A stretch of 64,000 bases of DNA from Diprion similis. Taxonomy: Eukaryota; Arthropoda; Insecta; Hymenoptera; Diprionidae. Where the stretch lies: the NCBI RefSeq assembly GCF_021155765.1, contig NC_060114.1, positions 1,612,001 to 1,676,000 on the forward strand. The letters are read 5' to 3'. Both the position numbers and the translations under genes were made by a program. The notes under the pieces are model-generated. The model was not told the origin of the DNA and did no database searches. It saw only the letters and a list, made by a program, of their open reading frames with translations. Shown piece by piece: positions 1 to 64,000 of this stretch. Numbering within the stretch: position 1 is the first letter of the stretch; the number at the start of each line of letters is the position of its first letter.

Positions 1-284
1 ACAATTTATAAATGGAGATCTATACATACAATGAAAAGAAATGACACATCTTAGACATGTATAAACATCTTTGTGATAGCTAAAAACATGTTTATAAATA
101 ATCATTGACATTTTGAAAATCTACAAGACCTGTTTCATCCAATTATTACATATTGTTAATCCCAATGATATTGAACTTTTGCATCTTAGGTTCAAATTTG
201 AATGAACCGAGACTCTTCACAAATGAGAATAAACAAATTACTAGTGGTCAGTGAATGTTGTCTGAGTCTGTGTTTCATTAATTA
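1..284. other. unassigned AT-rich left flank
   Basis: AT-rich sequence with no convincing reading frame. It does not align by eye with the related retrotransposon copy at 47.4-47.7 kb, so it is either another insertion or too diverged to recognise. I see no promoter, RNA gene or repeat in it. Confidence 0.4.
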
Positions 285-345
285 CCCTAATATTTCAATC
301 GAAAAATATTAGTAGAAGATTTAATCAAATCGATTAGAATACCTA
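285..345 (+). pseudogene. Gypsy-env #1 pol, macrodomain fragment left of the Polinton
   Basis: About 60 bp that align with 47785-47845 in Gypsy-env #2, the part of the macrodomain just before its IPR-GCGLD loop. The reading frame has decayed stop codons. The matching continuation starts at 25108, on the far side of the Polinton, which shows that the Polinton entered this pol gene. The last six bases (340-345, TACCTA) are the target-site duplication. Confidence 0.7.
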
Positions 346-790
346 AGAAGATAGGATATGAGAGTTCTGGCCCACAATGGCGGCGTTTCGAGGGGGGGTT
401 CCCCCCATTGCTACGGGCCGGCCGGCAGCGGCGCGCGGCGGGGGGGGGGCGAAGACTGCGCGAGGGATCCGCGGGAGGAGAGGGGGGGGGTTGGGCGTGC
501 GGCGATTCCCCGGCGGGGGGGGGGGGGGGGGGCAAAATCCTGTCGGGTCCTGTTCGACGGCAGGAAGCTCTAAGTTAGATAACGCTAGACCACTTGACAA
601 AAATTCCTGGAAATGCAGCCTTTTAGCTCATGCCGATAATGAATGCAGTGGGTGGTAATGTAAATAAATCTGTACATACTAAAGTTTATCATAAATGCCG
701 GATGCAGCTGTTGAAATAAATCTGTCACACATAAAAGATTCTTCAAAAATTATTAAAAAATGCCTGATGTCGGTTACGGGAGGATGGAGA
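346..790 (+). repeat. Polinton left terminal inverted repeat
   Basis: Inverted copy of 24716-25101, readable by eye over nearly the whole length, with scattered mismatches. The left arm carries an extra GC-rich block of about 60 bp (around 448-510) absent from the right arm. A G18 run lies at 515-532, facing a C19 run at 24981-24999. Open reading frames in the GC-rich part are not credible genes. Confidence 0.92.
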
Positions 791-872
791 GCGGGGGCGG
801 TACATAAAAAAATTTCCCCACGATATGCAGGTCGAGTCTTGTTTGATGGGAGAATCGTGGTGGGGACGGATG

Positions 873-881
873 GTATATAAA
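873..881 (+). promoter_or_regulatory. TATA box for the first Polinton ORF
   Basis: A TATATAAAA box just inside the left TIR, about 100 bp before the ATG at 976. The initiator is not clear. It fits the TATA-driven promoters seen at other genes of this element. Confidence 0.5.
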
Positions 882-975
882 ATACGGATTCGTTTCGATA
901 GTTACTCTGTTCTCATCGTCTTCTCGTCGTGAACTGTTCGTACTTGTGAATAAAGAAACTCTCATCGAAAACGCT

Positions 976-1290
976 ATGGATTTGGGAAAAATCAACCACG
1001 CCAGCCGCCTGGAGAATCTGCCGACCAAGAAGATGTCGGAATTCGAAATTGGAGAGGTGTATAACGTCACCGGACTACGACTGGTCAGAACGAAATTCGG
1101 GGTACGTGTTCTGGCCGAGATTGAGGGGGAATACAACGTCTTCCTGCCACCAAGAATCGCGAAAGTTCTGCAAGAAGATTCGAATCAGCTGTCCGAAATG
1201 TGTGATATGGCTGGGGCAAATCGTCTACAGTTGAAATACTTCGGGGGAGAGTTCAACAAGTTTGAATTTTCGTGCAGTTACGTGCCATAG
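976..1290 (+). CDS. small conserved Polinton protein, possibly OB-fold ssDNA-binding
   Basis: A 104-residue protein from the first ATG (976); the frame is open upstream to 946 but has no ATG there. It has a pattern of alternating hydrophobic strands (IGEVYNVTGLR, FGVRVLAEI, YNVFLPPRI) and a C-terminal LKYFGG-NKFEFS segment. This resembles small OB-fold-like proteins I associate with insect mobile elements and DNA viruses, so ssDNA binding during element replication is plausible. That is inference; no diagnostic motif is present. It lies 100 bp behind a TATA box at the left TIR, and the next gene starts 123 bp downstream behind its own promoter. Confidence 0.6.
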   Translation: MDLGKINHASRLENLPTKKMSEFEIGEVYNVTGLRLVRTKFGVRVLAEIEGEYNVFLPPRIAKVLQEDSNQLSEMCDMAGANRLQLKYFGGEFNKFEFSCSYVP

Positions 1291-1331
1291 ATAATTTACA
1301 TCATCCCCTCCACTTCCATCAAATGCGAGGG

Positions 1332-1366
1332 GATAAAAGCTGGTGTGCGGGAACGAATAGTCAGTC
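1332..1366 (+). promoter_or_regulatory. TATA plus TCAGTC initiator module
   Basis: GATAAAA at 1332-1338 followed 29 bp later by TCAGTC (1361-1366), a good arthropod initiator. The same pairing recurs before the penton and capsid genes. The 5' leader to the ATG at 1413 would be about 50 nt. Confidence 0.6.
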
Positions 1367-1412
1367 TTCTACGGATATTTGAGAAAATACGAGCTTGGCA
1401 TCCCTCTGCAAC

Positions 1413-2282
1413 ATGGAGATGATCCTGGACGTGCAATGTTTCATCGGTCAAGGCAACCAGCTTGTACCCAAAGAAGTCGCAGCCATCTACATGAACGGTT
1501 CGGGTTTGGAGCACATCCTCGTTAAACCACCCTGTGATTTAACCAGCCTACCAATCGAATATAGAGCTACTAACGCCTGGTTAACGCGCGTTGATCATCA
1601 CGGGATACCATGGAATGCCGGCAACAAATCTCACGATGAAGTACCAAAGATTCTGAGAAAAATTGTGAGAAATGCATGTTACGTATACGTCAAAGGAGCA
1701 GAGAATAAAGCATGGTTGTCGGAGATCCTCGGTGGCACCACGCCAGTTATTAATATGGAAGATTTACACATCGAACCCCCTACACTGGTAAAATTGAAAT
1801 ATATGGAAGTGGCACCCTTGCACGACCTAAACCACGGATACTTCCCATCGGACGATATTTGTAAATACGCGGAAAAAGGATCGATTTGGTATGATGACAA
1901 CCATGAATACATCCCGGAATACAACTGTGCCTTTGAGAACGTGCAGCGGCTGAGAAGGTGGTATTTGAAGGAGTGTACCGGCTCTCTCGAGAAATCACTC
2001 CACCTGTACGATGAATTGGCTGGTTTAAGAGCAATGAGGTCTGAGGATATCGCTTTTTTGCCGAAAGAATTCGTCTACATGTTCGCATCAAATTCCATCA
2101 ATGATGTGTGGGATAAGCTGCCTGAGAATATGAAAATGGACACCAGCATCTACAGTTGCCGCAGATGTACCCTGCATTATATACCCGGACCCGATGGCGA
2201 TATAGTGGACGGTCCAAACCCTCTGGTTAAAGACTGTTTGAAATGCAATCGTCTACCTAAAAAATGTAGACAATATGTTTGA
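1413..2282 (+). CDS. conserved Polinton-associated protein of unknown function
   Basis: A 289-residue protein from the ATG at 1413; the upstream extension has no ATG. The N-terminus has an acidic strand (ILDVQCF) followed by a KEVA helix. The middle has VKGAENKAWLSEIL and a conserved ENVQRLRRWYL segment. Near the C-terminus two CxxC pairs (CRRC about 2157-2168, CLKC about 2236-2247) look like a zinc site. I recall proteins of this pattern as widespread and unnamed in insect and cnidarian mobile elements. A nuclease-like fold with an acidic first strand is possible but unproven. The frame has no stops or shifts, suggesting selection until recently. Confidence 0.65.
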   Translation: MEMILDVQCFIGQGNQLVPKEVAAIYMNGSGLEHILVKPPCDLTSLPIEYRATNAWLTRVDHHGIPWNAGNKSHDEVPKILRKIVRNACYVYVKGAENKAWLSEILGGTTPVINMEDLHIEPPTLVKLKYMEVAPLHDLNHGYFPSDDICKYAEKGSIWYDDNHEYIPEYNCAFENVQRLRRWYLKECTGSLEKSLHLYDELAGLRAMRSEDIAFLPKEFVYMFASNSINDVWDKLPENMKMDTSIYSCRRCTLHYIPGPDGDIVDGPNPLVKDCLKCNRLPKKCRQYV

Positions 2283-3118
2283 AAATACCAATATAATTTA
2301 CAACAATTACATCCTCGCTGATACATATAATTAGAATGCAGTATTCAATAAAATTATTTACATATTTAGAAAAAATAGAACTGATTGTAATTACATCCTA
2401 GCGCATACATAGAATTAAAATGTTATATGTAATAAGATTATTATAAAATTCGTTACATATCTTCATAACTTTCATCCGTTTTTGTGAAATAAATGTAAAT
2501 ATTATGAATTTCATTTGTGTGAAAATATATGATAAATAATTGTGTAATTTTTTGTAATACATGATTTTACTCCCCGAAATAATCCATAAAATCATCATCA
2601 TTATCATGAGATGTGTGGCCTGGAAAAATTTCTCAAGACACTTTACCCGAAAGACTCTTCTCGGAAGGTTTTCCCGTCAAACATTGTAAAACTTTGTAAC
2701 ATAGATCTGCACTGCCCGCCTTTCCTCAAGTGATTTTTCCCTACTAGATAGGTTGCACATGTGACTTTTCTCCAGTCCTTTTCGTCAGATCTCATAAACA
2801 TAAATCACCCGGTCAAGAGTCTAGGCATCAGAATTCATCTCTATGCCGCTCGAAGCCGCTTTTCGTCAGCCGATTCTCCCACAGGGTATCTTCAAAGTTT
2901 TATCTTTTTCACTGATAGGATAGGGATGGGCGTGTGCAGGCTCAGACGTGGTTGGCTACAATTTTTATCTTGGAGGCTGCAGCTGCTGCAGAACGCGGAG
3001 ACCCCCCCCCCCTCACGATCCTTCGGCACAAGGACAGCACATCCCTTGCAGGCTCGTCAGTCTTACACAACCCGTGAAATTAAAAGTTCAGAATATCATC
3101 GTCACCAACGTCAAAGTC
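2283..3118 (+). promoter_or_regulatory. intergenic region with a candidate PolB promoter
   Basis: 836 bp without a credible gene. The first 350 bp are AT-rich and probably hold 3' ends. A CATAAAT box (2799-2805) with TCAG at 2828-2831, 29 bp on, matches the promoter spacing seen elsewhere in this Polinton. A C-rich run (about 3001-3012) lies before the polymerase start. The frame open from 2948 is not needed, because the conserved protein begins at the ATG at 3119. Confidence 0.4.
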
Positions 3119-6100
3119 ATGGCCGCCGAAGCATACATGGGACTCGTCGAGCAGATGGGGGAGGCGTACAATTTGTTGCGCGAGCAAATTCGCGGAGAAG
3201 GATGTCACGATGTCTTTAATCATTGGATCGGTATTGGAGTGGCAAATATAAAAGTTTTGCAAGATATTCTACAACAGCCGAGAATGAGTGTGGGGGCGAA
3301 ACAGCAAATTCAACATAAGATCTTACTCATACAATCCTGGGTGGCAAAGATCCAGCAGCAACAGCGGCAGCACGGCTTGGTGATAGGCGGCAATATTGGC
3401 AGTTCTGCAGGTGTACAGTAGGATGATGTTGATAGTGCTTTTGCTAACCGGATTCGCACTGGCATTGTGACCAATCTTGGCCATAAGGATTTGGATGCCT
3501 TTCTGAGTGACGCGCAGAGGATTACCGTCGAAAAATTGAAGCTGGTGCATCGTGATGAGGGAAATGTGAAGGTCAACGTCATACTGACGTGTAAATTTCA
3601 AAACGTGAAGCACGAGGGGGTCGCCACGGAAGTCAAAAGCTTCAATACAACCAACGTGACGATCCTTCCCTCCAGTGATATAGACGGTTGGTTCGCGGAG
3701 ACAAAGAACAAACTGCTCGTTAAGGTTAAAGATTTCGAACAGCGTGATTCCGGCTGGAGTATGATTGAGATTCTCAATATTGCTGTAAACGTCAACCGGT
3801 ACCAGCCTCTCGCCGCGGGGACTTCAACATTCGTCACACTACCGGAGGACATTCAGCGCAAGAAGGCGGTGGTCAACGTACAAAACGACGACGAAAGATG
3901 TCTTCTCTGGGCCACAGCTGCAGTCCTGCATCCGGTCAACAAAAACGCTCAGAGGGTGCATCATTATCGTCGGCATATTTTAGAGTTCGACTGCACAGGT
4001 ATCAAATTTCCCGCTACACTGCACGATGTGGGAAAGTTCGAGAAATTAAATAATTTGCAAATCAATGTATATGGAATAGAATCCGAAACCTTTTCACACC
4101 ATGCAAAATCCACAAAAAGCGTCATCGTACCAATGTATTTGAGTAAAAATTTGCATAGCGCAAACGTTGACACGATTCATCTTCTAATGCTTGAAAGTAG
4201 TAATTGTGCCGAGCATGATATGAGTCGCGAATTCACACCAAGATTCCACTTTGCTTGGATCAAAGATCTCTCACGATTGGTTAGCAAACAATTGTCTCAA
4301 TATAATGGCCAACTGTTTTTATGCGACAGATGCCTATGTCACTTCGCTGTGAAACACGCCTACGACCACCATCGGCAGGATTGTATTATGTTGAATAAAG
4401 TGCGCATGGAATTTCCAAGATCTGAAGATTTAAATTTAAAGTTTAAAAATTTCAAAAACAAAGGCACTGTCCCGTTTGTTGTTTACGCCGATCTCGAATG
4501 TATATTAGAATCCGAACCTGTAGACGAATTTCAAAACCGTAAAACATATGAAATTCAAAAGCATATCCCGCACAGTGTAGCATACTACGTACATTGCGCG
4601 TACGATGAGACCTTATCGGAGTTTCACAGTAAACGCGGCACCGATTGCATAGATTGGTTCATGCAGCAGCTTGAAGATTTATCGGTTAAAGTAGAGTCAC
4701 GAATCAAAAATATAATTCCGATGGAGTCTCTGACCCAAGTGCAACGCGATCGTCACATGCGCGCGAAAAATTGTCATATCTGCGAAAAGCCGTTTACTCC
4801 TGAGGAGAAAAAGTGCCACGATCATTGTCACTTCGCGGGTAAATATCGCGGTCCTGCGCATAATCGGTGTAATTTGAATTTCAGAGAGTCGCACACAATT
4901 CCAATAGTTTTCCACAATTTGTCCGGTTACGATGCACATTTTTTGATTAAATCCCTAGCTTTAACTTTTCCCGGAGCGGTTACACTGCTACCCATAAATA
5001 AGGAAAAATATATATCCTTCACGAAGCAGGTTGATGGGACGATGATGCATTTGAGATTCATGGACTCGATTCGGTTTATGGCTAGCAGTATTGATAAACT
5101 TTCTTCATATTAAGGCGATGTCGATAAACGTATAACATGTAAATTTTACAATAATCCCGCGCAGTTCAGCTTGATGACCCGCAAAGGCGTTTTTCCTGAC
5201 GAATACGTCGATTGTTGGGAGAAACTCGACGAAACTCAATTACCTGCAAAGAATCATTTCTACTCACATCTCTGCAATTCGAATATCACAGACGCCGATT
5301 ATGAGCACGCTAAAAATGTCTGGGAAGAATTCCGTTTAGAGTCTTTGGGGGCCTATTCCGATTTATATTCAAAGACTGATGTTTTGTTACTTGCTGATAT
5401 TTTCGAAAATTTCCGGGTTAGCTGTTTTAAAACATACGTTTTAGATCCGTTGCACTACTACACGGCACCGGGGCTTGCTTTTGACGCGATGCTTAAACAC
5501 ACAAAGGTGAATTTCCAACTTTTCGATGACCCCGAAATGGTTTTATTTATTGAAAGAGGCATTCGAGGTGGCGTAGCGCAATGTTCTAATCGACACGCTC
5601 GCGCCAATAACAGATTTATGGGCAAAGATTTTGATCCGAAGGTGGAATCGTATTTTATGTATTACGATGTGAATAATCTTTACGGTGCGGCTATGAGTGC
5701 ACATTTACCAATCAACTCGTTCGAGTGGGAGCATGATCCTATCGATATAACAACTCATCCGGACGATTCGCCGATCGGTTACATCCTGGAGGTGGACTTG
5801 GACTACCCTACAGAGCTCCACGAGGAACGCAAAGACCTACCTCTCTGTCCGGAGCATTTCACACCGCCAGGTAGTAAAATCCCTAAACTCGCCACCACCC
5901 TTCTCCCCAAAACGAAGTATATACTACACTATAGAAATTTAAAGCAATGTCTGAGTTTAGGTTTGAAATTAGTCAAAGTGTATAGAGTTTTGAAATTCGC
6001 ACAATCTCCATGGCTCGAGCCTTACATCACGCTCAACACCAACATGCGCAAACAGTCCAGAAACGAATTTGAGAAAAACTTTTACAAATTGATGAATAAC

Positions 6101-6892
6101 GCTGTGTTTGGTAAGACTATGGAGAATGTGCGAAATCACACGGATGTCAGATTAGTTACAAAATGGGAGGGAAGAGGTGGTGCCAGAGCGCTTATCGCTA
6201 GGGCAAACTTTCATAGCTGCACCGTATTCAAGACTGATATGATTATTATAGAAATGAATCGTGTCAAAGTTTACTTTAATAAACCAATTTATATCGGTGC
6301 GGCGATCTTAGACCTTTCGAAAATTATTCTGTACGATTTTCATTACAATTATATAAAGCCGAATTTTCCCGACAAAAAAGCTAAATTGTTGTACACCGAC
6401 ACTGACAGCCTTATTTACCAATTTAATGTACCCAACATCTACGATATCGTCAAACGTGATGTTGACTCAATGTTTGACACCTCGGACTACCCTCCCGACA
6501 ATGTGTACGGTATTCCGCTCAAGAACAAGAAACGTCTGGGCATAATGAAGGATGAGAACAACGGGAAAATTATGACAGAGTTCATTGGGTTGCGAGCGAA
6601 GCTGTACACCTTTATGACGATGGGCGAGGATGACAGCAATGGTACGAGAGTAAGCAAACGCGCAAAGGGTGTCAAAAATTCAACGCTGAACACCATCACG
6701 TTTGACGATTATAAGCGCTGCCTGTTGGCTTACAAGGAATTGGCTCGATCTCAATGTCTAATTCGTAGCAAAAAACATCAAGTAAGCACTATCGTACAGA
6801 AGAAATTGGCTCTGAGTTGGCAAGATGACAAGCGGCAATTGATACCGGGGCAGACCGACACCTTACCTTGGGGGTTTGCTGCTGCCCCATAA
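3119..6892 (+). pseudogene. protein-primed family B DNA polymerase, two in-frame stops
   Basis: Replicates the Polinton. One frame of 1,258 codons, the usual length for insect Polinton PolB, holds only two stops (TAG 3419-3421, TAA 5111-5113) and no frameshift. Exonuclease motifs: YADLEC (ExoI, about 4480), NLSGYDAH (ExoII, about 4918), [11 protein letters not shown] (ExoIII, about 5366). Polymerase motifs: YYDVNNLYG (A, about 5658), [11 protein letters not shown] (B, about 6093), YTDTDSLIY (C, about 6391). All catalytic aspartates are present. A Cys/His cluster of HNH/endonuclease VII type (CHIC, DHCH, GKYRGPAHNRCN) lies at about 4770-4875. The start at 3119 is the first good ATG; the segment between the two stops has no ATG near its start. 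Point-mutation decay is likelier than programmed readthrough. Confidence 0.92.
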
Positions 6893-7286
6893 AACTAATT
6901 ATAGGATTAGCTGTATGTATAAAACTGCCACGAATACTTACGTTCGACACCTTGGACGATCCTTTGTGAAATTATTTATTCAAAAATGAAAAAAAGTTTT
7001 CCAGAAACGAAAAAAAGTTTTCCAAAAACAAAATCCCCATTTGATTAACACGTAAAAAAAGTTTTCCGGAAATGAAAAAAAGTTTCCCGATAGTGAAAAA
7101 AAGTTTTCCAGAAATGAAAAAAAGTTTCCGAAAATAAAAATGTGTATTAACCGTAAGGAAAAAAATATCTTGTATCATTATTATTGCTACGGATATAGTA
7201 TATAAGTGCACATGGAAAAGAATTGTGGAGATATTTTGTATAACTGTATGTTTTATTGTTATTTTGAAAAATACATAGAAATTATG
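6893..7286. other. convergent gap between PolB and integrase
   Basis: 394 bp between convergent genes. It holds the degenerate A/T repeat block described separately and AT-rich sequence that probably carries polyadenylation signals for both strands. No gene seen. Confidence 0.5.
6985..7140. repeat. degenerate 19-21 bp direct repeats, about six copies
   Basis: Imperfect tandem copies of a GAAAAAAAGTTTTCCAGAAA-like unit, interrupted once by an unrelated stretch (about 7028-7050). The unit pairs an A-run with a TTTTCC core, so single-strand folding is possible. The spacing is irregular and the units diverge, unlike a CRISPR array. Confidence 0.75.
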
Positions 7287-8210
7287 TTACATGTCTGTTT
7301 CATTTATCCAACTGTTGTGTGAATTGTCAAATCCCAACCACTTCACATAGAGCTGATTCCCACGTTTGCGTAATACTTTCTCCACCAGGTAGCCATCGGG
7401 ATATTTTACTTTGCTGAGTTCTTCCTCGTAGTAGAAGCCTCCTTCGATGGAATGATCTTGATAATCGGTAAGTTTGTACGTCGGGGGATTGGTATTTTTC
7501 ACCTCGCTCACGGTGAATATTTCAGTCGTCCAGTTGGGCGTATAGCCTTTTTCGAATACATTTTTGTACTTGCTGACCCGGACTCGATCGCCAACTTTAA
7601 ATTTCCGCTTCCGATTACTCCGCTTGATTTGGCGGGGCTTGTAAACGCTTCGATATAGTTGTTTTTCGTTGACTGTGCTGTTATCCACCGGCTTCATTCA
7701 AATCGTGCGATGCTTGGTGTTGTTGTATGATTCCATTAGATCGCTCAAAATGTCAATCCACTTGTAAGATCCTCGAAGAGTAAACCGCTTCCACATTTTA
7801 TTTTTCAACGTTCGATTAAATCGCTCGCATATAGACGCCTTTAAATTGCTGAATGTCGAATACATGTTGATATCGTGCCGCTTGATGAGTGTCTTGAATT
7901 CGCTGTTGTAAAATTCTCTGCCCTGATCGACGTGTAGATGCTTTGGTATGCGGTTCTGTGTTAGTACGGATACCATGGCGGTAGTCACATCTTTTCCACT
8001 CTTGGACTTTATCGGTACCGCCCACGCGTACTTGGAAAATATGTCGATGATTGTAAGCAGGTATTTGTAGCCCTTGTTGTGCGAGCTATATGCGGTCATG
8101 TCAACGAGATCTGCTTGCCAGGTCTCATCGAGTCCGCGTACATCTACGAATCAGCGCGGATAATTGCGTCGAGCCGGTCTGTGAAGTTCAGCAGCTATTG
8201 TCGCCTTCAT
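7287..8210 (-). pseudogene. Polinton retroviral-type integrase with chromodomain, two in-frame stops
   Basis: Catalyses element integration. The frame of 308 codons runs from the ATG at 8210-8208 and is broken only by TGA at 8153-8151 and TGA at 7700-7698. Catalytic core: WQADLVDM (first Asp), HVDQGREFYN (second Asp), ICERFNRTL (Glu). The C-terminal part has the KFKVGDRVRVSKYKN SH3-like segment and a chromodomain-like tail (GYLVEKVLRKRGNQLYVKW). The N-terminal zinc domain is short or missing. The start ATG overlaps the TGA stop of the preceding gene (ATGA), so both may share one transcript. Confidence 0.9.
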
Positions 8211-8626
8211 TGTTCCTTGCTCTTTGCCGCTCGATTTTTCAACTCTTCTTCCAACCGCTTTTGTTCCTCGACCGAAACTGATACCGCGCTGATTTGCTCC
8301 AGTAACGTTACTCGTGCATGAAGCTTCTGAACGATCTCCAATAATCCAATTACGTAATCGTGATTACTCCTGTTACGCGCGCGCACCGGTTTAAGGATCT
8401 CATCGATTCTCTTAATGCGCTCCTCGTACGATTCTCTTAAACTGTTTAGAACTTTCAGGGGAACAGCATCGTTGGGCTGCTGAGGATCGGCTGTGTTACA
8501 CAATCGTTTACCGTCCAAATCGTACTGATTGTCTGGAGTGATTTTAAATCCGACGCCTGGAGGTCCACGAATAAATTTTTTACCCCCACCACGGCCCAAC
8601 TGTCGTCCAAATATATCTATGCTCAT
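8207..8626 (-). CDS. conserved Polinton protein with tail-fibre-like motif
   Basis: A 139-residue protein from the ATG at 8626; the frame extends upstream without an ATG. The segment GVGFKITPDNQYDLDGKRL followed by N-AD-QQPNDAV resembles the 'gF-lT-dGnYDm-nKrL-Nv-dP-dAv' pattern known in Polinton and virus fibre-like proteins. The C-terminal half is a long coiled coil rich in Glu, Arg and Leu (about 8460-8210). A structural role in a particle is inference. It is last but one in a minus-strand gene chain, overlapping the integrase start by four bases and starting 47 bp after the upstream gene. Confidence 0.7.
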   Translation of the reverse strand: MSIDIFGRQLGRGGGKKFIRGPPGVGFKITPDNQYDLDGKRLCNTADPQQPNDAVPLKVLNSLRESYEERIKRIDEILKPVRARNRSNHDYVIGLLEIVQKLHARVTLLEQISAVSVSVEEQKRLEEELKNRAAKSKEQ

Positions 8627-8672
8627 CGCTGGGTGGTCACCGAAGGAATGACGAATGTATGCCGATCTACCG

Positions 8673-9623
8673 CTAATAAATGATTCCAGCTTCCCGCAGC
8701 TCTTCAATAATCGCGACTATTTCATTGGAATGGCTGGTATTTCCCGCAGCCTGCGATGCCATAAGTAGCCGAAGACGATCTACAATTTCATTTGGATCAT
8801 CCCAGTAGACGTAATCCACTTCTTGCCTCTCCTTTCGCGCAATTTTATATTCGGGTAAGCCTTTACCGGATTTTTTCGACGAGCCAAGATGTTGTGCAAT
8901 GAAATTTCTATACTTTGCACTTTTTGAATCATCGCGAAGACTTCCATCGGCTTGGTATCGTTTCCGATGTGCATTTGTCATCCTCACAATTTTTATGTAA
9001 TTATTCTTGTCCGTATCATTCACAACCGTGGCATCGGGTGATTTTTTAAACAATAATTCGAGTAACCCTGGTGTACTTTGGTAACTTTCATCTCCCACAT
9101 TGATCAGATTATCGACAAAACTAATTTGTGAATGACCCATCATCATACTGTTTATCAACTTTCGAACGCCATATGCGGTATCTAAATCCTTCTTTTTACT
9201 TGTGCTGAACATTTTCAAATATCGTGCCACGTGATTCACTGTTTTCCTCACTGGTGTACTTGTAGTGGAAATTTCACCAAATTTCAATGTTTTATCGTGC
9301 GCATCCTTGAAATCCTCCTCATCATCCATATCCTTATCCCCATCCTCGCCATCCTCGGTACTCGCATCATCTTTTTCTTCTTTTTTCATCGCTATATCAG
9401 ACGATTCTGTTTTAATTTCTTCTTTAATATGCTGCTGCTGCTGCTTCGAAGTATCCACCAATTCTTGCAACGGTGTTACGAGGGGCTTGAACACCTCCCC
9501 CATAACCTGGTCGGTCGTGTCTTTGTCCAACTTGATCATCTTGTGCTTCCGACGTATGACATCGCTTGCTTTCGATATTTCACTCAGCGTATCGCTATGC
9601 TTACGAATCTTGACACTCTCCAT
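8673..9623 (-). CDS. conserved Polinton protein (YWDDPNE / LLMASQAAGN family)
   Basis: An intact 316-residue protein. The N-terminal third is charged: Gln-rich then a long Asp/Glu/Lys stretch (about 9440-9300), likely disordered. The C-terminal third has the pattern YWDDPNEIVDRLRLLMASQ followed by AAGNTSHSNEI and IIEELREAGII, which I recognise as a recurrent but unnamed insect Polinton protein. No enzyme motif is visible. It follows the ATPase on the same strand by 42 bp, with a TATA-like CTTTATAAGC in that gap. Confidence 0.75.
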   Translation of the reverse strand: MESVKIRKHSDTLSEISKASDVIRRKHKMIKLDKDTTDQVMGEVFKPLVTPLQELVDTSKQQQQHIKEEIKTESSDIAMKKEEKDDASTEDGEDGDKDMDDEEDFKDAHDKTLKFGEISTTSTPVRKTVNHVARYLKMFSTSKKKDLDTAYGVRKLINSMMMGHSQISFVDNLINVGDESYQSTPGLLELLFKKSPDATVVNDTDKNNYIKIVRMTNAHRKRYQADGSLRDDSKSAKYRNFIAQHLGSSKKSGKGLPEYKIARKERQEVDYVYWDDPNEIVDRLRLLMASQAAGNTSHSNEIVAIIEELREAGIIY

Positions 9624-9665
9624 GTTGCCGACTTGATCGTCACAATTGAACTGTGTGAGTTTGCG

Positions 9666-10367
9666 TTAGTTTATGCTTATAAAGCAGTCAAATCCCTTCC
9701 TGTATCTTCCCTCGTTGATTTCACTATCCTTGTCAATTACGACAAAACTGTATTTACCGTCATTCCAGCATGCCGAACATAAGTCCTTAAATTGTTGATA
9801 TGTCATGTCGGTGTTCACGTGATCGTTGTAGATATGTTTCAGATTCATTTCATCTTGTCGAAATAGCACCAATAAGTTTGCATTGTCACGCACCAGGTGT
9901 TTCGGAATACGTGCATACGTTTGACTAAGATAAAAGCTATCGACGTCGCGATGCCTGCCCATGCTGAAGTAGGCTCTGATATTATCTTGCTTCTCACACG
10001 CCACATCGTCAAAAATCATAACAGAGTTAGGGTGGGCCTCTTCTGGTTTGACAACCTGATCGTCCTCACCAGACGGAAAATAGCCCACACCCTGCATGGA
10101 TTCTAGTAACTTTTCCAAAAATTGATATTTTGGCTGGATGAGGGATTTTGAATAAACGTAGACATTTTCGAATCTCAATCCGTTGCCATGGGTGATTAGA
10201 GAGAGGAGAGCGTTCGTTTTACCACAATTCGATGGGCCGCAAAAAATTGCCCTCACGGTATTTGGTAGTAATTTTCCATGACGTTTCTCTTTCCTCTTCC
10301 TCCCCCGACGAACCATTTTGTCGAAACTTGCAACAGGTAGTTTGTCAGTCTGATCTTGAAATCTCAT
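9666..10367 (-). CDS. FtsK/HerA-like (A32-type) DNA packaging ATPase
   Basis: Expected to pump element DNA into a capsid. A 233-residue intact frame from the ATG at 10367-10365. Walker A is IFCGPSNCGKTNA (about 10255-10215) and Walker B is SVMIFDDVACE (about 10028-9996). The downstream DSFYLSQTYARIPKHLVRDN segment matches the sensor region of Polinton and giant-virus packaging ATPases. The N-terminus has a basic KMVRRGRKRKEKRHGK stretch. The gene is divergent from the PLA2 gene across an 87-bp shared promoter region. Confidence 0.92.
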   Translation of the reverse strand: MRFQDQTDKLPVASFDKMVRRGRKRKEKRHGKLLPNTVRAIFCGPSNCGKTNALLSLITHGNGLRFENVYVYSKSLIQPKYQFLEKLLESMQGVGYFPSGEDDQVVKPEEAHPNSVMIFDDVACEKQDNIRAYFSMGRHRDVDSFYLSQTYARIPKHLVRDNANLLVLFRQDEMNLKHIYNDHVNTDMTYQQFKDLCSACWNDGKYSFVVIDKDSEINEGRYRKGFDCFISIN

Positions 10368-10454
10368 GATGCTCGGTTAACGCGACAACGAGAACTAAGA
10401 TGACCGCATATAAATTCATCCTTTTATAGAACTCGCGTTAGTTGCTGTTCGACT
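10368..10454. promoter_or_regulatory. bidirectional promoter between ATPase and PLA2 genes
   Basis: An 87-bp gap between divergent genes. On the plus strand a TTTTATAGA box (about 10422) lies about 30 bp before the PLA2 frame. On the minus strand TTATATG (about 10413) lies 46 bp before the ATPase ATG. Both starts must be driven from here. Confidence 0.5.
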
Positions 10455-10952
10455 GTGAAGACGTGCACACGTAAGAGACGCGGTGGTGGTTTGCTAAACA
10501 AAATCATCAATCATCTCCCAGTTGAATTGCACGTGCCTGGGTATCAGTACTGCGGACCCGGAACAAAATTGGTCAAGAGGTTGGCACGCGGTGATCCGGG
10601 TATCAATCCATTGGACGCTGCATGTAAAGATCACGACATTGCATATGCAAGGAATCGAGATATCGCTGCGAGAAATCTGGCCGACAAAGTGCTTGCCGAG
10701 AAGGCGTGGAATCGTGTTTTAGCCAAGGACGCTAGTGTGGGTGAAAAAGCTGTCGCGTGGGGAGTCACCAACACCATGAAAGCTAAATCTAAACTCGGTA
10801 TGGGTTTAGCAAGGAAGCTGTCGAAACTTGGAGCCGGTGCGAAGTCACAGAAAAAACCCTCAACGGGTGGGAAGACTAAACAGCAGAAGAGGACAATAAA
10901 TCTTAAATCTATCATTAGGGCAGAAAAAGGCCTCCATGCGACCAGGTCATAA
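10455..10952 (+). CDS. PLA2-like protein of parvovirus VP1u type
   Basis: A small protein with the phospholipase A2 core: calcium loop YCGPGT (about 10548) and catalytic CKDHDIAYAR (about 10624), where His-Asp is the active pair. In parvoviruses this domain breaches endosomal membranes; in Polintons it is a recurrent but untested gene. The rest is basic (many Lys/Arg), which fits DNA binding or virion packing. The frame opens with GTG at 10455 and has no upstream ATG. An ATG to GTG change at the true start, or a short upstream exon, would explain this. The last 17 bases overlap the next gene. Confidence 0.85.
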   Translation: MKTCTRKRRGGGLLNKIINHLPVELHVPGYQYCGPGTKLVKRLARGDPGINPLDAACKDHDIAYARNRDIAARNLADKVLAEKAWNRVLAKDASVGEKAVAWGVTNTMKAKSKLGMGLARKLSKLGAGAKSQKKPSTGGKTKQQKRTINLKSIIRAEKGLHATRS

Positions 10953-11286
10953 AGCTGTCGAGTCGGCGTTGGCCGGTACCCGTGCGGCTGCGCGTGAGGC
11001 AGGGAAGAATGTTCGTGTGCCCCGTGTTATACCCGTGCCCGAAAAAATTGGCGGCATCCTACCCCTCCTCATTCCAATTTTGGCTGGTCTAAGCGCAACG
11101 GGAGCTCTAGCAGGTGGTGCTGCAGGCATAGCTAAAGCAGTCAACGAGGCTAGCGCCAACAAACATCAGTTGAGTGAGACCAAACGACACAATGCAACAA
11201 TGGAGGCGATTGCGTTGGGCAAGGGATTATACCTGAGACCGTACCGCAGTGGCATGGGTCTGTACTTACAACCGGCAAAAAACTAA
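10936..11286 (+). CDS. minor virion protein with hydrophobic segment
   Basis: A 116-residue intact frame. The segment GGILPLLIPILAGLSATGA and the glycine/alanine stretch after it form one hydrophobic helix pair (about residues 38-68). The C-terminus carries two GLYL-P motifs (KGLYLRPYRSGMGLYLQP), a repeated tail I know from insect Polinton membrane or core proteins. A role like adenovirus minor proteins is inference. It overlaps the PLA2 gene by 17 bp, so the two are probably on one transcript. Confidence 0.75.
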   Translation: MRPGHKAVESALAGTRAAAREAGKNVRVPRVIPVPEKIGGILPLLIPILAGLSATGALAGGAAGIAKAVNEASANKHQLSETKRHNATMEAIALGKGLYLRPYRSGMGLYLQPAKN

Positions 11287-11325
11287 TAAACCCGTGAAAG
11301 AAATTAGGAGGGCAGCCATAAAAAA
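11287..11325 (+). pseudogene. N-terminal stub of the Polinton protease, cut by a transposon
   Basis: After the stop at 11286 a frame reads VKEIRRAAIKKI, a basic start often seen on Polinton proteases, and then runs into transposon terminal sequence. The rest of the gene resumes at about 22001. The exact junction is uncertain; an AAATC repeat (about 11316 and 21995) could be the target duplication. Confidence 0.4.
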
Positions 11326-11793
11326 AATCAGGGCCCATAAGGGTTTGAATATGGATTCCCTATTAGGGATTTCCACAACACAATCGGACTAGGCCCCGAC
11401 AGGAAAATATCAGGGTTGAATTATTTATTCAAAAAAGGTCGCAGCGAGGTAAATGATAAGGGGCCCAGGCGGGATTCATCAGGGCAGTAGTTATTACAGA
11501 GCATACAATATTTGCAAAGTTATTTTTTAAAATTTCTAGTTTTTAGACTTATTTTCCAAAGATGTGATATTGTATATTTAAGGTATCGGTAAAACCCTAG
11601 GTTAGTTCACTTGAAATAAACATACACGTGGAATTTTACTATTAATAATTTATATTTTATAAACATTCAGAATGTTTGGAAAATAAATTTAACAATACAA
11701 AAATAGTAAAAAAAAAATATATTCATGCGTGCAGGAATGCCAGCACATATGTACGTACAACACCGTTTGGTTGCGTCGACATTTTTAATTGGA
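11326..11793. repeat. left subterminal region of CACTA-like transposon A
   Basis: 468 bp without a gene. It holds at least three ATCAGGG motifs (about 11328, 11408, 11478) and the AT-rich 3' region of the transposase gene. Confidence 0.5.
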
Positions 11794-13961
11794 CTAATTT
11801 CCGTTCAATGCTCGTGACAGGATAAACAGCATCAACCGAATTTTTTGAGGTAATTCGCCATTCGTAAACTTTTGATGAGTTTGTTGGGTACGCGAATACA
11901 TTTGTTTTTTTTTCCACACTTTTGCTTCAATGTACAAACATTCTTCAGACTCGTTACGTCCGAAAATTCTCTTAATCTCCGCGACGTATCCATTATGCAA
12001 AAGCACAACGTTATCTGGCGTTCTCGTACCAATAAATGTGGAGTAATTAAAAATAAAATTTTTTACAATCACTTCTCCATTTTCGAGATACTTCTGACCA
12101 ATCTGAAATTTCGAAGGAATTTCTATCAGTCTACGGGAAACGATACTTTTTTCATAATGCCGGCGACAAAATTGCACCAAGGGTCGATTCGGAGTTCTGA
12201 TTGAGCGTTTCATTGTTCCAAGATGACTCTCAAAAGGAAAACAATTGATTTTACTTAAATCACAACCCATATTTTCAACGTCATCGACGACGTGACAGAG
12301 ATTATGAATGTTTATGGTCTGAGCTTGTTCGCCGTACAAAATTGGCACTGAAAGTACAAAGAGATTCAAATATTTCCTGGCTTTTTCTTTGTATAACGGA
12401 GCCAATGTTTCATTACATAAAATTCTGAAGCTAGTGTGCGGCAATAAGAAGTGATTGTATAAATTTTCGGGCAATAAATTTTTCAGAACGATAGGACCGC
12501 AATACAAAAGAAAGAATCTGAATTCGGTGGCTTTCCATTTAAATACACAAGCGATTGATCTCATCTTTCGTTGAAATTCTTTTGGCATTTGAGCTTTGAA
12601 TGAAATCAATCTGCGAGAAAGTTCGTGTCTGCTTCTCAAGTTCATTCGCACTTTCAACGGTCCAGATACAAGCATCTCTAATATTTTTCTCATAGCTCCG
12701 ACGCAGGCCAGATGCATGAAATCCAACGGAAAGATGGTCGTTATATCGATGTCCTGCTCGATTTGTTCGAAAGGAGAATTTCCGACATGGTGTTCGGGGT
12801 CCAGTCTCTCTCGAAAAGACATGTTGGATCGTTTTGGATGATCAACTCCAGGGTAAACTATTTGAGTTTTTTTTGGTCCAACTTTAATGGGGGTCCCATA
12901 GACGGTGCAACGTTCGCAGGCACAGTAGCCACCGTGTCCTTTGGTACCTATGAAAAAAAAACAAAAACAAAAAATTGAGGAGGATTGTAAGTCAGTGCCG
13001 TTAATGAAATAAATGAAATTGAAAAAGCACCTCTACAAAAAGCACGAGCCGGAGTGTCGGCAGGAAGGGCTTTCCAATTGACTTTAAAAATCTTATCGTC
13101 CAACCGGAAACCATCTCGGTGCAAGGTATTCAATTCGTTTATGAGATCTTCAAAAAAATCGGTTGAGTCCTTGGGCTTGCCAGCTCCAGCATAGATGGCA
13201 ACTTCAAATGGCTTATACACGTCGGGCTCATAATAAATTTGACATAAAATCGGCCAAAAAGAAGTTTTTCCGGATTTGGATAACGGCAGTCCATCTACAT
13301 TGAAAATTAAATTAATATCTCCTTCGTGGAAGCCGGCGAGACATTTTTCCAACCCAGTTGCGATTCCGAAGTATACAAATTCTCCAGGCTCTCCATCTGT
13401 TGAGCTTTCCATACTTCGAATATTGTAATTGGCATGGCGTGTACCCAAAAACGTCACAGCAGTTTTTGGTAAGTCAGGGAGTATTCTTTCTCTCAGGATG
13501 AGAAATAGTTGTTCGAGATGCGTGTGACTAATTTGAGTGCTCACAGCCCACCGACGAAGACCCTCAATTTCTTTCGAGAGTGGTGGTTCGTCGTCACTTT
13601 GTCTTTCTTCCTCGGCGACAAGATCAAAGTCTTCGTTTAAAACATTCTCTCTCATCACGTCTGAATTTGGACTCCCAATTCCATCGTGTTCGTGTCCATA
13701 ATCGATGTTGTCGCCGACTTGGACAGCTGTTTCTTCCCCTATAATATCGTTCATATTCTCGATAAATGCGAATTCTTTTGAACGAGTCCAGATTATGGAA
13801 TAAAAAATTTTTAACGTGATATTATACTTACCATAAACACTCTCTTCGCTTTGTCTATTCGCTCCCATATCAGCTGTTTTTATCTCGCTTGCAATTTCCT
13901 TGAGAAGTATTCTGCTCTTTCGTTTACGAGCACAAGCACGTTTTTTTTTACGTTTATCCAT
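11794..13961 (-). CDS. CACTA-like (tnp2/DUF4218-type) transposase, three exons, open
   Basis: Three exons join without a stop: 13961-13832, 13774-13031 and 12947-11794, giving 675 residues. Splice sites are GTAAGT/AAAAG and GTGCTT/CATAG, and both junctions keep frame. Exon 2 has the tnp2-like IFNVDGLPLSKSG segment and a WPILCQI-Y motif; the exon 2/3 junction builds a CxxCxxC zinc motif (CACERC, about 12920). Exon 3 has WKATEFRFFLLYCGPIVL and NHFLLPHTSFRIL of DUF4218 type, then a YGEQAQTINIHNLCH histidine segment. The same order is seen in the transposases at 51.5 and 60 kb. The N-terminus is Lys/Arg-rich, a probable nuclear signal. Naming it CACTA rather than a related insect superfamily is the less certain part. 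Confidence 0.8.
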
Positions 13962-14094
13962 ATCAAATCTGCGTTATTCACTCTCGTTATTCACCATTCG
14001 TTATTCACTCTCGAGAAAAATATTTGGTTCGTAAAATTCAGTCACGTCGTATTTCGCGTAAGAAGTTTTATATGAGCATTCGCTCCGTGTGCAT

Positions 14095-14220
14095 GTGCAT
14101 ACCTATACACACTCACCAAAGTGAGAATGTATTGTCGATTTTGACTAGTGGCGTCGCCACTAGTATGCATGTACACGCGGCTACGCAATCTCACTTTGGT
14201 GAGTGTGTATAGGTATGCAC
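14095..14220. repeat. nested palindrome, 32-bp perfect inverted repeat with inner hairpin
   Basis: Arms at 14095-14126 and 14189-14220 are perfect inverted copies. Inside, 14144-14164 is a second palindrome (10-bp arms, 1-bp centre). The 126-bp unit has the shape of a short MITE or foldback element, next to the broken end of a Gypsy pol gene. No clear TSD was found. Confidence 0.9.
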
Positions 14221-14384
14221 GCCGGCGAGAGAGTTGTAAACCGACGCTGAATTCCCTCCAAAAACACCGTCGTACGCGCCAAGAGCCATGCATCGTATTG
14301 TATACATATATGCATACATAGACACATTCGTGACTGTTCGTGACCGCGAGCACCAGCAGCGTCAGTAATAACGAAAGTAATATG

Positions 14385-17300
14385 CCAGTGTGTTTGTACC
14401 CGAACATTACTTCGGCTGGACTACGTCGAATAGTACGCTGTACCGAGTTATTAAGCGCCAGCTGGACTGCACCTAGAACCTCGTGCCATTTATTAGGGGC
14501 TTTTGCTAACTTACATATTGCTGGAACAATCGTCCGGTTATAGCGCTCTATTTGTCCATTAGCTCTTGGTGTTTGAACGGCGATTCTCACGTGCTGAATC
14601 CCTCGGTCGATGCAAAACTCCTCACATTCGTGACTCGTGAATGCTGAGCCGCGATCTGAAATGATACGTTTGGGTATTCCAAAAATATTAAAAACAATGT
14701 TAAGTGCCTTGATTGCCTCAGCTGTATTAGTGGTTTTTACAGCTTGGAAGATTGTGAACTTCGTAAATCCGTCCACCATTTCAAAAATGTGTCTGTGCCC
14801 GGCCGTCGTCTTAATTAATGGTCCAACATGATCTATGTGGATAGTCTTCCATGGCGTTGTGCCCTTTTCAATAGTGTGTAAGAAACCTCTTTTCAAATTC
14901 GATTGTTGGTTAAATTCGAGGCATTTTATGCAGTTTGGCAAACATTTCTTGACATATTTTTTCATATTACGGAAGTAATATTTCCTCCGTATCTCTGCGG
15001 CAGTTTTGTCAGCTCCTTGGTGTGCGACCCTTTTGTGCATTTTCATTACTAGATCGTGTCGTAACCCTTTTGGTACCGCAAACAAGTATTCCTGCTTCGC
15101 AATTCTGAATAACTTTCCATTAATGATCTCGTAGTCTTGTACTTTTTCTTTTCCTTCAGTGATCTTTTTCTTGATGTCCATAATTTCAGGGTCTACGTCT
15201 TGAAGTAGCAGCAGCCCATCGTATCCGTCGTCTTCGATAAGTACGGAGTTTACGTCATAACATCTGCTCAGTCCGTCGACGTGTGTCATTTTCTCAGCCT
15301 TCTTATGTCGGGTTGTAAAAGTATAATCCTGGAATGTCACGCTCCAACGTGCAATTTTCTTATTCATAATCTTCTTTTTTAGGGTCTGTCTCATGGCTTC
15401 GCAATCAGTAACCAACACGAACGGTTTTCCCAAAACATAAATACGGAATCTCTCTAGTGCTTTTACTACTGCGAGTGTCTCAAGTTCAAAGCTATGGTAA
15501 TTCTTCTCCTCACTTGTCGTCTTAGCACTGAAGTAATATACTGGGTGAAATACTCCATCTTCTTGTTTCTGAAATAGGATTGCCCCATAACCATGACTAC
15601 TCGCGTCAGTGTGGATTTCTGTCTCTTTGTCCGGGTCGTAGATCTTCAGAACTGGTTCACTCGTCAATATTCTTTTCAGTTTCTCGATGGCTTCGATGTG
15701 TACCTTAGAAATTTCAAACTTTGCCTCTTGTTTTAATAAGTCGGTGAGTGGTCTTGCTATAAGTGAGTAGCCCTGTACGAATCTCCGGAAATAACCTGTG
15801 AGACCCAGGAATCCTCGTAATTGCTTCCGTGTTGTTGGTATTGGATATTGGCGAACCGCTTGCGTCTTAATTGATCCAGGTTTTATTTTATCTTTGGTGA
15901 TTCGGTATCCGAGATACTCTAGATCTTCCTTGGCAAAAGAACATTTATCTATCCTTACTCGAAGTCCATACTCCTTCATTCTATCCGTGACTAGTTTGGT
16001 GTATTCCAAGTTTTCTTCCAACGTCTCTGTAGCGATGAGCAGATCATCCATATAAATCTGCACTTTCCTGGTCCTAATTAAATCTTCAAAAATCCGGTTG
16101 ATGCATCTCTGGAAGATAGAGGGAGCATTGGTTAACCCGAAAGGCATCTTTAAAAATTCATATTGTCCTCCTGGTACTACGAATGAGGTGTATTTGATGG
16201 ATTTTTCTTCGATTGGAATATGGAAGAATCCATTTTTAAGTCAATGGTTGTAAAATAGGAAGCTCCACTCAAGTTACTAATCAAGTCATCTATGTGTGGG
16301 AGAGGGAAGCTATCCTTGACTGTCAATTTATTTAGTTCTCTATAATCGATGCATAATCTGTATTCTCCTGTTTTTTTCTTTACTAATACTATCGGGCTTG
16401 AGTATTCAGAATTACTAGGCCTAATTATGCCTTCGGTCAGGTAATTTTCCAAGATTTTTTCTACTGCATCTCTCTCGTGATGTGACAATCTTCGCGGAGT
16501 GCATCTTACGGGTCTATCATTTTTGACGTCTATTCTTAAAGCCAAAAAGTAATTTTCCAAGATTTTTTCTACTGCATCTCTCTCGTGATGTGACAATCTT
16601 CGCGGAGTGCATCTTACGGGTCTATCATTTTTGACGTCTATTCTTAAAGCCACAGGGAGCTCACGTACTTCATTAGGGTTATATTTACTTAAGCATCCGC
16701 TGATTTCTTCTCGTACCTTCATTTTTTGAGTCGGGGTTACCTGTGATCCAAAATTGATTTTTGGTGCGTCTGGTTCGGTAGCTTCCACCTCAATATTCAT
16801 GACCATTGCGGCGGCGTCCTCCCATTGGTTGTCCCGTTGTTGAAATGTGATCTCGCCTCCTTTTACCGTCCAGTCCACAGAATCCAGGAAGGCTTGACCA
16901 AGGACCAAATCGACGTTGCAGGAGTTGTTGGGTACTACTGCAGCTGGAATTTTGTACATCTTGCCATCAACAAGGCCTTCATATTCTAAAACTTGCGAGC
17001 TAGAGGTCTGGGCATTCCCGAATCCTCTTAGTGTCCTTAACTGACTATTCGTATTATGTATTATGACTTTTGGTATACAGTGCTCTTTAATCAAATTTAG
17101 GGTACTACCTGTGTCGATCAAGGCAGACAACATGCCTCCTTGAACTTTAATGGTTTTATAATACCTCGAGGTGTCCCTTGGATAGTCCGCAGTTCGAATA
17201 TGCATCATTCCTGTTCTTTCTGAAGTTGAGACTGTTGATGGGTTGGTGCATAATCTTGAGATGTGTCCTTCCTGTCCACATTTAAAACATGTTGGCGGTC

Positions 17301-18171
17301 CACGTCTGTTGTCCTTGCTTTGTCTCCAATGGCATCGGTCGCTTGTGTGGTTCTCCTTTTCACAAATCTCACATCTCAGCAATGTCTTCTTCTTAGCGTC
17401 GATTCTAATATCTCTAAAATCTCGTCCATCTTTCGGATCCTTTGGTTTATCCCAATTGGACATCTCAATCGATAAAAGTCTTAAATCTTTAAAAAGGGAT
17501 GTAGGTGTAACATGTCGGGCGGCGACAAGCTGCGTTCGTATCGTGAAATTGTCAATTCCCCTAATGATATACGAAATTATTTCAGCATCAGTCATTTTGG
17601 CTTTCTTTGTCAGATTTAGTTTGTCCAAATAATAGTCTTCGAGTCGTTCTCCTTTTCTCCATCGTCTGTTTTTTATCTTATCCATCAATCGGACTGGATC
17701 TTGGTCTTCGTCGAACATCTGTTTCACTTCTTCACGAATAGTAGCCCAGTCTTTGCCACACGCGTTCTCACATGTCTCGTACCACTTCCGTACGCCATCA
17801 GTAAATTTATTAGTCGCGAGAATTTTCACGGTGTCGTCAGAGAGGTTATACAGAGTTTGTATTTCGTCAATTCGCTTTAACCACATGTCTAGGCTCATGG
17901 CCTCATTTTCTTTATTACCGAAAGGAGGTACCTGAGAAGCAATTTCTGTGTACGGGATCCTGTAATTTGTCTGTTGCTCTTCACTATTTGTAGTGTTAAC
18001 TAGTTGAGCGTCCGCTCGATCGGCTCGCTCCCGCAGGGTGACTATTTCTTTATCGCGATCTCCCAACAGCTGGGTCATTTGTGTTAATTGAGCCATCATA
18101 CTGTCCAACACGCGCTGGTATTGAGTACGTTCGGCCCGAAACTCGACCAGTAACGTTGTCGGGTCGGTCAT
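14385..18171 (-). pseudogene. Gypsy gag-pol polyprotein, frameshifted and truncated
   Basis: Gag and pol share one frame from the ATG at 18171. Gag has a coiled-coil N-terminus and two zinc knuckles (CEICEKENHTSDRC and CFKCGQEGHISRLC, about 17370 and 17290). Protease has LIDTGSTLNLIK (about 17110). RT has CIDYRELNKL and YMDDLLIA (about 16040), RNase H has HTDASSHGYG (about 15610), and integrase has an HHCC finger (about 15030-14930) with HIDHVGPL, SDRGSAF and ANGQIERYN. A single-base shift at about 16232-16240 breaks RT between the palm motifs. A 108-bp in-frame duplication lies just upstream. The last Gypsy-like residues are around 14385. Confidence 0.9.
16441..16656 (-). repeat. 108-bp tandem duplication inside Gypsy pol
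   Basis: 16441-16548 and 16549-16656 are near-identical. The unit is 36 codons, so the frame is kept and the protein carries the same block twice, between protease and RT. It looks like a replication or template-switch duplication and probably hurt the enzyme. Confidence 0.9.
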
Positions 18172-18943
18172 CGTTTCAAAACAAATCCAATACTACACTT
18201 TTCTCGCCACGAAGTGTTTATTGTTTTCTTTTGAACGCGTTCGCACCCACTCGTCGATAACCGTCGTTTAGCGCGTGTCGTCAACGACGCTTCTTCCGAG
18301 ATCGTGGCTGCGTTCAAAGTTCAAGATTTAGTGTGGCAAAACTACACACACACACACACACGCAACGCGGTACGCGGGACCTCGCGGGGTCTATCTATCT
18401 CACTCAACTATCCAAGATGTCTACCCAAGTTCCGCCACGTTTTGCCTCGTGGACACAGGGAACCGGCTTTCCTGATTTTTACTGTTCTAGGTCGATCACA
18501 GGGAGTTTTCGTAACTCCGTCAACTTCACACAAAACAGATGCTTCTCCGCTACACACTTTCGACTTTCTAAATGATGTAGTCACAGGGAAAAGTTGTTAT
18601 CAAAATTGCTAATTTCCGTTCACGCGACAAGTTTCTGAGATTCATCCCACTTCTGAAATCTGTAGGAATCCTGTAATTGGTGGGCGGTCGGGGTTAAATA
18701 AATGGGTTCTCTCAGATATCACGTCCTATTTTATAATGTTGTTTGTATAGTTTTATTATTTAGTGGAATTTACAGTTCTGCCCTTCTGGCTCGTCACGAT
18801 TTTACACGTCTTTTTTACCCAATTTGTCACTGCCTTCTGCCTCTTGCTACTCTACTATTCGCGGTAGGCGGCGTACCTGTCTTCCTATATCTAAGTAATT
18901 GTATGTGGGGGAAAGAGAGGGGGGGGGGAAGATGTCTACAATT
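18172..18943. other. Gypsy 5' leader/LTR region and flank
   Basis: No gene. Holds the leader upstream of the Gypsy ATG, a (CA)n microsatellite at about 18343-18362, and probably the 5' LTR (about 18370-18750). A TATAAAAT-like box on the minus strand near 18735 could be the LTR promoter. No tRNA primer site was recognised. Confidence 0.35.
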
Positions 18944-19190
18944 CGTAGATAACGATGACAATTTTAATTATTACGAAAACGATTTTTGTCACAGCATACT
19001 AGTGAGGTTAAATTTCCTCGCGCATTTTTTGGATCGCAGTTATATTACATTCGTCATATCTTTCCTGTTAATTTAGATTGTATATTCTTAGATAACAATG
19101 AAAATTTTTATTAAAAATACGATGTTTATTGCACCGTATTAGTGAGATTAAATTTTCTCGTGCATTTTTTGGGTCACAGTTGTAATAAGT
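18944..19190 (+). repeat. imperfect tandem duplication, period about 146 bp
   Basis: TAGATAACGATGACAA at about 18944 returns as TAGATAACAATGAAAA at about 19090, and the block ending GTGAGGTTAAATTT... at about 19010 returns at about 19145. It sits just before the first recognised accessory exon, so it may be duplicated promoter or 5' intron sequence. Confidence 0.75.
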
Positions 19191-19203
19191 TTTGTTTTTA
19201 CAG

Positions 19204-21357
19204 TGAAGTCTCAAAAACGACAAATACGACCGTATCAACTTGTCAGTTTTGTTAACGAAATTGATAAAAAAGGTAAGCGCGCAGTTGAGTGCGTGCCAAG
19301 TTCTTGGGTTTCTTATGACAAGGAACTTGGATCATTGGTCGTACGATACATGGCACCTCCATACAAGGAGGAAGACAAACTACTCATCCGCACCCTCATT
19401 CAAAGCAGAGGAGATCCACCAGAAAGTTGGCTTTCATATCCAGTCACCTTACAAGGCGACGCAAGTAAGGCTTTAATCCAACTTCAAATTATATTGACCA
19501 TGTATTTTTATTTTTTTGTATTAATGTTTTTTTTTCCAATTGATTGTTAAATAGAAACGCATGTCAAGGGGTTGAAAAGAGTAAAAAAACTCTGCGATCA
19601 AGAATATGCGTATACAACTATGTCAGAAGATATGGGAGAAAAAAACTCGAGAAATTACCACGCTGATAAAAAAGAAAAAAACACACGATGCGAAGACAGT
19701 AAAAAATATGTTGAGTCGACGAAATTTGTCTTCAGAGTCGGACGAGAATGGTTCAGGTGATACATTTAGTTTGATTTACTCTTTTACTTATTTATTTATC
19801 TAAAAATGTGAAAAGTGAAAAAAAAATGTACTAACTGCAGTCTTTTTCACATTTTCAGCTTCTTCTGAAGAGAGTTTTTCTGACTCAGAATCTACGGCTG
19901 CGAATTTTCGTCCAAAAAACAAAAATTCCCGTCAAAAGAACGTGCCGAAAAAATCAGCTGCTCAAGTTCCCGTTGAGAAAAATAATAACAACGCTCCATT
20001 GAAAGACGTGGACGCATCGCCTGTTTGCAAGCAGCCATCGACTTCATCATATCCGTTGAATACAGAGAATACAACGGACAAAGAAAAAGTGGCAAATAAA
20101 AATACACCCGTCGATGCAAAAATTTCATCCACTCGCCAAGAATTTCAAAAAAAGGAAATTCGTTTCTGATTCCAACGGTAAAGTATTGCAAAGATAATAT
20201 AATATAAATAATCTATAAATGAATAATAATAAAGATAAGACAATATAAATGAAGATGAAGAAAGAAAGAGAGATTATACAGATTGAGAGATAAAAAGTGA
20301 GAAAGATATAAAAATTGAGTCATTTTGATTGAAACGTATATTTATTAAACAACGTTTTTCCATCAACGTAACAAAAATTGTTATTTGATAAAATAAATAA
20401 TAATTTGCAGGTAACTACTCGGTGCAGCGCACTCTAACGAAGATGATGGCTGTCATGAAGTTTCAAGGTGATGAAATACGAGAACTTCGACACAGCCTTG
20501 AACGGTTCATGAAGATGCCTAGCTCTGAGATGACGCCTGACGGCTTTATGATAAAGCACGAGATCCAACAACTGAGCTCGGTCGATGATTTTCTGGTGTT
20601 CGAGGGACTTTTGAAAGACAACGCAGACTTTCAAAAAGATTTTGTAAGTTTTAAAACTGTACGAAAAATTTGGTACAAAAAAAACATATCCGATATTTTT
20701 TTTTGATGACACAATCAATATATATTTATTTATGTAAGAAGTATATAATAAGAGGACATTTGAAAAATATTCAAGTTTTTTGTGGCGTCTGGGAAAATTT
20801 TTTGTCACTGGCTTATTTCTGCACAATTATTAATGAATATTCTTCAAATATGTTCTTTTATTTTATACTAATTATATGAATTAATATATATAAACTGTGT
20901 CGTCAAAAAAAATTATCAAAAACGTTTTTTTTTTGTAACAAAATTAACATTACCCTTCCTCCCCTAAAATAAAATGTCTCGGTTTTATAGGATGGCGCAC
21001 TCAATTGCATCGTGGAATCCGAGATGAAAAAAACTTTGAATGCAATCATGAAGAAGTTTTTCACGCAACAATTCGCTATGAATTGTACAGCTGTCCGAGA
21101 ATCGAAAATAGCTGGCAAGTTAATGCTGAAAGGGACAGCATTTTACGAAAAACTTTTCGGTATGTATTCATATATGATTGAAATAAAAATTATATACGGT
21201 TTTGAAATTTTCTAAATAATTTTTTTTTACAGAATTCGTTCGCCGTATGCATTCGAATGAAGAAGGGATTACAGAGAAAACGTTCTATCAGAGTCTCTCG
21301 AGCTGCCTCAACAATGCCAAGGACTGGGATGGAGGGCGCAAGATGCGTACGAAGTAA
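19204..21357 (+). CDS. DUF4806-like accessory protein of transposon A, about six exons
   Basis: Recognisable exons: about 19204-19467 (RPYQLVSFVNE, VPSSWVSYD), 19590-19759, 19858-20165 (basic, KKRK nuclear signal), 20411-20644 (coiled coil then LSSVDDFLVFEGLLKDN), 20990-21159 and 21233-21357. The last three make a DUF4806-type domain, a family known mainly from insects and with no known biochemistry. The first exon opens right after an AG with TG-AAG, so the start codon may be split over an intron. One 1-nt shift is likely at about 20140 and the frame of exon 2 is unclear, so the copy may be damaged. A related gene follows the transposases at 57.9 and 62.0 kb, which argues it belongs to the transposon rather than to the host. 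Confidence 0.6.
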
Positions 21358-22000
21358 GAAAGCCAAAGGCAAAAACCGATGAATCTTATTTCATCTGTAG
21401 TATTAAGCTGTTGAACGATACATACATATGTATAAAGAAACGTGCTTTTTTTATCAGCCAAAAAGATCCAAAAATCGAAAAAACCTATTGATCTCGTTAA
21501 AGCTTTATATCTTTAAGCTATTTTGTTCAATCTAAGCTTCTTTAATAATTTATATTCCTTCATAACGGACAGTATTCTCTGTACAACTGAACTTTGTTTT
21601 TAAAAAGTAAGAAAACCAAAGTTAAACAACCGATTTATTTTATTTTATTTCACGTTTTAAGCTGTTGAACAATATAAATATAAATATATATAGTAAAAAA
21701 AACATGCGTTATGTTGTATGTATGAGGAATAATAAATAATCTTTTATTTGAAGAAAATAATTTTCATTATTATAAACCTGGTAGTTACAGGGCAGTAATA
21801 GGGTTGCTTCATGGCTTCGATTCTGTTCTGGCAGGGTTCTGTTGAGGCAACTAGCCGGGCCCTGATTCATAGGCCTCTTTAGGTCCTCACCGACAAAATG
21901 TGACCAGCCTCCAAGGGACCTGGTCGGGTGCCCTGTTAGGACCCTTGTAGATTGAGGGAAAAATAATCGGGACCTAGTCTAAGCCCTGACTGAAATCTTT
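21358..22000. repeat. right subterminal region of CACTA-like transposon A
   Basis: 643 bp without a gene. The first 400 bp are AT-rich 3' sequence of the accessory gene. From about 21780 the GC content rises and CAGGG/CCCTG motifs recur in both orientations, mirroring the left end. The last CCCTG is at about 21989, close to the return of Polinton coding sequence. Confidence 0.55.
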
Positions 22001-22366
22001 TACGGGAAGCTGCCACGCCGAGCACTCACCAACGTTGATTTACACAAATATGCTCAAGATATGAGAATTCCACATTTTCGCGGCGTTTTGATGCGGAATG
22101 GTCTACCATCATCAGGACCGAAGAAGCGAGAATCCGCAATTATTAATCTTGACGATAAGAACGGCCCCGGGACACATTGGGTTGCATATAAGAAAAACGG
22201 TTATCACGTTGTGTATTTCGATAGTTTTGGTGATTTGCAACCACCTAGGGATTTGATGAACTATCTCGGTGTTGGTAGCGTAAAATACAATCATAAGAGG
22301 TATCAGGAATACGATACTGTGATTTGTGGTCACTTGTGCCTCAAATTTCTTAGCGGGCAGCTATAA
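22001..22366 (+). pseudogene. Polinton adenovirus-type cysteine protease, 5' end lost to transposon
   Basis: Maturation protease of the Ulp1/adenain type. The frame is open from about 22001 (KLPRRALTNVDLHKYA) into the ATG at 22061 and on to the TAA at 22364-22366. The triad is visible: His in GTHWVAY (about 22170), Asp in VYFDSFGD (about 22215) and Cys in ICGHLCLKFL (about 22320). FRGVLMRNGLP is a conserved Polinton block. The first exon or N-terminus lies 10.7 kb away at about 11290-11325. The stop codon overlaps the TATA box of the penton gene. A shorter protein from 22061 would lack conserved N-terminal residues. Confidence 0.88.
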
Positions 22367-22398
22367 AAAGAGCGGTGTCACATTGACGAGCATCAGTC
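22362..22398 (+). promoter_or_regulatory. TATA plus TCAGTC promoter of the penton gene
   Basis: TATAAAA at 22362-22368 and TCAGTC at 22393-22398, 31 bp apart. The penton ATG follows immediately at 22399, so the 5' leader would be only a few bases. Confidence 0.65.
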
Positions 22399-23100
22399 AT
22401 GACGGAATCATTGTCGTTAACACTGTCGGGCACCTCATCCCTGCTGGAGGCTCAATATTTTCCCCCAATCGAGTTATCGTCGACGAAAAACTATGTTCTC
22501 GGACTCGTCGAGTTCATGACATTCAATTCAATACCCAATATTCAAGAGAAGTGTAATAAATTTTACCTGGAGCGAGCGGACAACAGCCGGGCAGTCATTA
22601 CGATACCCACAGGCAGCTACGAAATTGAAGATATTCAAAGTTTTCTGCACAAGGAACTACCTTCCGACATCTCCCTTAGTCTGCAGGCCAACGACAACGA
22701 GCTAAACAGTGAAGTTACGTGCAATCAAGTAGTAGACTTCAAACCCGAGGATTCCATTGGCCGATTATTGGGGTTTAAAGCGGTTGAGCTAGCACGGAAC
22801 GTTACGCATAAGTCCGAATTACCGGTAGCCATACTGAAAGTTAATACCATACGCGTTGAGTGCAACATAACCAACGGGGCGTACATAAACGGACGTCGGG
22901 CTCACACGATTCACGAATTTTTCCCCACCGTCCCATCTGGATATAAGATTGTTGAAGTTCCCGCCAACATCATTTACCTCCCAATCGCCGTACAGTCGAT
23001 ACAGAATATACAGCTGCGGATAGTCGATCAAGACGACGAGTTGGTTAATTTTCGCGGAGAGACGATAACTGTACGCTTACATGTAAAATCGGTGGAATAA
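22399..23100 (+). CDS. Polinton penton (minor capsid, single jelly-roll)
   Basis: A 233-residue intact frame. The pattern of short beta strands, the start LSLTLSGTSSLLEAQYFPPI, the central YVLGLVEFMTFNSIPNI block and the C-terminal GETITVRLHV strand match Polinton minor capsid proteins with a single jelly-roll, which form the vertices in modelled particles. SIGRLLGF is a conserved turn of the family. The frame ends TAA at 23098-23100 and the next ATG uses its last base (TAATG). Confidence 0.88.
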   Translation: MTESLSLTLSGTSSLLEAQYFPPIELSSTKNYVLGLVEFMTFNSIPNIQEKCNKFYLERADNSRAVITIPTGSYEIEDIQSFLHKELPSDISLSLQANDNELNSEVTCNQVVDFKPEDSIGRLLGFKAVELARNVTHKSELPVAILKVNTIRVECNITNGAYINGRRAHTIHEFFPTVPSGYKIVEVPANIIYLPIAVQSIQNIQLRIVDQDDELVNFRGETITVRLHVKSVE

Positions 23101-23282
23101 TGGGGATTGTATTTGAGACGAAAAAGTCAGGCAAAAGTTATAAAAGCGAGACGTCATGGCCAAATATCATCAGTCGTCCAGCACCATTGACGAAGCTGAC
23201 ATCTCCACTGAAGCTGACACCTCTGAACGCTCGGTTTCTCCAGAGTCTAGGTCTTCGATTACGTGGAAATTTTGGAAAATAA
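23100..23282 (+). CDS. small conserved Polinton ORF before the capsid gene
   Basis: A 60-residue frame whose end (LTPLNARFLQSLGLRLR) resembles the short 'LT-N--FL-SLGF' protein often found just upstream of insect Polinton capsid genes. It starts in the TAATG overlap with the penton stop. The TATA/TCAGTC promoter at 23139-23175 lies inside it, so it would come from the penton transcript. Function unknown. Confidence 0.5.
   Translation: MGIVFETKKSGKSYKSETSWPNIISRPAPLTKLTSPLKLTPLNARFLQSLGLRLRGNFGK
23139..23175 (+). promoter_or_regulatory. TATA plus TCAGTC promoter of the capsid gene
   Basis: TATAAAA at 23139-23145 and TCAGTC at 23170-23175, again 31 bp apart, inside the small upstream ORF. The capsid ATG is about 145 bp downstream. 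Confidence 0.65.
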
Positions 23283-23316
23283 AAATTCATGTTCGCTGCA
23301 TCCTGTGCGTGTTACC

Positions 23317-24531
23317 ATGGAGGAAATAATAAGAATACAGAAACCCGTAACATTCGACGAATCGATCGCACACTCTGAGGTTTACGCTCATCAGCCATTT
23401 GCATCATCGACCTTTGGGAATAACGATGAAATTCGAATTTCCGTTCAAAATCAGAACGAGTGCGTGCTACCGGAAAAAAGCTCCCTGCACATTCACGGGA
23501 AAGTTACAAAAGAAGATTATTCCATGGTGGCCGCTACAAAATTGGTCAACATGGCTGTTTGCCATATGTTTGAGGAAATTCGTTACAAGTTGAACGGTGT
23601 GGAAATTGATCGAAATAAAAATGTGGGCATCACCAGCATCATGAAGGGATACTTATCCCTCACCCCAGGGCAACAGCGCGGTTTGGAGAACACCGGTTGG
23701 CTGAGCGTTGCCGATATCAACCTGGCCGATGATGCTGGAAATTTTGATGTCGTTATACCGCTGCGTTATCTGCTGGGATTCGCCGAGGATTATTGCCGAG
23801 TCGTCGTTAATGCTAAACATGAGTTGATTCTCACACGCACTAACTCCGATTTAAATGCTGTACTTCAGACAAACACTACCGAGAAGTTTAAAATTACCCT
23901 CAGAAAAGTCGAGTGGCTGCTGCCCTACATCAAACTAGCCGACAAGCCGAAAATCCAGCTACTTAACTACATCGCCAAGGACTCGGCCATTCCCATGAGT
24001 TTTCGTTCTTGGGAAGCGTACGTGTATCCGATGCTGCCATCAACGACGCGGCATGTCTGGGCGGTCAAGACATCGACGCAGCTGGAGAAGCCTAGATACG
24101 TCATAATGGGATTCCAAACTGCAAGGAAAAATGAGGCATTGAAAAATGCTAGCGAATTCGATCATTGTAGAATAAGAGATGTGAAACTCTTTCTCAACTC
24201 ACAGTGTTACCCCTATGGGAATTTAAATCTAGATATTTCCAATAATCAATACGCCATTCTGTACGATATGTATGTCCAGTTTCAAACATCCTGCTACAAC
24301 AAGGAAGCCGAACCTCTGCTCTCGAAAAGTGAATTTATAAAACGCGCGCCCCTGATCGTCATCGATTGCTCAAAACAGAATGAATCGTTGAAAACCGGAC
24401 CGGTGGACATCCCGCTGGAATTTGAAGCAAGCGTAGAATTTCCTCGAAACACCGCAGCCTACTATATGATCTTGCACGATCGGGTCGTTGAGTACAGTCC
24501 GATTAGTGGCACGGTGAAGAAATTAGTATAA
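23317..24531 (+). CDS. Polinton major capsid protein (F54H12.2-like, double jelly-roll)
   Basis: An intact 404-residue frame from the ATG at 23317, which has a strong ACCATGG context; the upstream extension to 23263 has no ATG. The protein has the conserved insect Polinton blocks SSLHIHGKV, HMFEEIRYKLNGVEID and NLDISNNQYAILYDMY, and belongs to the family annotated as F54H12.2-like, interpreted as the double jelly-roll capsid protein. It is shorter than vertebrate Polinton capsid proteins but close to insect ones. It is the last gene before the right TIR. With the penton and ATPase also open, the particle side of this element is better preserved than polymerase and integrase. Confidence 0.9.
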   Translation: MEEIIRIQKPVTFDESIAHSEVYAHQPFASSTFGNNDEIRISVQNQNECVLPEKSSLHIHGKVTKEDYSMVAATKLVNMAVCHMFEEIRYKLNGVEIDRNKNVGITSIMKGYLSLTPGQQRGLENTGWLSVADINLADDAGNFDVVIPLRYLLGFAEDYCRVVVNAKHELILTRTNSDLNAVLQTNTTEKFKITLRKVEWLLPYIKLADKPKIQLLNYIAKDSAIPMSFRSWEAYVYPMLPSTTRHVWAVKTSTQLEKPRYVIMGFQTARKNEALKNASEFDHCRIRDVKLFLNSQCYPYGNLNLDISNNQYAILYDMYVQFQTSCYNKEAEPLLSKSEFIKRAPLIVIDCSKQNESLKTGPVDIPLEFEASVEFPRNTAAYYMILHDRVVEYSPISGTVKKLV

Positions 24532-24715
24532 GCCAATTTTGAGAGTAATATGTTAAATGTAAGAATGTAGAAAATAATATGTATAAGGTTAATTTTTTCA
24601 ATTATTAATAATATGATCAATTATTATATAGAAGCTGCAAAACTAAATGTAATTGAAGATGAATAAAAACATCTGTTCAGTGTATCTAATTGTTATTTTG
24701 AAACTTGACTTGCTC
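24532..24715. other. 3' region of the capsid gene
   Basis: AT-rich, with an AATAAA signal at 24662-24667. No gene seen. Confidence 0.5.
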
Positions 24716-25101
24716 CTCTCACCATCGTCCCGTAACCGACATCTGGCATTTTTTAATAATTTTTAAAGAATCTTTTATGTGTGACAGATTTATTTCAACA
24801 GCTGCATCCGGCATTTATGATAAAATTTAGTATACAATGTACAGATTTATTTACATTACCACCCACTTCATTCATTATCGGCATGAGCTGAAAGGCTGCA
24901 TTTCCAGGAATTTTTCTCAAGTGGTGTAGCGTTATCTAACTTGAAGCTTCCCGCCGTCGAACAAGACCGGACAGGATTTGCCCCCCCCCCCCCCCCCCCG
25001 CCGCGCGCCGCTGCAGCCGGCCCGGCCGGCCCGTAGCAATGGGGGGAACCCCCCCTCGAAACACCGCCATTGTGGGCCAGAACTCTCATATCCCATCTAC
25101 T
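24716..25101 (-). repeat. Polinton right terminal inverted repeat
   Basis: Inverted copy of 346-790. Ends at the TACCTA duplication (25102-25107). Carries the C19 run 24981-24999. Lacks the roughly 60-bp GC-rich block of the left arm. Confidence 0.92.
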
Positions 25102-25107
25102 TACCTA

Positions 25108-26742
25108 GGATGGGCTGTGGTCTATAGACTAGTTAGCATGGAGCAAGGTAAGAACTATGCTACGATTTATTTTCGGAGGAACAGAATTTAAAATTTTCGC
25201 TTCCACTAATTTTTAAATTGGTTGAAAATCAGAAACTCAAGGCAATATACGCCATTATGAATCCACTACCAGCCCCTAAATTCAAACCAAAGCGCAAACA
25301 TTGGAAAATTTTTCCTATCGATTCGAAATCATCCAAAATACCTCCACCGAAAATTAAACGGCAAGTAGCAAAATCAGTTCCAGCTTCAGCAAAGAAAACA
25401 GTTGACAATACGTTAGAGCCAAGATATAAACATCAAAAGATATTTAATCCAGGAACGGACGCGATTGCATCAAGAACGCGATCGCAGGCAAAAACATCAA
25501 CAGGAATTACGGAAAATTTAAACCCGATACCGGAGGACGATTCTACAGATTCATCCGACGATGAATTCTCCGAACCGCCGGCCCACAGGAAACGAAGAAG
25601 TCTATTATCAAATTTAGGGTTAGAAAATTCGACTACATCGCAAACTATTCAACAACCTGTAGAAATCGACTCACAGACAGAATTCAATGAAGATATAGCC
25701 ATTTAGTTAGAATCACCGTATAGAGATAACGAATCAGATGGTGATGTATTTTTACCAGTAGAACCGAAACGTAAAGTTGACAAACCATCTATAAATCTAG
25801 ATGAATTACAAAAATCTTTTGAGCTATTCGATAAATCACTTCATGAAAGAACAATACAGGGAAATTCAAATAACGAAGGAGTAGAATTACCAGCTGCTAT
25901 ATCCGAAAGTGAGGAATTAGACAGCCGCGAAATATTAGATGAACTCGATGAAACGGATGACGATGTATTAATCGATAAAATTGGAACATTTTTAGAAATG
26001 GTTAAAAGAAGTCAAAGAATTAACAATAAGGCTGAAACAACTAAAGCCAGTCAAAGTAATTTGAATGAGTCATTAGTTAGTCGACCTTTGCAGAAATCGA
26101 CTTTACCAACACCTTTAGTCGCACTCCGACCAATAGCACTTTCAACCCCGTATCCTTTAACTATAATACCAGGGTTGAACAAGACAGGGGAAATTTCATT
26201 CAAAATCAAGGTCAGTAAAACGCCTAGACATTTACAGCCGCAATTAGAAATTCGAGACTTCCCAACTAGAATTCAGATTACTGAAGGAATACCACCTGAC
26301 ATAGACACGATGTCACCTTTAAATTTACCAGCAGCACATTATTTGAAAAGAGGAAAATTTTTATTAAATAGAGAAAATTCATTAAATAAAGAAAAAAGAA
26401 ACATACGTAAAAGATAATTACATATATCCATTTCACTTCCATTGATTCAGAACTATCTAACCAATTAGCAGATTATTAAGTGATTTAGAGATCATAAATG
26501 CAGACGAACAACGTGATGCGAAATCAAAATTAGGACAGATTATTATAACAACGAGAGAAAAGTACAGAGTATTCAGCCTTGTGGTCAAAAAGGAATACTT
26601 TGATAAAATTGAATTACAGAATGTAAAAATAGCACTGGAAAATTTGAAAACGATATTTTTGGATTTGGAAATCAAAACTTTTAGAATTTCGAAATCAGGA
26701 GACATGACTGATGAACTACCGACAAATATCTGACCAAATTTA
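25108..26742 (+). pseudogene. Gypsy-env #1 pol: end of macrodomain, spacer and second macro-like half
   Basis: Aligns with 47845-49660 of Gypsy-env #2. The first 100 bp are the remaining macrodomain, full of changes. An open stretch (25218-25706) and another (25998-26417) hold the low-complexity spacer, with ASRTRSQAKT, DSTDSSDDE and SLVSRPLQKSTLPTPL blocks shared with the second copy. From about 26520 a macro-like half (compare 49440-49690) is read through several stops. The deletions and stops show long neutral decay. Confidence 0.75.
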
Positions 26743-27301
26743 TTGTTAGATATTTTTGAAAACGAAAATATAGACATTACCATCTGTACTGGGATATGTA
26801 GTGTACCTCCAGTAGATATCAGATCTGGAATAATTGCAGAATTGCATGCAGGGGTGATAGGAGGACATAAGGGCATGACGAAAACATACAGCAGGGTTAG
26901 AGAGAGGTTTTATTGGCCACAAATGCGAGACGATATAAGTGACTTCATTAGAAAATGCGAAAACTGTCAAGAACAAAAACTGGTTCGTGTAAAAACTAGG
27001 GAGCCAATGTTAATAACGGACACTCCATCAGAGGGGTTCGATAAAATCTCACTCGACACTGTAGGCCCATTACCACAAACAACTAGCGGAAATAAACACA
27101 CTTTAACAATGCAAGACAATCTAACCAAATTCTGCATTGCTGTGTCTATTCCGGACATTAGAGCCGAGACTGTAGGCCATGCCATGGTAAAACATCTAAT
27201 TTTGCAATCCGGTGCACCTAAAGTAATACTGACCGATCGAGGGACGAGCTTCGTTAGCAAATTATTACAAAAATAGGCAAAAATTTTCAAAATTAAATAT
27301 A
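26743..27301 (+). pseudogene. Gypsy-env #1 integrase, N-terminal part
   Basis: HHCC zinc finger (H and H in LHAGVIGGHKG, CENCQEQ) and the first two catalytic Asp segments (SLDTVGPL about 27052, LTDRGTSF about 27230). The frame stops at 27274-27276, then a pogo transposon begins at 27302. The rest continues at 29956. Confidence 0.88.
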
Positions 27302-27758
27302 GGAGAGAGTCCCTCAGTACCGGCCGGTATCCGGTACCGGCCAGTTGCAAGTTCCGGTATTCTACAATAGGCGGCGCTGAGACTTGTACCACCATTAGTG
27401 TGCTACGCTCTTCTAAGTATATGCCCCACCTGGCGGCCTCCCGCCGCGACCAGTTTACTGTTAGTGCAAAGGTTAGTGTTGCGCGTGGTGGGCATACACA
27501 ACATAATCAAAGTTCGTTGGGTGATTTTTCGAGTCCAAAGGACGAGTTCAAAACAAGTCAAACCTGGTATGTATTGGCTATTTATATGGCTATTACATAA
27601 TATAATTTAAATCAATCTTTTTACATATGTTCTTGTCTGTAGTCGAACATTATATATTATTCCGTTTCCTACAGTACCGGCCACAACATTGTCCTCCAGT
27701 AACGGCCATTATTTAAGTTAATTTTTGAGCAGTTTAGTTTGCTCACAGGTACACAAAG
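27302..27758. other. pogo 5' region
   Basis: 457 bp without a gene. Rich in short palindromic CCGG/GGTACC stretches (about 27318-27350 and 27675-27710) near the TIR, likely transposase-binding sequence. Confidence 0.4.
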
Positions 27759-29761
27759 ATGTCAGACGTTGAAAATGATGATGGGACGAAGAAAAAAAAG
27801 GGCATCTGGGAACCTGCGAACATGCACAATGCCGTGAAAAAGGTACTGAGTAATGAAATAAGTGCACGCCAAGCTGCAGATCGCTATTAGGTACCACGAA
27901 CTACATTGAATGACAGAGTTAGTGCCATTAGACATAATAAAGAGGTGTCCATTAAGCCAGCTATGGGTCGTTTTCACAGTACTTTTTCACCTGAACACGA
28001 AGAAATATTGGTAGAACATGTTAAGGACTGGGCAAATAGGCTAATGCCTTTAAGCAAAAAAGAATTTATAGGGCTCGCTTTTCAACTTGCCGAAAAGTAA
28101 AAATTACCTCACTAGTTCAATAAAAAGAAAAAATCTGCCGTGAAAAACTACTATTATTCTTTTATGAAAAGACATAGTGGCTTATCATTGCGCACTCCTG
28201 AATCAACGAGCTTAATGAGAGCTGTAGGATTCAACAGACCTCAGGTCAAGCGATTCTATGACGACCTTGAGACTTTGATGCGAAGGTTTAATTTCACTGC
28301 CTATAAAACATGGAACTGCGACGAGACTGGCGTTAGCATTGTCCAGAAACATTCTAAAGTTTAAGCTACTAAAAACCAAAGACAAGTTGGAAAACATACT
28401 TCTGCAGAACGTGGAAAGAACGTAACTGTACTTTTCGCAATGAGTGCTGGAGGTCAGTTCGTGCCACCATATTCCGTGTTTCCACGGTCTCGAATGAATG
28501 AGAGACTTATGATTAATGCTCCAAATGAGAGTATAGGAGAAACTCAGCCAAACAGTTGGATGAATGCCGAATTATTTTTGAAATGGATACATCACTTTGT
28601 GAAATATTAAAATCCCACAGCAGAGAATCCAGTTCTCTTGACTCTTGATGGACATGCCACCCATAAAGACTTAGAAATGATTGAAGTTCCCAGGAAAATC
28701 ATATCCACATGCTGAGCACCCCACCTCATACGACCCACAAGCTACAGCCACTTGATCGTACGTTCATGAAGCCTTTTAAATCTGCTTACAATGATGCATG
28801 TGCCTTGTGGGTGAGATCAAACTCTGCCGTAAGAATCAGTGAATACGAGGTTGCAGGGTTTGTTGCTTCTGCTTTTACTCGAGTTTCTCGAATGGATACT
28901 GCGGTTAGTGACTTTCGCTGCACAGGCATTTACCCCTTTAATAGCAATGTCTTTAGTGATTCAGATTTTATTGGTTCAGATATGACCAACGTTACAGAAA
29001 GCCAATTAATATCAGAACCATCGCTTTCATCTTCGCAACTGTCGGAACCGATACCTTCAACTTCTGCACAGCCAATTCTGCCAAATTTTAACTCTCGACA
29101 GCTAGAAATGACACCTTCAGCTTCTCAACAACTTGAATCTGCAACTGCTGCGTCCGACTCCGTCCCTCAAATTACAATACCTACGCCATCCGAGTCTCAA
29201 ACTACCGCTACTGACGCCGAACCTCGAATTGTCTCTTCTCAGCAATCCAAATCTCAAACAAAAGCTGTCATTGACCAATCCACTGAAAATTTCAAAACTG
29301 TACTCACAAAATTCTCACCGGTTCCTGATGCTTCGAAAAGAAGAGCTACTGCACGACATCGTGAAGCTGAAAGAAATGAAATCATAACGAGTTCTCCATA
29401 CAAAAAGATGCTGGAAGAGAAAAGAGAAAATAAAAGAAGTGTTGAATCAGCTAAGCGAAGAAAATGTTCGCTTCCAAGAAAAGATGCTAGCAAAAAATGT
29501 AAGAGTTTGGTTTCAGGAAAAGATATCAGCAAGAAAGCTAAAAAAAATAAAAATAAAAACGAAAACCTGACTCCTTCCTGCAGACCGAGTGAGGAAGAGA
29601 CTATTTGTCCTTTATGCCTTGATTCTCATGAAAAAAATTGGATACAATGTGGAAACTGCAAGGCTTGGGTCCACGAAGCTTGTGCGAATATATCAGAGCT
29701 ATCAAATCATGGTATAAATGGTCACATATTTGCTGGCCGGTACTGGGGGCCAATTTCTTAA
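27759..29761 (+). pseudogene. pogo-like transposase with C-terminal PHD finger
   Basis: Order: Psq-type helix-turn-helix (NAVKKVLSNEISARQAADRY, about 27826), CENP-B-type helix-turn-helix (about 27965-28170), DDE domain with WNCDETGVSI (about 28312), LLTLDGHATH (about 28638) and LQPLDRTFMKPFKSAYN (about 28742), a long Ser/Gln/Pro and Lys-rich linker, and a PHD-type zinc finger (CPLC, QCGNC, WVHEAC, about 29610-29690). At least five stops and one frameshift (about 28710) break the first two thirds. The last 350 codons are open, consistent with slow decay. PHD tails occur in some insect pogo-type transposases. Confidence 0.85.
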
Positions 29762-29955
29762 AGATTGATTTTTCCTAGTCTTTAAAATGCACTAATAAAG
29801 TTGATTATTTCTAAACAAACCGGTAGTTTATTATTTTTATTTATAGCACAAGAGTTCCTCAACATATACCAGGAGGTATTAAACATGTAACCTAAGGTAC
29901 TTCGACTTTTTTGTCGATAAACTTTAGGGTGACGGTACTGGGGAACTCTTCCCTA

Positions 29956-30501
29956 TCACAACATCAAGCTATCGTCCACAGTCAAATGGCGCATTAGAAC
30001 GAAGCCATATAGTCTTGACCGAATATATAAAACACTACATAGATGAATTCGACGATTGGGACGAATTGTTGCAATTTGCAATGTTTTCGTATAATACGTC
30101 AGTGCATGAAGCCACAAATTTTACACCATACGATTTAGTTTTTGGAAGACCAGCACGTTATCCTAATTCATTCGACACTAACGAAAACCCTCTAACGTAT
30201 AATTCGTACCTCGGGGATTTGATGATTAGACTAAAAGACATGCAGAAGTTAGCTGCTGTTAACTTAATACAAGCAAAGGAAAGATCGAAGATGTATTACG
30301 ACAAAAAAAAGTACATCCTTTTAAGGGTAGATCTGGGGACATGGTACGCGTTCTAATCGACGGCAGAAAGGGGAAATTTAGCAAGCGATATCAGGGTCCG
30401 TATCAAATAGTTAAGGTCTTGGAAAACAATAATGTAGTTCCAGAAGGTAGTAATGGTGAAAGATTCGTTAAACAGTTAGATGAACTCGAATTGGCTTACT
30501 G
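29956..30501 (+). pseudogene. Gypsy-env #1 integrase, C-terminal part
   Basis: Catalytic Glu segment SNGALERSHIV (about 29986) and the conserved DWDELLQFAMFSYNT block. A frameshift lies at about 30305, after YYDKK, before the SH3-like end. Nearly every residue can be aligned with 50180-50715. Confidence 0.88.
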
Positions 30502-30604
30502 ACAAAACGGGACCGAATACAGACGAATGGACCAGCCATATTTGGGAAACTGGAGAGTAGTGAGCATTCACTTTTGAAGAATCCGAGAACCCGAGTGGGG
30601 TACA

Positions 30605-31680
30605 ATGTGGAAGGGAATACTAAGGGTCCTGGGATTCTGGCTATTAAGAGGATGTTACACGCAAGACTACAGCGTAACAAGATTTAACAACAATCAGGGG
30701 ATATATTTCGAGAAACTACACAACCTAAGGCTTAAGAGGGCAGAATGGAGATTAATCTTATTCGTGGACACGAACTACCCGGCTAGTTTGATAACGCAAG
30801 TGCCGAGTTTAGATACAATATGTAACTTAGAATTAGGGGCCAATGAGACGGACATGAAGGCCGAATGCTATAAGACCATGAAAGAAAACGGAATTTCGCG
30901 AAGCTACGCTCGACTAGGTGAACTTTTAAAAGAACTGGGAGTGCTAGCGGCCGAATCAAGCATGAAGGATCAAGGGGACTTGCCGCGTACAATTTCTGGG
31001 CGTGCAGTGCCCCCCCTTAGAGATAGTAGGCTCCGTGAGTAGATATCTGTTCGGAGCATTGACATCAGAGGAGTTAGATTATTTTAATTCGGAAATAGAT
31101 AAATATACAAGGACCAAAATAAGCTAACTCGACTATTACAAAACCAAACCCACATAATATCAAGTGAATTGCAGGAAATTTATAGCATTGGTGAAAAACA
31201 CTTGGTTAGAATCAATGAAAACAGAATTAAAATTAACGAAATTATTTCAACAACTCAGAGGTTAGAAATAGATTCTGTAGATGCGAAAGTAAAATTAGAA
31301 ATGTGGGAATATGCTATGCAACTGAAGGATATACTGAATAAGAAAACAATTAACACAGAAAAGACTATTGTAGCTATTGAATTAGCTAAAGAGGTAAAAT
31401 TACACAGGTCACTTCTCAATTCTAGAAAACTGAAAGGAATATCCACTGAGATTAAAGAGGTAGAGGGAGAGCATGAGGTACCTATACCGCATCGTAGGAT
31501 AACAAGAGAAGAACTATCGAGAATAGCGAAAACGTAAGTACTGGACTACGGAGGTAAAGTTATGATAATTGTAAAGATACCATTGGTAGACAGAAAACCA
31601 TACCACCTGTACCAAATGCTGTCGTGGCCAGCGCCACAACAAATTGAAAACGCAACCATTACAGCGTTAGTAATTCCGCA
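30605..31680 (+). pseudogene. env-like (baculovirus F-type) glycoprotein, N-terminal part, broken
   Basis: Follows integrase by about 100 bp. It starts with a hydrophobic signal-like stretch (ILRVLGFWLLRGC). A second domain begins around 31020 with a glycine-containing hydrophobic segment followed by FGALTSEELDYFN and a long heptad-like helix (31090-31300), as in F-type envelope proteins of errantivirus-like elements. At least two frameshifts (one at the C run 31010-31016) and several stops break it. Copia sequence starts at 31686; the C-terminal part is at 36656. It is a dead gene and is described only. Confidence 0.72.
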
Positions 31681-31685
31681 AAGAA

Positions 31686-31910
31686 TGTTAAATGTAGCAA
31701 TGTATCCATCTAGTCGACCATCTATCACTTGATATGTTAATGCCCTAGCTATCTTGCTCTTAGCAAAGCGTTTCTCTTTCTTGTATCTTTTTAGTAATTC
31801 ATGACAAGCATGACACACGGTGAACGACCGTGAATAAATAAGGATCTCTAAATACAATTTACGAGTGTTTTACACCTATCAACTCCTACTCCACTACCTC
31901 TAACTTGACA
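31686..31910 (+). repeat. Copia 5' LTR
   Basis: 225 bp, near-identical to 36425-36650. AATAAATAAGG near 31835 is a plausible polyadenylation signal. Confidence 0.95.
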
Positions 31911-31924
31911 GGTTATGGGCCCAG
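31911..31924 (+). promoter_or_regulatory. Copia primer binding site (initiator tRNA-Met type)
   Basis: GGTTATGGGCCCAG directly after the LTR matches the half-tRNA initiator-Met primer site used by Copia elements. Confidence 0.75.
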
Positions 31925-32033
31925 TAGTGCGAGTATAAATAAGGAGGAATTTGGTTGCGGAATTGAACCTAAAAAGTCGTGATCGGGAACTTGAAGAACG
32001 ACGCGTTGTGCTACAAACATAAACGTTGAAAAC

Positions 32034-34243
32034 ATGGCCGACGATGAAAAGTACAAAGTGCCTCTGTTCGACGGAACGAACTACAGCAACTGGAAGTTTC
32101 GCATGCAAATCCTACTAGAGGAACACGATCTGTTTGAACACGTTGAAAGTGAGTTAGATTTTTTAATCTCACAGCTCCCTGCCGCAACAGCAACCGCTCA
32201 AACTCTTGAGCTGAGGAAAAATGACAGGAAATACAAGTCACTCATAATTCGCCGAATCTCGGACAGTCATCTTGAGTACGTTAAAGAAAAAGATACGGCC
32301 TACGACATGTGGAAGGCTCTCTCTGAAAGTTTCGAGCGTACGGGTGTCTCGAGCCAGCGTCGCTTGAGGAAAACATTGCTAACCATGCGGTATGCACCGA
32401 CAGATTCGATGGCATCTCATTTTTTGAATTTTGATAAGCTGGTGCGAGAGTTAAAATCAACAGGTGCTACATTAGAAGAGAACGATATAGTGTGTCATTT
32501 GTTGCTAACAATGCCGGAAGAATACGACATGGTAGTTACGGCTTTGGAAACTATATCCAGTGAACAGTTAACTCTCAGTTTCGTGAAAACACGGTTGCTA
32601 GATGAAGAAGCAAAAAGAGGTGGGGGAAACGCCGGATCGGCCAATGGAAATTCGTCCTCAGTGTTCTCGGCTACAAGCAATAACCGCTACGGAAACCGAA
32701 AAACAAATCAAAGCGGAAATCGGAACTCGAATCAAAACGGAAATCGGAATTCTAATTCTGAACGGAATAGTACGGGTTTTGGAACACAACATGGCCGGTT
32801 TGAATACAACTGTCATTACTGTGGTATACGCGGCCATAAACGGTCAGAGTGTAGGAAACTGAAAAACAATAACAGAAGCGCGGAAGCGGCGAACACCGCA
32901 AGCAGTGAAAATAACGAAGAGGCCGTTGTGTTTTTAACTAACGAAAACGACAGTTACGCACCTAACCTAAACTGGGTTCTAAACTCGGGAGCTACTGAAC
33001 ACTTAGCAACTAGGAAAACAAAATTAACTAACGTTCGGAAATTACCCACTCCAATAAGCATACGGGTTGCTAAGACAGGTCAACAAATAATCGCGGACGA
33101 AATTGGTGACTTAAGAGTGAACACGCGAGTGAACGGAAAACATATTGACATTTTCGTGACCGGAATTCTATCGGTATCTGGACTCGAGTATAATCTTCTT
33201 TCAGTTCGTAAACTGGAAATGAATGGTTTTTCTGTGACTTTTGAAAACGGGAAAGGAATTATAACAAAAGGAAACACAGTCGCTGCAATTGCGTATCGGA
33301 AAAACAAACTCTACGAACTGTGTGTTGATTATGTAACAGAAACTGTAAATATTTGTCAGTCAGGCGATACAACACGACTGTGGCATCATCGACTTGGACA
33401 TCTGAGCAGCTCAGGGTTGAAGAAATTGATCAATCTTGCTGACGGTATAGACGTGAAGGAAATCGAAACCTCGACCAAACTTTGTGAAACCTGCGTGGAA
33501 GGAAAGCAGACTCGCCTACCACATCAAATGGAACGCATTAGGGCTAAACGTCCTTTGGAGCTGATACACAGTGATCTCTGTGGCCCGATGGATGTTACAT
33601 CTTATGATGGAAAAAGGTACCTACTCACGTTCATTGACGACTTTACACACTTCACTGCAGTATACACGTTAAAAGCCAAATCAGAGGTGCTCAGGTTTTT
33701 CAAAGTGTTCCAGTCAATGGCGGAAGCCCATTTTAATCTAAAAGTAAGCAGATTTAGATGCAACAATGGAGGGGAGTACATCTCAAACGAAACTCGTCAG
33801 CATTTTGAGAACTGTGGAATCCAATACGAGTTTACGATACGCTACACTCCACAGCAGAATGGAGTTGCGGAAAGGATGAACAGGACAATACTTGAGAAGG
33901 CACGATGTATGATTTTGAATTCAAAGATGAACAAGATCTTCTGGTCTGAGGCTGTGACAGCAGCTGTATACCTGATCAATCGATGCCCAACAAATGCCTT
34001 GAAGGACGCATTACCAGCTGAACTTTGGTACGGAGAGAAACCTAACCTGCAAAAGCTTCGAGTTTTTGGTTGTATCGCATATCTTCATATTCCAAAGGAA
34101 TTGATTAACGGAAAGTTTGAATCACGTTCAAAACGCTGCAGACTGGTAGGTTATTGTGCAAATGGATATCGTTTGTGGTGTCAGGATGATAATAAACTAA
34201 TAATGGGTCGAGACGTTATATTCAACGAGTCAAAGTATACGTT
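32034..34243 (+). pseudogene. Copia gag-protease-integrase
   Basis: One open frame from the ATG at 32034. Gag (DUF4219/UBN2 type) has the VPLFDGTNYSNWKFRM start and a CCHC knuckle CHYCGIRGHKRSEC (about 32813). Protease reads LNSGATEH (about 32980), with Asn in place of the catalytic Asp. Integrase has an HHCC finger (about 33385-33500), SDLCGPMD for the first Asp, CNNGGEY for the second (Asn replaces Asp, about 33762) and GVAERMNR for the Glu. Both changes would kill the enzymes. The frame runs into a foreign insert at about 34244. Confidence 0.92.
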
Positions 34244-34565
34244 TGTGTTGGCTTGGTTCGAGCAGAGTCCGACGATACCGGTACTTCTGCACTCGAGCTA
34301 CTGGCAAACGACGCGAGAGGCGTCGTTTCAAAGAAAAGAGCGAGAAGGCTTTCGTGCTCTCTCGCCAGTTCACCTCCAGCTCTGTGAAGGAGCAGTTACA
34401 CAGCCAAAGCTATTCAAAGTCTAATCTGTTAACTATTTTTTGCAAAGAACATTCTAATAAAGTTTATCATTGTAATTATCATCATAATTCCTGTGAAAGA
34501 AATATTATTGAACCCTTTCTACCAATCATCCAATTGTCCCTTCTCTTTGAACTCGTTGAGCTTTT
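34244..34565 (+). mobile_element. about 320-bp foreign insert in Copia pol, possible solo LTR
   Basis: Copia homology stops after FNESKYT (about 34240) and returns by about 34580. The insert starts TGTGTTGG, has TCTAATAAAG (a polyadenylation signal, about 34455) and no credible gene. The size, TG start and AATAAA suggest a solo LTR, but I could not find a clean target duplication or the 3' edge. Confidence 0.5.
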
Positions 34566-34633
34566 CTTTTTCTAATCAAAGAAAGAAATTTCAATAGTTT
34601 GATTCTGGAGATTTCTATGATACTTTAACGGCA

Positions 34634-36379
34634 ATGAAAGAAACAGAGAAAACCCAAGAATCCTCAAATTCAGGCGGAGAACGGAATCAATCATCAGATG
34701 AAGAATTACAAAGTTTCGACAGTGCTGAAGATGATGAGGAAGCAACGTCAAAAGGAGAAGGGAAAGCCTTGAGGAAGAGTACACGTGAGAAACACAAACC
34801 CAAGTTTTTAAATGATTATACTGTTTTAGCTTTGAGTGCAGAATCGTTTGTCGAAAATGTCCCACAACAATTCCAAGATATATATGGACGGGATGATGAA
34901 AAACAATGGTTAACGGTAAATGAGGAAATTACATCGCTCATCGAAAATGAAGCCTGGGACTTGGTACCACTGCCTCCGGGAAATAAAGTCATTGACAACA
35001 AATGGGTTCTCAAGGTAAAGAAGGACGATGATGGAAATATAAATAAATATAAAGCTCGTCTGGTGGTCAAAGGATGCTCGCAAAGAAGAGGACTGGACTA
35101 CGAGGAAACGTACGCACCGGTTGCACGTCTCACTACTGTACGAACCCTTCTGTCGATTGCTAATGAACACAGGTTGAAACTTAAACAACTAGATGTCAAA
35201 AATGCATTTCTACATGGAACCGTAAGTGAAGAGATCTATATGAAACAACCACAAGGGATCACAAACACCGAAGGTTTTGTATGCAAATTAAAACGCTCCT
35301 TGTATGGACTCAAACAAGCTCCAAGGACTAGGAACGCCAGGTTCAACGAGTTTATTCTGAAGCTGGGACTCAAAAGATCAGAACGAGATCATTGCTTTTA
35401 CACAGGAATACGTCTGTACCTTATACTTTATGTTGATGATATCTTGATTGCAGGTGAAGATGAAACTCAGATACAGAATGTCGTAAAAGCTTTAAAAGGT
35501 GAGTTTGCCATGACAGACGTTGGTGAACCAAAGAGCTTTCTTGGTATAAAAATCCTACAGACACCGAGAGGGTTGTTCCTTAGTCAAAAGGCGTATATGG
35601 AGCGAATGCTGATTCGTTTTGAAATGACAGACTGCAATCCATGTAAGACTCCTATGGAAGTAAATCCTGAAAGAAGCGAAGATGATGAAGGAGAAATGAT
35701 AATCGAGACGAAACCTTATCGCGAACTAATCGGATGCCTGATGTTTCTCATGCTAAACACACGTCCTGATATAAGTGTCGCCGTAAATTACTACAGTCGT
35801 TTTCAAAGCAACGCAAGACTGTCTCACTGGAAGGGACTAAAACGAATTCTTCGTTACATCAAAGGTACCCTCGATTATGCTCTACGGTTTGATCGAGGCT
35901 TCAAGTCAGAAATGCCTCTTCAGGTGTATGTAGATGCAAATTGGGCTACAGACAACGATCGCAAGTCGACGACGGGTTTCCTACTACAAGTATATGGATC
36001 AACGGTAACTTGGTCAACGAAGAAACAATCAGGAATTACTCTTTCCTCGACAGAAGCCGAGTATGTTGCTCTAGCAACAGCAATGACGGAAGTGATTTGG
36101 TTAAAGGGACTCTTGCAGGACTGTAGTGTGCATTGTGTTGAACCTATTGTGGTGTTTGAGGACAATCAGTCAGTTATACATTTGTTAAATCGATGGGAAC
36201 ATCGTAGACTTAAGCATGTCGATGTGAAATACAACTTTATAAGAGATATGTACCAAAACAAAGAGATCAATGTGCAATATATAAATACTAAGCAGCAGAC
36301 TGCAGACTTGCTGACAAAAGGTCTAGTCGGAGACCAATTCGTTAAGTTGCGATCAAAAATCGGAGTGTGCAAAATATAA
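34634..36379 (+). pseudogene. Copia reverse transcriptase and RNase H
   Basis: Open frame after the insert, in a different phase from the first part. RT starts at NEAWDLVPLP and has KARLVVKGCSQRRG, QLDVKNAFLHG (first catalytic Asp, about 35185) and LYVDDILIAG (about 35430). RNase H has YVDANWATDNDRKSTTGF (Asp, about 35930), SSTEAEYVAL (Glu) and FEDNQSVIHL (Asp). The catalytic residues look complete. The acidic segment at 34650-34760 is the usual linker after integrase. It stops 45 bp before the 3' LTR. Confidence 0.93.
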
Positions 36380-36424
36380 TATGTAACACGTTTATTGTAT
36401 GAAAATGTATACATTGAGGCGAAG

Positions 36425-36650
36425 TGTTAAATGTAGCAATGTATCCATCTAGTCGACCATCTATCACTTGATATGTTAATGCCCTAGCTATCTTGCTCTT
36501 AGCAAAGCGTTTCTCTTTCTTGTATCTTTTTAGTAGGTCATGACAAGCATGACACACGGTGAACGACGCCGGAATAAATAAGGATCTCTAAATACAATTT
36601 ACGAGTGTTTTTCACCTATCAACTCCTACTCCACTACCTCTAACTTGACA
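36425..36650 (+). repeat. Copia 3' LTR
   Basis: 226 bp, near-identical to 31686-31910, preceded by a short purine-rich tract (GAGGCGAAG). Confidence 0.95.
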
Positions 36651-37503
36651 AAGAAGATACATTGAACTCAGCTACGACCACAGCACATACTTCTTGGTGG
36701 ATGAAGCATACGTCCAACAGTGCATCCAAACGCCTTACTGGCATCTGTGCTCATTCCAATTACCTTTGCTCGAAGCAACTGCCTCTACAAGATGTGAAAT
36801 TTCGCTTTTATTGAAACCAGACACTAAAAGTTTGAGAAAATGCGACATACGATTAAAACGTAAAGTTGAGCTCTTCTGGTCAAGATTAAATTCAATTGGA
36901 GCATGGCTATATTCCTTGGAAGCTCCAGAAATAATTTGTAAAGACAGTCAGGACACTTTAATAACAATATCCGAAAGTGGGGTATTACGACTCAGGGGAG
37001 GTTGCACGGCTAGAACACATTAGGCTACACTCCCTAGTATAGAGGTTTATTTGGCGCGAGAGCAATATCTTTATCAACCGGACTTAACGCTAAACATCAG
37101 CAGAGTATCTCCAACACTAAGTAACAACAGCGTAAAATTGATTAAGTATCTAGATAGGACGCAATCACTGATGAAGATCACGTTTGAAGCAGGGAAATCC
37201 CGTTATGAGATGGAACATGAATTGGAGAACATAGGAAAACAACAACGGGCAACCAATAGTCAGGACTTGAAAATATATGGCTCATACTTGGTACACATAG
37301 GTATAATAATTGTGGCTGTGGGATTTTGCTGCGGGAATAAAATATTGGGATTTGGAAGGTTATGTATGAGCGGTAGAAATTCAGAAGACTCGCAAATACC
37401 TAAAAGATATGAACGCGTAAGTGTTGGAAACATCAGAGAATTAACTGAAATGGCAACCAGTATACCACCCGGCCTACCTACCCCTGAGACGCGAATGAAT
37501 TAA
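36651..37503 (+). pseudogene. env-like glycoprotein, C-terminal part
   Basis: Continues the env gene after the Copia target duplication. Cysteine-rich ectodomain (about 36700-37015), then an in-frame TAG at 37021-37023, more ectodomain, and a membrane anchor (about 37285-37345, HIGIIIVAVGF) followed by a short cytoplasmic tail ending at 37503. The order fits class F-type envelope proteins. One stop only in this part. Confidence 0.75.
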
Positions 37504-37652
37504 CAAATATACAAGACCACAACCTAATCATATAATCCATTATAAAATTGCATTCCCTTTACCTTACCCCTTACCGCATTTAACAATTGGAAATACGGCG
37601 GAAAAACTGTTTGTTACATACTCTGTCCTGTTATGTAATCATTGCTAGGAAC
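37504..37652 (+). promoter_or_regulatory. env to F-box gap with candidate splice acceptor
   Basis: 150 bp with a pyrimidine-rich tract (37550-37575) and an AG acceptor (TTGCTAG, about 37642-37648) right before the ATG at 37653. A spliced subgenomic mRNA, as used for env in related elements, could express the next frame. This is inference. Confidence 0.4.
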
Positions 37653-39374
37653 ATGGCAAGCACGAGCGGGACACAGGTCCAAATATCTCCGACCATCGAT
37701 AGGAAATCATCAAGACGATTGTTCGTGGGAGGACTGGCACCGTATGCGAGGAAACGACATCTGACCAAGCTAATCAAGATTTACGAAGCGGAATCGATTA
37801 TCTTACCAGAGGCTTCATCAAGGATGCAGAAATATCCATACGTGACTTTCCAAACACCCGAACTTGCGACCGTTGCGATGGAAAAGCTCAAAGGTTTAAA
37901 ATTGCACAAGAAAAAGCTACATATTACCTACGCAGACCAATGGCAAGAAATCCGAACCCTGAAAGCGAAACCAAAGCACCAAGACCGAAGCATCGAAGAG
38001 GACCCGCTACCGGGATTCAAACCCAAGGAAGCACTACTACTACTAGTAGAAATAATATCAACGATCGCAAGATACCTGCAGTATAAGGATCGAGCCCGAT
38101 TGGAATTAGTATCAAGACAATGGAACGCTGGAAGTAAAGCGTCGCATAAGGATACCGGAATTCTCAATCCCAACAGATGGGAATGGACGAACGGATGGAA
38201 TCAAACCTTCAACGACCAAGGGTTATTCTGGCTAGTGAAGAGATGTAGAAATTACATCGAAGAAGCAGACTTACGAGGAATACAGAACCTGAAATCCACA
38301 GCTGTGACGATCCTGGCAAAGAACTGCCCAAATTCAAAAAGAATAAATTCAAGATCATTAATGATTAGAGAAGGTGCGACAAGATCCATCAGTGAGTACT
38401 TAACTAAATTAGAGACACTGGAATTGGGGCAGATAATCGGACCGATAGATATGGATATCGAAAAGATATTAGCCAATAACACTAGGCTAAAGCGATTGGC
38501 ACTGCATAATAATGAAACAACTGGAAGGGGCTTAGTCGATAGGACATCGCTAGAAGACATAGAGATCCAAAACTGCGACGCAATAAAGACAGAAGAGCTA
38601 ACAAGGGCGATCCAAAACCAGAGAAGACTCAAGAGATTGGAAATTAAGCACTGCAAGCAACTAACGCGCCTGAAATTATTAGATGTGCTAATCGCAAACA
38701 TCAACGTGAAGACCACGCTGAAGGAGCTGATATGTGTGGAGATGGTCCTGACAGCGAAACCGGTGAAGAAAACGGAATAGAAGAGAATAGAGTAGGTGAC
38801 TTCATGGATCGGAATGAGTTACCAGTGCAACTAAACCTGATGGATTCTTTAACAGCGCTGCAACGCTTGTCGCTAGTGGGTTGTGGCTGGGTAAATGCAG
38901 CGATAGTCTCTGGGATGAGGAGTAAGTTAAAACACCTGGACACGCCTGGACCTAAGTATGTGCACTAACATACTAGGGCAGTTTGAACTGGAGCCGTTGG
39001 AGAACTTGTCGCGACTGAAATTCCTTGCATTTAACAATATGCACTCCTCTTTGGGAGGAGGCTTCCCTCACAACTTGAAACAACTGGAGGAACTCGAATG
39101 CCGCGATAACGGTACTATCATCGACGAGGATATCTGCGGATTGCTGCGCAGTAATCGCGACATTCAGAGTATCGACATCGAGGATTGCTGGGAGGTCACC
39201 AACCAAACAGCGGCAGTGGCCATGCTGGTAATACGACGGAGTCAACGCAGACAACCACTACATCTCTATCTGGGAGGTACCAGAGAAACACCGACTAAAC
39301 GAGCTAAGCGTGACGCATATTTAGTAATCAATTATAAACGGTGTTCTAAATTGATGTCCGGTACTGGAATGTAA
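37653..39374 (+). pseudogene. RRM / F-box / LRR protein downstream of env
   Basis: About 573 codons starting MASTSGTQ. An RRM lies at residues 20-95 (RNP2 RLFVGGL, RNP1-like KYPYVTF). An F-box-like helix set follows (LQYKDRARLELVSRQW, about 38080-38130), then leucine-rich repeats (LETLELG, LKRLALHN, LEDIEIQNC, LKRLEIKHC, LQRLSLVGCGW, IQSIDIEDCWEVT). F-box/LRR proteins are substrate receptors of SCF ubiquitin ligases; RRMs bind RNA. Two frameshifts (about 38710 and 38955) cancel each other. The frame begins 150 bp after the env stop and ends at a possible LTR start. It may be a captured gene carried by the retrotransposon or a host fragment trapped beside it; the tight fit after env favours capture. 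Confidence 0.6.
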
Positions 39375-39551
39375 CGTCTGTTACGTCCCGACGTACCGCC
39401 TCGGCGAACCTTTTTCAAAATTAAAACATAATCACAGAATTGTTTCATCTTACTCAACAGCCACAGCGCTTGAGAGTTTCGTTTCGATGATTATAACGCA
39501 AAATATCATATTGCTTCAACCGACGAGTTCCACGATTTGGTTCCGAGGATT
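39375..39551. other. possible LTR remnant between F-box frame and BEL
   Basis: Starts TGTAACGTCTGTTACG at 39371, which looks like an LTR start, and ends at the BEL primer site. It could be the 3' LTR of Gypsy-env #1 or the 5' LTR of BEL. I found no second copy in the window. Confidence 0.35.
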
Positions 39552-39569
39552 TGGTCCTTCGAGCCGGAT
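39552..39569 (+). promoter_or_regulatory. BEL primer binding site, tRNA-Tyr type
   Basis: TGGTCCTTCGAGCCGGAT is complementary to the 3' end of insect tRNA-Tyr including CCA, as recalled from the known tRNA-Tyr sequence. Confidence 0.7.
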
Positions 39570-39776
39570 CGAACATTTGCTATCTCACTCATTCTCGTGG
39601 TGTATAAACTCAGTGTCGTCTCATTCTCTCTCGTGTGGTGCGCGGATTAGTGCCGTCTCGCTCGATCTCGCGTCGTGTCGATTCAGTGCCGTCTCGTGTG
39701 TTCGTGACCTCTCTCTGACTTTCTGACTCTTTGACTTTCATCGTGTTGTGCCAGTGTTCCCATTCGAACAATAACA

Positions 39777-41261
39777 ATGCCTTTCACAATGCGGGACGAC
39801 GAGTCATCGACCAAAGGGTCGACAGATTCGCTGCCGACATTACCGACGGTGCCTCTGCCGGTAAATCCGCCTACTGCTGACCTACTCACAGCTGATGCCT
39901 CTCGTGGTGGAGGCCGACTCACCCGTAGCAGCTCACCGTCCGCGCTTAGTAGCGAGTTATTTTTGCGCGTCAATTCGCAAAATGAATTGATTGAGTCAAT
40001 GGAGGATATGCTCACTCAACTCACGGAAGATCTCACCATGATGCTCGAACAGCTGGAAGAATCTCACTAGGCCTTTCGCAGCGAACATACCTGATTGGTT
40101 TCGCACTGGCCTCCCGCTCATCTTGACCACGCATACTTCACCCGCAAGACCAACCTTGTCGAGTCCAAGTTGGTACTCAAGGTAAAGCGACATCTCGGGC
40201 GTCTCCAAGACAAACTCACTCAGCCCACTCAACCTGCCGTCTCGACTGAAGCCACCTCAAGAGTCCGCTCACGTTTACCAGAGCTCACGGTGCCGAAGTT
40301 CTCCGGTGAGTGCCGCCTGTGGCCGGACTTCAAGGCCATGTTCACTTCGGTCATTGGGTCCAGCAAGGATCTCAGCGAGCTAGAAAAGTTCCAGTACTTG
40401 GAATCGGCAGTGGAAGGCGATGCCGCGGATCTCATCTCCAACCTCGCTCCCTCAGACGGCTCTTTCAACTCAGCCTGGCTCCTGCTCATCGCGAGATACG
40501 AGAACAAGAGGCTCATTGTGAAATCTCACCTCGAGAGAGTCTTGGCGCTCAAGCCGATGCAGAAGAGGCAAGCCAGCTCATTGACCAAGATGGTCAATAT
40601 CATCCACCAGACCACTCAGGCTCTCGCGACTCTCACAAATGAGACCAATAATGATTGTCTCATGGTCACGCTCGTCTCAAATCTGCTCGACTCAGACACT
40701 CGTGAGAAGTGGGAAACTTCCTTAGTCTCGTCTACTGAATTTCCCACCCTCGGTCAGCCCACGAACTTCCTCATTGCTCGTGCTCGTACCTTGGACAGCA
40801 TGGAAGACGACTCAACGAAGGCTCAGGTCTCGCAGGCGAAGGGTGCTGTGCCAAAACGCAGTGCTGGCCATCACGCAAGCTCATCGAGGACTCAAGCGAG
40901 CTCATCAAAGACTCCGCAGACAGCTCAAGGGTCCACGCAGTCAGCTCCTGCCTCGTCGCTCTCATCAGGCTATTCTTGCGACAGCTGCAAGCAGGACCAT
41001 TTCATAGTGGTCTGTCCACGCTTCCGAGGCCTCTCAATGGAACATCGAGTTCAGCTCATCAAGGAGAGAAGCCTGTGCTGCAATTGTTTGGGGAGGCACA
41101 ACATGAGAAAATGCAACAGCAAGAGGCTCTGCAAAACTTGCAACGGATCTCACCATACGATGCTGCACGGTGCTGACCTCTCATCCGTCTTCACCTCTCC
41201 TGCTACAGCTCGGACCACTCAAGAAACGCCGTCAACCTCTGCAGCCTCGCACTTGGCATGA
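39777..41261 (+). pseudogene. BEL/Pao gag
   Basis: One frame from the ATG at 39777, with stops TAG 40068-40070, TGA 40092-40094 and TGA 41259-41261 but no frameshift. It has the BEL gag core (LPKFSGE-like LTVPKFSGECRLWPDF, LESAVEGDAADLI) and a C-terminal cysteine cluster (CDSCKQDHFIVVC, CCNCLGRHNMRKC, CKTCNGSHHTMLH) of knuckle type. Serine and glutamine-rich linker at about 40830-40960. Confidence 0.9.
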
Positions 41262-44200
41262 AGCGAGTTCACCCCAGCCAACTCAACAGACCACGCACCG
41301 ACCAGAGCACTCATCGGAGCCAGCACGCCCATCTTGCTGGCAACTGCCACAGCAACAATCTTCTCATCTACCTCATCGCACGAGGTACGACTACTGGTCG
41401 ATCCTGGTTCAGAAATCTCATTCATCTCAGAAGGTCTCGCCAGGCAGCTGAATCTCAAAAGGAGGTATGCGAAATTGGATATCTGGGGAGTGGGAGGAAA
41501 GAAGACCGCTCAGGCAAAAGGTGTCGTCTCCCTTACCCTGACGTCAAGATTCACCCTTGCAAGATCTGCTGACGAGGTTTTGGATCCAGGAAGAAACTCC
41601 CACCTCAACTGACTCTCACCTGTCACCTGAAGAGCAGGAGTGCGAAGAACACTTCGCATCTACTCACTCAAGGGATGGAAGCGGACGATACATCGTCAAG
41701 CTGCCACTCAAATCATCACCAACGGTGCTGGGAGACTCATACAGAACCGCTCATCAATGCCTCCAACGGATCTGCAAAAGGTTAGCCAGGGACACTCAGT
41801 ATGGTGAACTCTACACTCAGTTCATGCGTGAGTACGAACAATCTCAGCACATGATCAAACTCAATGATAACTCTCTCACGAGCCAACCTCATTATTACCT
41901 GCCTCATCATGGTGTTCTCAAGCCAGAGAGTTCCTCAACGAAGCTCAGAGTAGTTTTCAACGGCTCCAGCTCCAGCTCTACCGGGTATTCCCTGAATGAT
42001 CTCATGCACACCGGTCCAAACCTGATGCTCAACATATTCGACCTACTCATCTGGATTCGACGATACAAGTATCTCTTCGCGACGGACATCACCAAGATGT
42101 ACCGTCAAATCAAGATACATCCTGCTGACTGGGATCTCCAACGGATTCTCTGGATGGATGAGCAAGGATTGGAAGCTCACTATCAACTCACCACGGTCAC
42201 GTATGGCACAAAGGCAGCTCCGTTCTTAGCGGTAAGAACACTCATTCAACTGGCTCAGGATGAAGGCAGTAAGTACCCTCTTGTTGTCGAGCCAATCACT
42301 CATGGCCGATACGTCGACGACATCTTTGGAGGATCCGACTCAGTTGAAAATCTCATTCAAACTGCCAATCAACTCACTCAACTGTGCCATGCGGGCGGAT
42401 TCCCGTTGGCAAAATGGCATTCGACATCACCAAGGCTTCTTGAAGCCGTCTCATCGGAGCGAAACAACTCATCCACGATCTCCTTCGACGACTGCACCAC
42501 CAAGATTCTCGGAATACGGTGGTCACCTCAGCAAGACACTCTAGACTTTTCGACCATCTCCACATCGCACTCAAACAGATTTTCAAAACGCCTCATCCTC
42601 TCAGAAGTAGCACAACTCTTTGATCCGCTGGGCTTCGCAGCCCCAGTTGTAATCAGAGCGAAAATGTTTCTACAAGAACTCTGGTTGCACAAACTCAATT
42701 GGGACGATTCACTTCCAGAACAGCTGATCTCACGATGGCGCAGCATTAGACAAGATCTCACCAGTCTGGCCAGACTCTCAATCCCACGCTGGTTCAACAC
42801 ATTGTCCGACTCAACGGTTGAACTACACGGATTCTCTGATGCGTCACAATTCGCAATGGCAGCTGTTGTGTACTTAGTCGTCCACTCTCCGTCCACTGGC
42901 GCCAACGTCTCGCTCATTTGCTCAAAGACGAAGGTCTCACCTCTCAAGCGTCTAACCATCCCGAGGTTAGAACTCACGGCAGCGCTGCTACTCTCCACGT
43001 TAATTCATCATGTTTGCGCTACTCTAAACATGAACATTACCAAAACTCATTTGTGGACGGACTCTCAAGTGACACTCTCATGGATCAAAGCTCATCCCTC
43101 AAGGTGGAAAGACTACGTCAGAAACCGAGTGACCAAGATTCAAGAACTCACCGAGGGAACTCAATGGAGGCACATCGCAGGCACCTCAAATCCAGCTGAC
43201 TGTGCATCACGTGGAATAACCACAGATCAGCTCGAACACCATCCTCTCTGGTGGTCGGGACCACCATGGATGACTCAACCAGAGGACTCTTGGCCCTCTG
43301 AACCAGAGACCGCCCTCGACGATTTGTGCGCACAAGAAGCCAGGGCCGGGGTCTCACTACATGCATCTCACTCAGTCAAGGAGTATCAATGGGATCTCAT
43401 TCACCGATTCTCATCGCTCACCAAACTCTTAAGAATTACTGCTCTATGCATCAATTTCACCAAGAAGCTCTCAGGAAACCTCAACTCTTCACCAGCCGCA
43501 GAACTCATCACCTCAGCAGAAGTAGAAAACTCAAGACTGTTCTGGGTCAAGGCCACTCAAGCAGTCTACTTCCCAGAGGAACTCGCCCTACTCAGACGAC
43601 AAGGGCAGCTGTCTCCATCCAATCCTCTCTGCAAGCTCACTCCATTCATAGACAGCGATGGTGTGCTCAGAGTGGGTGGACGGCTAGACAATGCTGAACT
43701 CTCATACGATGTAAAACATCCTGCAATTCTTCCTCGCTCATCAAGATTCTCCGAACTGATCATCGCAGACGCTCATCAACAGACGAAGCATGGAGGCACT
43801 CAGTCAACGCTAGCATTCATCAGACGACTCTATTGGATAATCGGCGGCAGTGCTCCAGTAAAGTCTCACATTCTCAGGTGCGTGGTGTGTGCTCGCCAAA
43901 GGGGGATCCGTGCACATCAACTGATGGGCCAACTACCTCTGGCGCGAGTCACACCATCACGCCCTTTCTCTCACACTGGAATCGATTATGCTGGCCCACT
44001 CACTCTCAAGACGTGGAAGGGTCGATGCTCAAAAACCTACAAGGGTTGGATCTGCGTCTTCGTCTGGAAGTGGTTTCAGATTACTCAACCGAAGGTTTCA
44101 TCGCAACCTACAGACGTTTCACCTCCAGACGAGGAATTCCATCAGCCCTCTACTCGGACTGCGGAACCAACTTCCTGGGTGCTGACGCACAACTCAAACA

Positions 44201-44897
44201 GTGCTTCGCCGCAAGCTCAGCAGGTCATCACAAAATCTCAACGGTACTGGCTCAAGACAGGACTCAGTGGCATTTCAACCCCCCCGCAGCTTCTCACATG
44301 GGTGGAAAATGGGAAGCAGTGGTGAAGTCTCTGAAATTTCACATGAGGCGAACAATTGGAGACGTATCACTCACGTTCGAGGAAATCACTACTCTTCTCA
44401 CTCAAATTGAAGCAATTCTCAATTCCAGACCACTCGAGCCACTCAGCGATGACCCAGATGACACTTCAGCACTCACACCGGGACACTTCCTCATTGGCAC
44501 TGCTCTAAATGCCGTTCCTGAGCCATCTCTTCTGGAACTTCCTACAAATAGATTGTCTCGATGGCAATTTATCCAACAAAGGATGCAACAGTTCTGGCAC
44601 ATGTGGTCGACTCAATACCTGCAGCGATTGCAAGCCATCTCCAAGTGGCATCACCCACACAACAATATTCAGGTGGGCTCACTAGTACTACTCACTGATG
44701 AACGTTTACCACCAGGAAAGTGGCCTATGGCCAGGGTACTCAAGCTGCTGCCAGGAAAGGATGGACTCACCAGGGTGGTATCTCTGAAGACAGCCACATC
44801 TACGCTCACCCGACCAATTGCCAAGCTTGTGCTCCCAGTGACGTCTCCAGGAAACTCATCATCAACACCGTTGCTGATGGCGGGCGGAAATTTTTGA
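41262..44897 (+). pseudogene. BEL/Pao pol: protease, RT, RNase H, integrase
   Basis: Protease reads LLVDPGSEISFI (about 41390), with Pro at the usual Ser/Thr of the active site. At about 41590 an internal deletion plus frame change joins the protease straight to the RT N-terminus. RT: TDITKMYRQI (about 42078) and GRYVDDIFGG (about 42310). RNase H: GFSDASQFAMAA, RLELTAALLL, WTDSQVTLSWI. Integrase: HHCC finger (about 43770-43890), GIDYAGPL, YSDCGTNFLG and GGKWEAVVKS. A frameshift lies at about 44065 between the first and second integrase Asp. The protein ends 44897. Confidence 0.92.
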
Positions 44898-45456
44898 GAA
44901 TAAGTGTTCTCAAAGGCAGCCCCAGACGGCTGTCGCTCGATGTGGACTAGCCCGCTCTCCCACGGTTGCCGAGGACGCGCCTTTACACCGGCTTCTCCGG
45001 CAGCTTTTACACTCTCATTAGTCTCGCGCTCAACACGTGTTTCAAGGTGCTCAGTGAAAACTCTTTTCTCTTGTATTTACTCATGTAAGAAGGCCGCTCA
45101 ATTGATTAGTACAATCAAGAAGTCTTCTCACCTGATTAATATAATCGTAAAGACCCTAAGTGAAATACATACATTTTCTCTCACTTTCTTACACACTCTC
45201 AGACTCTCACACATACATACCTACATACACACATTCTTATTAAACTGTAATTTTGAATAAATAGTGGAGTTATAGCAAATGTTCGACGTCCTTATCATCT
45301 TGTATAATTATTTCTCTCATTCCTAAACAGTGTATATACATATTTTGTCATACCCTGATATCGTATATTGCCGAATTTTCCATTGGTCATTTGTGTATTA
45401 GCTGTGTATAAAAATTGTTACTGTTACTTTTGAAAGACATCCGCTAACAAATTAAA
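44898..45456. other. BEL 3' end and leader of Gypsy-env #2
   Basis: 559 bp without a gene. The BEL 3' LTR probably starts at TGTTCTCAAAGG (about 44905). Short CA/TA-rich runs lie at 45200-45240 and AATAAA at about 45256. The right part should hold the Gypsy-env #2 5' LTR and primer site, but neither could be recognised. Confidence 0.4.
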
Positions 45457-46866
45457 ATGGCTCACCAATCTGGAAACCAGAGCGCGGACCGAACCAATGT
45501 CACGAATCGAAGCGTTAACGATTCAACGATAATAGACTACTATGCCTTACAACAGAGCATGGCAAATATATCCCATTTCGACGGGAAAAATATTCGATTA
45601 AAAGATTTTTTGCAAGACGTTCATAACGGTTCGATATTCGTACCACCAAATGCGGAAGCAGCATTTATAAAGGCTGTTATATCAAAACTTCAGGGTAAAG
45701 CGCGCGATAGTACATATGGAAAGACATTCGAGACAATCGATTATTTAACAAAACACCTAAAGAAACGGTTTGCCGCGAGGAAAACTTTTCCTTATTACCA
45801 ACAAGAGATTTCGTCTCTACTGATGAGACGCGACGAAACCGTCAGTGATTTTCACGATCGACTTAACATCTTAATACACGGTGCTAGAGTCGCGTTAGAG
45901 GACAAGTATCCGGGGGCGGACATAGAAGGTACCATGAATGTATTAAAGGAAAATGCTTTGGATGCGTTTATGCGAGGATTACCAGTATCCATATTTAGGT
46001 ATATTGAGGGACGGGTAAAAACCCTCGACGAGGCCCACGACCTAGCGTGCAAGACGGAAATGCGAATTGAACAAGGGATAGTCCCTTCCGAGGAAACCCA
46101 AAGAATACAACTGGCTCGACCAGTTTCTCCTGCTCTTTCCGACGATTACTATAGGTCGCGAAAATATTTAACACACTCAGTTTTGGAAGAAAGCGGAACA
46201 CGTGCGAGAAGCCCGTCGCCGAGTGCGGCCCGGCACAGCAGGTATCCGACGGCAAGCGCTAGCGGGAGGTCGTTACCAACCACGTCCGAAACGCGCGGGT
46301 ATTACCCACCTAAATATAATTATAATACCCAGCACGGTCAGCCTTTTCAACACAACGCAAATGCGCAATACGGACAACCGTTCCAATATCCTCCTTTTCC
46401 TTACTTGTATCCACCGATGGGATACCCCTATTTTCCACCATATGGGTACCCGCCTGCTATGACGAATACTTCGGCTTCTAACCAACAACTCGCTCTACCT
46501 GCACCGACTTCGACTCCCGCGTTAAATTATCAAAGACCGCGATCGCCTAATTTCAGCCCGAATAGATCGGCATCTCCATCAGGAAGGTGGCCCGAAACCA
46601 GCGGATCAGGCAATCGAACGAACAGACCATATTCACCTAATTCGTTCTCGCGTTCGTATGACACAAAAAGATCAACAGAAAATGACAGAGCGCGATCAGC
46701 TTTGCCGAGTAGGGATTCTGAATCAGATCATTTAAACTACAACGCGACTCGTCGCCCGGACGCGACGGCGAGGAGCGCGACGACCGAGCGTCTGCCGACG
46801 GTCCGATTTGCGGAACCACCGGCCGGAGAACACACACGGGCGAGCAACGTAGAAAATCGCCGCTAA
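45457..46866 (+). CDS. Gypsy-env #2 gag
   Basis: An intact 469-residue frame. Capsid-type helical core (residues about 30-215: SNISHFDGKN-like start, AFIKAVISKLQGKARD, YYQQEISSLLMRRDETVSDF). The tail is Pro/Tyr/Ser-rich with tandem short blocks (QHGQPFQ, QYGQPFQYPPFPYLYPP) and ends basic. No CCHC knuckle is visible, as in errantivirus-type gags. The TAA stop overlaps the start of pol in another phase (46863 on), so a ribosomal frameshift was probably used. Confidence 0.85.
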   Translation: MAHQSGNQSADRTNVTNRSVNDSTIIDYYALQQSMANISHFDGKNIRLKDFLQDVHNGSIFVPPNAEAAFIKAVISKLQGKARDSTYGKTFETIDYLTKHLKKRFAARKTFPYYQQEISSLLMRRDETVSDFHDRLNILIHGARVALEDKYPGADIEGTMNVLKENALDAFMRGLPVSIFRYIEGRVKTLDEAHDLACKTEMRIEQGIVPSEETQRIQLARPVSPALSDDYYRSRKYLTHSVLEESGTRARSPSPSAARHSRYPTASASGRSLPTTSETRGYYPPKYNYNTQHGQPFQHNANAQYGQPFQYPPFPYLYPPMGYPYFPPYGYPPAMTNTSASNQQLALPAPTSTPALNYQRPRSPNFSPNRSASPSGRWPETSGSGNRTNRPYSPNSFSRSYDTKRSTENDRARSALPSRDSESDHLNYNATRRPDATARSATTERLPTVRFAEPPAGEHTRASNVENRR

Positions 46867-47529
46867 TACGAATAACCGCTCCAGAATTAAAAAACCACTC
46901 AGGCGAATTCCTAAGCACCCTTTATTTGAGGAAAAGACCAAAAGAAAAGTTTCAAAATTCTTAGAAAATCTTTATGTCAACAACCAATTCTACAATATCC
47001 AAATTTTGCAAAACCTTTCATTCTGACTACTGATGCATCCGATTACGCCATCGGAGCCGTTTTGAGTCAGGAAGTCGACGGCTACGATATGCCTGTTGCC
47101 TACCTGTCTCGTGCTCTGAACAAGGCTGAACAAAATTATTTTACCACCGAAAAGGAATGCCTCGCAGTAGTGTATGCCGTGAACCAGTTTCAGCCTTATC
47201 TTTATGGCCGAAAATTCCAACTTTTTAGCGATCACGAACCACTAAAATGGATCGATAACTACAAAGATCCGGGACAAAGGTTAGTACGATGGAGGCTTAA
47301 ACTAAGAGATTATGATTACGAATTCAATCATAAAGCCGGACGATTAAATGTCAACGCGGATGCGCTTTCACGTAACCCAGTCCCTGAATCGGACGGTAAC
47401 GACCAATGGTCGAACTCATCTGATAATGATAGTGACGGTAGTAATTTTATAGTAAAGTCAGTAGAGGACTTTCCGAAATATTCAGACTTTTTGAAAATAA
47501 CTAAAACAGCAGAAATTAAAAATCCGGAC

Positions 47530-47945
47530 ATAATAGAAATAGGCGAGAGTGTTTTCGACAGACTCGACAATTACGCACATACAGTTTCAGCGGATCTAGA
47601 GATGAAAGCCGGCATTGCAGTCGACTTCCGAAAACGGTACGGTGTACCGGATCATCTCATTAGTCAAGCCGATCTACACTCAGTAGCAAAGTTAGATTTA
47701 CCGGATCACAAAATTTATTATATTATGACTAAATTATATTTTTGAGATAAACCAACTTATGAAGATTTGTATCGCAGTTTGATAAATTTCCGAAAAATTT
47801 TAGAAGACGATTCAATAAAATCAGTTAGAATACCTAGAATGGGTTGCGGCTTGGACAAATTAGAATGGCACAAGGTTAGAATTATGTTACGATACATATT
47901 CAGAGGAACAGGAATTAAAATCTATGCCTGTACAAATTTAGCCTT
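47530..47945 (+). other. OARD1/TARG1-like macrodomain within pol
   Basis: Between RNase H and integrase. It follows the OARD1 pattern throughout: GESVFDRLDNYAHTVS start, SADLEMKAGIAVDFRKRYG (ADP-ribose loop), IYYIMTK with the Lys that is catalytic in OARD1, KPTYEDLYRSL, and IPRMGCGLDKLEW with the second key Asp, ending IKIYACT. OARD1 removes ADP-ribose from glutamate. One in-frame TGA (47743-47745) sits after the catalytic Lys. The match is by pattern recall and was not computed. Confidence 0.75.
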
Positions 47946-49439
47946 GATAGAAAACCAAAGCCTCAAAACGATATTTGCTAAAACCAATCCGTTACCTGCT
48001 CTAAAAATAAAACCAAAACGTAATCATTGGCAGATTTTACCACTTAGCTCGAATCCTCCTAAAACAGCGACGTCAAAGTTTAAGAGACCAATCGCGAAGT
48101 CAACTCCCTCCGCAATAGGCAAATCACCGTCAACCAAACCAAGCTCATCCAGCACTACTAGAAAATCAGGTGATGATAGTTTTCAACCGAAATGGAAATA
48201 CCAAAAGACTATTGAACCGGTTGCGAATACAATCGCATCCAGAACACGATCGAGAGTCAAAACAACACCTAGTGCTAGACAAGACCTGAATCCGATACCA
48301 GGGGCCAATTCGACGGATTCATCCGATGATGAATCCTCCGAACGACCGGCCTACCGAAAACAGCGCAGTGTACTGCCGAGTTTAGGTTCAGAACAATCGA
48401 CTACATCTCAGAAAACAAGAGAACAGGAACAGACCGACATACAGTCTGAAACAAATAGCGACGCGGATGACGAATCTAATTTAGAACCTGATAATATAGC
48501 CATTGAATTAAAATCAACACGACAGAATAGCGATTCAGACGATGATGTATTTTTGCCTCCACAATCAAATCGAAAAATCAGTAACAAATTACCAATAGAT
48601 CATGAAGAATTACAGAAATCATTCGAACAGTTTGATAAATCATTGCATGAAAGAAGTATAATAGATCCAAAAGAATTACGAAAATCATTTGACCGTTTTG
48701 ACAAATCATTACACGAGAAAACCCTTTTAGATAACTCAAATGATACAGACGAAGAAGAAAGAGAAATAGAACTACCAGATGCTATATCAGAAGGCGAAAA
48801 TTTAGAGGAGTTAGCTCGCAAAGTACTAGATGAACTAGACGAAACAGATGACGAAATTCTGAATAACAAAATTGAAAGATTTATAGAACGAGTGAAGAAT
48901 AACAAAGGCAGTAACGACGAGGCTGTCGAAACTGAGACCGTTGAGAGTAATTCCAACGAATCTTTAGTTAGCAGACCTTTACAAAAATCAACTCTACCAA
49001 CACCTTTAGTTGCTCCCCGACCAATAGCACTATCTACTCCGTATCCTTTAAGTATGATACCAGAGTTCAATGAAACAGGGGATATTTCAATACGAAACAA
49101 AGTCACTAAGACGCCGAGACGTTTACAGCCACAATTAGAGAAAGCTAGTTTCGGAAACGGGATCAAAATTACAGAAAAGATACCACCAGACCTAGAAGAG
49201 AGACAACCTTTAAGTTTACCAGTTGCAACTTGCACTAATCGAGGAAAAATTTTGCTAAGCAGAGAAAATTTAACCTATCATAAAGATAATTATGTTTATT
49301 TTACATCTATTGATTCAGAACTTTCGACACCAATTAGCAGACTGCTAGGTGATTTAGAAATTATAAATGCGAATGAACAAAAAGCAACAAAACCAAAATG
49401 AAGCTAAATCATTATAACAAATCATGGTAAACACCGAGT

Positions 49440-49690
49440 ATTTGGACTCGTGATAAAAGAAAAATATTACGATAAAATAGAAATTCAATATGTAAGAAAC
49501 GCACTGGAAAATTTAAAAGACGTATTAATAGAACTCAAAATTAAAACGTTTAGAATCTCGAAATCAGGAGACCTGACGGATGAACTACAATCAGAGACCA
49601 TACCTAAATTACTGTTAGATGTTTTCAAAGAACAAGACATTGAGATTACTATTTGCCTAGGAATGACCGAAATACCACCGGCGGAAATTA
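49440..49690 (+). other. second, half macrodomain-like segment before integrase
   Basis: The pattern HRVFGLVIKEKYYDK, ALENLKDVLIELKIKTFRI, LLLDVFKEQDIEITICLG copies the second half of the upstream macrodomain (IYYIMTK, SLINFRKILEDDSIKSVRI, IMLRYIFRGTGIKIYAC) but lacks the GCGLD loop. Segments of this type occur before integrase in many insect Gypsy elements. A degenerate duplicate is my reading. Confidence 0.5.
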
Positions 49691-50710
49691 GATCCGGGAT
49701 AATAGCAGAATTACACGCGGGAGTGATCGGAGGACATAAGGGAATGACAAAAACGTAACGCAGGATAAGGGAAAGGTTCTATTGGCCACGAATGCGAGAC
49801 GATATAAACAACTTCATAAAAAAATGCGTAAGTTGCCAAGAACAGAAATTGGTCCGTGTAAGGACTAGGGAGCCAATGTTGATAACGGATACTCCATCAG
49901 AGCCGTTCGAGAAAATTTTACTCGACACTGTGGGCCCATTACCACAAACACCTAATGGTAATAAGCATATTTTAACTATGCAAGATAACTTGACCAAATT
50001 CTGCATCGCCGTGGCCTTGCCTGATATTAAAGCCGAAACCGTAGCTCACGCGATGGTGAAACATTTGATTTTGCAATTCGGGACACCAAAAATAATTTTG
50101 ACAGACAGAGGAACAAGTTTCGTAAATAATCTATTACAGAAATTAGCTAATGCTTTCAGAATTAAACACGTTACTACATCGAGTTATCGCCCGCAATCTA
50201 ATGGCGCTTTAGAACGAAGCCACATAGTTTTAACAGAATATATAAAGCATTATATAAACGAGTTCAACGATTGGGACGAGCTAGTTCAATTCGCGATGTT
50301 TTCATATAATACGGCAGTTCATGAAGCCACAAACTTTACACCGTATGAACTAGTTTACGGAAGAACCGCGCGTTACCCAAATTCATTCGACACAAATGAA
50401 AATCCTCCAACGTACAATTCCTATCTCGTAGATCTTATGATTAGAATGAAGGAAATGCAAACCTTAGCTGCTAATAACTTAGTGCAGGCAAAGGAAAGTT
50501 CGAAAAGGTATTACGACAGGAAAGTGCATCCTTTTAAAGGCAAACCAGGGGACATGGTACGCGTGCAAATAGAAGCAAGGAAAGGAAAGTTTAGCAAACG
50601 ATATCAAGGACCATATAGAATCATAAAGGTTTTGGAAAACAATAACGTGGTGTTAGAGGATAATAATGGTGAAAGATTCGTAAAACATAAAGACAAACTC
50701 GAATTGACTT

Positions 50711-50728
50711 ACTGACTGACTGACTGAC
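50711..50728. repeat. TGAC microsatellite
   Basis: Four to five units of CTGA/TGAC directly at the integrase stop codon. In Gypsy-env #1 the same place has one unit, so it expanded after the copies split. Confidence 0.8.
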
Positions 50729-50872
50729 AGAGTTGACCGAACAACCGGAAATAATGAGGATTTACTTTCGAGGACTACGGAAACAAAGGGACATGGAAAC
50801 GATGAAGAGATTACTACCCAGGAAAAAATTGCCAACCCTTACAATATGGCCAGTGATGGCGCGGCACTGGGC

Positions 50873-51215
50873 AACTAATCGTTGATGGTCAACGTTGGGC
50901 CCAAACCTGGGTCAATCTATTCACCATTGCTGAACCTATGCTCAGTTCAAGCATTGGCATATAACGAATGGCCAATTATGGGCTGATATTGTTTTGACGA
51001 TGGCAAACGACCGTTGGTGATCAACGTTGCTCCAACCTTGGGCCAATGTTATTTGCCATTGCCGAACCCATGCTCAATTCAAGCATTGGAATACAACGAA
51101 TTGCCAACTCTAAGCCGGTATCGTTGTGACGATGGCAAACGACCGCTGGTAATCAACATTGCCCTGACCTTGGGCCAATGTTATTTGCTATTGCTGAACC
51201 CATGCTCAGTTTGAG
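50873..51215 (+). repeat. 132-bp tandem repeat, about 2.5 copies, transposon B end
   Basis: Units starting near 50873, 51006 and 51138 share AACGACCG-TGGT-ATCAAC, TTGGGCCAATGTTATTTGC and GAACCCATGCTCA. They lie between the Gypsy-env #2 end and the transposase start, as expected for subterminal transposase-binding repeats. Confidence 0.8.
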
Positions 51216-52725
51216 CATATTTGGCGTCATATAATCAAACAACAAAACGATTAAGCTATTTTGAATTTTCATTTATTATTCGTTTGTGGATACATTATAA
51301 AAATATTTTTCATAAGTTTGTGAATTTCTATTGTTAAGATTTTTTATTGGAAAGGTTTCTTCATTCTTCGGAAACGATTGATTGTCATTATTAACTTTTG
51401 CATTTTTTTAACCTCAAAAAAACTTTATAGTGCACGCAGTGTGTAAATATGTAAAGATAATATATAACAGTGTAAATAATAAGTCACCAGTCATGTCGAA
51501 AAGATATTATAGTGTGAAGAAAGGTCGAGAATTAAATAAAATAACAAAAAATCAAAATACAGAAGAGGAGGTGGCGTACCAATATAAAGAAGAACTCGAG
51601 CACATTGTTGAAAATAAACAATTATCAACAGAAAAGTGCTCAGATATTCTGAATAATAAGCAATCGGATGGCGTATTCGATGAAGAATCTGATGAACAAT
51701 CTATCGAAGAATTTTCGGAGCTATTGAGTGATTTGTCAACGGGTGGCGAAAATGAGAAATCCGATGAAGAATCTGAGCCTTGTCCTGTCGAAGTTCCGAC
51801 ATTAAAAGAAAAGCTGGTCGCTTTTGCACTAAAACATGCCGAAACGCTGCCACATAACATCCTCACAGATCTTCTGACATTACTTCGCTCTGAAGGATAT
51901 GTAAACTTACCGAAAACAGCGCAGACACTTTTGGGTACTCGTCAGTACAAGAATGTGCAGCCAATGCTCAGTAAAAAAGGGACTCTAGGGAAATATGCGT
52001 ACATTGGGATAGAAACCCAATTAAATAAAAAAATCTCTCCTGATATTTACACTGATACTCAAATCAATGTATTTGTAAATATAGATGGTGTCCAAGTGTA
52101 CCGCAGTTCGAACAAACAATTCTGGCCCATCTTGATGAAAATTCATCACGATAATTTCGAATGTCGACCGTTCGTGATTGCAATTTACTTCGGCGATTCA
52201 AAGCCACACACTGTGTCTGAGTTTTTAAAAGACTTTGTTTTCGAAGCAGAGGCATTGATCACAGGTGGTGTCGTCGTTGCTGGAAAAAAATTCACGTTTC
52301 GGATCACTGCATTAATATGTGATTCACCGGCTCGATCATACCTCAAGTGCATCAAAAGCCCAGGAGGTTTCCATGCGTGTGAACGTTGTACTGTGAAAGG
52401 TGTCACCATCAACCGGAAGCGAGTGTATCCAAATCTTGATTGCCCAAAAAGAACGGAGGAATCATTCCACCTAAAAACAGATAAAAATCATCATTTGCCT
52501 AATCAGCTGACAGCGCTTCTTCAATTACCAGAATTCAACATTATCAAGTCCGTTCCGCTCGATTCGATGCACCTCCTATTTTTAGGAGTAATGAAATTAC
52601 TGCTCGAAAAATGGACAGCTCGCAGTAGTCCTTCCCGGATGAAAAAATCAAAGCTGCGTATTTTCACTGAGTTGATGGCTTCGCTGGAATCGATGGTTCC
52701 AGCAGAATTTCAGCGAAAAGTCTTC

Positions 52726-52776
52726 AGCCGGGTACAGACTTGAGCACGAACGCGAATGAGGCAGGCCGAGGCCGCA
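52726..52776 (+). repeat. Harbinger left TIR
   Basis: Perfect inverted copy of 56203-56253 over 51 bp. Confidence 0.93.
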
Positions 52777-53291
52777 TGAGCATGCAAGTGTGGACGTCGA
52801 TCCGAGGCGCGGCAAACTGCCTCAAGTCGTTCGGCGCACGGCCTCGGACCGAGCCAAATGTTGTCGGTCGATCAAAAGAAATTCGTGCTCAGTCTGGACG
52901 TGTTCGTATGCGCATCAACAAGTTGACGTTTCACCGCGAACAGAGCATCGGAAAACCAGGGTATGTGCGGTAATTATAATTCCTAATTATTCCATTTTAT
53001 AATACAAAATTGTATCTATTCATTCATTTCATAATACGGGTTGAATTAAAATTCCATTTGTATTTTTTATCTGATTTTTTTTACTTGCTGCGTTATTCTT
53101 ATTTATACAAATACTACTTGTTGATTAATTAAATAATTAATCAATTTTTAGTTAATTTACTCTTTTTTTTGTTTGATTCGTAATGTTTAAAATCGAATAA
53201 TAATTAAGTCGCAGTTAACATGAAGGAATTACTACACCATGTATCGCAATGTAACGTGTCTATTTTTTTTTAGTAACTTTTTTTCTTTGAA
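52777..53291. other. Harbinger left subterminal and MADF gene leader
   Basis: 515 bp with no credible gene. A GCGGCAAACTG motif (about 52809) has an inverted partner inside the right TIR (about 56150), a possible binding site. The rest is AT-rich leader. Confidence 0.4.
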
Positions 53292-55525
53292 ATGGAATGG
53301 GATGAAGAAACTTGCATAAAGCTGATTGGCGAGTACAGAAACAGAGAAATTTTGTGGAATCCTCGAAATGCTTCGTATTATAATAAAATACGAAAAGAAG
53401 ATGCTTGGAGAGAAGTTTCTGAAAAAATTGGAAAAGATATTGATGACGTAAAAAAAAAGATGGAGAGCCTGAAAGGTTCCTACAGACGAGAGAAAACGCG
53501 AATGAAAAAAAGTGTTGGAACTGGAAAAGGTAAGATATAAAGAATGAGAGATTCAAAAACAATGAATATATATTTGTAAAATAATAAAAAAAGGAAAAAA
53601 ATATATATTTGTAAAATATACGTACAATTGCAGGACGAAATGAGGTTTACACATCTAAATGGTTTGCGTTCGAATATTTAAACTTTTTGGATGATAAGAA
53701 CGAGGTTCGGAAGACTTCAAGTGTAAGTATTTTTATTTGAAACTATTGTGAACCTTACAAACACTTATCAATTGTAATAATTTTGCCACGGTACACTACC
53801 ACAAGTACAAAAATATTCCGTGAACTCTTCTCGTATTTCTTGCGCGATTAGTTTTGTTCTTCGAGGTATATTTTGTAATGGTAAAAGAGATGCCATTTCT
53901 TGCTGATCATTTCGCCAGTATCCAGATATTATTTCTCCATTCTGAACATAATCTACAGATCCAGTAGGTGTATAGAGATTTCTTGAAGTGTTACTTCTGC
54001 GTAAAAAATTATGTAAAGTTACCACTATCATTACAACCAGTTCCGCTTTTTCTGGTTGTAACAACATTGGTTTTCGCAAAACTCTGAACACACTAGCTGC
54101 AATGCCAAAGGCATTTTCTACTACGCGACGTGCCCTTGATAAACGGTAATTGAAGATTCGTTTTGGAGATCCTACTGGATGAATGCCTGAGTAGGGTTTC
54201 ATTATATGCTCATTAAGAGGAAAGGCTGCATCTCCCAATAAGACGTAGGGAACTTCCATTTTTCTCCCAATTAAAGCTGAAGGCTTGGGTAACTTCAAAT
54301 TTTCTTTCTCGAGTTCTTTAAAAAATTCACAATTTTTGAAGACACCTCCGTCTGAAATCCGTCCTTGAGCGCCAATATTAACGAATATAAAATTGTAATC
54401 AGCATCTGCTACCGCCATTAAAACAATGCTGAATTGGGATTTATAGTTGAAGAATTCGCTTCCACTATTTATTGGAGCTTGTAAAATGACGTGCTTTCCG
54501 TCAACGGCTCCAATACAATTTGGGAAATTCCATGTCTCATTAAATGCATCAGCAATGCTTTTCCATTCATTACAAGTTGACGGCATCTGCAATAAAAATA
54601 TCTCGGTAGTAATAAAATAACAACAAATAAAATAATTTAAAAAAAAACAATGAAATTATAATACATTTAGTCCTACTCTAATCTAGTCTGGTCTACTCAA
54701 ATGTTCAATCATTCCAAAAAAACTATAACAATATGCATTTACTTATACAGTCGTTTATTATTTGCATAGAATGTACGAACACCAACCGACGAAGAAGAAG
54801 AAGAGGATTCCAGCAGTGAAATACAAGACGAGACTCTCGGAGAAAAAGAAGAAATTGGAAATAAACAAACCGCGAAGGACGTAATTGATGAACAAATACC
54901 AGGCAAAGAGCTATCGGATAAAGCAAATACTAAAGAGTTTAAGTCACCAAAAAAACGTACAATAAAACGAAAACGGGATGACGAGGACCCGAGAATCGCA
55001 AAAGCATTTGGGTACCTCGAAGAAGCAACAGCAGCCACGAAGCAGAAAAAAGACCAATGTAGTCTTTTTGGAGAGTACATTGCAGATAAACTGCGTACAT
55101 TTGACGCTCGTACTCGTGCCGTCGCGCAACATCGAATTAACAACGCTCTATTCGAATTAGAAATGAGTGCATATCAGCATCCGGAAACTCCACTCACACA
55201 ATCTTCTTTTCCCATTCATTCTTCCGAAAGAAATGTTTATCAATCACTCGCTCCGTATAACCAGAATGAAACACGATTTGCTTACAACGATCAATTTCAT
55301 CGAACACAAATTTCTCCAAGTTGTACTCAACCTCCCCCGCATTCGTCTAATTTCCAACAACAGATATTACGTCCACCTACTCCACAAACACTCGTCACTG
55401 ACAGTTCTCGCTCTTCCACTCCAATAAGTCAGATAAATTCGCCGTATCCTTCTCCTCAAGAAAACAATTCGCCCTCTTTATGCAATTATTTCCACCAATT
55501 TTCCGATTCATCTAATGATGTTTAA
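53292..55525 (+). CDS. Harbinger MADF (Myb/SANT-like) DNA-binding protein, three exons
   Basis: Exons 53292-53529, 53634-53722 and 54770-55525 join in frame to 360 residues. Exon 1 is a MADF domain (CIKLIGEYRNREILWNPRN, DAWREVSEKIGKDIDDVKKK). Exon 2 completes it (WFAFEYLNFLDD). Exon 3 has an acidic stretch, KKRTIKRKRDDEDPR (nuclear signal), a short BESS-like helical region (about 55050-55160) and a long Ser/Pro/Gln tail. In Harbinger elements this partner binds the TIRs and brings the nuclease to the nucleus. Intron 2 contains the second exon of the opposing transposase gene. Confidence 0.85.
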
Positions 55526-56100
55526 TAATGAGTCTCCATAACTCATTATCACTACAGAGTCACTTCAATCACTATAATATTCATATATTTGTACTTCATA
55601 TATTTACTACTAATAAAAATGTTTGTGACAACTATATTAATATTGGTTATATTTTTACTTACCTTTACGTGATCTTTAAGACAATCGATTATTGCTCGGC
55701 ACACGTCTGGGATTATTTCCGATATCAATTGTTTCGATATTTTGAATAGATATTGCAAACTAGTGAAGGAATCACCTGTTGCAAGAAATCTTAAAGTTAC
55801 AGCCAATCTTTCTTCAGGGGAGACTGCTTTTCGGAAAACTGTATCTTTTTTGGATATTTTGTCTTTGATAGAATTGAGAATGAAATTGAAATCATTGCGA
55901 GACATTCTTGTAAAATTTTGAAAATGACCGCTATCTTCAGTTACAAGATCATTTAATATTGAGGTATTAATTTCTGTTCTCCTCCGATACAGGTGGCGTG
56001 ACCACCAACGTCTTTTCTTTTTTAGTTTTTTATTTTTTTTCAATAATAAACAAATAGTTATAAAACTTGCACAAGCAACTGCGACATTTGCGTCAGCCAT
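53768..56100 (-). CDS. HARBI1-type transposase (DDE_4), two exons
   Basis: Exons 56100-55663 and 54586-53768 give 418 residues, with GTAAGT donor and GCAG acceptor and frame kept. Exon 1 has the RRWWSRHLYRRR segment and an HTH-like region (VSPEERLAVTLRFLATGDSF, YLFKISKQLISEII) typical of HARBI1 proteins. Exon 2 has the catalytic triad: CIGAVDGKHV (Asp, about 54505), VLLGDAAFPL (Asp, about 54243) and RARRVVENAFG (Glu, about 54125). The normal HARBI1 protein is about 350-420 residues. Its intron (54587-55662) holds the last exon of the MADF gene on the other strand. Confidence 0.9.
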
Positions 56101-56202
56101 GTTGGTACGGTCCGAACAGACTGGAGCACTTCCGAACAATGGTCTCAGTTTGCCGCGTACGTCCTCGGGAAAAGTTATTATTTTCTAGCGCAGAACGTTC
56201 GG

Positions 56203-56253
56203 TGCGGCCTCGGCCTGCCTCATTCGCGTTCGTGCTCAAGTCTGTACCCGGCT
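56203..56253 (-). repeat. Harbinger right TIR
   Basis: Perfect inverted copy of 52726-52776. Confidence 0.93.
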
Positions 56254-57083
56254 TTCGATGTGCAAGAAATAGCCAGATGGAAAGCGACTCAATATCGATT
56301 CATTCTCTTGTATTGCGGTCCTGTCATTTTACCACACGTATTGTCTAAAAATCAATACAAACATTTTTTACTTCTCTCGATGTCATGTCGTATCCTCTGC
56401 AGTTCGAAACATGTTTTAACACATGCCGACTATGCTAACGGTCTATTAAGAAAGTTCTTTCGACTCATGCCTTCACTATATGGACGTGATTCGCAGACTT
56501 TAAATTTTCATAATCTTCTTCATATAGCTGACGATGTAAAGGATTTTCAATTGCCGTTATAACGATCATTTCGGCATTCTGGGCAGAAAGTTATCTTGGC
56601 AAATTGAAAAATCTTGTCCGCACTCCAAAAAATCCATTAGCGCAAGTGGTAAATAGATTATCCGAGCTCGATTCTCTTTCTACAACAAAAATTCAACAAA
56701 AAAAAAATATTCAAAATGTCATTGTTAAAAACAATCACGTAATATCAATACAAGCGAGGGGTATGATCATTTCATCCATGCCTCCGAACAATGTAGTTCA
56801 GTTGAAAAATGGTGACATTTTGTTTGTGAGAAACGTATTGACTGCAAATGAAAAAAAAGATGCAAAAGACTGCAGTGCAGGAGAATTTTTCTTGATCGGG
56901 TCATTAATGACAAGAGTAACACATTTTTTCTCAGAACCGGATTTCTCGAATAAGTTTGGTTTATTTCAAATTCTCGAAAAATCTGAAGAAACAATTACAC
57001 TTCCTTTCGAGGCAGTAGAATTTAAATGTATTCTCTTCGATATTAACCATACATTTTATGTAGTCACTTTACTTCATGTATAA

Positions 57084-57863
57084 AATAGTGAAAAAATGTT
57101 ATCCGCAGTGCATCTGTAAAATAAAAAAATTCTTAACCAGTGATATTACTGTTTTATATATTTTTCTGCTGTTTTATTTTTCACTGTAATTGAAAGTATA
57201 AAATACAACATTTTTTGTAGAAAAATAATATAATAATCGTTAAAACAAAAAAAAAAAAAAAATTGAAGGATATTTGACAAAAAGGAATTTGAATATTTTT
57301 GAAAAAATGAAATGTCGCATGATGAATGGAAATTTCTCCGATATTTCAATATGAGTGAAATCAATTTCAAAAGAAATAAAGTATAGAACTATCAATGAAA
57401 AATCAATTCAAGAAAAAAGTAGAGTTAAAATGAGAACGATAATATATTTTAATAAATAATGCAATATTGGTATACTTACTTATTTGTAAAAAATAATTAT
57501 ATGACGATTATTGGCGGCTAGCCGGCATTGTCAGTTAACCAATGTGCGCCCGAGCGTAAAATATTAATGCGCAAACTCTCAACCTCAACGTCTCAATACG
57601 AGGTACATATACCGGTAACCGTAGCACGCTCTCACGTTCTTCTCGTCTCATTTTTTGTCGCGCCACATGGTCGTTCATCGTTATATATTATATCGCTTTT
57701 CAAAGTAAAAGGAAAAAAACAAGGTAAGTTTCTATTTATTTACTGTGTCTCGTGTTTTTACTTTTTGAAAATAAATATTCGATTGCTTTTTGGATAATTG
57801 TGCGTTATTATCTTTCAAGATATAACGTTTCTAACCTCCAAACATAACCTATTCATTTTTAGC
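57084..57863 (+). promoter_or_regulatory. gap with non-coding first exon of the accessory gene
   Basis: 780 bp. First 430 bp are AT-rich 3' sequence. From about 57515 the sequence is GC-richer, and an exon-like stretch ends at AAG/GTAAGTT (donor 57724). An intron to the acceptor at 57861-57862 would place the ATG at 57864. This is a plausible promoter and untranslated exon. Confidence 0.45.
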
Positions 57864-57958
57864 ATGGCATGTACACGGGAAACAGGCGCAAGATTTCTCA
57901 TCGTAGAATTCAACGAAAATGTTGGTGACCAGCCCGTCGTAGCCCGCACAGCACAAAA
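57864..57958 (+). pseudogene. start of accessory gene of transposon B, truncated
   Basis: About 30 codons (MACTRETGARFLIVEFNENV) open right after a splice acceptor. The FLIVEFNEN segment resembles the N-terminal VVEFEDG block of the accessory protein at 62029. The frame then enters foreign repeat sequence. Too short for a firm family call. Confidence 0.4.
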
Positions 57959-58160
57959 CATTGTAGCAACATTTCATCAATATTGCAATATTGCGATTGC
58001 GGTTGCAACGTTGCAGATACATTGTAGCAATATTATAAAAACTGCTATCGTAACAGATATTGCAAAGAGGTTACTGCAATATTGCAATTGTCACACCTTG
58101 CAAGTAATAATTTCAGTAAGATTGCAACAACATTACACAGCTGATCTACAAAGATTATAA
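57955..58160. repeat. ATTGCAAT-rich terminal sequence of an unknown transposon
   Basis: More than ten short TTGCAAT/TGCAAC motifs in both orientations in 200 bp, following CACAGCACAAAACATTG at about 57948. This is the layout of subterminal repeats of a CACTA-like end. The frame open across it is not a gene. Confidence 0.6.
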
Positions 58161-58560
58161 TTTTTTACGAAATAAGGCAATGTTTATATTATATATAGTT
58201 ATCGAAATGGGTGGCTGCAAGGTGGGACGAGACACAACTCCTTCTTTTAGGCTTCTCGACATTTTCAGGATGTCTAACAAAAATTTATCCAACTCGTCAA
58301 TATAAAGTAATCTGGAAATTTTTTTTTCGCCTCATTTAGAAAATTTTTATGTTTTCCTACGAATGTGCTTTATTCCAATATCAATTATTTTGACACATCA
58401 ATAGCAAAATATATTTATTGAAGACAAATTATGAATCCTTATTTTCGTGCTGGTCACATTTTGAAATTCCCGCCATTCGCACTTTGCGTCTGCTTTCACT
58501 TAATTGCGGTTAATCGGTTCTCCCCATGGATACGGGATCGCTATGGGCCGCAGAGGCTGC
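58161..58560. other. unassigned flank
   Basis: 400 bp, AT-rich, no gene or repeat recognised. Confidence 0.35.
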
Positions 58561-58564
58561 GCTT

Positions 58565-58958
58565 GTACCCATTAGAAGCTTGGAATGCGATGTGCACGCT
58601 GCCTGGCAGTTAGTCACGGTACTACGCTCACACGCGTTGCTTACATCAAATAAGTAATCAATTTCAATTTCTGCAGCTGCTATTCACTATTGACACGATA
58701 AAAAACATTTTGAAGTTCATACTTTTACGACTGATTTTAATTTACTAACATCATGTTCAAGATTCTAACAATACTATGTTTATTCTCATTTTGTTAATGC
58801 ATACGTTGACTGAAGTAGTCAACGTACTTTACTCGCTGTTTGTAGTTTTGAACAGGCTGCGCCCGCTGCGCCCTACGTAATATCGTGCCCTACGTAGTAA
58901 CGTGGCTAACTGCCAGGGTGCGCGTACATCGAATTCCAAGCTTCTAATGGGTACACCA
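58565..58958. repeat. inverted repeat with about 60-bp arms
   Basis: 58565-58625 and 58895-58958 are inverted copies with a few mismatches (both contain CCATTAGAAGCTTGGAAT). The loop of about 270 bp is AT-rich with no gene. It could be a MITE or the foldback end of transposon C. Confidence 0.75.
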
Positions 58959-59760
58959 ATATGGCGGCGAGCTCGTATCCAGTTGTTCTCCCGCGCTGCT
59001 CGCACGATCGACGCCATGCGCCGCACCACATCCATCATCGAAGTGAATTGTGCAATCTGCCGTCTTTTCGGGAGCACGCCCGCGTGGTTGGGAGTTCGGT
59101 AAGTATCTGAATTCATGTACCTATGTGTAAATATGATTTTACCCTTTTTAACCGTCTCGATTCATAAAAATTCACCTTGCTTACATTTCATGGTTTTCGA
59201 TGCATATTAAAACATCATTAATGGTTACGTTTTTCTTTGTCTGTCGGCGGTATATACCTATCGATCGAGAGGTTATGTTTGATCGCGCTAGAATAGATCA
59301 AAGAATTAATAAATGAACAAGCCATGCAGTACTGAAAATTACCCTCTTGTTGAGTTCTCAAAATTGCATCAGTTGAATAAAATATCGTACCTATTTCATT
59401 GTTTAGGTGTCAGGAAACTGTCAAGCTTTATTGCGATTAAATGTCTGAGGAAAACTTGAAACACTTCCACTTAGTGCTGATCATAATTGTTATGTGCATA
59501 GGTACGTATAGAATTTGCAAAACATTACAATTACAAACAATAGTGATTATTATTTTCAATTTCTAAGAAGTCCGACGTGTTTGCAAAGTTAGTTTTGTCT
59601 TGTACATCTGTATTTGAATATTTATTTTTGGTCTTTCCAGATTTTACTCCTCAATCTTATTTTATCAGGGAAACTGAACTCTCTCTCAGTCCAAGAAAAC
59701 TGCAGGCAGTTTCAGAATTTTCATAAGACTTATGTATAATACGAGTGGAAAATTAGCAAA
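58959..59760 (+). promoter_or_regulatory. non-coding first exon and introns of transposon C transposase
   Basis: GC-rich stretch 58920-59098 ends in GGAGTTCG/GTAAGT (donor 59099), like an untranslated or short coding first exon. The rest is AT-rich intron-like sequence up to the ATG at 59761. No other gene. Confidence 0.4.
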
Positions 59761-61840
59761 ATGAAAAGGAGGTATTCAGTGAGGCATGTTAGACGGATTA
59801 TTCAAAAGGCAACAGATGCTGATTTAGAAAGTGCAGGCATAATTTCTCAGGTAGTGGAAAGCCCACTCGGAGAGTCTTTGGTGACATCGAACACTGAAAA
59901 CGAGTTAGATAGTACTTCTAGTGAGGATGAGCAGAGACATGTTGTTGACATTGTTGACGGCGATAGTACTGACACATTATTAAACAGTGACAGCCACATT
60001 CCATCAAATGATAATGCTTTATTTTCTGAAGAGGTACATAGTCCATCTGAAATTGAGTCCTTCGGTATTCTGAAAGTGACAATGACTTATGCAAAAAATT
60101 TAAAAATGACGTGGCAGCTTGGGCAATTGAACAAAATGTCCCTCATAAAACATGTAATTCAATGTTGAGCCTTTTACGAAAATATACCGATTACAGTTTT
60201 CCAAAAGATATTAGAACATTACTAAAGACTCCTAGAACAACTAATGTGAGACCCTTATGTAATGGAAGTTATTGTCACTTTGGTTTAGGCACTTTCATTC
60301 AACAAATGGTACTCGACATCAATGAAGATGTGCAGAATATTAATTTGTTGGTGAATATGGATGGATTGCCATTATTTAAATCATCTAAGGCTGAGTTGTG
60401 GCCGATATTGTGCTCGAACGATATAAGTCAAAAAGTCTATATTGCAGGGGCCTATTATGGATTTAATAAACCGAACAATTCAAATGAGTATCTAGAGCCA
60501 TTTGTAACTGAGCTGATAACTTTTATAAATAATGGATTTCGTATCGAAGATAAACAAATAGAAATAAGGTTACACGCTCTTATTTGTGATACCCCTGCAA
60601 AATCTTTTATTTTAAATGTAAAACCACATACAGGATATTACAGTTGTACGACATGTACAATTGAAGGATCCTGGAAAAGAAACCGAATGTGTTTTACGAA
60701 TATAACAGCCAATACGCGATTGAGAACAGATCAAAAGTTTGCAGTCAATCATTATCAAGACTATCAAACTGGTTATACGATATTAAATTCTGTGCCATAT
60801 TTTGGACTAGTGACAGGAGTACCTCGAGATTATTTGCACTTAGTGTGTTATGGTGGCGTTAAAAAAATAGTTCTGCTTGGAGTGGAAAACGGTCCTGTTT
60901 CGGTGCGAATACCGGTAGAATCGGTGAATAAAATTTCGGACTTGCTACTGTCGCTGCGTGATACAACTCCGAACGATTTTGCCAGAAGACCACGAGCTCT
61001 GCGCGATGTTCGACGCTGGAAAGCCACTGAATTTAGAACTTTTCTCTTATATACTGGTCCTGTCGTATTGCAAAACATTGTGAATGAGGATGTGTACAAA
61101 CATTTTATTACTTTACATGTAGCCATTACGATTTTCATAAGTCCAATTTTTTGCAAGAACAGTGATCACCTTGATTATGCCGAGGCTTTGCTTGAACATT
61201 TCGTTGCTTCATTTGTAACATTATATGGTGAAGAGTACGTGTCTCATAACATACATAATCTACTACACTTGACCTCCGATGTTAGAAAGTATGGACCATT
61301 GGACGCATTCGTTTTGAAAATTTCTTGTCCTCGATTAAAAAACTTTTAAGAAAATCCGAAAAACCTTTGGAACAGTTGGCAAAAAGATATCATGAGATTC
61401 AAACATCCAGGCACGGTTATCTAGTAAGGAATGATTTGAGTAGTTCAAAGGTGTGCTTCACGAATATTCACTCTGATGGACCATTAGCTAATTGTCATGA
61501 TGTAAAATTACAATATAAAGTAATTTCGAATCACTTATTCAATATCAAGTGTGACAGCCATCGCAACAACTGTTGTATGTTGAAAGATGGAAAGTGCATT
61601 GTAGCTAGAAATATTATTCAAAGAAGTGACAATGAAATGTACATAGTTGGAAACGAATTGACGTATCTAGACAATCTTTATTCAGTACCTAGCGAGTCTA
61701 GCAGATTTGGATGCCAAATTGTATCAGCAAGTAACTCAGCATTAAATTTTTGGCCCGTTGATCAACTGAAGTGCAAACTGTGGAAAATGCCTTATAAACG
61801 TGATTATGTTGTTATGCCAGTAAACCACACTGTGTGGTAA
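59761..61840 (+). pseudogene. CACTA-like transposase of transposon C, two frameshifts
   Basis: Starts MKRRYSVRHVRR, with a Ser/Glu/Asp-rich N-terminus as in transposon B. A shift or unrecognised intron near 60070 leads to the conserved body: INLLVNMDGLPLFKSS, ELWPILCSND, HALICDTPAKSF, zinc motif YYSCTTCTIEG (about 60640), WKATEFRTFLLYTGPVVL and SHNIHNLLHL. A second shift at about 61305 leads to the C-terminal part (61310-61840). The protein aligns by eye over its whole length with transposons A and B. Confidence 0.85.
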
Positions 61841-62028
61841 TAACTCGACTCACGAAATATTTAAAACAATACGGTATACAACTGCATTAGTATAATATGT
61901 GAAGGTATTGAGATTTCGTACGTAAAGTTTCATACATTTTATTTCCTGTACGTGTATCAGTAACTGTATGATTTAAATACTTTCGCAGGGGACCGCAAGA
62001 TTATATTATTGATTGAAAAGATAGAAAG

Positions 62029-64000
62029 ATGGCAAAATACTCCGTAGTGGAATTTGAAGATGGTATACATTTGGTACCAACAGTGTGGCTGAATGACGAC
62101 AAAACCTTATGCAGCTGGCCAACTCATTTGCGAAAACAATATGATGTAAACAACGCTGTCATTCGTTCGACGATACCCAACAGTGGCGGCAAAGAATGGG
62201 AGTATCTTAACGTAAAGAGGATATTTGGCACTGCAGGTATAAACCAGCTACGTATTAAACTTTATGTGAGCTTTTTCGTTTTGGAATTACAATTCAAACA
62301 TTTGAATGTTTCATTAAATTCACATCCGGTTGTACATAGCTATGAGAAAGGTATGGAGAAGTTATGTTTAGCCGAAGAGACTTCAAATATAGACGAAACT
62401 GCTTCATCGGATGATGAAGCTGAAGTTATTCGAGCAAAGAAAAGAAGGCGAGAAAAGGCTAGAAAACATTTCACTTCGACAGATGAAGAGATCCCCGACA
62501 AACAGCCACGAACCAAACTGCAACCCTTTCCTATAATGTCAAACTTTCATAAAAATCAGGACAAAACCTCGAGCTCGCAAAGAAGCCATGACGTCACTCG
62601 TGGAACTACGTCTTCGACAAAAGAAAATCGTGGCTTCAGCGAACTTAAACGGAGTATCACTGGTTGGGGTGAATTTTCTGCAACAAGGGGCAGCGAAATT
62701 TCCAGCTCTGAAAGAAGATACGACGTTCATCATGCCTCACAGAAAGAAGATCGTGCCTTCAATGAACTTGAACTGAGTTTTACAGGCCCAAATAAATCTC
62801 TAACAGAATCAGGTACATCTTGAAGTGAATTTTTCAAATCAAATCCGTGGCACAATATAACTAAATATGAGATGGTATTAAAAAAGTCAAACGTTTTTGA
62901 TACAGTAAATCGTGGTGCAACTGGATGTAACACATCAGCAGTTTTCCCCTTGTCGCGTACTTCTAAGTCCCAAATTCCACAAAATAATGTTACCGGACTG
63001 AAAACACATAAAGCACGAGATGATAAAGATGCGGTTACTGCAACTGAAGGTATCTATATGAAGACAATAATGATTATTGAATTGTTATATGATTGTGCGA
63101 AATCTCAATATGAAGTCTTTTGTTCACATGTAGGCTTCCAGAAAATAGTGCTGAAGAAACTCAACAAACTCTTATACCAGATGGATGATTTACATGACAG
63201 ACTAGCTGTGTTGGATAAGCATGGCCATAATTTACCCCTTGACGAATTCAATTCAGACGATGAGAAGGAGCTCGGTCTACCGTTACAAGGCGTTTCCGAA
63301 CTCACCATATTTGAAGAAAAACTCAAAAATTCAACGCTCTTCGCTAAAATGGTATTGTACTTCGCAATGTATTGGATTTTTATGGCATTAGGGACTATGG
63401 ACAAGTATACTCTATTAGGTTTCATAGACTATTGCATAATATTTGAAGGCCCTGCAAGAAAGGTGTATGCATAGTGAAATTTTTCACAGTCATATGCAGG
63501 ATCCCTTGCAAAAGGTTCCAGCTATTACACACTCCCATTGCAGGGATTTGACATTTTTTTTGGTATAACATACTGAAATATCTGAAAACGTATGACAAAC
63601 TGGAAGTTTGTGTAAGGATTTTTTTTCATTCAACTCATTGGTCATTTAAACCAACGAAACTTGATAAAGCTTGAAAGTGCAATTTCATAACAGTTCGATA
63701 AAATTTTAATGCATTTCTTGATCCCCAGATAATTTTTTGAATCAATGACCTTTTGCCCAAGATGAAGAACCGGAGTGTATGTCGTCAAATGAAAGTGTAC
63801 GATGTCACGCAATTTCAGCGATCAATGCGGTGCATAATATTTTGATTGAAGTACATTTGATATAATTTATTTTAGCTGACGTGGTTAAAAAGATTTTGTG
63901 GGACAGACACCAATTCCAGTACGCAGAAAGTTCTTATAAAACTTGTCTCAAATTCATTGGCACAGCAATACAGTTGGGCTGGAGCAAAAGGAAAAAGAAT
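62029..64000 (+). CDS. DUF4806-like accessory protein of transposon C, partial
   Basis: Begins 190 bp after the transposase stop at the ATG 62029. Exon 1 (to about 62238): MAKYSVVEFEDGIHLVPTVW, WPTHLRKQYD, KEWEYLNVKRIFGTAG. Exon 2 (about 62341-62812): acidic, then RAKKRRREKARKHF (nuclear signal) and Ser-rich repeats (HDVTRGTTSSTKENRGFSEL and a similar block 120 bp on). Exons about 62870-63050 and 63130-63348 follow, with a coiled coil then LPLQGVSELTIFEEKL, and a last visible exon from about 63877 (DUF4806-like). Splice sites fit except for one phase doubt at 63349/63877. The same domain order as at 19204-21357. The 3' end is outside the window. Confidence 0.6.
63475..63876. other. intron-like gap in the accessory gene
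   Basis: About 400 bp without coding potential, ending in a TTATTTTAG acceptor at about 63869-63877. Nothing else recognised. Confidence 0.45.

What the first reader, a model, noticed from the sequence alone, without database searches (positions are those of the whole stretch)
47530..47945. OARD1/TARG1-type macrodomain inside a Gypsy pol gene
Between RNase H and integrase of an env-bearing Gypsy element, a full ADP-ribose macrodomain is readable. The Lys in YIMTK and the Asp in GCGLDKLEW, both catalytic in human OARD1, are kept. A retrotransposon-encoded ADP-ribosylhydrolase could counter host ADP-ribosylation (antiviral PARP activity or DNA-damage signalling during integration). The older copy of the family had the same domain at the same place, as its remains flank the Polinton, so it is a family trait and not a one-off.
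Basis: partly seen in the sequence, partly recalled or inferred. Interest (0 to 1): 0.87.

Follow-up and report, generated by a model that had tools for sequence, protein, structure and literature searches.

The report
Twin macrodomains in insect Gypsy retrotransposons
Several families of a virus-like jumping gene in this insect-like genome carry, inside their copying enzyme, a domain related to the human enzyme that erases ADP-ribose marks, plus a second worn copy beside the integrase, which suggests that these elements tamper with a host marking system.

Summary
The macrodomain is real. Window 47506-47937 encodes an OARD1/TARG1-type macrodomain between RNase H and integrase of a Ty3/Gypsy pol, with the residues aligned to TARG1 Lys84 and Asp125 kept. 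This copy is dead: about 1.6 kb (RT) is missing, and an in-frame TGA lies between the two catalytic codons. The same genome holds intact relatives: six copies of the window's family with an open 1841-aa pol (one with terminal repeats identical over at least 1,920 bp), and at least two more families; 20 copies have a long open pol frame through the domain. The domain of the window's family models as TARG1 (TM 0.92 by target length) and looks constrained (dN/dS 0.06, against 0.04 for RT-RNase H and 0.26 for the linker, one pair of copies). Less related Gypsy elements here show no such domain. The window's family shows no env ORF; another family has one. Most likely macro1 is an ADP-ribosyl hydrolase carried in pol that removes host ADP-ribose marks, but no activity was tested. 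Macro-domain ORFs are reported in fish retroviruses; our open-access searches listed none in Gypsy pol.

The parts
45330..50719 (+). preserved part of the window's Gypsy copy (family B); neither LTR found
   Evidence: blastn against the related copy L032, 97.5-97.9% identity; no repeat between 43301-45460 and 50701-56000
45457..46866 (+). gag ORF, 469 aa
   Evidence: Pfam Retrotrans_gag 2.9e-4, below the curated cut-off
46912..46913 (+). junction where about 1.6 kb is missing relative to L032 (L032 2734-4355)
47065..47313 (+). RNase H
   Evidence: Pfam RT_RNaseH 7.4e-28
47506..47937 (+). macro1: OARD1/TARG1-type macrodomain, interrupted by an in-frame stop
   Evidence: intact family copy:
47731..47733 (+). 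Lys codon aligned with TARG1 Lys84
47743..47745 (+). in-frame TGA inside macro1
47854..47856 (+). Asp codon aligned with TARG1 Asp125
47950..49227 (+). long linker between the two macrodomains, polar and repetitive by eye
   Evidence: part; no Pfam domain in it at E 0.1 or better
49228..49677 (+). macro2: degenerate OARD1-type macrodomain, with in-frame stops at 49399 and 49405
   Evidence: macro2 profile (includes relatives) 1.2e-19 at 49228-49398 and 1.7e-38 at 49408-49677; macro1 profile 1e-12 at 49414-49656; stops;
49675..49848 (+). integrase zinc finger (H2C2), cut by an in-frame stop at 49756-49758
   Evidence: Pfam 0.011 and 0.0075 on the two pieces, below cut-off; 7.4e-21 in the intact relative
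49897..50193 (+). integrase core
   Evidence: Pfam rve 2.3e-13
25102..27297 (+). older copy of the same family: end of macro1 (about 25104-25210), linker, macro2 (26461-26808)
   Evidence: 74% to L037
29955..30502 (+). older copy, end of integrase
   Evidence: 80% to L037

Best explanation
A lineage of Ty3/Gypsy elements acquired an OARD1/TARG1-type macrodomain in pol after RNase H, and a second one now sits just before integrase. SHOWN: two OARD1-type domains at fixed places in the families examined, macro1 with the Lys/Asp dyad and a low dN/dS, macro2 degenerate, and at least one recent insertion. INFERRED: macro1 is an active ADP-ribosyl hydrolase. Made as part of Gag-Pol, it would enter the particle and the integration complex and strip ADP-ribose from the element's own proteins, from its cDNA or RNA ends, or from host chromatin proteins at the insertion site, so blunting PARP-driven repression or damage signalling. 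Macro2 has probably lost hydrolysis and serves as a structural or binding module next to integrase.
Against: No activity was measured. The window copy itself is dead. Insects lack most vertebrate PARPs and insect-specific alphaviruses lost activity (passages); for chikungunya virus in mosquitoes binding rather than hydrolysis is put forward as the important part (title and abstract of PMC12632316). In PMC7712786 the ten further elements listed as raised (nine of the gypsy superfamily) missed the significance limits, some elements fell, and the authors say de-repression may be indirect. The dN/dS rests on one main pair of copies without error bars; between young family-A copies macro1 gave 0.25-0.76 on seven changes or fewer. 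The family-B domain alone does not reach Pfam Macro's cut-off (19.0 against 22 bits), and a database search with it found no relative among 280 candidates. Related groups without a detected domain exist. In L044 a second macro1-type domain has lost the GCGLD motif.
Confidence: 0.6

Rival explanations
1. The macrodomains are readers rather than erasers: they bind ADP-ribosylated chromatin or damaged DNA and guide the integration complex there, as chromodomains guide other Ty3/Gypsy integrases (the latter recalled).
For: Macro2 lies directly before the integrase zinc finger in one copy each of families A, B, D, F, G and in the Athalia protein. Binding without hydrolysis is put forward for chikungunya virus in mosquitoes (title and abstract).
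Against: Macro1 keeps both catalytic residues in the 6 of 6 element rows of the macro1 alignment, which a pure reader would not need; macro2 has lost the glycine-rich GCG loop. Insertion sites were not studied.
Confidence: 0.22
2. The substrate is nucleic acid: macro1 removes ADP-ribose from the element's own cDNA or RNA, as DarG and TARG1 do for DNA.
For: DarG structures are the next best fold matches after TARG1 and NCBIfam's DarG model gives weak hits to the three element domains tried. TARG1 and DarG de-modify DNA (passages).
Against: All three DarG hits lie far below the curated cut-off (32 to 48 against 250 bits). No writer of such marks was sought in this genome.
Confidence: 0.2
3. A passenger: a host OARD1 sequence captured by chance and carried without function.
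For: Host-like OARD1 genes with an intron exist in the genome; related groups do without a detected domain.
Against: dN/dS 0.06, close to that of RT, in the pair with enough changes; presence in several families and in other insects; doubling and kept catalytic residues.
Confidence: 0.04

Closest known systems
Human OARD1/TARG1 (C6orf130)
   Same: Sequence, predicted fold and the Lys84/Asp125 dyad of macro1
   Different: Here embedded in a retrotransposon polyprotein between RNase H and integrase, in one uninterrupted frame, and paired with a second degenerate copy
Macro-domain ORFs in fish epsilon-like endogenous retroviruses (Basta et al. 2009, not read; cited in PMC4977317, passage)
   Same: A macrodomain carried by a reverse-transcribing LTR element
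   Different: Described there as additional open reading frames in vertebrate retroviruses; here inside pol of Ty3/Gypsy elements, OARD1 type and doubled. The macro type in fish was not checked
Orchid Ty3/Gypsy elements with an m6A RNA demethylase (PMC9289625, passages)
   Same: A Gypsy element that acquired an eraser enzyme; activity shown in vitro there
   Different: A separate ORF2 and a different chemistry (RNA methylation)
Coronavirus and alphavirus macrodomains
   Same: Viral macrodomains; coronaviruses have up to three with only the first catalytic (abstract passage of PMC10221186), comparable with macro1 and degenerate macro2 here
Macro-fold regions of RNA viruses, several insect-associated (Kadipiro virus VP8; virga-, negev- and flavi-like viruses)
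   Same: Among the best fold matches of macro1 in the viral library
   Different: RNA viruses; matches are structural only, their sequences were not compared and whether they are TARG1 type was not tested; phage proteins and unnamed entries are in the list too

Membership tests
OARD1/TARG1-type macrodomain | closest solved relative by sequence and fold is TARG1 | tested here: met
OARD1/TARG1-type macrodomain | catalytic Lys84 and Asp125 equivalents | tested here: met
   alignment; invariant in the 30 rows of A1, six of them elements; role of the residues
OARD1/TARG1-type macrodomain | ADP-ribosyl hydrolase activity | not testable with these tools
   needs the purified domain
Pfam Macro (PF01661) | score above the curated cut-off | tested here: inconclusive
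   family A 34.4 bits passes; family B 19.0 bits does not (cut-off 22); window pieces below or not hit
OARD1-type macrodomain (macro2) | homology to OARD1 | tested here: met
   profile of 7 macro2 rows against OARD1 1.6e-9; profile-profile 8.5e-17
OARD1-type macrodomain (macro2) | GCG ADP-ribose loop and catalytic dyad | tested here: not met
   GCG absent in all 7 rows (one row partial), Lys position kept in all 7, Asp position varies
Ty3/Gypsy LTR retrotransposon | gag; pol order protease-RT-RNase H-integrase; terminal repeats | tested here: met
   intact relative L037; its gag hit is just below Pfam's cut-off (23.9 against 24.1)
Env-bearing Gypsy (errantivirus-like) | env ORF after pol | tested here: not met
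   window family: plus-strand ORFs between pol and the 3' repeat of L037 are at most 67 aa (a decayed env was not searched for by profile); family A has a Monjiviricetes fusion glycoprotein, 4.1e-72
DarG antitoxin | NCBIfam NF048014 score at or above 250 | tested here: not met
   32.4, 48.4 and 39.8 bits

The most novel reading that the evidence does not exclude
A twin-macrodomain module (active TARG1-type eraser plus degenerate ADP-ribose or protein-binding partner next to integrase) lets these elements sense and rewrite ADP-ribosylation at their insertion site, so that the integration complex both finds PARP-marked chromatin or breaks and silences the alarm there: ADP-ribosylation-guided integration.
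Probability: 0.15. Interest if true: 0.92.

Novelty: new variant of a known kind. Interest (0 to 1): 0.74.

Why it matters
Macrodomains are known as counter-defence tools of RNA viruses, and macro-domain ORFs were noted in fish retroviruses. A TARG1-type domain in pol of several Gypsy families that stayed intact and multiplied, apparently under selection like that on RT and doubled beside integrase, points to ADP-ribosylation as a front in the conflict between insect genomes and retrotransposons. Insects have few PARPs, so the substrate may be easier to find than in vertebrates, and the domain is small enough to test directly.

Tried and rejected
Chance similarity: rejected by E-values and fold. 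One-off insertion: rejected. Relatives of the family-B domain in the protein database: none of 280 candidates at E 0.001, whereas family A gave 9 hits, of which P0004, P0006-P0008 and P0010 show no RT or Gypsy integrase in their Pfam rows or precomputed domains. Single origin of all element macrodomains: not resolved; AU tests weakly reject one clade for the 12 macro1 rows (p 0.036) and for macro1 plus macro2 (p 0.041), with long branches. The RT-RNase H tree of 12 rows left 5 of 9 inner branches open. IMG/VR: 80 loci kept of 123 matching stretches, at 28-40% identity, their context not examined. Target-site duplication: not determined, because the repeat match ran to the edge of the fetched stretch. 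Host species: not identified; TTAGG repeats stand at the start of contig C1, and the nearest named relative of family A is a sawfly. Literature: ten searches ran, of which some were aimed at catalytic residues and at PARP; several lists were cut (15 of 22, 15 of 66, 12 of 229, 15 of 148 shown). No listed title or abstract start told of a macrodomain in Ty3/Gypsy pol; the library is open access only.

Full report
What is in the window. The stretch 45330-50719 is an old Ty3/Gypsy copy: it aligns at 97.5-97.9% with copy L032 elsewhere in the genome. It holds a gag ORF (45457-46866), RNase H (47065-47313), a macrodomain (47506-47937), a long linker, a second macrodomain (49228-49677), an integrase zinc finger and an integrase core (49897-50193), and its pol ends at 50715. 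About 1.6 kb is missing at 46912/46913; by comparison with L037 this is the protease end and RT. In-frame stops stand at 47743, 49399, 49405 and 49756; the pieces of pol are all in one frame (coordinates). No LTR was found in the flanks searched, and the homology to L032 stops just after pol.

Family B, the window's own. A DNA search with 47440-48000 finds 9 places: the window, one at 99%, one at 95% and six at 89-90%. Those six have an ORF of 452 aa in gag position and an open pol frame of 1841 aa, each with macro1 and macro2. In L037, the one scanned with Pfam, gag (just below the cut-off), protease, RT, RNase H, macro (below the cut-off), zinc finger and integrase core are found in that order. 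In L037 the terminal repeats are identical over at least 1,920 bp, and the element spans at least 12,684 bp, so it is a young insertion. Between pol and the 3' repeat lie 1,736 bp, with plus-strand ORFs of at most 67 aa.

Other families. In family A, seven of eleven copies read (L009-L012, L015-L017) have an ORF of 664-688 aa in gag position; six of the eleven have a pol frame of 1676-1724 aa. In L015, the one scanned, pol has RT, RNase H, macro1 at Pfam 2.4e-8, zinc finger and integrase core, no protease was hit, and an ORF after pol is a fusion glycoprotein (Monjiviricetes_fusion, 4.1e-72). Family D has 35 near-full-length macro1 places at 84-100% identity, eight of them in frames of 1801-1802 aa (150 of 243 candidates scored). 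With six family-A and six family-B frames this makes 20 copies whose long open frame includes macro1. The family-A macro protein finds 108 places at E 0.001, with 150 of 182 candidates scored; some of these are host exons or second macrodomains.

Selection. Between L037 and L032 dN/dS is 0.041 for RT-RNase H (390 codons), 0.063 for macro1 (135 codons; 28 synonymous, 9 non-synonymous changes), 0.259 for the linker, 0.170 for macro2, and 0.161 for the 56 integrase-side codons available. Window against L037 for macro1 gives 0.097 with the stop codon skipped (26 and 12 changes). Against this, comparisons among young family-A copies are noisy: macro1 0.25-0.76 in four pairs, on seven changes or fewer, no change in a fifth pair; 0.17 against the diverged copy L019.

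Relatives without the domain. Of the 112 RNase H places copied from the 150 that one search lists, 72 have a macro place within 1.8 kb downstream and 40 do not. By identity of RNase H to family B the numbers with and without are 9 and 0 (80% or more), 12 and 1 (61-79%), 42 and 10 (57-60%), 9 and 14 (53-56%), 0 and 15 (below 53%) (detection used two query proteins and capped lists, so misses are possible, and some places are fragments). In L047, from a group with 1140-aa frames, the stretch that reads like the zinc finger starts about 120 residues after RNase H (by eye; position). L046, 1.1 kb after RNase H of a group with 1896-aa frames and RNase H 56-57% identical, is a polar linker. Neither of these, nor the Gypsy element at 13900-18300 in this window, has a match to the macro1 or macro2 profile at E below 1, while the positive control from L037 gives both; Pfam finds no Macro in 14042-16147 or 16177-18171 at E 0.001. 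What follows L046 towards integrase was not read; searches with family-D macro1 and macro2 list nothing there (150 candidates scored in each). So the trait marks a lineage, with absence or loss in some nearer groups.

How it may work. Shown: OARD1 type, place, catalytic residues, low dN/dS, intact young copies. Inferred: hydrolysis and its target. In Drosophila, mobile elements tend to rise without PARP-1; of ten further elements listed as raised, nine were of the gypsy superfamily, but these ten missed the significance limits, and the effect may be indirect (passages of PMC7712786). TARG1 acts on Glu/Asp-linked ADP-ribose and on nucleic acid (passages of PMC9411070). Against a simple antiviral-PARP story, insects lack most vertebrate PARPs and insect-specific alphaviruses lost activity (passages of PMC10221186), and in mosquitoes binding rather than hydrolysis is put forward as what matters for chikungunya virus (title and abstract of PMC12632316). 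I therefore favour an eraser acting on element or chromatin substrates in particles or at integration, with a reader role next to integrase as the main rival.

Novelty. The literature searches (listed in Tried and rejected, several with cut lists) showed no paper on macrodomains in Ty3/Gypsy pol. A review states that fish epsilon-like retroviruses occasionally carry macro-domain ORFs (passage of PMC4977317; the cited Basta et al. 2009 not read). Capture of an eraser by a Gypsy element has a precedent in orchids (passages of PMC9289625). In the viral structure library several of the best fold matches are from insect-associated RNA viruses. Domain databases already mark one such protein, P0005, with RT, RNase H, integrase and Macro. 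I rate it a new variant of a known kind.

Noticed in passing
L022 (G000:C14:3852200-3862100, minus strand): A Gypsy-like frame of 1386 aa reads RT end, RNase H, integrase, then a macrodomain, an aspartyl protease and the start of a second macrodomain; L020 carries a relative of its first macrodomain.
   Followed up: partly
L044 (G000:C1:16468400-16471400): An element with two macro1-type stretches in a row (the first partial, the second without the GCGLD motif) plus a macro2 before the zinc finger.
   Followed up: partly
P0006-P0008 (Cloeon dipterum proteins): Mayfly proteins with a DEAD helicase, an OARD1-type macrodomain and Tudor domains (domain order checked for P0006 only): a possible link between ADP-ribosylation and a piRNA-type host protein.
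   Followed up: no
P0010 and P0011: OARD1-type macrodomains together with a tyrosine recombinase (P0010) and ahead of an RT (P0011), hinting at further captures by other mobile element classes.
   Followed up: no
L019 (G000:C1:16427000-16436900): Against L015 the RT-RNase H part has dS 0.075 but macro1 has dS 0.456, as if the macrodomain region had been exchanged by recombination.
   Followed up: no
L041 (G000:C2:13509100-13512800): Two neighbouring OARD1-like genes whose macrodomain is split over two stretches, as by an intron, apparently the host's own paralogues.
   Followed up: partly
window 40095-44325 and 32034-36379: A BEL/Pao element (Pao peptidase, Pfam 1.3e-53) and a copia-type element (RVT_2 2e-70).
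   Followed up: no
   Followed up: no
window 50918-51181: Two tandem 132-bp repeats (83% identical) just after the truncated 3' end of the Gypsy copy.
   Followed up: no
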